From Geosiphon pyriformis (lineage: Eukaryota; Glomeromycota; Glomeromycetes; Archaeosporales; Geosiphonaceae): a stretch of DNA of 64,000 nt. The DNA is taken from positions 263,155 through 327,154 of the forward strand of contig JAAOMT010000096.1 of assembly GCA_016748015.1 (NCBI GenBank), in the 5' to 3' direction. The translations under genes were made by a program, and so were the position numbers. The notes under the pieces were generated by a model. That model was given only the letters and a program-made list of their open reading frames with translations, searched no databases and was not told the origin of the DNA. Below, one piece after another: positions 1 to 64,000 of this stretch. The number at the start of each line of letters is the position of its first letter. Position 1 is the first letter of the stretch.

Positions 1-240
1 AAATTGCTGTAAAATTTGTCTTAAAACTTCCATAATTTGTTGTCATGATTGAAAATTTTAATTTACGTCCCACGAATTCGTACATAGGCCAACAGTGTTT
101 ATGAAAATTTATATGTTAAATTAATTCTTTTAAAAACTTTCAATATGATTAACCTTTCGTCAAAGAAAGTCGCTTTCAAAATAACATTTTTTTTAAAATT
201 CAAGTTTTAAAATTTTTAAGATCAAATTTAAAGCAAAAAT

Positions 241-480
241 TTTATATTGTAATGAATTTACCTTGAATAATTGGTTTAAATTGTTCTTTACAACTTCCTG
301 CAAAATAACTTTCCACGCGACCATAAAATGCTCTACTTTCCTATTGACTATAACTTACAAAATTTTGATAGGATTTAGGTTGGGACAGTGGAATGGCTGA
401 GAAAGTTTTCTTGAAAGAATTTTCGAGTTTACAACAGATATGCTTGACCAATTGTTGCCTAAAATCTTATCTCACCTTTG
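241..480 (-). pseudogene. Fossil C-terminal end of a Tc1/mariner-type transposase
   Basis: On the minus strand, reading down from 420, one frame gives SQPFHCPNLNPIKIL, a stop, then VIVNRKVEHF and about 25 more residues. This resembles the last catalytic block of Tc1/mariner DDE transposases, where a W-P...S-P-D-L-N-P-I-E-x-L-W segment carries the final acidic residue. Here the D of PDLNP reads N, the E after NPI reads K, and the following Trp is a stop, so the enzyme could not be active. I could not follow the two upstream catalytic aspartates, and no terminal repeats were recognised. The reading rests on one short motif; a chance match in A+T-rich DNA is possible. Confidence 0.4.
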
Positions 481-570
481 TTACATAGTTCAAATAAATT
501 TTATCTAGACTTTCATTACATATTTTTTATATACATTTAAATTATTGAAATAAATTTTAAGATTTCTATT

Positions 571-620
571 TTTAATTATTTTTAATTATTTTCAATTATT
601 TTCAATTATTTTCAATTATT
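571..620. repeat. 10-bp tandem repeat, five units
   Basis: Five 10-base units stand in perfect register: TTTAATTATT twice, then TTCAATTATT three times. The two unit types differ by a single T/C transition. No gene is attached to it. Confidence 0.85.
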
Positions 621-752
621 TTTTGTAAGTTTATTTAGGCTGTTATTAAAGGATATAAATAATTATTAAATTTGATCTTATGTTAAAAATCAAGTTACCT
701 AATGCACTCAAACTCCTGTAAAATCAAAGGTAAAGTCGTTAAGTACTCTTGA

Positions 753-986
753 CTCAATGTTCACCCGCAATATCACCGAAATCGCTTAAGTAACTGGTGT
801 TTTCTTCGCTCCTATCAACGCTATGTCGCCCTACTTTTCAATAGCAAATTTCTCCAGGTTGAGAAAATCGTTCACGAAAATCATTTCGTTACTGCAGCGA
901 GAATCAAAGCGTTCAAAGAAATGCATACAGGTTTAAAGTTGGCAAATAAACTGCTTAAAATAAGCTTTCATTGTAAGTCTATCTAA
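753..986 (+). other. Unidentified open frame without a good start, possible dead exon
   Basis: A 77-codon stretch is open in one frame between a TGA at 750-752 and a TAA at 984-986. The peptide is mixed and protein-like (segments HPQYHRNRLSNWCFLRSYQR and AARIKAFKEMHTGLKLANKL), unlike the Lys/Ile/Asn/Phe-only translations of the surrounding A+T-rich DNA. The only ATG comes late in the frame. A donor-like GTAAGT occurs near 973, so this could be an internal exon or part of a dead mobile element. No family was recognised. Confidence 0.25.
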
Positions 987-2439
987 GCATGTCACTCACC
1001 TCCAAGCAAGACCTCCATGTCGTGTTTTGCCATGGCCATAATGTAGTTATCATTGAAAATTTTTAGGCTGTTTCGAAGCATAATGTGGAGAAAAAAGTAA
1101 AAGAAATGGTAGAAAAAAATGGTCTCTAGAGGTTTTTATTGAGAGTAAAAAAGAATGGGCAAATCATCCAGAGGAGTGATATTTATTAATATTGATAACA
1201 TGCTTGCACATATTCAGGCTTGTGTAAATCCAGAAGGAGGCCATACTAAACATTAGTTTCTATATATATCATAGCATTGGTATTAAAATATTTTGAATGA
1301 TAAGTTTTTCTGGGTTTGTATTTAAAAAAATTGTGTAATCCAAAAGAGTTGTTCTCCATTACTTCCCGCCAGGGCTGTATTTGAAGTATTTTGGGCTAAA
1401 TTTTCAAAAGAAACCGTCTTTTGAGAACAAGTTAAGTTTCCTAGGGAAAAACAGCTTATGTGATCATATTTTGTGGTATTTATATGATCGCTTATGATGT
1501 TTATTTAAATGTCTATTTTTTTCACCATAATTTCTAGTGTTTTTAAAACTTTTATGATTATAGGTTTAACCTTATTGAAAAGAAAAAATGCTGTTGATTA
1601 ATTATCTCCTTTGAGTTTTTTTTGAAAAGATTTTAAAAGTTAGCAATTAGATTTTATTATTATTTACAAAAAAATACAATTCATAAAGCATTGTTAACCC
1701 ATAAGTTGTATCTAAATAAAATTGCTTTCTTACTTAAAATTTTCTAACTCTGTTTTTGGTAAGAATATTTTTGATTTTTTCGTTTTATTGTAAGTTTTAA
1801 GAAATAAAAAAGTTTATTTTCAAAATTAAATATCTCCAATAATAACAAAATAATATTCAGCAATTTTAAAATTATTAGAAAAACGATCTACCAAAGGGCA
1901 AAAAGGGTCATTGAAAATTTAATGAATTGGTAAACTTCATGACCAAAGCTAAACTATAAATACAGCCAAAAATTTCTTTCCTGAAAGATGGTGGTTGCAT
2001 TCTTTAAATTTGGATATTTTCGTGATTCGGTTATCATTTTGGTCTAAATTCTATGTTTAAATTACCTTCATTTATTTATTGCATCAAGATATGACCATTT
2101 GAAGACAACAGATTCGATATTATCTTAATAAAAAGATTTCATCGAGCTTTCACGAAAAAGCAATTGAAAACAATTGTACTAAGAGACATTACAGGAGTTG
2201 TCAAGCCAAGTGGATCACTTGAATAGACTGGATTTGCTTTGAATATGCAAATTTCTGGAGAAGTAACTGGAAAACTGATCATAGGTCGTAAGTAATATTC
2301 TTTGCTTGTTAATTTCAATTAATAGTTCTAGTTACTTAATTGAATTTGATAATAGTGTTACAGTTTAAAATTTCCTTTTTCTTTAACATAGTATTTTATT
2401 TTTAAATTATATTAATCCTTTATTAGCAATTGATATCAC
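987..2439. other. Intergenic A+T-rich DNA
   Basis: No gene can be supported. Short protein-like patches appear (about 1160-1250 and 2170-2295, both +), broken by stops and not assignable with confidence. They may be relics of old coding or transposon sequence. Confidence 0.5.
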
Positions 2440-2469
2440 ATATTTTAGCCACATATTTGTAGAATTAGT

Positions 2470-2565
2470 CATTAACTTGATTATTGACCTAATCCTTGAC
2501 TTGTTTATTGACTGAATTGTTGACCTGATTATTGACCAAACTGTTGATTTAATCATTAACTTGGT
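2470..2565 (+). repeat. 12-bp tandem array, eight units (consensus TATTGACCTGAT)
   Basis: Eight consecutive 12-mers stand in exact register with no indels: CATTAACTTGAT, TATTGACCTAAT, CCTTGACTTGTT, TATTGACTGAAT, TGTTGACCTGAT, TATTGACCAAAC, TGTTGATTTAAT and CATTAACTTGGT. Most contain TTGAC or its TTAAC/TTGAT transition variants. The array ends about 20 bases before a TATA box, as expected for reiterated activator sites. The same array, with G and C replaced by A and T, recurs in copy C. Confidence 0.85.
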
Positions 2566-2586
2566 CAACCATCCTTTTTAAAAGAT

Positions 2587-2594
2587 ATATAAAC
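2587..2594 (+). promoter_or_regulatory. TATA box of LTR-like repeat copy A
   Basis: TATATAAA follows the 12-bp array. The equivalent boxes in the other copies are at 54891-54898 and 57533-57539, each again followed by AATAAA within 118-161 bases. Conservation in all three copies supports a real core promoter, now probably inactive in the eroded copies. Confidence 0.55.
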
Positions 2595-2990
2595 AAGACT
2601 CGCTACCATTTGAATATCACCAATTCAATTTACTTTTTTATCTTTCTCATATTTGTTTTCCTTTTTGATCTGGTATCTTTGGATAAAAGATTACAATTCC
2701 TTTCTCTTAATTTCTATTTATTGTTAGTTTAATAAGAAGTATTCTTGAATAAACAACTGATACCTGTTATTGAGTTTTAAGAGCACCAATTAAAGAATAG
2801 AATTATAGCAGTTATGTTATTTTTTATTAACAATACAAACTATTTTCCACCTTGAAATTTTTTCAAAAAAATTAGTGGTTGTGATTTTATGAGATTAATA
2901 TATTAATTGAATCCTTTACTCATTTAATTTGCTTCTTTGATTAAATTTATTTCAATTGGTTTCATTGCCAGACAATACTTGTTTTCTTTG

Positions 2991-5239
2991 TTATTTTATC
3001 CCAAAATTTAACAATATAACTCCCAAATTTTTAATATTTGTGTTTATAAATATATTTTTGGTTGTGTTATTTAAACACTAGACTTAACAACAAACTTGTA
3101 TAATGCTTAGTATTAATAATGCTATAATCAAAGTATTTTATTCAATTTAGTAATCTTTTAGTAAATTTTGTTATAGTTTAACCAAATGTAAGCTAATATT
3201 AAAAAAATTAATAACAAATAAAGACATATCGTATATGACCGAAAAGAAGAAACCTATTTTTGTGATCATCAAGCCCTCTAAAATGGAAAGTTTCTTATGG
3301 TTCGAATCTTTCACGTATATAATAGTACAAATAATCAACAGAAAAAAAGTCTCTTTTTTGCTTTTTCTGTTTTTTTATATATTATTTCAGATGCACTTTA
3401 ATGAATTAAAAGTAATAATTAAAATATAGATATAGTAAAATTAAATATTGAAGATTATAAAAAAATAGTATATTAAAAGAAAATAAATATATTATTTTTA
3501 GTATTAATAAGTATTAAATATTAAATATTAATATTGACAAATTTTATATTATGATAGGATTATAAATTATTTAAAAAAAATTAAAGGTTTCTTATTTTCA
3601 AACTTATTATTATTTTATAAATTTTTTCTGAAGCTAAAAGTTTTTTATTTTCGAGGATTACCTATTTTGGTCATATAAAGTAAAAATATTAAATCAACAA
3701 TTATTTTTCGTATATGATTATATAAGACATTTTTATTTTATTCGTATTTTAATATTTACAGCCACTGTTACTGGTATAATTTTTATATTTTTCTCTCTGT
3801 TTTGTATTTATTTTGTGAAAAATAATTCCAATTGCTTTCTAGCTCTAGCAGTGAAAGGTCTTTTAAGTATAATAACTTAACTTAGAAGGTTGTTAATTAG
3901 TTTAAAGAGTCATAATATAACTGTTAATTTTTAGTGAATTTTGAGTACTTTTTTTTTATGTGTCCAAACTCAATAATAGAGTGGTCAATCCAAAAGTAAA
4001 AAATATAAATAAAATAAATTTAGAATGTTAATTTCCAATCTTAATTTCAAACCAGTTTTGCAAGCTGTTCATTTTGAATTATTAGATCTCAGTTTAAAAC
4101 GGGGTTTAAAATGGTTTAATATTTAAAAATTTAACAATTAATCTACCAAAGATTAATTGGGTTTTTAGGTTTATCAAAATTTAAAGACCAATAATAATAT
4201 TTAAGCAGAGAAAGAAATAATTGTTTTAACATTAATTATTTCATAGAAAATTAAAGAATCACATTTTAAAATGTTATTTTTTGAATTTAGAACATTAAAA
4301 GAAATTTATTTTATAATTGGTTTTTAAATAAGAATTTGTAAATATTTGAAAAAAGAATTTGAAAAATTCGAAATTAATAAAAGTTGTTATTTTACTTTAA
4401 AACTATTTATATACCGTTTTTTTGAAAAAATTTCAATGTTTTGTTATTGGTCTAATTGTTGTTTTTAATTATTTTCTTAATGGGGCTAATTTACTGTTAA
4501 GAATTTATTTTAATAACTTTTTTAAACGTCCTCAATTTTATTAATTTAATATTTGTATAATTTTTTGTCCTGTTGGCATGTTTTTTAAATATATAATAAA
4601 TTAAAATTTATGATAAATTATTTTCAAGTGTAAAATTTTCAAGTTTAACTTATTTGAAAAAATTGAAAAAAGTGTAATAAAAATTATTTTTTTGCTTAAT
4701 ATATTACTTAACATTTTAATTGACATTTTTAACTATTAGATAAAGTAAATATTAGTTAAACTGTTTGAATTAAACCATTTTCTAGATGACTATATTTTAA
4801 TTCTATTTTATAAATTTGTAAATATATTTTAATATTTTTGAAAATAGTAAATATTTTGAAAAGTATAAAAAATGTTTTAACCAAATTTTTAAATCTTCAA
4901 ATATGTTACTGTTGATGTTGTTTTTGATTAAGTTATGCAATATTCGAAAAACCATTTTTATATTTTTTTGATATCTCAAATTTTTTGTGGTTATATTTAT
5001 TAACTTTTAATTAAAAGTAGTTGTTGGTTTGTTGTTTTTCAAGTTTTTTTAATTAAAAAACCGTAAATATTATCAAAATTATTATTAAAACATTTATTTT
5101 TTAAAAAGAAAAAGCTTTTAAGAATTATTCAAAAGTTTAAAATTATTAAATTCTAAATTAATTTTAATAAAAGTAGTAGTTAATTGATTAATTCTAATTA
5201 AAACAAAAACTAATTTCAAAAGTAATTTTAATTTGGTTA
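2991..5239. other. A+T-rich intergenic DNA, no gene seen
   Basis: Only low-complexity A+T-rich sequence is present. A short ATG-started frame at 3235-3429 has the Ile/Phe/Lys/Leu make-up expected by chance here and is not called as a gene. Confidence 0.6.
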
Positions 5240-6000
5240 AACGGTGTTTCAAGGGTCTGTATGAAATCTTAATTACGCAACATGAGAAATGGAACAGGCA
5301 CAAAAACGTATGGACAATGAGGTAGCGAATATTGTGGACTGGGAGATAAACATGGAAGTTTGATACCTGGACTCCGCCTTTGAAATTGGAGATCACAAGC
5401 AAGAAGTCAGCAGGTTTTCGCAGATACGCGATGAAGGCTCTATACAGCTTGTTGCCAGGCACTGAAAGGAAAAAAATTTACAAAAGTATTTCAGCTTCAA
5501 ATATTTCAAATGTGGCCATGTTGAGTCATTAGATCATGTCTTAGGTGTTGTGCTAACATGGAGGTAAGAGTGTCCATTTTGTGTGGATGCGAAATTTCTA
5601 AATCTGTGGTTGGCAAACATTGATATAATTTGGCTATTTGGCTGTTTTGAGAGGTTCTGAGTCAAGAATTTATGCTAAAACTCGTGCGAGAACATGAATG
5701 ACGCTGGCCAAGAGATTCGTTTTCAAGGCTTAGGACGTAGATTCATATAAGGCTTTCAGCTGCCAAAATTGGCCATAGTAAAGATTGTGGAATTTGTCAG
5801 GATCATGGATATAGAAAAGAAGTGATTTCAGTTGGAGAAAGATGGTTTGATTGAGGATGAGGATGCTGAAATTATCAATCCTGTGATAGTTTCAATAAGG
5901 AAATTTTGCATATGGTGGTAAGGTGTGGCATTTTATTAGTGGAATGGGTTTGAGGAAAGGTTACAAATGGTCTCGAATGCTACTAGTATGTTAGGTAAAA
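5240..6000. other. Richer-GC patch, unidentified, probable dead coding sequence
   Basis: Base composition rises sharply against both flanks. On the plus strand a small frame, 5289-5363, starts with ATG and reads 24 residues beginning MEQAQKRMDNEVANIVDW before a TGA. Further protein-like stretches follow in changing frames with stops. It resembles a decayed gene or transposon remnant. No domain was recognised, so no function is offered. Confidence 0.35.
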
Positions 6001-8190
6001 GTTTGCTAATTTTGCCTTGATATGTAGAAAGCACATGAGTCATGTTTTAATATAAAATATGTAACTGTTATGCATTTAAAAAAATATATTTTTGAGTAAG
6101 AAATAATTTGATAATATAATATTAAATCGATATCAAAAATTTTACTTTAGCATCCAATATGTACATATTCTATATTAAACACAATTTATGCTTTTATTCC
6201 ACATTTGATTAGCCACATATTATTCAAATTAATTTTTAGATATTTGAGAAATTTTTCATTTGAAAATATAATAATTAGTTTAAACCTATTAAAAATTTTA
6301 TTTATATGTGTTGAAAACGCATGATTCACATCTATAGTAACTATTTTGTATTTAGAATAAACAGTAGAAGGATCACACTTTGTCAAATCAATAAAAAAAT
6401 TTAAAAATTTAAAAAAAAAAACAAATATGTTGGTTGTTTTGAACTTATTTTAATTAAATAGAGTTTGTAATTGTTAATTTTCTAAACAATTAATTACAGA
6501 ATTATTTAACAAATATGGATTTATTCAAATCTAATAAAGCAAATTATTAAAAATTCACTTTTATTTTTATTTACTATCTTAATAATCAGATATTTAATTT
6601 ATTTTTAAGTAAAAATAATCAGTATTAAACTATTGTTCTCCAATTAAAAAACTCATTTGACATTTTCATTTTCTTTAATATCATTTATGTATTTCTTTAT
6701 TGTCTTTTGCATTTTTATTGTACGACACTTTTATCTTTGTTGAATATAGAAAAAAAAACTCAATATTCAATTAAATAAACAATTTATGACTTCCGTTAAA
6801 ATTTTTACCATTCTAAAATGTAATCATCTAATTGTTGAAAAAAAAATTCATTATTGCCTAATTAACAATAATTAAAAAAAAAACCACAATTTGCTATTAA
6901 AAAAAGCTTTAACGTACAATAATTTAGAAAATTTTAATTTTGTAAAATATAAAAAGATTGGGAATATTTATTAATATCAAAAGTAAATATTCTAAATTTT
7001 TTTGGTTAAAAAGTTTATTAGAAAATCCAAAATGAGAAAATTGGGTAAATTAATAAAAAAATAGGTTTTCACAAAAGCCAGATTGTTATTTAATTCAATT
7101 TTTAAGAAATTTACAAAAAGAAATATTGGAAAACTTTTTGATTACATAATTATTTATAAAATTTTTGAAAAATTTATAAAAATAAACTTTATTCTACAAT
7201 AAATTGAAAAATAAGTTTCAAACTTTTCGAAAAATTAAATATTTTAGGTATTATACTTTTTTGTTATTTGCCAATATGTTTTTTTTATACAAGTTTTAAA
7301 TAATATTTTTTAATTTTATTAAAACTTAATAAAAATAATTAAAAATAATAAATATTAGTAATATTTTATTTAAAAATCAAAAGCTTTTTTTAATTAAAAC
7401 TGTAAATATTAAATAAAATTTAAATAATTTCAAACGTAAAAAATAATTTATGTTCTAGAATATGAAATTTAATTAATCTTTAAAAGTTATAAGGTTAGAG
7501 TAAATTTTATTAAATATTTTTAAAATTTTCAAAGTTATTTTTAGAAGGAGTTTTTTGATTGTGTTTTTTAGAATATTTAAAAGAAAAATCCTTTTTCATA
7601 TTCAGCCAAAAAAGTAACGTGTTTAGGCTTTTATTGCAGTGGCCAAACTTCTTGATGGCAAAATTGATTAAATTTTGATTTCAGTGGTTAAAAATCTCCC
7701 GATCGGGGCAAATTAATATCATTACTAAATATCAAAATAAGTCGTCACTTTAAACGCCAAATCCCAGAAACGGGATGACAGATGATCACATGCTTTAATT
7801 AAATATCTAGCATGTTTTAAAAATCGGCGATCAAAGAAAGTAAATCACATGCATGTGGGAAATTTTTTTTCAACTGTCAATATAATACAGCTGCAGTAAG
7901 ATATTTTACTTTAACTCACAACGCAAACGCTATGCTATGAATTTTTGATTACCAACTTGCATATTTAAAATTTCATTACATACCAGATTTAATGAAGACT
8001 AAGTTTATCCCATCACCCTGTGATATTTTGTTTTCTTTGTCTCATGATATAATCTGATTTTTCATATTTAAGGATGGGTGAGGTTAAGAATTCAAGTTTA
8101 ATGAAATAGCAAGAAACTCAAATTGTCCTTTAAGAAATTTTCTTTCCCGTTTGACAACCCATCCTTCTTTCTTTTTTTTTTTTGAAGCAA
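6001..8190. other. A+T-rich intergenic DNA upstream of the first F-box gene
   Basis: No gene is seen. The last 500 bases are less A+T-rich and contain two short perfect palindromes, CCCGATCGGG at 7698-7707 and CACATGCATGTG at 7846-7857, plus a pyrimidine run just before the start codon at 8191. These may belong to the promoter of the downstream gene, but nothing in the sequence proves it. Confidence 0.5.
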
Positions 8191-9371
8191 ATGACAATGA
8201 TTCAGATTTTCAGGATGAAAAATAACAATCAACCAGAACTTATCTTCGAGAAAAACACTATTATTTCAACAAAATGCAGAAAAGTCTCGAAAAAATTTGA
8301 ATACTGGCTTGGGGTCAACAGTGCAATATCTGATAAACGACTCTTAAATAAATCTCTTGATCTCGAAGAACGATGGTCGCTAGAAATTTTTTCAAATATT
8401 TGCTGTTATCTGACACCCGTGGATCTCTGTTCATTACAAAAAACTTGTAAATATTTTAACAACCTATTAAGATCACCAATTGACTTGATAACACAAAAAA
8501 TATGGGAAACTTCACGAGTTCGCTTTTGTCCCTACTTAACTCTATCACCACCTGAGGGAATGTCTGAGCAAGAATATCAACGAATTACAGATTTTTCATC
8601 TGGTTGTCAACTATGTGGTGACAAAGAGGTGCCCACAAGAATTTATTGGACTGTTGAAATTCGGTGTTGTAAAGAATGTCTCAAGAAAAAAGTTGTAAGG
8701 TAAATATAATATTTTTTAGCAAGAGTTTTCGCAAATGGAACGTTCAGAGTATTCTTTCATTTGTTATTTTCCGATTTTTGTGGATTGATAACAGTAAGCA
8801 ACACCTGAAAAAAGAATGGGATCTCCCTCAAGAATTAATAGACTCACTTCCGACCATGACTCAGCATGATATTTTTGACGATGGTGAAATTTATCTCTGG
8901 AAATCAGACATAAGCACCGTGATAAATGAATATTTACTACTTTCTGTGTTCGCTGCTCAAGAATGGCTCTATGAAATTTCATCACAATCAAAAATTATTG
9001 CACAAAAAACAGCTGAACGTGAATCATGGGATAAAAGGCGTATTCTATGCAAAATTCTGACGGAAAATACTAAATATAAGGAATTGTTACAAAAGCTATT
9101 TGATTCTTTCGGAATTGATCCAAATGTTTTTTGCTATGCTCTACAAAAGAGCAAAGATTACAAGAACTTTCTTGATGATATTAAGATGCGGCCATTTGGG
9201 CGACGTAATTGGGAAACGATCAAACGAAAATTGAGCAACGATATCAATTTAATTTTAAACGATCTGCACGAAAAGGAAAATTTAAAAGAATTGGGAGGGA
9301 ATGATAATTGGAAAGATTTGTGCCCAGCCCAAGAAAGAATGAAAATTGGAAAAGTAAATGATGTTGAATGA
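8191..9371 (+). CDS. F-box protein with four-cysteine zinc-ribbon-like module (paralogue 1)
   Basis: The model is exon 1, 8191-8699, and exon 2, 8795-9371, with a 95-base GT-AG intron in phase 2; the product is 361 residues. Residues about 63-100 form an F-box (core LEIFSNICCYL, then DLCSLQKTCKYFNNLL). In F-box proteins this segment binds Skp1 so that the SCF ubiquitin ligase can act on a target. Residues 139-163 carry C-x2-C and a second C-x2-C pair after about 17 residues, which could bind one zinc ion. Exon 2 begins with a conserved block, WDLPQELI...TQHDIFDDG. The start ATG aligns with that of the paralogue at 30911-32174, whose intron has the same position and phase. No degradation target can be inferred. 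An alternative 3' end using an exon at 9638-9856 is possible. Confidence 0.8.
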
Positions 9372-9637
9372 GTTTTTACTTTACTGGCTTGAGAAAAGAC
9401 ATTCGGTGAGAGGAAATTACAATGAAATTTATTGAAAACTTTTACTCTTTTTAATATATTGATTTGGTAGCAATTATTGAAAATAAAAATTTAAAAATCA
9501 ACCTGTAACAAAACTCTAGATTTAATTTGTAACACTTTAGATGTCAAATTCTGTTTATAAGAAAAATCCCGGATCACTTCCTAACATCGAGGCATCAGTT
9601 AATTATCTGGATTTAACATTTTTCGCCGGTTTTGCAG

Positions 9638-9856
9638 ATTCGAAAAAGAAGTGCTACAACACGGGATAATTGCGACCTTCGGTTTCGAGAGAATAAATTG
9701 GAAATTAAGCTCAATGGAATGATTTCCGGTTTTAGAAGCTATAATTTTCAAATATTGGATTTTACGCATTTGGAAGAGATTAGGAATCTTGAACATACTT
9801 GGTATTTGAAGCCCACAAACCAAGAACTTGAACATTTGAAAATTAGAGAGTGCTAA
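9638..9856 (+). other. Possible alternative last exon of the upstream F-box gene
   Basis: An acceptor TTTTGCAG ends at 9637 and opens a 72-codon frame ending in TAG-free sequence until TAA at the 9854-9856 stop. Its peptide looks real (segments LEIKLNGMISGFRSYNFQIL and LKPTNQELEHLKIREC). A donor-like GTAAAT at 9354 in the F-box gene is in phase 0 with it, so splicing 9353 to 9638 would keep the frame and replace the last five residues by this exon. The intron would be 284 bases, longer than the others here. Alternatively it is an independent gene fragment: a separate ATG frame at 9541-9669 overlaps it in another frame. Confidence 0.3.
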
Positions 9857-12192
9857 GGAATGTTTTCAGAGTTGAATATTTAAAAGTTCATTTTTAGAGA
9901 AAAAAATTTTCAAAACTAAAAAAACCAGTTTTGGAATTTTGGCGCTGATCTGATTATCGACTCTTTGAACTCTAGCATTTTAGGAACAAATCACATCAAA
10001 AAGTCCAGAACATATTCTTAAAAATTTTCAACTAGTGTCTTGAGTTGAATATCTGAATGATAATATTAAATGAAATACTGCCTAACTGATCCTGAAAAAT
10101 GACGATTCAATAGTGTGGACTCCTGCCGCTTGTTATTAAGTAAAAATCCAAACTAAAAAGTATAGCATTACATTTATATCCATTTTTATATATCAGTTCA
10201 ATCTCAAAGAATAGATGAAAACTAAATTCGGTTTAACATGAGAATCTTTTATGACTACCTTCATTTCCAAAAGAGCAAGAAATTCAGCAGATTTAGATTA
10301 ATATAACATTAGAAATTGAAAAGTACTCCCAGATATGAATTTTGCTATGTGACTTTTAACTTGATTTGCTTTTTGCTATTTATTTGTATCGATTTTCAAA
10401 AAAAAATTCCCCAAACAAAAATTTGTTTTGTACATCTGTTCCACAAATTCATTTACCCAGACACTCTTGCCTCTATTTGAACAAGGCTGATTTTACCTTT
10501 AAAAACATGATTATCATCAATTTAAACATATAGGGTAAGCACCAAAAAAATGGGCTGGATATAACTTTTTTGATTCACAAAATTATTATTTGAGCTATTG
10601 ATTGCCAAAATAATAATACAAAGCAGGATAATAAAATACAGAATTAGGAAAATGAAGAATTCCAGCGTAGAAAAAAACAATTAAAGGCGAAAAGTTGATC
10701 AATGCCAAAGTTTTCCTCTAAAAGATCGACTTTAGAAATGGGTATATCCAATTGAATAAAATTATTAAAATGATTATGTACACTAAGGTCTCATTGAAAA
10801 AAACTTTTTAAGTTTTTTCACATAACAAGACCGAATTTTTATATATTAAAATGCAAATGAAAATTATTTTTTTTAAATACTTTAAGAACATGTCACATAA
10901 AAGGTAAGTATCTAATTTAAAAAATCAATCAAGATATAAAATGTTTTAATGAAAATTTGTTAAATAGTTTTAAACTCTAAAGTTCATTTAAGAATGTATC
11001 CCAATATATTCTAATGAACTTTGAACTTTTGAAAATAGATTCTAAAATTTCAAAAAGCGATCTAAAAGAAAACATAGCACAAAAACAAAATTAATGTAAT
11101 TAAAGAATGCTTTTTAAAATAAATAAATATCGAAGCCAATATTTAATTATATTAAACAATAATTTTTTATTTGACCTATTACATTTATCATCAAATGTTT
11201 ATTTTTTGAACTTGGAATAGTTATTTATTTGTAAAAAAAATTTTTTTTTTAATGATCAATCTTATATATATTATTTTTGATATAAAATAAAAATCAGTCT
11301 TTTGAAACCATAAAAAAATCATTAAAAAACCATCTTTTAAATTTATAATATAAAATATTTTTTGTTTTTTTGTTTTTTGAAAAATATTCAATAAATATTA
11401 ATTATAACAAATTTGAAGTCAAAATATTTAAAAGATTAAACAAAAAAAATTATATTTGAAATAAAGAAATAAAAAAGAATCAATAATTAAATTTATTTTA
11501 AAACAGAATTTTTGTTAAATATGATATCTAAAATTAATTTTAATAATATCTATTTTTTTTTAAAATAATTATTTTCAAATGCTAGTTTTTTATAACGCTT
11601 AAATTAAGACTATTAGAACATTTCTTTTTAATCATTGAAAAAATATTTTTTGTATACGAAAAGAAAATTGAAAAATTCTTTTTTTTTCAATTTATTTATA
11701 TTGAAATTTTATTAAAAAAATTTTAAATAAAATAAGTATAAGACAATTGATTTTGAAAAAAGTATTTTTTTATCCTAATATAATGAATAAATTAATTGAA
11801 TTAAATAATATATATTTAAAATTTTGAAAAAAATGAGATTAAAATAAACATTTTTTATTATTGTTTTTTTTTCACCAACTTTTATTATAAAAAAAAAGGT
11901 TAAAGTAACTTTATTTATTTTATTAAAAAGAATATATCATAAAAATTTTATAAGTTTCAATTATAAAATTAATAAAAATAGATTTTAAAATTTTTATAAT
12001 AAAAATACAAATGAAATTTTTTTTAAAATATTTTTTTCAATTATAAATTTTGTAGTATTTAAAATAAATCTACAAGAAAAAAACTATTATGACATTTTAA
12101 AAAATGATTTTGAATAAAATTTATTTTTTTTGTTATTAAAGAATAATTTATTCAATTTGATCAATTATTCATTTGAATAAGATTAAAAATAA
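9857..12192. other. Intergenic A+T-rich DNA, no gene seen
   Basis: The first 900 bases are of moderate composition without a convincing frame; from about 10.7 kb the DNA becomes strongly A+T-rich and low in complexity. Confidence 0.6.
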
Positions 12193-12350
12193 TACCAAAA
12201 GTTGCTGACTTATAGATTCTCGACATAATATAATTCAAAGAGTTTTATCCCTATATAATTGTAAATACCCGGGTATAAAATTCAAAAGTTTTAGACCTAA
12301 AATCAATAGTGTTTTGTGTAATAAAGTCTACAAGTCAGCAACTTATGGTA
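12193..12350. mobile_element. MITE with about 28-bp inverted ends and TA flanks (Tc1/mariner-type)
   Basis: The left end, reading in from 12193, and the reverse complement of the right end, reading in from 12350, match at 24 of 28 positions; both begin TACCA and share AAGTTGCTGACTT. The four mismatches are three transitions and one A/T. If the outer TA on each side (12193-12194 and 12349-12350) is the target duplication, the element proper is 12195-12348, 154 bp, starting CCA and ending TGG. TA duplication is the hallmark of Tc1/mariner transposition. The centre holds a perfect palindrome ATACCCGGGTAT (12265-12276). It encodes nothing. Only one copy was seen in the window. Confidence 0.7.
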
Positions 12351-12377
12351 GATCATGGCTATACTTGTAATGGCTTT

Positions 12378-12408
12378 AAAAAAAAAAATTTTTTTGGGGG
12401 GGGGGGGG
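12378..12408. repeat. Composite homopolymer A11-T7-G13
   Basis: Eleven A, seven T and thirteen G follow directly on each other. A G run of this length is conspicuous in DNA so poor in G and may also be a sequencing weak point. Confidence 0.8.
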
Positions 12409-13137
12409 TTACAACTCATTGAATATGCTCTCAACAATACAGAATACCCTTTCTACTCAAGTACTTTGGGTACTAAAATGGATATTGGAAATACCAAGAT
12501 ACATCAATCAACAATTTACGGTAATTCTAAAAGCAATTTTCTCATACTCTATGCTGATAACAATCGGTGTGGTTTATAGTTAGGTTACAAAAAAATGGTT
12601 ATTTTAGCAATATCTATTTACGCAAATAACACTTTGAGCATTTGAAAATGGTTTCTAAGAATGTGATAGCATATTTTGTTTAAAAAAATAACCCCCCAAT
12701 TTTAGAGAGTAGACGTAAAACAATTGGCTCTTTAAAATTTTCTTCTTTTACTCATTTTAGTTTAACGTCCATTCAGTTAAGCAAAACCGCTTTCTAACTC
12801 TATTAGGAAATATTTGCTGTTATACACTTGTACGCTTGACCGATTTTCATTACAAATATGATAAAATGCCATTTAAGCCTGGAAACGACAATCATTTTCA
12901 CCACTTTTGACGAGTTTTTGCATGAGATAACGCAAACGAAGGAATTTGTGACACAATGGAATATTAAAAGGAAAATAACATTGTCAAAAGCTAGTAAAAA
13001 AATTTATCAAGATCATCAATATTGTTTAACGTTAAAAATGTAAATTACAACTTTTGCTAAATATATGTACATGTACATGTATAATGATTTGAACAACTTG
13101 TTAACACTGCCATTTCCCGGTACAGAAAGTGATTGTT

Positions 13138-13142
<5 letters not shown>

Positions 13143-13170
<28 letters not shown>
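13143..13170. repeat. T28 homopolymer
   Basis: An uninterrupted run of 28 T. On the minus strand this is poly(A) and could be the tail of an old retroposed sequence, though simple slippage explains it as well. Confidence 0.85.
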
Positions 13171-14913
13171 GAAAAATCTAAAATCATCCCAGACTTTGCA
13201 AGCTTCACTTAATAAATTTAAATAAAACAAAATTCATGACAAACCAAGTGACTTCATTTTTATGTCCTTACTTATTCGAAGAAAGAAATATTAACAATTT
13301 CAAATATTCGGAAAACGAGTCTATAAATTTGAATCGATTCAACAAAACAAAGCTTTGAATACATGATAAGCCATTTACCCATTTGATAATAAGTAAATAA
13401 TTAAAAATAAAAGATATAAAAATATTACTCAAATTGACATTTTAAACTAAGGATTGTATATATTTTAAACAGAAACACAATTATCAAAGATTTATCAGTA
13501 AAAAAGCTAAGAATGATTCTATTTAAACCGATTATTAGTATGCTTATTTCTTTCATGTTAATCTCTTCTTTAAAAAAAAAAACCTTGTGTCAGATTTGGT
13601 ATTTATAATTCATAAAAAACTATTACAATTTAAATAATTTGAAAATTTTCTCTAAATATTAGATATTATTTAAAAATTTATATAAATTAAAGTCTATGTT
13701 TATAATTAATGAGGATTCTCTGATATCATAATTTAATAAATGTAATGTTGATCAAAAGATATATTTTCTTTATTTAAATTGAAAAAGGTTTCATTAATAA
13801 TAATTTTTAAATCCAAAATTTTCAAAAATTAAACACAAATTTATATTGTTTTACAATAATATTTTTTGAATAATCAAAAAAAAATTTTGGCTCATTATAA
13901 TAAAAACATAAAAATTTCTCTGGTTTGTAGTCTGCTGTGTATATATTTAACTGCAAATTTTTTTTTCAAGTGCTAGTTATTATTCAATTTATAAAAATTA
14001 AAAATATTACATACAATATTTTTGAAAATAGATTGAATTTTTAAATTGAGAAAATAAATTCACTTATTAAAATTAATTTTATTAATGTTAATAATAATAA
14101 TAATAATATCAAGTTTTGGTAAAAAATTTTCATTTTCATTTTCTTTAAAGCTTTGCTATTTGCCGTTCAAACAATTTTTTACACATTTTGCTAGTTTGAA
14201 TTTAAGTGGGACGAAAATTTTTTTAATTATTTAAAGTAATTAAAATAATTAAAGCGGTTATAATGAAAGTTTTTAATATCGTCACCGAAATTTTTCAAGA
14301 TTGCAAAAACTTTTAAAATAAACATTTACTTTAATTCATTTACCTAATTTCATCCAAAAAATTTATTAAAAATTTATTATAAATCTCAATTTTTGAAAAA
14401 TAATCATTAAAAACTTAAGAAATACATGAATGAGAATTGTAAATTGTTCTCTTCTGTTTTTCTCTATACCAACGTTTATTAATTAAATTTCGAATAAATT
14501 TGTTATAAATTGAAGATCCCTCGTATTTTCTGGTTTTTGACATGGTAAGTGCAATTCCCGTAACGATAAGATAATTAAATTTTAGTTTCATAATAAATTT
14601 TTAATTGTAAACAAAAGTCGTTGGAGAGAGAACCTCTTATAGTTGATGCAAAAGAAATTTCTGAATCTTATTTTTTTATACAAATTTATAATTAAATCGT
14701 TGAATTTTTTTTAATCTGATTGACAAATATAACATTTGTAATATTTTACAGACAAAATTCTATAGTTTAATAGCCTTGTTTATTCTGAACAGTTTTTTTA
14801 TTACGTCAATTAAATAATAATTCAGGTTACTAAAAGTTTTCTTTTCTAGCTTATACAATTTATAAAATTATTTTACATAAATAACTTTGTCGATTGTAAC
14901 GAAAGAACTTATC

Positions 14914-14972
14914 TGAATGAATACATAAATGAATACATAAATGAATGAATAAATAAATGAATGAATGAATGG
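14914..14972. repeat. Imperfect tetranucleotide repeat (TGAA/TAAA)
   Basis: Alternating TGAA, TACA and TAAA units run for about 59 bases, ending in GAATGAATGAATGG. Confidence 0.8.
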
Positions 14973-15785
14973 AATCTATGGCATTCTTAATAATCCTTTT
15001 TTATTTTTTAGGTTATGAGATTTTTACTTAACTTATTCACATATCAATACAGCGATGATAAAAATTATTAACAAACACATAATACATGTATTTCTTAATA
15101 CATTCCCATACTGTCTATGCATCCTGACTTTATTTCCAAACAGTCTTATCCATATCCTAATAAATTGAAAATAATATCTATATACTTATCATAGAAACCC
15201 AAATTTATGCAAAGATAAATTTAATATTTTGTTCAAGTTCTTGAAGAGAATGATTTTAATTAACAAGTCTTCATTTAATCTTTCAAAATTATTTTTATAA
15301 TTTACATAACAATAATTTTTGAATGTGCAAAACTTTGATTTTTTTTTTTAACAATGTGTTAAATATTTTTATATATTAAATCTTGATTTAAATCCATTGA
15401 TTGAACAAAAAAATTTTTTAAAATAATTAAATTATTAAAAATTCACCAAATTTTTAAAAGTTTTTCATTTCACTAATTGTTATTTAAAAAATAAAAGGTT
15501 TTTCAATTTGGTATAAATATGTTAAATTTATTTGGAAAATAAAATATATAACTTTTTATAAAAAATTTTAAAAGTGTTTTTGATTAACAACTTTGAACAA
15601 TTTTCATCATGATATTTGATCACGAGCTTCAAAGATTTTATAAACAGACCTTATCAATGTCCATCAACTTTAAAATACTGGTTATGTTAATTGAAAATTT
15701 TGTATGAGGCAATAATAAAAAATTTCGATAAATTTATTCCCTTATAAATCTGTGATTTTCTATGCAGATCAAGGGTTCAATAGCA

Positions 15786-16420
15786 TTCACTCAAATTATT
15801 TTTTCGCTTCGCTTAAAGATTCATTGTCATCATTCCTGATTGAGATAAACATTACTATAAGTTTTAAATAATAATAATTAAATTCTTCCGGGCTAATACA
15901 ACTTATGTACAAGGCTCTTTTAGTAATCTAATTGTTCTTCCCTTTCTAGAAAATAAATTTTAGATATCTTTTTGTTTTTTTTGTTTTTTTCACTTGAATT
16001 TTCAAAAGTTCTAGATCATCAGAATCAAGATTATTCTTGTAATTTCCTTTAAGACGTATACCATCCAAACAAAACTTCTTTGATTCATGACTACCCGAAA
16101 AATTAATTTGGAATTAATGGGAATAATGAAAGATAATCTTGGATTTTTTAAAGGAATAAATATTGATAAAGCCTCATTTGAAAAAAAAAATGGCGCAACA
16201 AGTTCCACGATTTTCAAAAAAATGGTTTTAAAAATCATAATAATAAATATTAAAAAGGACAACAAAAGGTTTCCCTGGTTGTTTTTTTTTTGCTCATCAT
16301 TAATATCTGAGAGATCTGTTGAATTTGCAATATTTATTTCAAAAGACGAATCTTTGATCATTACGAAATAATGACTCTTGAAGATTATTTACTTTATTTC
16401 CATTCTCAGTAGTCCCCATT
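15786..16420 (-). other. Possible small spliced gene or gene remnant, unidentified
   Basis: Several protein-like minus-strand segments lie close together in different frames. They are MGTTENGNKVNNLQESLFR from an ATG near 16418, MIKDSSFEINIANSTDLSD from an ATG at 16361, RLKGNYKNNLDSDDLELLKI near 16050-15990, and NDDNESLSEAKK with a stop near 15800-15840. The hydrophilic composition differs from chance translations nearby. I could not build one set of introns that keeps frame through all segments, so it may be a short multi-exon gene whose splice sites I misjudge, or a decayed one. Function unknown. Confidence 0.25.
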
Positions 16421-17133
16421 ATATTATCTCATTATAATCAAAAGACCTTATCAATTGTTAATTTTATTCTCATAAAAGCAATTCTTGATACTTTGAGCTC
16501 CCTAAAAAAAGTTGATCATTCTTTTCGGGGAGCAAATCACCAAGATCTTTTTATTTTATTTTACAATCAATAAAAACACACTGATCACTTATTTTCCGGG
16601 ATAAAAAATTTTAAAAAAAGCCGATACACCTTCTTTTTTTTTTTTTTTAATATTCTATATTCTGTATAGATGAAAACAAATAAATCAATAATGAACTCAA
16701 TTAAACTTTTAAGTTTGTTTAAATTCCGAAATGGAAAATTTTAACTTTTATTTCGTCATCAAAAGATCCTTTTTTTTTTTCACGCTAAAAGAGAGATTCA
16801 AATGATTTGTTTATTTTTTTTTATTAAACAAGGATTTTTTTTACCTCTTCAAGATGTTTATTTCAAGAACAATGAATTTGGTAATGTGATAATTTAAAGT
16901 AAAAAAAAAAAAAAATTGAAAATGATTTTTTTGTTAATTTATTTTCATTTAAATTTTAAAAATCGTAATTTCTAGCTGAAATCACGCAATAGATGGAATA
17001 TTTGAATAATATTGTTCTTATGGAATGACAAAATAATCTTCTAAAAATGAATCATAATTTTCATTGAAAAATCTCTTTTGATTGATTCGTAGAGATAACA
17101 TCTGAACGATATTGTGTCATTAAATTTTCAACT

Positions 17134-17157
17134 ATCATCATCATCATCATCATCATC
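17134..17157. repeat. (ATC)8 microsatellite
   Basis: Eight perfect ATC units in intergenic DNA. The same trinucleotide encodes the serine run of the carrier gene at about 21.74-21.79 kb. Confidence 0.9.
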
Positions 17158-18759
17158 TTGATTCTCTTTGAAAATGCACGATGAATTCTAGACACATTTA
17201 GATAGAACACACTATGACTAAAGATATATTTGGATGATTATAAACCAATTTTCTTTATTAGCACGCTGTATGCAATAACACATGTTACAAAAAGTTTGAA
17301 TAGATATTGAGTTTCATGTTTACCAATGAAAAAATACATTTGTTGTAAAATAAATAGATTAGAATAAGAGAGTGACATGCATCTTTTTGGAAAAAAAAAA
17401 CCATTCCCAACCAAAAAGTATATGTATTTCTTACGTGAAAAAAAAATAAAAATAAACATTTGATTACCAAATTGGTTTAATGAATAGATCAATTGTTATT
17501 AGTATACATGTATGTTCAAAAAAAAAAATTTGTAAATCTTGCATATCATTATTGTAATTTTTTTGAGAATTATATTTTTTTATTTGAAAAAAATGAATTT
17601 ATTATTCTCATTATTAAATATTGATATATAAAAATAGATTTATTTTTAATTAATTTTATTTATAAATTCAAAAAAAAACAAAAAAAAAACATAAAGTTTT
17701 ATTTAAAATAATAATTTATTTATGTTTAATTTTTAACAATAACATGATTATTTTTTTTGAAATTAAATGATTCTCATTAATTGGTGTTGAAAATCAATAA
17801 ATTTTTATTGAACAATAAGTAAAATTGTACTTGAAAATTTAACTTCATTATAAATTTCTAATAGCCTGAATTAAAAAAAGTAAATTTCATTTGTGTTTCA
17901 AAGTATTCTAATTCTTTTAAAACATTTTTAAATTAATTACTTCTGATTGCAGATTACTATATTTTCTCATAAATCTTTGCTAAAAGATATTTTAATTGTT
18001 TCAAACGACTCCTTGGTTATCACTAAAAAGATTAATCTCAATTACCAGCTGCATACTAAAAAAAATAATAATAATCAAAAGATCTTGATGCACAAAATAA
18101 CCAGAACAAGGATTGTCAATGACGTATGATTTTTTCCTCGCCATTTCTTCGTATTCCTCGTATCTTTTTAAAGCTTAATTATTATTTGCAATCAACCAAA
18201 AATTATAATGGAAAGATGTTTTACCTTTGTGTCATTTTTAAGGACCCATTCAATTATGATATTCATTATAATTTTTATTTGTTTTCATTCTTAAAAATTA
18301 AGTAACGATTTTCCTTTGAACTCTGTCTTTAACATTGGATAGAATATAGGATAAATTCAAAATTGGATTACATTTCAAGCGGGTTTAACTCTTTAACATA
18401 TTTGTAAATTACCGTTGGGCCAACGATATTATTCCTGATTTAATTAATTCAAATTATGGTTAAAATTTTTCAAATGAAAATTTGTTCATTAATCATCATT
18501 GTTATGGTACGTGAAAGGGAAACCTATCTTTGCTCATTTGGTTAGTAAAAAATAAATAAATTCTTTTCATATAAAAAAACATAATTCTTGAACGAAATTG
18601 CGTGATCAATTTTTTTACCTTTGAATTATAAATCTACATGTATCAAAACAATTCCCCCTATCTTTGGTATAATCAAGTGTTGTAATAACTTTCTATTCCA
18701 GATCTGAGTCTTTTTTTAAATTTCTTACTGGGGATACTTGAATCGAGAAATAAATGCTA

Positions 18760-18762
<3 letters not shown>

Positions 18763-18815
<53 letters not shown>
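18763..18815. repeat. T53 homopolymer
   Basis: Fifty-three consecutive T. On the minus strand it follows a moderately protein-like frame that starts with ATG at 19035, so a retroposed copy with a poly(A) tail is conceivable, but no target duplication was recognised. Confidence 0.9.
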
Positions 18816-18816
<1 letters not shown>

Positions 18817-19867
18817 AAAATTAATATTCAACTTTTCCCGAATCATATTTTTAGAATTTCGAATTTTTTTATCTCGAAAATTAGTTTGAATAAATCGAAT
18901 TCTAAGAATCTTTAGATATCTGCCAAGTTTTTCCGTTCTTTTTGCACATGATAAAAACTTTTGAATTGTTAACATTCCAAAACAATAAAATCTCCTTATT
19001 AATCTTTCTAGATTAATAATCCTTTTAATTTTCATCTTTTATACACGTTTTAACAAAAATTTCATGATTCTCATAAATATCGAAATGCTTTTCATTTACT
19101 AGCTAGAAATGAAAATTCTTTCTACCGATAAACCTTACACTTTCAATCATCTAAATTGAGCCCATAAATTTCTTTTATTTGAACGAAACTTAACAATATA
19201 TGGTATAGCTTAGATTTCAAAAAGTCAATTAAAAAAGTTCATTCTTTTCTTCCTAAACAATATACAAAAGATTCAAGATTTTTTTCTCTTAAATTTCAAT
19301 AACTTTTACATTTATCATTCCATGTTTTCTCAATATTTGAAATCCCGGTTCAAAAAAAATCTATAATAAAAATTCCTTTTCAAAAATTCCTCCTGAAAAA
19401 CAATAAAGACACAATTTTTGATAGAATGACACCATATAAACAATTTCCTTAAAAAGTATCAGTTCCCAAACATTCAAAATAAAAAAAAGATGTTTTTAGA
19501 CCTTGTTATCTTTCATGTTATTTCATCCATATAAAAAAACCAAAAACAAAACAATACCAATTTTAAAAAAATTTCCAATAAACATTTGATTACCCAACTT
19601 AAATTACTGATTAGGGGTTCGACTCTGTCTGGGATTTCAAACCAAAATTTAAATGACCTCACATGATTGAATTCTAGTTTGGGCTTGAATAGGATTATTA
19701 TTATTAAATTTCATTTTTGATTAGTTATGATAATATTAATTTGATAGCCCCTTATCTTGAATCCTCCTACTCACCCTTTTCAAAAATAAGGAAAATTTTT
19801 TTGCTTCTTCTCACCTCCCATTTCGTAATATCTTAATCGAATTGCCTCATAATCAACCCCCCTTCTC

Positions 19868-19882
19868 TGTGTGTGTGTGTGT
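19868..19882. repeat. (TG)7 microsatellite
   Basis: Seven and a half TG units in intergenic DNA. Confidence 0.85.
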
Positions 19883-19967
19883 TTAGTGATCAACCCCATA
19901 AATCACTAAAAGCTTTCCATTATTCAAAGATCACCCGAAATTATGGTAATACATGCATTTGACTTTT

Positions 19968-19994
19968 CTTCTTCTTCTTCTTCTTCTTCTTCTT
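19968..19994. repeat. (CTT)9 microsatellite
   Basis: Nine perfect CTT units, about 0.6 kb upstream of the carrier gene. Confidence 0.9.
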
Positions 19995-20496
19995 TCTTAT
20001 TTACCCAAAAGATTTATACACTCTGAAAATCTTTTATGTAAACAATTTCAGAAGAAAAAAATACTGTTTAATTTTTAATCTCGAAGTTTCTTATTTGAAT
20101 GTTAGATATCAAGTTACAAATCAAATTTTCCTTATTAATAATCCTCCTTATCTTATTCCTTCTAAAAAAAAATTGATAGATTTCAGTGATGATAAATACA
20201 TTATGAACATAGACATCTTTTGAAAAGATCAGAGCGATTTTGATAATATGCGTGCGTATGTTATTCAATAAATGATTTCTAAAGCAACCAAAGCTAGTTA
20301 CTCTTACGAGTAAAATAGTGTTAGAAAAAAATATTATTTGTTTAAAAGGTTTATTGTGGGGTTATTCGATTTTGGTCACACAATTAATAAATAAAAATTA
20401 AATATGAATATGCTTAGTTTAAAAATTTTTCTTACCCAAACATTACACAAACACAAATACCACGTTTAAAAACCTAGTCATTGATTTTCATTCTAC

Positions 20497-20519
20497 AAAA
20501 AAAAAAAAAAAAAAAAAAA
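20497..20519. repeat. A23 homopolymer
   Basis: Twenty-three consecutive A, 120 bases upstream of the carrier gene start. It may serve as a nucleosome-poor promoter tract; this is inference. Confidence 0.85.
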
Positions 20520-20638
20520 CCATAAAATGATGAGCTGCCACGAAAATATCCTCCATTATCAAAAACACGATAGGAACATAGTCTCGAAACCTCGCTTTTT
20601 CTTGTTAAGCCATACATATACGTTGATCCCTAAAAACA

Positions 20639-21746
20639 ATGGAGCTTTGGACGTATCTATTTATTATTGCTCAGGTATAGCGATCGTTTGATTTTAAAAG
20701 AAGCAAAGATTAGTGTTAAAATAAAGGGAAACTCAAAACGTTTTATCTTTGTTCTTATTTTTTTCATTCTTTTCTAGTCGTGCGCTCAAATCTTATTGAT
20801 TTGTGTGACGGGATACACATGTGCACGAATTGGAATAATAAATGGAACCGTCCAAAAGGTAGGCTGGTTATGGTATTAAAACATTTCAGACTCCAATGGG
20901 TCAAAGCGTGACTAATATTTTATGATCACTCTCGATATGATTTCCTACACAGGGTCTATCCGAACTCACTGTCAATATCCTAATGCCATGTCTTCTTTTT
21001 TCACAAGTTGCATCCGGCATTGACCTTGACACACTAGTACGGCTATGGCCAATTCCAATGTTCATAGGATCTTTCGCCCTAATAAGTGGTTCGCTGGGAA
21101 TCATTGGAGGAAAACTACTTCATTTAACAACACCACAAACAAAATTCGCCTCGGCGGGGATCATATTTAACAATCTCACAAGTCTAACGCTCCCTCTTAT
21201 GTACAATATCGGCACCTCTGAAGCGATTGAAATATTACTTTGGGGTAAAAATGATACCCCGTCTGAAGCGACCAAACGTGGAATTTCATATGTGTTGTTG
21301 GCCACACTTTTGGGTAATCTTCTTCGGTAAATATCACGATTATCTTAAATTTGGTCGATGCTTTCAATATTTATTTCATCCTTGGATGATTATGCAATGA
21401 TCGCCTTCCTCGATTCATAATAATCACTCAGCTTCCCCAAAAATACTCAATCAAATGTCAATCAAACGATTAAAAATCCTTTTTTCATTTTCCAATATAT
21501 TTAGTTGGACTCTGGGTGCTCAATTGCTAAGAAAGGAAGAAGATCCTATCTCAGAAGCAATGTTTGAAGTAGAAGAAGCAAGATCTACTTATGGTCATTC
21601 ACGATACTATGACCGTTGTAGCAAGTCATCATATGAGACACTAGAATTCTCTGGAAATTTCTGTTACGCCAAGAATGGACTAAAATCTACTGAAACAACC
21701 CCATTATTCTATTCTGATTCCCAATCACCATCACCATCACCATCCC

Positions 21747-21782
<36 letters not shown>

Positions 21783-22351
21783 TCTCATCATTCTCCCGAA
21801 AGATTACAAATTCAGTCAAAAATATAGCGACGACAATCGGAAAAGTGATGAATCCACCCCTATACGCAGCAATTATCGCATTGATAGTTGGAGCGACACC
21901 TACTTTAAAATCATTATTCTTTGGAAAGGCGGCACCATTTTACCCAACTATTACTCGTGCTATGATTTGTGTGGGTGATACAGCAGTACCACTCACCTTA
22001 TTAGTTCTAGGTGCACAATTAAGTAACATCCCAAGGTCAAAAGGTGGAAATTTATTCCCGGCTTTAGGTTGGGTAATGTTCTGCCGGTTCCTGATCATGC
22101 CTTTTATTGGAATCGGGATTGTCATGTGGACACGTGATTGGTTTTCGAATGATCCAATGCTTTGGTTTGCATTGATGTTCCTTGCGGCAGGACCTTCGGC
22201 AGTGAATTGTATCAATATAACCCAATTGACCGGAGCATTTCAAGAAGAAATGGCTGCTTTACTTTTCTATTCGTACGCTGCTGTGGCGCCTATCTTAACA
22301 GTTTCAGTGATGGTCATGTTCCTTGCGATTGAAAAGGCTAAACTCCCCTAA
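20639..22351 (+). CDS. PIN/PILS-like auxin-efflux-carrier-family membrane transporter
   Basis: Four exons (20639-20674, 20778-20858, 20953-21326, 21505-22351) joined by GT-AG introns of 103, 94 and 178 bases give 445 residues in one unbroken frame. The product has two hydrophobic halves, residues about 1-165 and 275-440, around a hydrophilic loop. This is the architecture of the membrane transport protein (auxin efflux carrier) family, whose fungal members are mostly uncharacterised and often lie in the ER. Family-like features are an Asn-rich turn, FNNLTSLTLPLMYNI, in the first half and LGAQL plus AAGPSAVNCINITQL in the second. The loop holds a Ser-Pro then poly-Ser tract (residues about 238-261) encoded by a microsatellite. 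The start is the only ATG in frame upstream of the first membrane segment. The substrate cannot be read from the sequence; auxin transport should not be assumed. Confidence 0.88.
21724..21790 (+). repeat. In-frame TCACCA/TCA microsatellite inside the carrier gene
   Basis: TCACCA-type hexamers followed by a long TCA run encode Ser-Pro and then poly-Ser in the cytosolic-type loop. Being a trinucleotide repeat, length changes keep frame, so this loop is likely to vary between strains. Confidence 0.9.
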
Positions 22352-22848
22352 TCCTTTCATTTGAAATTCATCTTGTATATTTTCACTTTATTTAACGAAC
22401 ATTCGCAGTTTTATTGGATTTTTTATTTAACAATTTCCATAGTTTCTTTAAAAAATCTGGATATTTTTAGCCAAAAGCAACACTTCACTCTATTTCATCG
22501 AATTGTTGGTCAACAATGATGGACCGGAAAATATTAAACCTAAAAAAATCTGCATGCGTTATCATTTTTAGTATTTGTTTTTAACTTTGTAAAGTAAATC
22601 CTCATCAAATGATTTAATAAAAATGTGATCTCATAACTCCGGAAGCTGCTTGTGGCACCTCTAAAATTAATTTGTTTTTGCCTAATTAGCATATCGATTT
22701 CACACTTTTTGTAGTCATGAAACATGCGTTTTTGAAAAAATTTTCCATAATATAATTCAGATCATTCATTAAATTTAATTGAAGTCACGTGCAGTAACTT
22801 GGTGAAATTTGATTAAAAAAATTTTTAATCGCCGTTCCTTTCGTTCTT
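22352..22848. other. 3' flank of the carrier gene
   Basis: No gene seen; contains the presumed 3' UTR and A+T-rich spacer. Confidence 0.5.
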
Positions 22849-24060
22849 TTAATACCAAACAAAAGTGCTACTTAGCAGAAACGAACGATCAAGTATTTCC
22901 CCACACTGGCCTTTCATTCTTTCAGTCGCACGCAGTTCTGTGGGTATTAGAGATTTAGATATCTGTCCTATCTTTTTCGCTCTTTTATTTGCATGCTCGT
23001 CATGCACTAGATCCTTGAATATTACCGTTACCAACGGCGTTTCAGATTTTCTTCCACGTCACCGAAGATCTCCACGCGATTCTCTATTGGGTCTGTATCA
23101 ATTGTTCAGACTTGGTGAAATCTGGCGACCCACAGTATCCGGCACCCTCAGACAAATGTAGTGTTCTTGATTAACCTGGCCACCGAATATTAACCTTGTA
23201 AGTTCAATGCATGGCTCAATTTGTGATCCGAATATCTTCCTCTAAACTTTCCAGCACTTTTTTCTTACATGAACGAACACACAAACTGTCATACTATGAG
23301 TTTTAACTCTTTACCGTGATGTTATTATTTCTACACCATCTTTTTCTGAAGAATGGAACTGCCCCGACGGGCTCACAGATTTCTGACCGAAGCAGAATTG
23401 CTGAGCTAGCTATAAACATGGCTTGAATACTATCGGTAGTCACTACGCTGAAGTGACTGAAGTCGGACGGAAGATCATAAATTGGAAAAACCATTTCAGG
23501 GCGAGTGTACCTATTACATTAGTTAATTTAGCAATATTAGCTACCCTATTCCATCACCTACTAGCCTGCTGGTGCTGCTGGCAGTGAGAAAGGCCCGGTG
23601 CTTATTGGTGAGAACACCATAAATGGTGTTTCAGTGTACAATGTGGTCTGAAGAAGGTGATGTAGTTGTATATTCTGAAATGGGAGTGGCAATCCTGTAT
23701 ATTTCCATCTGGACTAGGGTTATCGGTTCTTGTCCCGACCCCTTCATTGCGACTTGAAATTTTTTGGTTTGGATTTGAAAATTGTGCATTCACTTTTCGT
23801 TGATGTTTCTGTGCCAGGTAAAAGTGCACAGATGCTTATGTGTGCTAGGGAAAACGATAGAACAAAGCTGCGGATGAAGAGGACAAAGTGAATAATCTGG
23901 CAATTTTTTTCCAGAAATTTGTATTAAATACTGTGTTGAAATGGCAACGAGCTTTTAAGGAAAGTGTTCTCATTTTATTCTTCACTTTTGCGGTTCAGAT
24001 TCAGACAGCCTGAACTACTTTTTAAGCTTCTTGCTCGCAAAGGAAGCTGAATTCAAATAT
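22849..24060. other. Richer-GC block, unidentified, probable dead coding sequence
   Basis: For about 1.2 kb the composition is much richer in G+C than the surroundings, with sharp return to A+T-rich DNA at about 24.06 kb. Minus-strand frames read protein-like peptides (KRAKKIGQISKSLIPTELRA near 22.9 kb; VVTTDSIQAMFIASSAILLR near 23.4 kb; AQKHQRKVNAQFSNPNQKIS near 23.8 kb), but they lie in different frames with stops between them, and no intron set was convincing. A decayed gene or transposon seems likelier than an active gene. No domain was recognised. Confidence 0.35.
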
Positions 24061-25745
24061 AATTTTTTATTTTATGTTTCGCTTTAAAAATAAACTTACA
24101 ATATTTCATATTGTTAAAATCCAACAAGTATGAAATTGCAAAATTCAATCTTGATTAATTTTATTATTTTAATATATAATAATTATTAAATATAACAAAA
24201 TACAAGAAAATACTTTTTAAAAATTATAATTACTAATTTTTTTGTTCTTGTTTTTCATTTTTGATAAAATAAACAAATGTTTGGCCCAATGTGTTAAAAC
24301 AGAGAATAAAAGAAATCTGATAATTTGCAACTTTTGAATCTTAACAATGGTTATTTTTATTCATTTCTTAATATGCAAGTCTTCCTTTTAAACCAGCTTA
24401 CTTTTTATAAGTGTTTTTTCTTTTGGCTTGTGATTTCAAAAAAGTTATACAGATGCTGCTTTTTTATTATTCTAAGTAAGAAAATGTGTTGACCAAGCAA
24501 AAAACTCACAACATAACATATTTACAAAATTTAGTTATATAAACAAGCAAAAAGCTTACAAAATAATATATTTCTTTTGTGTAAATAAAAATACACAACA
24601 TAATTTGCTTATCAATAAGCAAAAGACCAAATAATTTTAAATTATTTATTAGTTTAGTAAAAAAGTTTAAAATTTAATTATTAATAAGAAAAGATATAGA
24701 ATTTTATTTTAATTTTAATATTTTTTTAAATTTACATATTACTTTTTTTAAAATATATATATATATATATATATATATTAGTTAAATGTTTTTAGTTTTT
24801 GAAAAATCAAATTATCCATTAAAAAAATATATATATGAATAAAATTTGTAAACAATTTTTTTACAACATATAAATATAATTGAAAATATTAAGAATTAAA
24901 TATAAATAAAAATTTTTAATATATAAAAATTATGAAAAAAATTATTTTTTATTATATAATTTTAAATTTATTTTATTTTTCTAGTATTTAATAACTTTAA
25001 AAAATAAATAAAAAGTTGTTATTTTAATAGTTTATTAGTATTATTTAAATTTTCATAATTATTAAAAGTTGTTTCTTTTTAGATTAAAAAAAATAACGTA
25101 TTAAAGTTCTTAAAATATTTATGTATTTTACAAGATATAACATTAATTAATATACTATATTCAAATTATAAGTTCAATAACAAATTTATGTAATATATAT
25201 ATGTTAAAAATTTCAAAATAGCTTATATTAAAATATTTTTAAAAAAAAATTATTATAATAAAAACATGAAGTTTATATAAAAAAGTAAGAAATATTACAA
25301 ATTAAATTATTAGTAATAAACAAATAATAAGACTTAATATTGAAATTTTAATTCTATAATTTTATTATAATTAAAATTGAAACATAACTAACGTATCACA
25401 TTTTTGATAAACTTAATCTTTACAAAGTCTATTTTTTTTAATATTTAAATAAACCAGTATAAAAACAAAATTATAAGAAAAGGTGTTGAAAGAATGCTTA
25501 GCATAGTTTTTAATAAAATTAAACAGTAAAAAGCATTTTTGATAAAGTTAATAAACAGAATAAAAAATACAAATATTTGTTTTCATTTATATTTAATATT
25601 TTCTGATTATTCGAATTAAATTTTATGGTATTCTATCAAAATCTAAATGCATTATAATATTATCATATAAATTTAGCTTGGAGATTTATTTTTAAGAGGC
25701 TATATTCAGAAATTTTAGTATTTTCTTTTTATTAATAAAAATTAG
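24061..25745. other. A+T-rich spacer
   Basis: Very A+T-rich, no gene seen. Includes a TA dinucleotide run at about 24753-24779. Confidence 0.6.
24753..24779. repeat. (AT)13 microsatellite
   Basis: An alternating AT run of about 26 bases. Confidence 0.85.
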
Positions 25746-25979
25746 GAAATCGGAGGCTTATCAAACCATAAAAGATATTAAAAGAATCTAGCAGTAAACC
25801 AAAACAAAGAATTCCAAAAAATTTCTGGGAACCAAGCAAGTATTAGTGAAAAAGAAATAAAGGAACCAAATATCAATTAACAGAATATGGGAATAACAGC
25901 TATAATATTTTACTGCTAAGGAAAAAAAAGGGCTAGAGAAACTAACATAAAGAAAAAGGTGAAGAAATCAATATTTTTT
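25746..25979 (+). pseudogene. Decayed open frame interrupted only by TAA codons
   Basis: One frame gives hydrophilic, protein-like sequence (segments NLAVNQNKEFQKISGNQASI and GKKRARETNIKKKVKKSIFF) broken by three stops, all TAA. Each TAA would be CAA (Gln) by one C-to-T change, the direction of decay seen in the transposons of this window. No family is recognised and chance cannot be excluded. Confidence 0.2.
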
Positions 25980-28389
25980 AACTATGAACCATAGTTATTG
26001 TTCACTTTGGTTTGATCGTAGCATGACCTGAACAACTAAAAACTTGGATAGAAACACATTAGAAAATAAATTTAAAAGCAAATTATTAATCCTCCCTGAC
26101 CAAACTTTATTTTATATCTGAACTTTTTTTGGCTCAATAAAAAATTATTCAAGAGTGTTCCTGAATGTATAAGATTATTAACGTGTTTTATTATGAATTC
26201 TCTGATGGAAGAACATATTTTTAATTCAGATGTTTTTTGAAGATTCGATAAGACTTAACAAGAGTTTTGCCAATCCATGGTGTGAACCGATTTTTTTTTA
26301 TGAAAATAGCCTGGACACTATATATTCACTATGAGAATTGTTTAATGAATTCGCGAAATTTTTGCAACGAACCACTTTTGTTGTTCAAAATAGATAAAGC
26401 AGAAATGAATAAGTAAACATATCGGAGGACTTGACAAAAACCCAAGAAAAATAATATTTGTCATGATTGTTGCCTCTACCGGATTCAATAAATGGATTTC
26501 ATTTTCCAATAATCTAAATATATTTATTTTTATATAATTGTTTTTTGAGGAACTTGTCCATTAAAAAAATGATCAATAGACTTAGGTAGATTCGGTGGGT
26601 CTTTTCAAAAGTTTTTGAAATATACCATACTTTTGATTATGATGTCACCATATATTGATTTTAGGCGATTTGAACTTATAATAATACTGTCTGTATATAA
26701 GTTATCCTGCAGAAGACAATCTTTTTCTTTGAGAAATGGAAAAACTAGGGAGGCCATAGAATCAAAGTTTTGGTTTGTTGATTTACTCAATTGATATGTA
26801 AATGTTGCACCGTAAAAAGACCTAAAGGCAAAATTGGTTTTTACGAATTAGTTTTATACCAAATTTTTGAAACGAAATTTTTTCTACTATGCAGAAATTC
26901 GTATCTGCATTTATTGGGAGTATTTGTATAATCATAGTTGACATTCAATTGTCTATAAATTTTATAGTTCAAGGGACAAAATGTTCTTTTAAAACATTTT
27001 TTTACAATTATTCTGATTTCAAGACTTTTAGTGAAATGTAATTTGTTGTAACTTGAAAAAAATAAAATTGTCACCTTGTGGCAAAAAATGAAACTCAAAC
27101 CATTTCATCGGTCGTTATAACAACTTATCGACTCTCTTCAAGAAGAAATCACTTTCCTTTTCATCGGTCAATAATTTCATTATTTGCTAAAAAAAACTTT
27201 TATTGAATTAATTCTTCAAAATATTATATCAAGAGATGGTTAACCACAAAAATTTGATTATTAGGCGAAAAATAAATCTTAAATCATGAATATAAAAATT
27301 TTCCATTCGAGTTTTTTTATTCATTTAAACTAATTTTAATCTCGCTTTTCTGCTTTAAATATCAGAACACAAAGATTTTGAATGTCAACCAAAATTAGAA
27401 AAATTCCTTATAAAGGCTGCTGCTCTGATATATAAAACCAAAGGGGAAACTTAAAGAAATAATTGTTTATTATAAAAATATTTTTAACATTAACCCTTTT
27501 TAAGGAATATATAACTGAATACAGCTCTACTTTGGTCAAATATTATCCGAACCATATCACATGCAACAGCAGAGTATAATTTATTTTGACCTGCACCAAA
27601 AACCCATCTATATTGAAATATCTCGAGGGAAATTCCGTTTGCAGATTCGATATACACAATTATTTTTATTAATCTGGATATCTAGCGAGCCAAAAGCCAT
27701 TGTTCTTAAGATTCCAAGTTTTTAAAGAAATTTGTTCAATTTACAAGTTTGATTTAGAGTAAAAATCAGTTTATGTAGTTTTGGAATTTTTCCCTTGGTA
27801 TTAAAAATAATTTTTTGTTGCAAAATTTTTAAACCTTCGTATTTTGTTTTATAATAATTTATTCAATGTATAGAATAATAAATCTGAATTTTCTAAGCTG
27901 CCATTCATAATTATCATAATTTCGACTTTATTGTTAAAATCCTTATATTTGAAAAGGCGAGCTCACTCACATTTTATAATCAGTAATTAAATACCTTTTT
28001 GAGATCATAAGTGACTTAAATTTTTGATCTATAGAGCTATGATTAAATAACATTCAATTGTTATATTCCTTTTTCGTAAACATGTATTAACCGCTTGTGG
28101 TGATAATGAACAAAAGGTAGGCGTTTTAAGGTAGCTTTTGTTCTCTCTACTAACGTAGTCATCATTTTAAGATCTCAATGGGTTTCAAAGTGTCTGGATT
28201 TATTTCATAAAATGATAATTCTTGGAATACAAGTAAAAATTTTGGACAAAATTCCTAACAAATCCTTCGAATCTTAAACTATCTCAAATTTATAGCCTAA
28301 GAATAATTTTAGGCCAATAAAAAGTGATTCATGCTGGGTAATTAATGATTCAGAACCACTAGATTTCCTGCTCAAGGTCTAATATCAAT
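25980..28389. other. Intergenic DNA with scattered protein-like fragments
   Basis: No gene can be supported. Minus-strand frames near 26605-26770 and 26880-27010 read less biased peptides (QDNLYTDSIIISSNRLKSIY; CFKRTFCPLNYKIYRQLNVN), but they lie in separate frames without good starts. They could be remnants of one dead gene or element. Confidence 0.35.
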
Positions 28390-29779
28390 CTAAACCCTGA
28401 TTTCGATGTTTCCAAATACTTCCGGGATCTTATCAAACCCAACCCATCCACACAAAGGTGTATCTCCAATCACGTATTGTGTTCGTTTATCGAAGAACAA
28501 TAATCCATCTGGCTCATATCCAAATTGTTGAGGATTTGTGATCAGAGAAGAAAGCTCTTCACCACCACAACAATGAATATCTAGTGGTTTAAATTTATAT
28601 AATGAGGTCTTTCCGCTAGGAGGTTCGAGCTCACTAAGTTTTGTTCGAAGCCAATAAAACCTTTTTATTATCATATTTCAATATAAATATGTGAGATAAG
28701 GGAACATTAGTCAAAAATCATTCGCAAGTTGATGTACTTGGTTTACCTGAATTCGGTATCACAATCATAAACAGTATGCCCCTTCCAGCACATCAAATCC
28801 AAAACATAGTAAGTCGCTGTATTTTCATCGAATACGCAGTCCAATATGCAATAATCACTCGTTTTATTTCCATTATAAAGGCTTGATCCACCTGGTAGAT
28901 TGGATTCAAAGAGATGCATTATGCGCCCTAAAAATTAAATTAAAAAGTTTTTAGCAAGTATTTAGAAGTAAGAATGTTCTCAAATATATATGTATTACCA
29001 CTTCGAAATCTACTTATAGTCATCCCTACCGAAAAAAAAAGAAAATTTAAAATTCCTGCAATTGGCTGGAGGATTCGAGATTATTTTATTTCATGAGAAT
29101 GACTTACCCTTAGCGCTGGTTACAAGACAACGCTTGCCAACAGGACACATCACTACATACCAGTTGGCTTCCAAATCGTTTGGAACTCCTTGCATGCATT
29201 CAGCATACATTAATTGATTCCTTGATAATATTGAGGGAATAAATATTTTGTAGAATTATTCAAGAAAATTATATAAAAATAAAAATACTATACCTGTATG
29301 GGTTCCCACCTTTAGTTTTGCGCTTACCACCCCTTGTCTTCCTTTTTATTTCTCGAGTTTCATTTTCGGGTAAGAAAATTTCATGATCCATAAGGTCTTG
29401 AGCTTCTTTTGACTTTTTTTCATCGACTTCATCATCATTTTCCACTTCTTCATCTGAGAATTCTTCAAAAATCGGCTTGAAAAGAGCTAAATTTCGTGCA
29501 AGATCTGTGAAATCCCGGCGGCGCTAAAAGTGTAGAAATTGATCCGAGTTCTAGATATATTTCTTCTCTAAAAGATGCGATCAAATTGCAAAAATATTTT
29601 TATACTCTTTGTTGTTCTTCTAAAGCTTTTCGGCGTCTTTCTTCTTGATTTTCTTCTTTACTTTGTCTTATCAAAGGAGACGCTTTATATAAATATTGCC
29701 GGGTGTTTACTGGCTTTGCAGTTACTGTACTTTCGGCGAGTAATTCTGTGATTTCATCGATATTTGATGAGCTCTGCAT
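28390..29779 (-). CDS. Snurportin-1-like nuclear import adaptor for capped snRNPs
   Basis: Six exons on the minus strand (29779-29606, 29523-29294, 29220-29108, 29025-28999, 28927-28747, 28660-28390) with GT-AG introns of 71-86 bases give 331 residues in frame throughout. Snurportin carries m3G-capped spliceosomal snRNPs from cytoplasm to nucleus via importin beta. Residues about 33-72 form the importin-beta-binding segment (SKEENQEERRRKALEEQQR, then FTDLARN). From residue 136 the cap-binding domain is recognisable: NQLMYAE, NWYVVMCPVGKR (Trp155), SNLPGG, DYCILDC, YYVLDLMCWKGH, FYWLRTKL and PDGLLFF. An acidic-basic linker lies between. Exon 4 has only 27 bases. The first in-frame ATG at 29779 was taken as start; no upstream ATG exists before a stop. 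Length and order agree with the family. Confidence 0.88.
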
Positions 29780-30910
29780 ATTCGGTTCGTTGACCGTTGA
29801 TTCTTCAATCAAAAATAAGAGGGGATTTAGAAAACCATAATTTGGAGAACTCAGACAGTTCAGTTAACCAAAATTTTTCATAAGGATATTTCATTGAAAA
29901 TGAAAGCAAGTCCATGGATCATTCTTATATATGTCAACTTTTGGGAAATACATACTTTTATGACCATGAAAATGATGTTAGATTCTTCAGGAACTGATGA
30001 CTCAACGTTCTGATGATGATGATTTTAAATGAGCTAATAAAAGAATAAAAATCTTCAATTAAAACATCAGCTTTCCGATCACAGAATTTATAATAGCCTG
30101 AAAATCAGAATCAAAACGCTCAATGATTGAAAAGGTTTATAAACTGTAGAGGAGTACTACAATTTCGGATCGGCTATCCAAAGTGAAAATATTAATCGAA
30201 CATATACAAATAGTTGGGTTTCACAAATGCTGATCAATATACAGGAATTGCGGACTAAATTGCTTATGTAAATATTTTCTCGGAAACGTTAGGCATTTTG
30301 AAATTGCGGACATTTTTTGCAAAGAAATTATCAAAATCCTTTTAAACATTATTTCTAGTGACTAAGAATTTCAGGTCCGTCGACGTCTAAATACTGTAAA
30401 AGTTAAGAGAGTAGAAGCTCATTTCATCCAAATCTTAGCCTCTTTCTTCCCTTAGAGGGGCAAGCGTTATAATAGCTACGAATAAAAAATTCATTTTCTA
30501 TTATGATTTTCCTTCTTTCATGTTTTGAATTTTAGAATTTGAATTCAAGGATCCATATTACACGGACGCAAAAATTATTTACAATTTTGGTTTGATGAAG
30601 GGATCAATGAAAAGCTGACTTCAGCGTAAAATCAACACCTTGCTGAGGTAGGAACCCATGGAAAGATGGGAAATCGTTAAATTACCCGTTGCGACACCTT
30701 CGAAAGTAGGACGCTCTCGACATGAGTATTTAAATAAACAATACCTTAAAGAAATCATCTCTCTCTTGAAAATCCTGTATTCTTTACTTATATTTATATA
30801 TCAGAAAATAGTGAAGATAATTTAAACGATTCTACTTTTAAAATATATCGAGGGGGATTTATTCACGGACTTATGGGTAACTGTACAAAAATTTTGCGGA
30901 AAAAATATTC
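29780..30910. other. Spacer between two minus-strand genes
   Basis: No gene seen. The composition is less A+T-rich than elsewhere, and the stretch should hold the snurportin promoter and the 3' end of the F-box gene that starts at 32174. Confidence 0.5.
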
Positions 30911-32174
30911 CTAGTTCATAGAATATTTTTTCTTTTTCGTCGGCCGTAATGCATATCCGGTACGTTGAGTCCTTATGAGTCCGTATTCGTGTTCTCTTTC
31001 CGAACCCAAATTTATTTTCTCAATAATTTTATCGATATCCGAAAAAAATCTGTCTCTTTTTTTGGATGGTGACATGCTAGTACATATGACAATTTCGTGA
31101 TTTTCTTTTTTCCATTTTTTTCCAATAAGAGAACTTTCGTGACTTCTTTCGGCAATTTGTTTATTGCTCAATGATATATCAACTTCCATTTGTGCGGAGT
31201 CATCTTCTGCTTCGGCTATTGTGGGACTTTTTAATTCGAAGGAATCTTTAAATGTAGCTAAAGTTGAAAACCGTTGTAGATTTGCAATCGCCAACCCATT
31301 TTCCTCATCAATATTTTTTTTAATTTTTCCCGAGTTCAAAAATTTATTACTGATAGCACGACAGTAATCCCAATATTCGCGCTCTAGGTTGACTGCCATA
31401 TTTTTCTTTGCCTGATCACTTTTCTTCTTTAACCACCGTTCTTTGATTTTAGGCTCAAGTGAAATGTATTTATTCAGGGATTTAGTGACCGATGGAAGCC
31501 AATAATATTGAACCCCATCTCCAAACAAGTCTCGTTGCGTAATGGGAACCAATATGGAGATAAACTCCTGCGGTATGTCCCAATCTTTAACAAGTTTTTG
31601 TTGACTGGAAATTGTAATATAGGAGATGATAAAACGAATCAAAATCTTATATCTATGATTAAGGCAATAAATTTATGAAATCTCACCTAATAATGTTTCG
31701 GTTTAGACAGCTCGTACAGCACCTGATTTTAGGAACCCAATAAATCAAAGCTTCATCTTTGGTATCATGACAAAGTTGGCATTTAATCACGCCAAATACT
31801 AAATTTTGATAAGCTTGTTCTGATACACCGATTGGCGGAGAAATTTGTAGGAAATTTGAAAATTGTTTCCGCGAATTCCCCCAAATTTGTTGGGTGAGCG
31901 TATCAATTGGTGAACCCAGTAATTCTTCAAAGAACTTACAGGTCAACCTTAAAGAGCAAAGGTCTGATGGAGGTAAGAAACTACAAATATTTGCAAATAT
32001 TTCTACCGAGTTCACTTTCTGTTGTGTTTTCGAGGTTTTGCTTGATTGGAACCAATTTACTAATGAAGTTACTGTCGGTATTTGATTTTTTTTAAAATCA
32101 GATGGTTCTGCAAAAAACATAGTATTGGTTTCCTTCTCTGGGGTGTTTGATTTCATTATTTTTGTAACTGTCAT
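30911..32174 (-). CDS. F-box protein with four-cysteine zinc-ribbon-like module (paralogue 2)
   Basis: Exon 1 is 32174-31687 and exon 2 is 31604-30911, separated by an 82-base GT-AG intron in phase 2; the product is 393 residues. The F-box lies at about residues 56-93 (VEIFANICSFL, then DLCSLRLTCKFFEELL). The cysteine module is C132-x2-C135 with C152/C153 and C156, and exon 2 opens with WDIPQEFI...TQRDLFGDG. All three blocks and the intron align with the gene at 8191-9371, so the pair arose by duplication; the two copies face opposite ways 22 kb apart. After the shared core the C-terminus is longer, acidic then basic, ending in a Lys-rich tail (RPTKKKKYSMN) that could be a nuclear signal. A role in SCF ubiquitin ligase substrate choice follows from the F-box only. 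Confidence 0.82.
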
Positions 32175-33199
32175 TTGGATGGTATTTGTCACAAAAAAAC
32201 AATGAAATTTCTCAATCTACAATTATGGTCAAGAAATCAATTAGTCAAAATGAAAGGGAGTTTGATTGTTTAAGCCTACCGAATAAGAATCTCTTTGCTT
32301 ATTAGAAATTTTCCACCTTTATAAGGTAGTTGGGATATCATGCCAACGTCCATCCTCACCTGAACAGTCCACATGTTTACTTATTGTGGTCTGGTCTTAT
32401 TTTTATTTGTACGACCTGCCTTGCAGCCAATTCAAGAAACAGAACCCGAAATCGCCCATTTTTTGATCAATGATTGCAATGAACAATAAACCTAATCTTC
32501 ACATGAGTGATTCTTTTACTGAGGCTTGAGTTTTGGGATCCTTAAATTTTTCATAAACAGAAGAATAAATAATTTTCTCAATGTGCCAAAAATATCTGGT
32601 TGATATTTTTTATTTGTTTTTTAAGAATTACCCAATCTTCAGTTAGTAGGGCGTAAATTTACGTAACATTTGATCTGATGAGAAATATCAATGAACTAAT
32701 TAAGATCCTGTGATAATATTTTTCCTTTTTGATTTATGGATTCATCCGATTGTTCCCAGTTGAAGAAGAAAAAAACCAATAATCACCTTAGTATTTTTCG
32801 TTTTCAGCGCTCTCGATGACAGATATTTATTGCTACAATAAATATAGTTTTTCTGGAGTAGCTTCTTAAACTAGTTAGGGGATTTTCAAATTTTTAAATA
32901 GGGAGAGTAACGTCATGATTAGTATGACAATTTGAGCTAGACTTTGAAAAAAAAATTCGCAGATACGTCATAACTGACTTAATTCCATTTCATATTTAAG
33001 GAATTTAGGACAAAATTTAAAATTTATGTTTTTTAAAATCAATTTTTTGATGACATTTGGTTATTCATACCTCTTTGATCTTTAATGTTCTCTTTCTATA
33101 CTTTTTTTTTCACTCCGAATAAAAAATAATTCTTTCTAAAGTTCTTCTCTCGGCACTAAAAGGTAACCCTCACCTTTATCATATTAGTTTTTCTTTTTG
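32175..33199. other. Upstream flank of F-box paralogue 2
   Basis: No gene seen. Moderate composition gives way to the A+T desert at about 33.2 kb, which marks the border between gene-bearing and gene-free parts of the window. Confidence 0.5.
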
Positions 33200-36100
33200 A
33201 GATGTTGAACTAAAAAGAAAGTTAAATTTAAGTTAAAAAAATTTTAATTAGGGTGCTATCTTTTAGTGAATTCTATACTTTGTTTACATTTAAAGCACAC
33301 TTAGCGACTTGTTTATTATTAGTAATGGAATTTTTATGTTAAAATTAATTTTGCAAGAGAGGTTTGGTAAAAACGTTAATCCTAAAGTTTTATTTGATAA
33401 TTAAAAAAAACTTTATTACATTTAAAAGAAATTGTTTTTTCTGTTTTAAACTTAACTGTTAAAAATCTAAAGAAAAAAATTGTCCATTTTTAGTTTAATG
33501 TTAATTTGTGCTCTCAAAAATTGAACAAGAAATATCAGTTATAGAATATAAGTTAAATTAATTATTATTTATTCCTAATGTTTATAATTCTTTATTATTA
33601 ATGCTAAGCATCCATTACTTTTATTGTGTTTTAATAGTATTTATTTACAAGATATTTATTTTTTGATCAAATTTAAAATGTTTTTTGTTAATATATAGTT
33701 AAATTGTTTAATTAATTTCAATTGTAATTAATTTCATATTTTCTGTTTTTATCAAAAAAAATTAAGTTGACAATTTTTTATTGATCATTAATTTTTCTTT
33801 AATAATACTTATTATTATATTAAAAAACAATTTTTTTTATAAAAGCAAATAATTTTATATATATTATTTGTACTTTTTAAAACACCAAAAAAATTTTTTA
33901 TAAATGAATGATTGTTAATTTTAATGTGTAAAAAGTATTATTATTTTTGTTATAAAAGTATTAAACATTTTTATTGTTGTTTTATATATTGTTTTATATT
34001 TTAAAAATTTAATATTTTATAACAAGTATTAACTTTAAATATTGTTTAACAATTTGAATACATTAATAAAATTTTAAATTATTAATTATTAATTAAAATT
34101 ATATAATTTTACAATAATTATAAACAATAATAATTAAATAAATTTAATTTAAATTTTATTATTTATATATTTATTATTTAATATAAGAAATATTTAAACT
34201 TATTTATTCTCTTATGTTTTTTGTTTTTTTATTTTTATTAAATTTTTATTAAAAAAACAATTATTTAATAATTTAATTTATAAATTTAAATACAAAGTCA
34301 TTTTGTTTGATTTTAACAATATATTAAAAAAAATATATAAATTAATTTAAAAAATAGTAAAAAAATATTATTTTTAATATAATTAACTTTTTTTTCTTAT
34401 ATTTTTATAACTATAAGCAAAGTAAAAAGTAAAAAAAAAGCAATCACAATTTTTTTGGTAATTAATAAGAATGTTATCAATTAAAAAACTTTTTTAATTC
34501 TAAAAACAGCTAAATAATATTTTGTAAAAGCAATTTTTTTAAGACTTTTAAATACAAATTAGTAGTTAAATTATTAAATTATTAAATTTGTTATAATATT
34601 TAATTTAATTTTTATTTTTATTTTTATTGTTTTTTAAAAGATTTTTTTAAATATAAATAAAGTTTTAAATCTTAATTTAAAATCTGTTAATATGTTATTA
34701 TATATTTTAAAAGTTCTAAAGCTGCTAAAACTACTATAGTTTATTAATTAATATTGGTAAAAAAAAATAATATTTGAATTTTTTCAATTAAAAAAAGTTA
34801 TTATTTTATATAATATTTTAAAACCAAGTTAATTAATCTTTTTTTTGGTTCTATTATTTCTAAAATTAATTTAAATACATAATTAAACTTGTTTTATTTT
34901 TTGGTTTTTATTATTTTCAAGTTTCAAAATAAACTTAATTTGTTATTATTTAAATAATTATTTTAAAAAAGTTGTATTTAGTAAAAAGTTTTTAAATTTT
35001 TTTTTTGTTTTTTATTGTATTTTATTTTTTTATAAGTTATTTTATTAATTTAAAATTTTATGTTAAACTATTATTAAATTTGTAATAATTTATAATACAA
35101 ATTTTAATAAAGTGTTTAGTTTTAGATTAAAATGTTTAAAGTTTAAAGTTTAAATTAATTTGCTTATTAAATTTTTTGTAATTTAAATTATTTTTTTGAT
35201 AAATATAAAAAAAGACTTTTTTTATAAAAACTTGTTTTAAAAATTTTGTAATAATAATTAAGAATTCTTAAAATTAAAACAAAACTTACATATTATTTTT
35301 TAAATAATAATAAGATAAATAATAATAAATTATCTATAAATAAAAATAATATAAATGTCTATTAATATTATAAAAATTATATATTCTATATTTAATATAA
35401 ATATATTTAAAAAATAGTTAGATTATATTTTATTAAAGCAATAAAACAATATAATTATATTAAAATATTTTTAATAAAATGTTTTTTTATTATAGCTTTA
35501 ACAAAATATAATCTTTTTATTATTTATATTAATTGTAATTTAAATAATTATAAGTATAAATTATGTATTTTTAATATATAATTAGTTATCTAAACTTATG
35601 TTAATAAATATTATTTATTTAAAAAATAAAATAAATTTATTATTTTTATTTTATTTAAATGATTTTTAAATATCTATTTATTTTATTATTGTATTTTTAT
35701 AAAATTTTATATTATTATTTTGTAATTTTTAAACAGATTAGTAACCAAATTAGAAATATATTTGATCTGAATTTTTTAAAAAAATAAGTTTCAATATTTA
35801 TAATAAAAATTTATATTAACAGTCAATACAAACTTTATATAAAAAACTTAATATTATTCTTAATAATTAATTTCAAACTAAAAAAATTACATAAAAATTA
35901 AAATGCAGTCTTAATATAAATTAATTTTATTTTAATAGTTTTATCAAATATTAAAATAAAAACTTTATTCAAAAAATTTTTAATAGTTAATAAATATTTT
36001 TTAAATGCTATTAAAATCCAATAATATTACTAAAAAACAATAAACTTAAGTATACTAATTTTTGTTTGTTTAAATAAATTCTTAAAATTAAATAACTTAA

Positions 36101-39100
36101 TTAGTAAAATTAACTACAATTTAATGTTTTAAACAACTTAATTATATATTAATTAAATTAATTTTTAATAAATATATTATTATTGCTATTATTTAAATAA
36201 TAAAAAACTATTATTACAGTCAAATTTAAATTAAGCATTATAATTAGTATAGTTATAACAAAACTAATATTCTATTTTTTATAAAAAAAACATACTTTAA
36301 ATAAAATAATAATAATAAAAATTATTAAAAAAAAGAGTACTTTTGCTACTAGCTTTTTGTTAAAAGTTTTTGGATTTTAATAATAATAATAATTATTATA
36401 CTAAAATTAACTTTAATTAGTTGCTTTAAATTTTTTTAAATAAAAAAAATTTTTATTTAAAGCCAAAAAAATGTTTTATTAATAACTAAAAATTATTTAT
36501 ATTTTAATTGTTTCTATTTTTAAAAAAGCTTTTTGAGTATTAATATTATTAAAACAATAAAAAAATTAGTTTTTTTACTTTTTGTTTTAATTATAATCAT
36601 AAAATAAAAAAAGTTTTTATTTTAATTATGTATTATTTTATATTTATTATAAATTAAATCAATTTTTTGTTTTTTTTAAATATATTAATAAGTGTAATTC
36701 AATTATTATTTAAACTTATATAATTAAAAAAAACATAAATTAAATACAGTTTATGAATTTTTTATATATAACTAACTATTTAATTTAATTAAGATAAAAA
36801 TTAACTAAAATCATATAAATAGTATTAACAAATATACAACTTAAAAACTAACCACTTTTTTTTACCAAAACCAATTAAAAAACTTTTGTTAAAATTTAAT
36901 TTATAAATATTTTTTTTAATAAACTGAGTAAAAAAACTTATAATATTAATAATCACAAATTTTTTTAAAATAACTAAATTATTTTTTTTATACTTAATCT
37001 TTAATTTAAAATTTAACAACTAAATCTTGCTTTTTTAGTTAAACAAAGCAAAATAAACCAGATTAATAACTTTTAAAAATATATTTTTGGCAATTTATTT
37101 AATTTTTATATAAACAAAAATAATTAAATATTTTTACTTAATTTTTTTATACAAAAAAACATAATTTAAATTATTTTTTCATATTTAAACAAAAAATACT
37201 AAAATATCTTAAATTATATAATTGTTTTTTAATAGCTATAAACAATTTTTTATAAAAAGCTTTTATATTATAAGTTTAAAGATTGAAAATATTTTTGTTA
37301 AATTTAAATCTAATATAAACATTAAAATATTAAACAAAAACTAATTTAACAAAATTTATATCTTTTATTAAGTTTTTATTAATATATTTAATATATTATG
37401 TAAATTTAATATTAATCTTTTATTGATATTTAATTTGCATAATATTATAATATAATTAACCAAGTTATAAAAATTCTTAGCAAAATACTAATTATTATTA
37501 AAAACAATTATATTATTAAATACAAACTATTTTTATTAATTTTAATTAATAATAAACAGTTTAAATTAACTATTTTACAAATCAAATAATTAGTTATCTT
37601 ATTTTTTTTAATTTTAAATTATCTTATCTAAATTTTTTTTTAATAATATTAATAATTTAATATTTTTTGTTTAATATTTTACTTAAAAACTAAGACTATT
37701 ACTTTTTAAATTAAATTTATATATATTTAAAATTATTGGTTATTTAAAATAATAATTATATTTTAAAAAACCAAAACACTTTAAAAACTTTTTATTAAAT
37801 ATTAAAATATCTGAATTGACAAATCTGTTTAATTTATTTTAATATTAAAAAATTTTAAAATATTATATATATTATAATTATCTAATTCTAAATTTTAAAA
37901 ACAAGCAAAATTCAAAAGCAAAATTTTTTCAAAAATATTATTAATAATAAAAACTAAGTTTTTAAAACATAACTTTTTATGTTAATAAAACACTTTTTAA
38001 TTGCAGATTTTTATTTTTTTAAAAAATTATTTAACAAAAATTACATCATATTTTTTTAATTAAATACAAAACTATAAAAACCAAATATTAAAATTGCCTT
38101 TTTAAAATAGTTTTTTTAAACTGAACTTATTTAAATTAAAATCAAAATATATATTAAAATACTAATATAATTTGCCAAATTTAACAACCAAAATTGATAT
38201 ATTTATTATATTTAATTTAATATTCTTAATTTTTTAATAAAAATAATTACTGTTTTATTATTATTGATTAAAATATTATTTATACAAAAAATTAACTTGT
38301 TATTTATAACTTTTTTAAATAATAAAATAGCTATTTTTAACTTAAAAAAAATATTAAATAGAAAATATTTTCAATTTTATCAGTTATAATTACAATTTTT
38401 AAAACAATTTATAATATAAAACTGTGTTTTTATCTCATAAAATATTTTTTAAAAATCCTAAAAATTGTTTTTTAAAACATTTTAACCAATTTACATGTTA
38501 TTAATATATAATTTAAAAACAATTTAAAAGACATTTTTTTGTAAATTCAATTAAAACAATAGAATATGTATTAATTAAAACTTTTTTTATTTATTTAATT
38601 TAAAAATTATTGAAATTTAAATTTTTTTAAAAAATTAACAATAAAACACAAATTTAAAAAATTTAAAAACCAATTTAAAACTTTATTATTTAACAAATTT
38701 TTTATTATTTTTAACAATTTGTTAAAATTTATTTAGTAGATTATTTTAATAAATATATTATAAATTACATTAATTAAAAGAGTATATTTTTTTTTAAACT
38801 GATAAACAGTTTTTTGAATTATTTTTTTGTTTAATTTTTTATAATTTTATTAAATACTAAAACAATATTGTTTTTATTAATTAAATAATTCAAACCTATT
38901 TTTTAAAAAAAAATATATTTTAAAATACTTTTTATAATATGGTTTTTGTTAATTATACTTATTTTTATATGCTTAAAAATTTTATTTTTAATAATTATTA
39001 ATTAACTTGGTTTTTTGTATTTTAGCAAATTTGGAAATTTTTTTAAATTTAATAAAAACTTTTTTAAAAATAATTAAAATCTACTATTGTTTACTATTTT

Positions 39101-40076
39101 ATAACTAAAAACTCAATCAGATTTAAAAACTTTTATATTTTTATTATAAATTTTATTTTCAGTTTTTAAGATTTTAAAATTTTAAATATTAAATACTTTA
39201 ACTTAAAAAATCTTAAAAAGTTTTTGTTTATTGTTATATTATAATTATATAAATAAATATATTTAAAAAAATTTTCTATTGTATTAATTAAAATATTTTT
39301 TAACAAACTTTAAATTACTTAAAGCTTTAGTTTTTAAAAAAATTAGTTAAATATTAGAGTTTTTTATTAAAATTATTTTATTTTATTAATTTTATATTTT
39401 TAACTGTTTTTATTATTTTATTTTTGTTTTTTTTCAATTTAAAAATCCAACAAAATTTTTGAACTTATATTAATTAAACAGTTTAATAATTTTTATTTAA
39501 AGTTGTATTAAAAAGTTTTCTGTTAACAAAAATATACTTAATAGTTTTAAAACTCTCTCAAATAATATTTTATGTTAACAAAATAGTCTTTGGACTTTTT
39601 ATAAAACTTATATGGTGTTTTATTAAATTTTTATTAAATTTTTTAATTTAATTATAATTTATTTACTATTAATCTCTAAAATTTTGCTAATATATTTGAA
39701 TTATATTATTACTTTAAAATTCAAAAACTTTAATATTTTAAAATCTGTTTTTTATTCAAAAATATAATACATTTTTTAGATTAACTTTAATAATAAAAAA
39801 ATTAAATTGCTTATTTTTTATTGTTAACAATATTATTTTGTTTTATAAAATTGTTTTTATTTTAAATATTATTTGTTGCAATTTTTTAATTTAAATTATT
39901 TATAAAAACAATAACTTAATTTAGCATTTAAAAAATTTTATTTAATTATTAAATTTAAAATTGTATTTAAAATCATTAAACTTTTATTTTAAACTAGTTA
40001 ACTTTAAACTATAATTAAAATATTAAATACTTTATTAAAATGCAAATTCAATATTATTTTTATATTTTCATTAAAA
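33200..40076. other. A+T desert, gene-free
   Basis: Nearly 7 kb of almost pure A and T with very rare G or C. No frame looks coding. By analogy with the eroded repeat copies B and C this is probably transposon-derived DNA at mutational saturation, but no specific element could be recognised in it. The desert is interrupted by LINE copy 1 and resumes on its other side. Confidence 0.7.
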
Positions 40077-40084
40077 ATTAGAAT
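40077..40084 (+). repeat. Target-site duplication of LINE copy 1, left
   Basis: ATTAGAAT here is repeated at 46817-46824 directly after the poly(A) tail of the element, and the next bases are also alike (AAAA versus TAAA). Confidence 0.7.
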
Positions 40085-40226
40085 AAAAAAAACTTCTTTC
40101 TTTTCTTCGTCCAAAATTCCCAAAAAAGAGTTAAAAGTTTTTCGAAAGAAGTTTTTTATTATTCAGTATGATAAATCAAAACCATTTTTCAATTACAAAG
40201 CCACTGTTGGCTCTGTTATTGCTGTT

Positions 40227-42037
40227 ATGAAGAAGACTGTTAAAGTTTCTGGTTCTGAGAGTGGTTTCAAGATGGTTGCGTCGAGAAAGAAAAGGAAGGG
40301 AGATGTATTGGCAGAAGATATTGATAATAGAGGGGTTGCTGCTGAAGCTTTTGGTGCTTGTTCATAGGGTTCTGAGACAGGTGATACTACTGAGTCTGAA
40401 AGTATTGACATGGAGAAGAAGTGCTTGGTTGAAGAAACCAGTGTTGACTATGGTGAGAATGGTGCTTTCGCAGAAAGAGATCCTAATCAAACACCAAAAG
40501 GTTTGCATGTAATGATCAAAAAGGTGTTAGGGAAGTCTCTGGGTGTGATTAATTATGGTACTGTTAATACAGATGATGACATGTTAGACAATTTTTTTCT
40601 TCTCCTGCCCCCTCTACCTATCAAACTGACCATTAAAGTGCTTGTTCACAAATCTTTTGCTTTAGATATTGATCTTGTGGCCATTGCTGAGAAGTCCTTT
40701 CAGGAAAAATTGAGTTTTATCAGAAAAATTTTTTCAAGTGTGAATGGTTTTGGGGGGGGGCTTCTACTCCCTCAAAATTTGGTAAAATTATTTGTGCAAT
40801 TTTTACTTCAGAAAAGACAATAATGGCTGCTGAGAAGTTGACAAATGATTGTGGTAAATACCAATCTCAAGTGCTCTGTAAACAACTGTATGAATCAGGC
40901 AATTGTGATGAAAGAAATTCCTGTGGGAACTTCCATGGAGGCTGTGCATGCTGCCATGTTTGAGTTTGGATTAATTAAGTCGATCAAGATGCAATTGGTG
41001 GGTCTGTGGCAAAAAGTAATTGTCAAATTAGAAGATCAGAATTAGGCTGATCTCTTGGCATCTAAATGGTCTATCCTCATTGGAAAGAATGCAGTATGTG
41101 TGACCAGGGCCAATGTTGACAAACAGATGTGGAATTCCAGAGATGAATTCAGAGCACTGCTATACACTCTTTCTGTAGGGACAAATGCTCATGACCTTTG
41201 GGATTTTGTTGGTTCGGTTAGTGAGAAAACATGTGTCATTGATTGTAATCCTGTTAGCTATGTCCATGCTTGCTGTGCTACTGTTTGCTTTGGGTCTGAA
41301 TCTGATCTGATTAGTGCAATGATTACAACCCCAGTTATAAAAGGGATTGGTCTTCACTGGTCTTGCCTCTCTTTGGCACTATGCTCAGTCTGCAGTCTTC
41401 TTGGTCATATATCTCTCAATTGTGTTTTAGTTAAGGTTGATTCAACCCTAAAGGGCAGAAAGACACCTCTTTCTGCTCGGGATCAGGTCAGATTGGCGAC
41501 TATCTACACTCAGAAGTCCACGTCCATTTCTCATCCATTGGTCTTCAGTGGTAAGACTTGGGCATCAGTTGTTGGTGCTCCTCTGGAGTGCAGTTTTTAT
41601 GGTGCTGGTTCACTTTTTGGTTCTGACAATATTGGTAAATCTCTCTCTTCTGTTGTGGATGATTTGGAAAAGTGTTTGGTGAATATTGAGAGTGGTCTCA
41701 TCAGCCTTATAGAACAAATTGGTGAGTTGGCTAAGAGGTTGAATTCACTTGTGCTGGCAGTTTTCCAGCCTAGCCCTGAATGTCAACTGCTGGTGACCCC
41801 CCCCCCCCATCACAGAATCAAGGAGAAAATATAGTGATGGAAGTGGGCTTGGGTGAGACCATTGGTGATAAGACTGCTATTGCTACTGCTATGGTAAAAG
41901 ACTTGTCTGCATTCCCCCATATTGTCAAGTTAGAGAATATGTTGAAAGGCCTTACTGCTTCAGTACTGAGTTTGTCTGCTCATTTTGACAGGTTGGTTCT
42001 GGCTGGTAGTATGATTCCACAATCTCCTTTCCAATGA
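40227..42037 (+). pseudogene. LINE copy 1 ORF1: nucleic-acid-binding protein, broken
   Basis: ORF1 proteins coat the LINE RNA and act as chaperones. From ATG at 40227 the frame meets TAG at 40365 and TAG at 41043, each one C-to-T change from CAG, and shifts frame at a G9 run (40752-40760) and a C12 run (41797-41808), with another shift near 40.85 kb. A zinc knuckle, CSVCSLLGHISLNC (C-x2-C-x4-H-x4-C), lies near 41385-41425, preceded by a region alignable with LINE copy 2 (MKEIPVGTSMEAVHAAMFEF and a following VGLWQK). The last residues before TGA 42035-42037 overlap the ORF2 start in an ATGA arrangement. Confidence 0.8.
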
Positions 42038-45000
42038 GTGGTATTATTTGGAAAATTGCTACTTGTAATGTTAGAGATATGAATGTTCCTGCTAAACAGA
42101 ATGATATTGTTTGATGGCATAAGAATATGGACAATTTGGTTTCGATTTTTACAAAGACTAAGTTGAAGGATAAGGTTTGTTCATAGATGGCCACCAAATT
42201 TGGTGGTGTTCAAGTTTTCTCTTCTGGTTTGAACTCTGGTTATGTGAGTGCTGGTGTGGCGATTGTCATGAACAACTTTTTGGCTAAACATGTATGTAAA
42301 GTTTCTGAGGTGCCAGGTTGTTTTCTTTGTATCAGATTACTTTTCAAAAATAAACTTTCGGTTTCAATTTTGGGGCTCTATGCTGGTGCCTCCTTGACTG
42401 TCCAATTTTCCCAGGCTGTTGAGATAAATTCTCTGATCGCAAAGGCTGTAAATGAATTTTCTTTTGTTATCCTTGGTGGTGATTTCAACGAAGATGGTTC
42501 TCATAGATGTGCTAACTTTAAGAAATGTTTTGATTTGGATTTAGTGAATTCTCTGGGTAAGAGTTTCTTTGTAAAGACATCCACATGGTATAACTCTCAT
42601 GGTGTTGAAAAAACAATTGATTTTGTTTTTATATCTTCAAATTTGGTTAATGTGGTAGTGGATCGCAGTGTGACTGATGTCTTGGAGCACTTTGATACTA
42701 ATCACAAAGCTGTTACTGTTTCTGTGGAGCTGGGGGGTCTTTTGGATGTACACCTCTCTTCACTCTACAAACAGACAAACAAGAACTGTTAGAAGTTTGA
42801 TGTTAAAGGTGCTGATAATCTGAAATAGTGTGAGTTTAAGGCTGCCTCGGCTGCCAATGCTACTGTGCTTTTGGATGCTTTTGATGTGGCTCAAAGGTTT
42901 TCAGATTTGGATGGATTGTGGAACATTATTCGCAAAACTATGACTTTTTCAGCTGATGTGTCTTTCAAAAAAAAATGGTTTAAGGATTATGATAGTGTTT
43001 TCACTAAAGTGTCTTCTCGGTTCCACAAGTTAGAATTGTTGGTGTCCAAGCTGGTAAAAGCTTCTTATTTAGCTTCCTGTGAGAATTTTGAGTTGCTGTT
43101 GGAAACATGGGACAAACTTGATCCTGTGGGTGCATCAGAGGTAAAGTCCCTGTTTCTCTCGGGTTCTAGTTTTGATGTTGTTCATTCTGTTCTGGCCAAA
43201 ATAAGAAAATCTTACCACTCATCCAAGTGCTGGAGTCCCAGTGGGCTAAAGAATCACGTATTAAGCAAGCTGTTGACAATAGGATGGAGAGTTTTGAGTT
43301 GGATAAGAGTCATATTATCAGAAATGTGTTAGAGTGTCCTTTTCGCAAAGTGGTGTTAGATCATTTGATTGTGGATGATGAGCTGATCTTGGAGCCTAAG
43401 TTGGTTAAATCTAAGGTAGATAAGATAATAGAAGGATGAACTCAGAAGTGTCTGACTTTTCAGATGATTGGAGTCATTAATATAAGCTCTTGGATTATGT
43501 TTTTGATGGTGCTTTTTCTGATGTAATGTGCATAATTGGTTTTGATGAAATGTTGGCTGTTGTTTCAAATCTGCCTGATGGAAAAGCAGCTGGTCTCTCT
43601 GGCATTTCAAATAAATTGTGGAAGCACTGTAACAAATCAGTTTTGGATATGCTTTTAGTGCTCTTGAATTGTTGCTTGGTTTGTAAGTCTGTTCCTGGTC
43701 CTTGAAGGGAGGCCTGGATCTCAATGATTCCTAAACCATATGAGTGGAAGGGTGTTCTTACAAACACCCATCCCATTGTATTGATAGAAACAGCCTGCAA
43801 GATTTTTTCCAAGATTCTCTCGGACAGGATTTCTTTAGCTTGCAGCAAGTTTGATGTTCTTTGTGGTGATAACTTCTCTGTTTTGAAAGGTATGACGACA
43901 CAGTCCCTCATTTTTGCCATTGGTTCTGTGGTTAAAGATGCTTTGGAAAAGAATCGGGAGCTGTGGCTGGTTTTACAAGATATGCATAAGGCCTATGATT
44001 CTGTTGGTTGGGTACATCTCAGAAGGAGTTTAGTTAGGATCAAAATGTGTGACAGGTTCATTAAATTTTTTGGTGGAATTCACAATGGTCATATCAACAG
44101 GATGATGACTGACTTTGGTTTGACTAATAGATATTATATTCATGATGGTTTGGATCAGGGAGAAGTTTTCTCACCTCTTTTGTGGTGCATTTTCTATGAT
44201 CCACTTTTGTGTGAGGTCAAGTGACAAGAGAGTGTTTGTGAATACAGGTTAAATTCTCATTTTATTTCCAAAACTGGCCAGGCTGAATCTCAGGCTGGGT
44301 TGACTTTATTTTTTACAGCAAGTGCTTTTGTTGATGATACCATATGAGTTGGTAGTAGCCAGGCCGCTACACAGCACATACTCAATATAGCTAGTGAGTT
44401 TTTTGAATTTAATGACATTTCTATTAACAATGATAAGACTGTGGTTATTCCCATCAACTGTTGGGTCGAGTTCTTATATCTAACTGTCAGTGGTTCACCA
44501 ATTTTTATCACCAAAAAGGGAGAATCTCACCATTATTTGGGCATTTTTTTGTCATCTAAGGGTTTGTTGAAACCTAGTTTGGCTAAGGCTCATTTGGACA
44601 TTCAATTTTTTGTTAATCTTGTCATGAAAAAGACAATTTTGGATAAGCAGTTTGTGTATTTGGTGTCCACAGTTCTCTTTCTGATTGTTGGCTACAGGAC
44701 TCAGTTCAGCTATATTCTTCTTAGTGTGTATAATAAGTGAGATGTTTTAATTCAAAAGGATCTGAAATCTAAATCTGGCCTTCCACATGACTTTCCGAGT
44801 GATGCAATCTATCATCCTTCTTTGTATGGTTTAAAATTTTTTGAGCAGATCCAGGCTAAAAACAAATCTGCTTCTGTGGTTTCCTTTGCTAATTCAGTTG
44901 GAATCTTAGATTGGTTGTTTTCTCACAGGTCTCATGATTTTCAGGTTCTCAGTTGGTGTCCTCATTACCCTTTGGTGTTCCTGACTTGTATTGGCATCAC

Positions 45001-46682
45001 CCTTTCAAATAGTTTTTTGGCTGGTGTAGTCCATATTTTTTCTGGATGTGATTTGTCTTTAGACAATTCTCCGTCCTATGTTTTTTGTTCTCAGTAAGCC
45101 AAATTTTCTCAAATGTGTCTTCTTGCTCAAGCATTATGGTATTGCATTTGTGGAACAGCTACGTGATCGAAATGGTGTTGTTTTTAGTTGGAAAGCTTTC
45201 AAGCGTTGGAAGAGGCTGGATTTCTGTGGACCTGTTTCTTTATGGTTTGATCTCTCTGTTCATTTTTTCAGTGGTGCTGTGCCTTCTTCTGTTGACTCTT
45301 TGCTTGGAGAAAGTTGTGCCTTATTTGATGTTTGTCAATCTCGCAGTTTTGGTGTTGTTTGTAACAATTTGTTGGTTATTAACATAGCTTGCCTTTCTGT
45401 GTATATGGACAGGTCTCTGAGTGGTTTAGGAACTCGTGATATAAAGGCTGGTGCTGCTGTTTTTTTTGAGAACATTAATTCAGATTTGGGCATGAGCATG
45501 TCCAGTATGATTTCTTCTATAATAGTGGAGTTGCAAGCTATCTTCTTGGCTCTTGAGTGTGTCCTCTCTTTTTGTTCAGTTAACTTGTTCTCAGACAGCC
45601 AGGCTGCTTTGGATGCTTGCAAGTCTGAGTCTCTGCTGGTTTGTCCAGATTTTAGAAATCAGTATTGGATTGAATGTCACCATATTGTTAACATTATTCG
45701 TTGAAAAAATTTGGATGTGAATTGGATCAAAGTTAAAGGTCATTTGGGTATCCTAGGCAATGTGCAGACTAATGCATTTGCTAAGAATGCTGTCTCTTCT
45801 TCTTGGCAGCTGCCCCATATAGTTGGTGAATGTTTTTTGAAGACTGGTAGTACTGCAATATTTGGTAATTTGAAACGTTTTGTCTGTGGTGTTTTCCAGT
45901 CTGTTCATTGAGCACATTGAGAGATTGGCTCTGGTTCTGGGGTTGTAGTGAATAGTTTGTAGGATGAGATTGATTGGTCCAAGTCTTTTTTGGTATGGCA
46001 CCCAAATTCTCACATGGCTGCTGGTTTTACTAGTGTGCAAACGGCTGGCTTTTGGACATATTTCATGAAGACCCTGCACTGTCATCTTCTTGTTGCTGTG
46101 CATAAGCACCTTTATAATAAGTATTACCCTAGTGTGGTTTGTTTGTTCTGTGGCAATATCGAGGTTTTGAACCATGTCTTTTCCTGTTTTTTTGAGGCTG
46201 CTGGTCATGCTCAATTGATGGACATTCATGTGGATGCCTGGGCGGCACGTTCTGGTTTGTCTCATTCTTCTTTGTGTGTTTCTCAGTTGTTGTCGACTTG
46301 CATCTTCAATGTGACAATTGGTATGGCTCTGTATAAGGGCTTTGTTTTCAATGATTTGTATCATGAGTCTGTTTCTGTTTACAAGGATCCTAAGGTGGTG
46401 GTCTTTAATGTTGTGAATTTTGTTTACAAGTTTTGCCTTGCATTCCATGATAAAATCTGGCTGGTCTATGCGAGACACTGGGCCATTATGGAGAAAAATA
46501 GGCTGATTCTACATGATGGCTCTGTCCCTGTTTCCGTTTCTGGTTTTGCTTCCCGATTTTTGGCTGGTGTAATTAGGTTGTTAGGTGTTGCTGATGCACT
46601 CGGCATTAGTTTTAGGTTTCACAAGCCTTGTTTATTTTTTGCAGGTATAAGTGACATGGTTTCTGTTGGTATAAATGTATAG
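42034..46682 (+). pseudogene. LINE copy 1 ORF2: endonuclease, reverse transcriptase, RNase H, broken
   Basis: ORF2 would nick the target, copy the RNA and degrade the template. The AP endonuclease (42034 to about 42770) shows TCNVRDMN, VILGGDFNEDG and FDTNHKAV; the catalytic Glu of the TETK block reads Lys. The reverse transcriptase (about 43490-44740) shows DGKAAGLSGI, LVLQDMHKAYDSVGW, GLDQGEVFSPLLW and an intact catalytic FVDD at 44327-44338. RNase H (about 45400-45880) shows YMDRSL, VELQAI, SDSQAAL and KVKGHLGILGN. A finger, CLFCGNIEVLNHVFSC, lies at about 46140-46190. At least seven stops break it, several matching Trp or Arg codons in the sister copies (TGA 44345-44347, TGA 44738-44740). 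Confidence 0.85.
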
Positions 46683-46816
46683 TGTTGTTCTGACTGGTCT
46701 GAGTGGCTGGTCATATATAGGAAAAGCATGATTCATGCCCAGTTTAGATCATTTGAATGATGTATAGTTCTAAGTAGCATTTGGACTTCACTTGTTAAAA
46801 GAAGGAAAAAAAAAAA

Positions 46817-46824
46817 ATTAGAAT
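46817..46824 (+). repeat. Target-site duplication of LINE copy 1, right
   Basis: ATTAGAAT, matching 40077-40084, immediately after the A-rich tail. Confidence 0.7.
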
Positions 46825-47835
46825 TAAATTATATATTATTATAAAAAAAACAAATTAACAAAAACTATTTTGGCTACAAATAATATAAAAAATATTAATA
46901 TATTTATCTAATTAATTGGTAATTTAAAATTATATTTAAGCTTATATATTTTCGAATTTAAAATAAAAAAAAAGAATTTAAATTAAACAAAAAAACACTA
47001 AATTAAAAACTTTTTTTGTATTTTTATTTATTAATCAAGTTCAAGTTTTTTTATAAAAAGTAATAAAACAATTAATAAAAACAGTTTTCTTGATATAAAT
47101 TTTAATAAAATTTTGTTTGTTAATATTAAACAAATATTTTTTGGACTAAGTTGTTTTTTTTTAGCAAAATTATATTTTTAATTAAAACAAATAATGACAT
47201 ATTAATTTTTACATAAATAAAATTTTTTTATTAATAATATATATATTTTTATTTATAAAAACCAAAATGTTTTACAAATTAGGTTTTTTAACAAATATAT
47301 AATAAAACATTATATATTTTTTAACTTATAATACTTTATTTATATTAACTTTTACAATATACAATATATATTTTTAATTAAAATAGATTATTTAAAAGTT
47401 ATTAAATTAATTTAATTTAATTGTGCATATTTATAAAACTTAATTAAATTTAAAAAATAGCTTTTATAATTTCTTAAAAATATTGATTAAAAAATACTTT
47501 TTAATTTATATAAAAATTTATGTGCTTAAAATTATTATTTAAAATTATATTATTTCTTATAATTAACATTTATATTTTAGTTAATTTAATATAAATATAA
47601 TTTTAAGAAAATAGAAATTTTTTAATACAAATATTTTTTTTAAAAAAAATATTTAATAATAATATTTATATTAAAATTTTAAACTTTAATTATTTTAATA
47701 AATTTTTTAAAAAAATTGGTTTTAATATTTTTTATATTAAATTTTTTAAGCTATTAAAAATTTTTTTTTATTACAAAAATATTTTTTATATTATTAATTT
47801 TAATTTTAATTGTTTTATTTTTACTTATTTTATAG
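46825..47835. other. A+T desert between LINE copies 1 and 2
   Basis: About 1 kb of almost pure A and T without recognisable genes. It joins the 3' ends of two LINEs that point toward each other. Confidence 0.65.
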
Positions 47836-47882
47836 TTATTATTAAAACTTTTACTTTTTTAATATTATTTATTTATTTAGCT
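47836..47882 (+). repeat. LTR-like repeat, copy B, left piece
   Basis: Sequence around ATTAAAACTTTTA and TTATTTATTTAG matches the start of copy C at about 57310-57352. The match breaks where LINE copy 2 begins and resumes on its far side at 54796, so this is the first part of a repeat cut in two by the LINE. Confidence 0.6.
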
Positions 47883-47894
47883 ATAAGTAATTAT
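47883..47894 (+). repeat. Target-site duplication of LINE copy 2, left
   Basis: ATAAGTAATTAT here pairs with ATGAGTAATTAT at 54784-54795. The single difference is an A/G transition. Confidence 0.7.
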
Positions 47895-48025
47895 TTTTTT
47901 TTTTAAAATTTAACAAGTAAAATTCAAATATCACCTAGTATAATACATTATACAAATGATTTAAACTAAGTGTAAATTATGCATTTTCTATATATAACCA
48001 GTTACTTAGATTAATCAGGACAATA

Positions 48026-51000
48026 CTAGGCATCAATATAAACAGAGACTGCATTCTCTATACCTGAAAAAAACAAACAAGATTTACAAAATCCAAAACT
48101 CATACCCACTGCCTCAGCTACACCCAGTAATTTAATCATGCTAGCTGAAAACATTAAAAGAAAACCTAATACTGGAACAAGAATAAAACTATCATGTAAA
48201 ATCAGACTGTTTTTTTCCATAAAAGCATAGTGCTTGGTATGAACCAACCAAATATCCTCCCAGAATACAAGACAGAATTTGCATACAAAATCCACAATAT
48301 AGTAACCTGCAATCTTAAAATCTTTGAAAACTAAAACAGACTCACAAAACTAATTATTAAAAACAAAACTCTTAGACAGTACTATACTAATCATAACATT
48401 GAAAACACAAGTGGACAACAACTATAAGACACAAAAAGAAGAAAAAAGTAAACCAGAACATACACCCCAAACAGACACATAAGTATTTAACAACCAAGCA
48501 TGACCAGCAGCTTCAAACAGACAAAAAAAGGCATGGTTAGATATCTTAATATCACTACAGAACAAGCAAACCACACTGGAGTAATACTTATTATATAATC
48601 ACTTACACACAGCAACAAGAAACTAATGATGAAAAGCTTTCATAAAATACATTTGAAAACCAGTAGTCTGTTTACTAGTAAAACCAGCTGCCAAATAAGA
48701 ATCAGAATGTCATACCAAAAATGATCTTAACTAATCAATCTTCACATACATACTATCTGCCACTATTTAAGAACCAGAACCAGTTTTCCAATATGCACGA
48801 TTAACAGACTGAAAAATTCTTCGAGCAAAATATTTAGATTTACTAGAAACAACAATATTATCAGTCCTAAGATAACTTTTACTAATCAAATAAAATAGGT
48901 GCTAATTGGAGACAGCAGCTGCTTTGGCCAACATATTAGCATGCTTATTGCCAGAAATGCCAGAGTAACTCCTAATCTTATGCCATCTAACATCTAAATT
49001 TTTGTGATGAATAGTGCTCACAATGTGGCAACATTCAATTCAACACCAATTTTTAAAATTCAGGTGAATAGACTTCAAATCCGACCTACACGCATCCAAA
49101 GCAGCCTGGCTGTCCATAAACAAGTCCACAGAATGAAAAAAGGGAACACACTCAAAAGCCAAAACAATAGCTTGCAGTTCTGTCATAGTAGAAAACAACA
49201 AACCAGAAACCTGCACACTCAAATCCAAATTAACATCCTTAAAAAAAACAGCTGCACCAGCCTTTATACCAAGAGTTTTTAAGCCACACAAAGATCTATT
49301 TGTATAAACTAAAAGATAATCCACATTAGCATACAGCAGATTGTCTTTGACAATATTAAACTCATGAGACTGTAAAATATTTAAAGAACTATTACCATCT
49401 GAAAGAGAAGAATTAATAGAGGAAACAGTAACACAACCAAGAAATTGAACAAAAAGTTCAAACCAAATGAAAACAGGGCTATGGGGGTCTAACTGTTTTC
49501 AATGCTTAAAAGTCTTTCATTCAAAAACAGCACCACTTTGGTCACATAGCTGGTCCACAAAAGCAATACCATAATGTCGAAGTGAAGAGACACACTTAAT
49601 ATAAGTCAACTCACCAAGGACAAAAGACATAAGAATCTCATCCTGAAGACAGAAAGCACTGGCCAGAGAGTTGTCTAAAGACAAATCATATCCAGAAAAT
49701 ATGTGCACTATATCTGTCAGAAAGTTATTTAAAAGGTTGACACTAACACAAGCCAGGAACTGTAAAAAATGAAGTAAACACCAGCTGAGAACCTGAAGAT
49801 CATGTGACTTATGAAAAAATAACTTGCCTAAAATACCAACCAAATTTGCAAAGGAAATAACTGAGCCAATTTGTTTTTAGCTTGAACTTGTTTAAATGTC
49901 TTCAAACTATACAAAGAAGAATAATGGATCACATAATTGGAAAAATCAAGTGGAAAACCAGATTTAGACTTTAAGCTTCTGCAAATAAGAGCATCCCATT
50001 TATTACACACATCAATAAAAATAAAACTGAATTGAGTTCTGCAACTTATGATTAGATGAAGAACAGCAGACACCAAGTACACAAACTGTTTATCTGAGAT
50101 CCCCTTCCTTAAAACAAAATTGACAAAAAATCAAACATCCAAATAAGCCTTAGCCATACTAGATTTTAACAAACTCTTAAAAGACAAAAAGATACCCAAG
50201 TAGTAATGCAACTCTCCTTTTTTGGCAACAAAAATAGGCAAGTCACTAATAGCTAGATAAAAATTCTTGATCTGACAGTTAATAGAAATGGCCACAGTTT
50301 TGTCATTATTGATGAAAATGTCATTAAACTGAAAAAATTCACTTACAACATTGAAAATATGTTGTGTAACAGCTTGGGTACTACCAATCTAAATTGTATT
50401 ATTGACGAAAGCACCAGCAGCAAAAAACAAAGTCAACTCAGCCTGAGATTCTGCTCTGCCAGTTTTGGAAATAAAATAAGAATTTAATCTATAACCACAC
50501 ATACTATTTTGCCTTTTAACTTCACACAAAAGTAGATCATAGAATATGTGTCATAAAAAAGACAAAAAAACCTCTCCTTGATCCAATCCATCATGAACAT
50601 GGTACCTGCCAGTTAGACCAAAATTTGTTATCACTTTGTTAATACAACTATTGTGAAGACCTCCAAAAAATCTAATAAATTTGTAACATATCTTGATCTG
50701 TGTTAAATTTTTCCTGAGATGTTTACAACCAACAAAGTTATAAGTCTTATATATGTCTTGCAAAACCAGCCAAAGTTCTTAATTCTTCTCTAAAGCATTT
50801 TCAATAACAGAACAAACAGCAAAAATGAGAGATTGTGTTATTGTATCTCTCAAAACAAAAAAGTTATTCTCATAAAAAATGTCAAAAGTGCTACAAACCA
50901 GAGAAATTCTGTTAGAAAAAATCTTGCAGGTTGTTTCAATCAGAGCAATAGGATAGGTATTTGTAAGAACACCCTTCTATTCATAAGGTTTAAGAATTAT

Positions 51001-52690
51001 TGAAATCCAAGCTTCTTTTTAAGATCTAAAAGCTGATTCACAAGTCAAACAAAAGTTCAAAAGCACCAACAGCATATCCAACATTAATTTGTCACAATAC
51101 TTTCACAATTCATTTGGGATGCCAAAAAGACCAGCAGCCTTCCTATTTGGCAGATCTAAGACCACAGCAGACATTTCATCAAATTCAATTAGACACATTA
51201 CATCAGAAAAAGCACCATTAAAAATGTACTCCAAAGGCTGATATTGGTAAGATTAATCATTAGAAATATCAGATACCACTTTATGTTTTCTAATCCAATC
51301 TTCTATGATCAAATTCATCTTAGATTTGACTAAATCTGGCTCCAGTACCAACTCATTATCCACAACCAAATAATTTAGCACCACTTTATAAAAGAGACAC
51401 TTCAAAACATTCCTGATAGTATAATCTTTATCCAATTCAAAATTTTCTATTTTTTTATTAATGGCTGTCTTGATGCAGAACTTTTTTGTACACCTGGACT
51501 TCATCAATTTTGAAGAGTGATAGAACTTTCTTGTCTTAACCAGAGCTGAGTAAATTGTGTTAAAATTAGACCCTGAAAGAAACAAAAATTTTACTGTCAA
51601 TGCACCAGCTGCATTAAGTCCATCCCATACATCCAACAGTGCTACAAAACTTCCACTAGAAACCAAATAGGAAGCTTTAACCAACCTAAACACCAACAAT
51701 TCCAGCTTATGAAACTTAGAAGATCTCTTGGTGAAAATCTCATTATAATCTTTAAACCATTTCTTTTTGAAAATTTCATTAGCTGAAAGAGTTATTGTTT
51801 TGCAAATGATATTTTACATTGCACCCAGATCTGAAAACTTCACAAAGACTGTAAACTCACTGGAAAACATTGTTGCATTGACTGCTGTGGCATCTCTGAA
51901 ATTATTTCATCTTGTATCATTAGCACTCTTAAAATCAAATTTCTAATAGTCTTTATTAGCTTGCTTGTGAATAGAGTTCAACTGTATATCCAAAAGCCCA
52001 CTTAAATCCACAAACACAAAAATTGCTTAGTGATTAGTGTTAAAGTGTTCACTAACATCCACAACATTGCAATTCACTACTGTATTAATCAAATTTAAAG
52101 AAATGAATACATAATCAATTGTTTTTTCTGAACTCTTTGAATTATTTTAAGTTGGAATTTTTGCACACAGACTCCCTAACAAAGAATTGACCAGCTCTAA
52201 ATTGAGACACTTCTTGAAACTTGCACATTTGTAGGAACTATTCTTATTAAAATTCTCATCCAATATAACAAAAAATGATTCATTTATGGCCTTAGCTATC
52301 AGAGAATTAATATTACCAGTCTGAAAATAACAAACAGCCAAAGAGGCACCAGCATAAAGCCCCAGAATTGAAACAGAAAGTTTATTCTTGAAAAGCAACT
52401 TGACAAAGAGAAGCTGGCCAGACACTTCAGAAACCTTGCATACATGACAAGCCAGAGAAGCATTTATAATGATTGCCATCCCAGCACCAAAAAACTCCTT
52501 GTCCAATTCAGATGAAAAAACTCTAATCTTACTGAACCTATTCTTGATCCATGGCCTACAACTAGATTTTAATTTTGTTTCTGTAACAATCAAAACCAAA
52601 CTCCCAGAATCCTTGTGCCAATAGATAGTGTTTTTCTACTTGAAAAGAACATTAATACCACAAACATTACATGTAGTAATCCTTTATACA
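48026..52690 (-). pseudogene. LINE copy 2 ORF2, broken, catalytic residues lost
   Basis: The endonuclease (about 52690-52147) keeps TCNVCGIN and TETKL, but the GGDFNE block reads DENFNK. The reverse transcriptase (about 51250-49830) keeps GLDQGEVF, but the first catalytic Asp of YDSV reads N (TYNFV), and the FVDD box reads FVNN (50398-50409), followed by TAG where copy 3 has Trp. RNase H (about 49320-48900) keeps MTELQAI and MDSQAALDAC, but YTDGS reads YTNRS. The C-terminal part ends at TAG/TAA before 48026 with FFSGIENAVSVYIDA. Every one of these key losses is a G-to-A type change. It cannot be active. Confidence 0.82.
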
Positions 52691-52700
52691 AAATCACTTA

Positions 52701-54648
52701 TTAAGGAATAAAAGAAGCCAATGAACACAAAACAGAACACAAACAATCTAACCTCTCTAAAACCAATTCAACCGACACTTCCAAAGCCACTATCTTAGAT
52801 TTCAATTCACCCATCTTAGTGGTCAAAATTTTAGAGCTGCTCAAGCTAAGATTAGTAACTATGTCCACAATGACCAAAAGGAAAGAGGCAAAAGATGTCA
52901 ATGTATTATCAAGAATCATATCTGAATTTAAATTAGAGACCAAACATGTTTGAGTGACTGGAGAAGATAAATAAGATGCATTTGTCTGGGGCATCAACTC
53001 AAAAAAATTCAGCTTTTTCATGACAATAGAAATCTGATCTGACAAAAGCTTCAGAAAATGTTCTAAAGAAGCCAAATAATTAACCAAACAAGAATCATCA
53101 AGAGAATTAGGGACCATTAAAATGGGTTTTGCACTCAACAACACACTAGTACCAAAAGAGTCTGATAAGATAGCATAAGCAGAAGAATCACTAGCAATCT
53201 GGGCCCAAGTCTTGCCACCAAAAGAAACTGGATGAGCAATAGGCATCTGCATCTTTTTATAAATATTGACCAAGTAAACATGATTCTGAGAAATTACCAC
53301 CCACTTATCATGACCACCAGAATTTTTACCAGTCAAACACATATCAGAAATATGACCAAATTGTTCACATTTGGTGTAACAAGCCAGAGAAAGACCAGCT
53401 CAACACAAATTCACATCCTTAAACACTAAAGTAGAACCAATAACAGCCAATCTAAATGTTTTATTAGTAAAACACACTATCACACATCTATTATGCACAT
53501 ATAAATTGGGATTACAGCTGATGAAACAAGTTTTCCCACCATATAATTCTAACAAACCAAACAAATCATAAGCTGTGATTCCAACTGGAAGAGTATACAA
53601 TAGAGTCTAATAATGGTTTCTTGTTACTCATAATTCTTTATTATTAACAGCCAAAGCCACACATACTGAATTTTTTCTTATGAAAACTGATCATTTAAAC
53701 ACAACCAAACTAGCCACATTTGATGATTCATATTCTACTAAGACCTTTTGCCAAAGACCAATCAGTTGTATTTTGATTGAAACAATCCTGCCAAATTTAG
53801 AAAAAACAGATTTCACAGCTGATTTGAAAAGATCCATTGGGATTTCCTTCACAACAATTTCCTAATTTGAGTATTTGTTTATCTGCCTAACATTATTATC
53901 GACTAAGATTTTTTTACTGATGGCTATTTCTTTAGCCTTTTTCAAACTAATTTCGAAGGTAAAAGTAGATCTAATAATGCCAGGAAATTTTGAAGGAGTA
54001 AAAGCTTTCCCAAAACCATCTACTTGATAAAAAAATTTTTTCACAGTAATTAATTTATCACCAATAGTTTTGTCAGGCACAGCTTTCAACTCAATATCTA
54101 AAGCAAACAATTTAACTGGATTAAATTTTTAAACAGAGAGGGCACATGACTTGGCTATTGACAACTGCTTAGAATCAGCAAACTTAGAAAAAAAAAGACT
54201 CAACACATTATTATCACTATCTGTAATTTCAAATGATGGAGCTTTCGATGGGTTGCCCAGCATGTAAGTACAAGTGCAAGTTTTTTTTAGCATGGTCTCA
54301 TCTATTTCTTTGTCATTACCTAATTTAATATAGCTGGTTTCCTCAGCAATTGTGTTCACCATATTTTTGACATCTAAGAGACTGCATACACTGTTAGCAA
54401 TACTGCTGATATTGCTTTCCCAAAAACATTACAGACTTAATGCCAAACATGTCAACATCTACTATATTCAGTGAGCCAACAGACAAATCGACTAAGGCAC
54501 CACCCATTTCTGGTTTTTTTGGGTTTTTAAATGACGCACTGCGAGAGTAGATACTCTCTACTTGCTTCTTTTTGGTATTAGGGCAGGTCCCCAAACCAGC
54601 CAAGCCAGAGCCAGAATTACCAACAGATGTGTCTACTGGTTTTATCAT
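52701..54648 (-). pseudogene. LINE copy 2 ORF1, broken
   Basis: It starts at ATG 54648 with MIKPVDTSVGNSGSGLAGLG, a Gly/Ser-rich leader, then MGGALVDLSVGSLNIVDVD, matching the style of Glomeromycotina LINE ORF1 proteins. Stops and frame changes break it into five pieces. The zinc knuckle at about 53345-53390 reads YTKCEQFGHISDMC: the first zinc-binding Cys is Tyr, one G-to-A change from Cys. SFGGKTWAQIASDS near 53200 matches VFSGKTWASVVGAP of copy 1. Two stops (TAA TAA) end it just before the ORF2 frame. Confidence 0.8.
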
Positions 54649-54783
54649 AACAAATAAAGATATATACAAAAAAATAACTAGGGAAGAAATAGGGAAAAGA
54701 GAAAAGAAATAACAATAACTTCAATATATATTTCACTTTTATCATAGTCAGAAGATTAACAAGAGAAAAAAATTTTTTTAATT

Positions 54784-54795
54784 ATGAGTAATTAT
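54784..54795 (+). repeat. Target-site duplication of LINE copy 2, right
   Basis: ATGAGTAATTAT, matching 47883-47894 at 11 of 12 positions. Confidence 0.7.
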
Positions 54796-55280
54796 ATATA
54801 TTAATTATTAATATTATTAATTAACTATTTTATTTTTAAAAATAATTATTAATATAATTATTGATTTAATTTTTAATCTTTATTTAAAAGTATATAAAAA
54901 TTCATTTAAAGATTAATATAATAATATGATTTTTTATTTTTTTTCATTATTTTTATTCTTTTTTCTTTTTTTAATTTGTAAAATTATTAGTTTTTGTAAA
55001 ATATATTGAATAAATATTTATTAAAAAATAGAATTAATATTTAATATTAAATTTTAAAAATGTTAATATAAAACATATGTTATTTTTTGTTAATAATATG
55101 AATTATTTCTTTATTTTCAAATTTTTTTGTTATTTTTTGAAAAAAATAGTGATTAAAATATTTATAAAACTGATTTTATATATTAAATTTTTATTAATTT
55201 AATTTGTTTATTAAAATTAAATTATTTTTTTAATTATTTTATTATTATATAATACTGTTTTTTTTTAGCATATTATATTC
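54796..55280 (+). repeat. LTR-like repeat, copy B, right piece
   Basis: It continues the repeat cut by LINE copy 2. It has two clear 12-bp units (TATTAATATAAT and TATTGATTTAAT at 54847-54870), TATATAAA at 54891-54898 and AATAAA at 55009-55014, then a tail sharing AATTATTTTATTA and ATATAATACTGTTTTTTTT with copy C. Almost all G and C positions of copy A are A or T here. Confidence 0.65.
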
Positions 55281-57299
55281 AATTATAATATAAAAAAAGT
55301 GTTTTTTATAAGATTTTAAATTTTTAATTTATTATTATTATATTGGCAATTATTTTTTTTTAACACAAAAAACCTATTACAAAAAAAAATTTTATTAGAT
55401 AATATATTTAAACAAATATGACTATAATATTAATTATTACAAAAAAATAAACAATTAAAATATAAATACTTTATTCTAATTGGTTATTTAGTGAACAAAA
55501 CAGATTAGCAATAATCAATTAAATTAATTATTAATAAAATACTTTAAATTAAATATAACAATAAAATTTTAAATAAAGAACAATATTTATTAAAATATAA
55601 TATATATATTAATTTTTTAGCAAATATTTTAGAAAAACAAAGACAACTCAAAAAATATTAGCAAAATATTATTGGTTAATTTTAAAAAATAATATAATAA
55701 AATATATTAAAACTTATAATATTTATTAATAAAAAAATAAATCCAATTGAAAAAAAAAATATTTATTCAATTTTTGTTAATCAACTTTTTAACAAAATTG
55801 AAATTAATATTATTAGATTTTTAATAATAATTCTTAATAAAAACAAATATATTTTAACAAAAACAGATTATTTAATAAAATAAATCAAAACAAAAACAAC
55901 TTCAAATTAAATTACTAATTTTATTTATAAAAAAATTATAAATAAACATAAATATTTTCAAAAATTATTTTTAAATAAAAAAATGTTTTTCTTAATTTAT
56001 TGGTAAAAAAACTTTTAAAAAAATTTAAAATATATTACAAATTTTATTATTATTATTATTTATAGACTAATAAATTAGTAAAATATTTTAATTAAATACT
56101 TTGTAAAACTTTAATAAAAACTAGTAAAGAAACAAATCAATAAAACAAAGTTTTGTTTATAGTATTTTTTATTTATAAAACAGTAAATTATAATATAATA
56201 GGCTATAAATTCTTTTATTTACACTATAAGTATATAGCAATTTTACTTATTAAAACTATTAAAATAATATAATTAAACTTAATTATAAAAACATTTTGCA
56301 AAAAAAATATAAATTTTTTTGGTAAAAACACAAATAATAACTTATAAAAAAATAAAAATATTCCAAAAAAACTCAAAAAAAAGAAAATATATAAAATGTT
56401 TTTTATAAATATTAGTAACTTAATTCTTAAATATTAATTAGATTAAAACAATATTTTTGATAACAAATTTTCAAGTTAATAGAAAAAACTATTTATAATT
56501 AATAAAGTATTAAACAAAAGATTTTATATTTTATATTTTATAAAATTAAGATAAAACAATATTTAATAATTAATTAATTTATAGTATATAAATTAAAAAT
56601 TATTACAAAAATTTTGATTGGTTATTAATTGTAATATTTATGATATTTATTAATAAAATACCAAAAAAATTATAAAAAAGTTATTTTAATCTCAAAACAA
56701 ACATATTTTTAATCAAAATATTTAAAATATTTTTTTTAAAATTTATAAATATTAGATAAATAATTATTTAAATATTTTGCTTATTATTAGAAAACAAATA
56801 ACAATTAAAATTAAAATTAAAATATACTTTGTTATTAATTCACAAACTGTCACAAAAAAACAGAAAATTGTTAACAAAATAAAAAATTATATATTTAAAT
56901 ACATAATTGTTAAAATACTTTTTTTTTAATATACTTAAAAGAATAATAAAATTTTTTTGCTTATTAATAAAAATTAGTTATATAAAAAACAATTTAAATA
57001 TTATGAAAAACTTGGTAAAGTCATTAAAAATATAAAGCTTTTAAAAAAACAATTTCAAAAATTCAAATAAAAATTTTAAGTATTATATGTTTAGATATTT
57101 TAAGAGTTTTAACTATTATAAAAAAACCAAAATACATATACAAAAATTTGATTTCTTAAGTTCAAAATTAATATTGTCATAGTTTTTTTATATTTTATTA
57201 GTTAAAAATTTTAACAAATTAATTAGCTTTAAGATAAAAACTTTAAAATTTTACTTAAATAAATTTATTTTGTTAAAACTCAATTTTTTTAAAGTAAAT
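55281..57299. other. A+T desert between repeat copies B and C
   Basis: About 2 kb of nearly pure A and T with no recognisable coding. If B and C are the two LTRs of one element, this would be its eroded interior; alternatively they are independent solo copies. Confidence 0.55.
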
Positions 57300-57920
57300 A
57301 AAATTATAATTAAAACTTTTATTTTTTAATATTATTTATTTATTTAGTTATATTTATTAGTTATTAATATAATTAATTAATTATTTTAATTTTAGAAATA
57401 GTTTTTGAATAAATTATAATTAATAACTTAATTATTGATTTAATTATTAATTTAGTTATTAATTCGATTATTAATCTAATTAACCAAATTATTAATATAA
57501 TTACTAAATTAATTACTAATTTTTTTTAAGAGTATATAAGAGTTTTCAAAATATAAAAATTTATTCAAAACAAAAATCAATACAATAATTTTATTTTTTT
57601 ATCTTTTTTTAATAATTTTATTTTATTTTTTAATTTATATAATTATTAATTTTTATAAAGTATATTAAATAAACATTTATTAAAAAATACAAATAATATA
57701 TAATATTGAATTTTAAAAATACTAACATAAAATATAAAATTATATTAGTGTATTATTTTTTGTTATTTTTAGAAAGAATAACAACTAAGATATTTATAAG
57801 ACTATTTTACATATTAAATTTTTATTAATTTCATTTGCTAATTAAAGTTAAATTATTTTTTTAATTATTTTATTACTATATAATACTGTTTTTTTTTACT
57901 ATTTATTAATGTATTATATT
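57300..57920 (+). repeat. LTR-like repeat, copy C
   Basis: It has a 12-bp array (57421-57525), TATATAA (57533-57539) and AATAAA (57668-57673). It aligns with copy B over its full length, including left sequence lying beyond LINE copy 2, and more loosely with copy A. It has the same orientation as A and B. The ends are approximate. Confidence 0.65.
57421..57525 (+). repeat. Eroded 12-bp tandem array (consensus TATTAATTTAAT)
   Basis: Units in register are TAATAACTTAAT, TATTGATTTAAT, TATTAATTTAGT, TATTAATTCGAT and TATTAATCTAAT, then one 9-base unit, then TATTAATATAAT, TACTAAATTAAT and TACTAATTTTTT. The consensus equals that of copy A with TGACC changed to TAATT. Confidence 0.8.
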
Positions 57921-60900
57921 TAATCATAAAAATATAAACTTTTTTAAAAAATAATTATTATTATTGTTATAATCTTAATATTTTTTTAATAATATTGTTA
58001 AAACCAAATTTTATTTAATTTCTTTTTGAATTATAATTTTATTAAAATACTTAAAATAACCAATTTTTAAGTAAAAATCTGTAAATATTATATTAAATAT
58101 ATATTAGATAAAATAGAAAATAAAAGAAAACTTTGCTTTTTTTATGATTTAAAAATTAATAAAAAAAATTATATTAATAAAAATAAAACTTAAAACAACA
58201 ATTTATTATTTTTTATAATAAAATTAATAATTCAACATTATATTAAATTAATTTTTACAATTTTTACAATTTATACAATTGTATTTTAAATAAAAATTAT
58301 TATTAATAGCTTTAATACTTAAAAAATTTTCTTAAAATTAAAACTTATTAAAAAAAGTTTGAATTTAATTGTTATTTTCTTAAAAAATTAATAATTAAAC
58401 TATTTTTTTCCAGATTAATCTTTTTTATTGCTATTTAAATAATTAGAAAACAAAAAACAATTCTATTTTTTTCAAGTTTAATTTAACTAATTTTTTAAAA
58501 TATCAAAAAAATACTTTTTTTGATATCTTTTAAAACAGTATTTTTGATTTAAAACTTATTTTTTATTTATAAAACATAAAATATTGTTATTATAATAAAA
58601 AAAATTGACCAATTACAAAAAAAATATAACTAATATATAATATCAAAAAATAATATAAAATAACATACAATAATTATTAATAATATAAAATAATTATATA
58701 AAATACTACAAAACAACATAAAATAATTTAAAATAGCTATTAATAATAACAAAATATTATAAAAAATAACAAAAAAAATAAGCTTTTAAAAATTACTTAT
58801 ATATAAATAGTTTTAATTTAAAAAAATATTTAAATTAAAATATACATTTAATCTTATTTTATTTTTTAATAATAATAAAAATATTTTTATAATAATTTAG
58901 AAATTATTATTGAAATTTAATTTTTGTTTTTATTTAAAGCCAAATATAAATTATATTATAGTTTTAAAATTATTATATAAAACAATAGCTTTTAAATATA
59001 AATATTAATAAAACATAATTTTTATTTATGTATTTATTTATTTTTAAAAATCAATAGTTAATTTAGAAAAACCAAAAAATATAAAAATAATTTAACTATT
59101 AAAATAAATAGTTTGATATTATAATAAAATAATTTAATATTATAATAAAAAACAGAAATATACTATAAAATTAATCTTATTAAAAATTTTTAACTTATCA
59201 AAAAAATAATATTAAACTTTAATAATCACAATTAAGTAATATAAAAAAAACTAAATAATATTATTAACAAATATTATTACTATATTAATATTATTATTAG
59301 TAGATTTTTACGTTTTTTAATACAAAAATTACAATACATACTGTAAAAATTACTATTAAAATCATGTAAAAAAAATTTTAACAAAATAAAAACACTAATA
59401 AAAATTAAAAATTAATACATATAACTAATAATAATAGGTTTTTATTATGTTTTAAAATTTTTATACACTTTTATTAATATTTTAAATTTGTAATTATTAT
59501 TTAAAAAAAATTATTAAGAAATATAATTATTTAATCTATTTTTAATTATGTTAATTATAATTATAAATAGATAATAATTATATAAATCTAATATAATTTA
59601 GCTATATATACAAACTTTTTATTAATTTAAAAAAGTATTAGTTTTATATTAAGCCAATTTTTTACTATAATTTTATTATAAGCAATTGGTTTTTTAAATA
59701 TGTTTTTTTATAATTATATTTTTTTTTAATTTTTTATATATTTATTATTAATTTTTTAAGTTTTTTATTACTTATATTTCTTAATAAATATATCTTTTAA
59801 TAAATATATATTATTAATATTTTATATAATGTTTTATTTATTAAACAAATTATTAATTTTATTATTTAATTTTATTTTTGTTATAATATTAATTAAATAA
59901 TTGTTAAAAAAATATTGTTTTATTATAGTATTTTAAAATTAATAAAACTAATTTAATAATGTTTTTTATTAATTCTTTAGATAATTTTTTTATATTTGCT
60001 TGCTAAATATAAGTTTTTAAATATTATATATTTTTAATAATAAATTAAAAATATTTTAGTTGTAACTTTGTTAATTTAGTTTTTAAAAACTTATAATAAA
60101 CTGATTTTTATTCAAAAATAAACAATAATAACAATATTTTTTTTGTTTTAAATATTTAATTTAACAGTTTTTTGTTTTTTCAAATATTAAATAATTTATA
60201 TATATATATTTATAATAATATTGTTTAAAAAAATTACTAAATTTGTAATTTTTACTGAATAATAATATACTTAATCTATAAAATACTTTAATATTTCTAT
60301 TTTTTATAAAAAAAATTTATAAATAAAACACAAAATTAAATTAATAAAATTTTTAAAAACTAATATTATATAAAAATATTAAAAATTATAAATATTTTTT
60401 CAAATAAGTTATTAATAATAATATTAACTTTTTTATTTTTTTCATATTTTTATTAATTTATTATATTTTTACCAATTATAATATTTAATCTTAATATAAT
60501 TATAAACAATAGTTTTTTTATTATAAATAATAACAATAATAATAATAATAACATATTTATTAAAATTAATTTTAATTAATATGTAGTAAATTTTCTTAAT
60601 ATTTTAAATTTTAGTTAATTTTTGCTGATTTTAAAAACAAAACAAGTTATATTTTTACATATAATCTTATTTAATTAGTTTATTAAGTTATTTAATAATA
60701 TTTAAAAAATAATTTCAAATTATTAAAAGTTTTTTTAAAAAGTAATTTTATTTTTATATATAATAAAACTATAAAATTAAATTAATTTATATTAAAATTT
60801 ATTTTTATTTTATCTAGTTTTATTAATTTAAAATTAATTATCAAAAATATTTTTAAAATTACAAAGTTTTTTGTAATATGTAAATTTATTATTGTTTTTA

Positions 60901-61202
60901 TTGTTACTGTCTTTTGTAAAAATATTTTAAATGTTTTTGGTAAAGTTTTTATTAATTATTAGTTAAAAACAACATAATATTATGTATTTTAAATTTTGTG
61001 TACTTTTAAATATTGTTTAGTATATTAATTAATTTTGGTTTAAAAAAAACAATATTAAAAAAATTTTTAATTATAAGATATTTTTATTTTATAAAATTTT
61101 TATTTAAGTTTGTAATTTGTTTTAAATATTTGAAAATTGTTTAATTAATTTAAAAACTTTATACCAAAATTATAACTTTTTTTGGTTTTTTAATTTATTG
61201 TT
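57921..61202. other. A+T desert
   Basis: About 3.3 kb of nearly pure A and T with no gene or recognisable repeat, ending at the tail of LINE copy 3. Confidence 0.65.
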
Positions 61203-64000
61203 ATTTTTTATTTTTTATTAAAGAATTTAACAAGCAAAGCCCAATTACTATCTAGTACATAAAGCCAAACTAAAAGGCTCAAACTAAACATGACTTATGT
61301 GCTTACTACATGTGGCTAGCCACTCAGGCCAGTTAAGGCAACACTACACACCTATAATAACCTGTACATTACCTCCCAGACCAGAGAAAAAACTACATGG
61401 CTTCTGATGACCAAAGCTAACAGCAAAAAACTTAGCCATACCAAGCAACCTAACAATACCATCAGAAAACAAAGAAGACACACCAAGAAAAAGCCCAAAA
61501 ACAACACTACCATTCTGAACCAAACCAGTCTTTTTCATTACCACCCAATGGCTAGATCTTACCAACCACACCCTAGCATAATGCAACTCAACAATAAACC
61601 TTATAAAGTCAACAATCTGAGCAACAGCCAATTTTTGGTCATCAACAATACAACAAGCCTCTCTAAGCCATTCATCCAGCACAAACTCTTTGCATACCAA
61701 AGCATACAATCCAACATCAATGGAACATTGAGATAGTACTTATAATACAGCAGACGAAAAACAATCAAAAACACCAGCCACAGCAGACCAACGAGCAAAA
61801 GCCTCAACCAAGATCTCATTGTGAATGTTAGACTCACAAACACAAATAAAAGCATGGTCAGAAAACTCCACATCATCACACAACAAACACAGCACACCAG
61901 GATAACATCTATTATACAGCCTCTTCCTAACTGCCACTGGCAATCTTCTGTGCACAGCTTTCATCATATAAGAGCAGAGTGTTGAAGACTTGCAACTAGT
62001 GAAACCAGCAAGCATATAAGAATCAAGATGCCACACTCTTGCAGTAGCAACCCAGTCCACACAACCAATCATCACATCTGAAACCACATTGCAGCCAGGA
62101 CCAGCTTCCCAACAAGCATGACAAACAAACCGAAAAATATCCTGGACAAAATGACAGACATTACCAGAAACAGCAGTATCTTCAGCAACCAGAAAGTGTT
62201 CACACACATTGACCAACAGCAAAAAGAAAGACTCAAAGGCAGCCCCAGCAGCCAAGTCAGCTCTTACATTACCAAAAATCCCAGAATAGTCTTTTACCTT
62301 AGTCCAACTCATATTAAGATCCTTATTCCTGACCAAATTAAAAATGTGATGCCTCTCAAGCCAGCATTGATTACAGAAATTGGGGGTGGCAAGAAACATC
62401 TCAGATATACATGCATCAATGGCAGCCTGACTGTCAAGATGCAATATCACAGTACTAGAAGAAGTGATACACTCCAAAGACAAAGCAACAGTCTGTAATT
62501 TGGCCATGGTAGAAAACAAAAGACCCCAAACTGCAACACCAATGCTCAAATCTAAGACTAGAAAGTATGCAGCAGCCCCACCCACAACTTCAGTAGAGCC
62601 AGTATTCTTCAAGAACCCATCTGTATAAACCTCAAAAAAGCCCAACCAAACATCATGCAATCTATTTTTTATAGCAGAAAACTCACTAGACCCCAATACA
62701 TTCAATCCACGTAGCTCAATAGAACCAAGAGTGCCAGATAACAAGAACCTCTTATCCAGAAAAAACTCAGATGCAACCACAAACTAATGAGATACAGGAC
62801 CATGCAAATCCAATCTCTTTCAATGGCAAAAAGTCTTCCAATCCAACAAGCCACCTTTTTTATCAAAAAGCTGATCACCAAAGACAACACCAAAATGTTT
62901 GAAAGATTTGACTGAATCAAAATACAGAAACTTTCCAAGAATAAAAAACAAAAAAAAATGGCCAGAACTATGAAAAGCAGTGGGGAGATTGTTCGCCAAA
63001 GACAGCTCATTGTCCAAAAAAATCTTAACCAACCCAGCCAGAAAATTGTTCACTGAACTAACACATAACCTAACAAAAAACTGCAAAGGGTCCAGAGGAG
63101 CCCAACCCAGAACTTGCAAATCCAGAAATCTATGACTAAACAAATACCCAAGAATATCAGGAGTATTAAAGAACATTATCAAAGCAGCCACCTTCCCTTC
63201 AGACTGCACCTGCTCAAAAGGTTTTAGGCCATACAATAAGGGATAATACAAAGCAGCATCAAGAAAGTCATGGGGAAGACAAGTTTTAAACCTAAGGCCC
63301 TTTCTAACCAATACATCTCACTTGTGACAAACACTAGAAGGGACAAAGCTAAACTGAATACAATAGCTGACAATAAGCTGCAAGACAGCCAAAACCAAAT
63401 ACAAAAACTGCTTATCCATAATAGTCTTTTTAAGCACAATGTTAACAAAGAAACGAATATCAGCATGAGCTTTGGCAACACTTGGTTTGGACAACCCCTC
63501 AGTAAACAAAAAAATACCTAGATAGCAATGTGCCTTATCTTTCTTAGCAATTGAAATAGGCTGCTCACAAATACTTAATGAAGCAACTTTAACACCCTGA
63601 TTGATGGAAATAGCCACAGTTTTTTTATTGTTGATAGAAATATCATTGACCTCAAAAAACTCACTGGCAATGTCCAAAGCGTACTGAGTGAAGGCTTGAC
63701 AATTCCCAACCCAGATTGTATCATTAACAAATGTACCAGCTGAAAAATACGAGGTGAGACTTCTACCACTCTCAATCCATCCAGTCTTTAAAACAAATCT
63801 AGTATTAATTTAATATCTACATAATTGTTTGTGCCTCTTGATTTCACTCAAAAAAGGGTCATAAAAGATCCTCTACAGAAGAGGTGAAAAGACCTCACTC
63901 TGATCCAGTCCATTATGTACCCTATAACCACTAGACAAACCAAAGTCAGTCATCATCCTATTAACTCTGTCCTTGTAAATACCACCAAAAAATCTAATGA
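61203..64000 (-). mobile_element. LINE copy 3, 3' part, cut by the window edge
   Basis: The 3' end of a third LINE in minus orientation: an A-rich tail (T-rich on the plus strand, about 61203-61224), a 3' UTR ending in CTTGTTAAA like the other copies, then ORF2 from its C-terminus back into the reverse transcriptase. It has fewer stops than copies 1 and 2 but belongs to a more diverged subfamily. The 5' part lies beyond the window. Confidence 0.85.
61344..64000 (-). pseudogene. LINE copy 3 ORF2, partial, broken
   Basis: The reverse transcriptase part has FVND (63720-63731) in place of FVDD, followed by an intact Trp (TGG 63711-63713) where copies 1 and 2 have stops. RNase H (about 62650-62250) shows VYTDGFL, HLDSQAAIDAC and WTKVKDYSGIFGN: the catalytic region Asp is kept, but the Glu block reads MAKLQ and the His of KGH reads Tyr. 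The C-terminal finger reads CLLCDDVEFSDHAFIC (about 61890-61840). Stops at TGA 63318-63320, TGA 62820-62822 and one TAG near 62785 all match Trp codons of a sister copy. Confidence 0.82.

Follow-up and report, generated by a model that had tools for sequence, protein, structure and literature searches.

The loss of reverse transcriptase (RT) aspartates from three degenerate LINE copies of Geosiphon pyriformis is very probably a matter of ordinary decay, in which inactive copies from different subfamilies mutate under the AT bias of their genome and form no ordered series. The copies lie in the window, a stretch of 64,000 nucleotides from an assembly of 124.7 Mb in 406 contigs. The original prediction had read their active-site boxes (FVDD, FVND, and FVNN) as successive stages of one directional process. 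In the LINE family at large, the two aspartate codons instead change independently, in both orders, and repeatedly.

Three degenerate LINE copies in the window

On re-reading, the three boxes proved exact in residues and position. The copies and their boxes are as follows.

40368..46780 (ends approximate), plus strand: copy 1, degenerate APE-type LINE, from the ORF list, Pfam, and alignment with copy 2
44327..44338, plus strand: RT box FVDD of copy 1, TTT GTT GAT GAT, read from the sequence
47950..53399 (ends approximate), minus strand: copy 2, degenerate LINE, 69% identical to copy 1 across 4.8 kb
50398..50409, minus strand: RT box FVNN of copy 2, TTC GTC AAT AAT, read from the sequence
61344..64000, minus strand: copy 3, 3' part of a degenerate LINE that continues past the window end, from ORFs at 61344-63809 and alignment with copies 1 and 2
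63720..63731, minus strand: RT box FVND of copy 3, TTT GTT AAT GAT, read from the sequence

In copy 1, a CCHC knuckle (recognized by eye), a putative endonuclease, RT, and RNase H follow one another in broken frames. This is the same order as in APE/RT/RNase H LINEs, and we take the family to resemble the I/Tad/R1-like clades. The Pfam match of copy 1 to RVT_1 (3.9e-11) was over the cutoff, and those to Exo_endo_phos_2 (2.9e-4) and RNase_H (3.6e-4) were under it, the former under the curated cutoff; the RNase H match was absent from the searched pieces of copies 2 and 3. Elsewhere in the genome, family loci L031 and L023 both matched RVT_1 over the cutoff, as did L031 for RNase_H (1.4e-10). 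Exo_endo_phos_2 was not detected in either locus, both of which are cut short upstream. Sequence matches of the family in the PDB included L1 ORF2p and R2 chains.

The side lesions named together with the boxes (knuckle Cys, endonuclease Glu, and RNase H Asp) were all present when checked at the protein level. In copy 2, Tyr replaces the first Cys of the CX2CX4HX4C motif seen in copy 1 (YTKCEQFGHISDMC versus CSVCSLLGHISLNC); the endonuclease reads FTKTKLK in copy 1 versus VTETKLK in copy 2; and the RNase H reads VYTNRS in copy 2 versus Asp in copies 1 (YMDRS) and 3 (YTDGF). The supposedly intact FVDD box of copy 1 is followed three codons downstream by an in-frame TGA (from TGG). Because of this stop and its broken frames, copy 1 is also dead, no less than copies 2 and 3.

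The three had been called sister LINEs, a description at odds with their pairwise BLASTN identity of 65 to 71% and with the nearer relatives that each has elsewhere. The four closest relatives of copy 1 are 88 to 89% identical over 1 kb and several of the closest to copy 2 are 80 to 82% identical (each among 40 matches listed), and the best protein relative of copy 3 is 81% identical (among 150 scored loci). The three copies represent different subfamilies, so they are not stages of a single decaying lineage.

Mutation spectrum of the LINE family

The family yielded 4196 first-look candidates, 150 of which were scored. Taking the best-scoring loci first, we sampled the best 70 of these 150, the best 30 of 40 for copy 1, and the best 8 of 40 for copy 2, with the window copies counted within the first two samples; the loci are top similarity matches, so sampling for the trees was not random. 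The eight best RVT_1 matches (L001 to L008) were left out of all counts, none having matched the RT pieces, and L009, L039, and L069, which are the window copies again, were left out of the trees. The spectrum comes from two alignments of 30 sequences each, one joining 29 loci to copy 3 and the other 29 loci to copy 1. Trees were built from both, and tip-branch changes were polarized by parsimony; columns with at least 30% gaps, sites whose parent state was ambiguous, and changes flanked on both sides by other changes were left out.

Tip changes in the 60 sequences amounted to 2730/33904 for C>T, 4061/55070 for G>A, 785/43501 for A>G, and 852/75728 for T>C. Changes from GC to AT (7097/88974, or 0.080) exceeded those from AT to GC (1873/119229, or 0.016) by a per-site ratio of 5.1, which is more likely an underestimate than an overestimate because homoplasy at fast sites makes parsimony reverse some changes. 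The equilibrium GC predicted from the tip rates is 0.165. In the three window copies themselves, GC>AT versus AT>GC counts were 144:47, 35:18, and 80:13. Transitions at CpG were raised about 2.4- to 2.8-fold on both strands (0.171 and 0.178, versus 0.060 to 0.089 at other dinucleotides), and GpA (TpC) stood above GpT and GpC. Across all 16 trinucleotide contexts, each rate was similar to that of the reverse complement, and therefore the process acts alike on both DNA strands.

Codon classes differed between tip and internal branches. On tip branches, observed versus expected counts were 428/340 for synonymous, 632/708 for nonsynonymous, and 30/42 for stop changes; on internal branches, they were 199/114, 179/257, and 5/12. 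Tip branches are thus close to neutral and internal branches are more constrained.

Independence and context of the two active-site aspartates

A degenerate 29-base pattern matched 258 DD, 88 ND, 101 DN, and 41 NN boxes genome-wide, with 0 for each of the reversed-pattern controls. The pattern needs the other bases preserved and so misses more decayed or divergent boxes; it leaves copies 2 and 3 unmatched and matches copy 1 solely in its TGA version. Asn occupied the first Asp site in 129 of the 488 boxes and the second in 142. NN was observed 41 times versus 37.5 expected under independence (Fisher p 0.43, odds ratio 1.19), and the ND and DN counts did not differ (p 0.38). An ordered path from DD through ND to NN is ruled out by this independence and by the equal ND and DN counts; DD, ND, DN, and NN are four outcomes of two independent chances.

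Both losses recur. Among 109 aligned copies, the nucleotides at the two Asp sites were GG in 60, GA in 20, AG in 18, and AA in 11, and parsimony on their tree placed 22 changes at the first site and 21 at the second, contrary to successive stages. Nor was the three-copy series unusually clear, as had been claimed, with at least one Asn in 230 of the 488 pattern-matched boxes. Of the three, copy 2 combines the longest tip branch (0.178) with the lowest GC (0.328, measured on 48001-53500). That Asn accumulates with age may be loosely true, though the trees that supplied these branches were separate and differently sampled; the age signal of copy 2 gives no order between the two Asp sites.

The decay does not single out the catalytic sites. 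On tip branches, the second Asp changed from G to A in 6/45 cases versus 84/539 at other ATGAT sites, which fits its five-base context and rules out a hotspot or selection there. The first Asp changed in 12/57 cases versus 58/596 at TTGAT and 19/91 at TCGAT, slightly more than a blend of those two contexts would give. In the second set, of 70 copies, the second Asp changed in 7/61 versus 47/499 at codon-first TGA, and the first in 4/23 (CGA) and 3/36 (TGA); here, among 203 G/C columns ordered by decay, they come about 31st and 44th (with ties). Among pattern-matched boxes, Asn stood at the first site in 48/109 with a preceding C versus 40/237 otherwise (GTC lines counted by eye).

One point against decay by context is that the first-Asp rate of 12/57 equals the CpG rate, though CpG is there in part of the copies only.

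The Trp codon beside the box fits less well. Where DD was kept, it read TGG in 258 boxes, TGA in 56, and TAG in 11; TAG in 11 of 269 DD boxes makes nonsense rarer than context predicts. On tip branches, its first G changed in 1/60 cases versus 197/2974 at like sites and its second G in 3/57 versus 144/1531. Either the box is imperfectly neutral or context is finer than five bases.

Causes of the decay

The host genome is AT-rich and the LINE family large, of the APE/RT/RNase H type. In the process that we propose, a few active, constrained lineages shed copies that then decay, the familiar picture given by near-neutral tips and constrained internal branches. Each copy, once inserted, decays separately and nearly neutrally, mostly by C-to-T and G-to-A transitions at similar rates on both strands; these are accelerated about 2.4- to 2.8-fold at CpG and to a moderate degree at GpA/TpC. 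The Asp codons occupy fast contexts, (C/T)GAT and ATGAT, so that GAT-to-AAT is among the commoner lesions, and the age of a copy would set its odds of DD, ND, DN, or NN. From the spectrum, measured in LINE copies, we infer that the cause is general AT-biased mutation together with 5mC deamination.

RIP requires a RID/DIM-2-type methyltransferase. The original prediction had offered a RIP-like process, in which duplicated copies are recognized and C changes to T mainly at CpA, as one outcome of a count of substitution types. That count gave the GC-to-AT excess of about 5:1, on both strands and within a repeat family, as in Neurospora RIP, and it gave the rise at CpG. However, the CpA preference was missing: C>T at CpA (801/10667, or 0.075) falls between CpC (0.089) and CpT (0.064), and CpG stands at 0.171. 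By this lack of preference the LINE family differs from Neurospora RIP, and on it we reject RIP, which is very improbable here. The large size of the family also counts against it, as do the frames of >1000 aa in some scored copies. In a 2025 survey (PMC12543289), RIP-like defenses are described as sharing the CpA preference, and Dallaire et al. 2021 (PMC8647823) state that neither Gigaspora margarita nor Mucoromycotina showed RIP signatures. Deamination of methyl-CpG as the whole cause would account for the raised CpG rate on both strands and would find its enzyme in the 10 matches to C5-methyltransferase domains (PF00145) in the genome, 5 of them without stops, in a search also positive in 10/14 control genomes; CG methylation is reported on TEs of Rhizophagus irregularis (PMC8647823). 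Only 15% of the C>T and G>A changes (1045/6791) fall at CpG, however, and the second Asp is never CpG within the pattern, yet it is Asn in 142/488 boxes. Methyl-CpG deamination is thus refuted as sole cause, a role that we regard as extremely improbable, and accepted as a contributor. Least of all do we credit an APOBEC-like editor of the first cDNA strand, to which we give next to no weight. It would leave sense-strand G-to-A in GpA context, and the quoted lesions are indeed all G-to-A compatible, with GpA faster than GpT or GpC. The list of lesions in one direction was one-sided: per site, sense-strand C>T (0.081) matches G>A (0.074) in frequency, and on that strand TpC shows an equal rise (TCA 0.098, TGA 0.105). 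This strand symmetry rejects a strand-specific editor.

The Asn variants might instead be tolerated and inherited, with catalytically dead elements spreading on enzyme from others. Asn boxes do stand inside long open frames (FVDN in L031, with 1066 aa within the locus, and FVNN in L028, with 828 aa), nonsense lies below missense among box lesions, and Asn states cluster slightly on the 109-copy tree, with 21 changes versus 27.2 shuffled at the second Asp (1 in 1000) and 22 versus 25.9 at the first (26 in 1000). Most G/C columns of a comparable kind cluster more strongly, however (the two sites rank 64 and 76 among 90), and on the 70-copy tree 7/11 and 7/10 of the G-to-A changes at the two sites fall on tips, leaving 4 and 3 internal. 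The slight clustering and the internal changes also count against the decay reading. These tests give no support to large clades inheriting their Asn states, and we hold tolerance to be highly improbable, reading L031 and L028 as freshly inactivated copies. There is a slim chance that a subset with Asn boxes and open frames is kept and spread in trans, or that a non-RIP repeat-directed system acts on both strands with a bias to CpG/TpC and not CpA.

Ordinary AT-biased decay is the reading that we prefer. With the post-insertion decay of mammalian L1 it shares one-by-one inactivation, an excess of transitions, fastest change at CpG, and constraint on active lineages; here, in contrast, most of the bias lies outside CpG and the host is very AT-rich. 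These results replace a three-copy anecdote with a mutation spectrum measured across a large LINE family of an AT-rich genome, where RT aspartate loss largely follows local sequence context. They caution that a few divergent dead copies should not be arranged into ordered stages. If methylation underlies the CpG part, past methylation in the lineage can be read from this family.

Repair of AAT and TAG codons by A-to-I RNA editing was also considered, and the idea is unnecessary because the C>T load is equal. GC was 0.426 to 0.444 in six copies with long open frames and 0.39, 0.33, and 0.39 in window copies 1, 2, and 3, compared with the predicted equilibrium of 0.165. Overall, the window has a GC of 0.25; the value is 0.24 for the initial 40 kb, which include genes, and 0.09 for the AT-rich DNA that separates copy 1 from copy 2.

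Substitution context in the LINE family

Across the LINE family (L010-L068), non-CpG transitions at TpC/GpA outpaced those at ApC/GpT and GpC by a factor of roughly 1.5 to 2.3, and this excess was similar on both strands.

Tryptophan codon downstream of the reverse-transcriptase box

44345-44347 (+): Trp codon of copy 1, three codons past the active-site (RT) box, with an equivalent codon in family copies

Among family copies, TAG stood at this codon in 11 of 269 boxes that keep both Asp residues (DD boxes), and TGG-to-TGA was commoner (56/314). When substitutions on terminal branches were polarised by parsimony, TGG-to-TAG changes came to 1/60, versus 197/2974 at other sites of matching sequence context. 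TGG-to-TAG lay 3- to 4-fold below the sequence-context expectation.

Other features of the window

8155-9371 (+): gene with F-box N-terminal part
20941-22351 (+): gene for a membrane transport protein (PF03547, Mem_trans in Pfam)
30911-32216 (-): gene with F-box N-terminal part
36001-40000: 4-kb block, 9-10% GC, near LINE copies
56001-60000: 4-kb block, 9-10% GC, near LINE copies

Both blocks are far under the 25% window mean. The transporter gene is split over two adjacent open frames, which are perhaps two exons. The C-terminal parts of the two F-box genes, which lie on opposite strands, had no Pfam match; by eye they seem similar.
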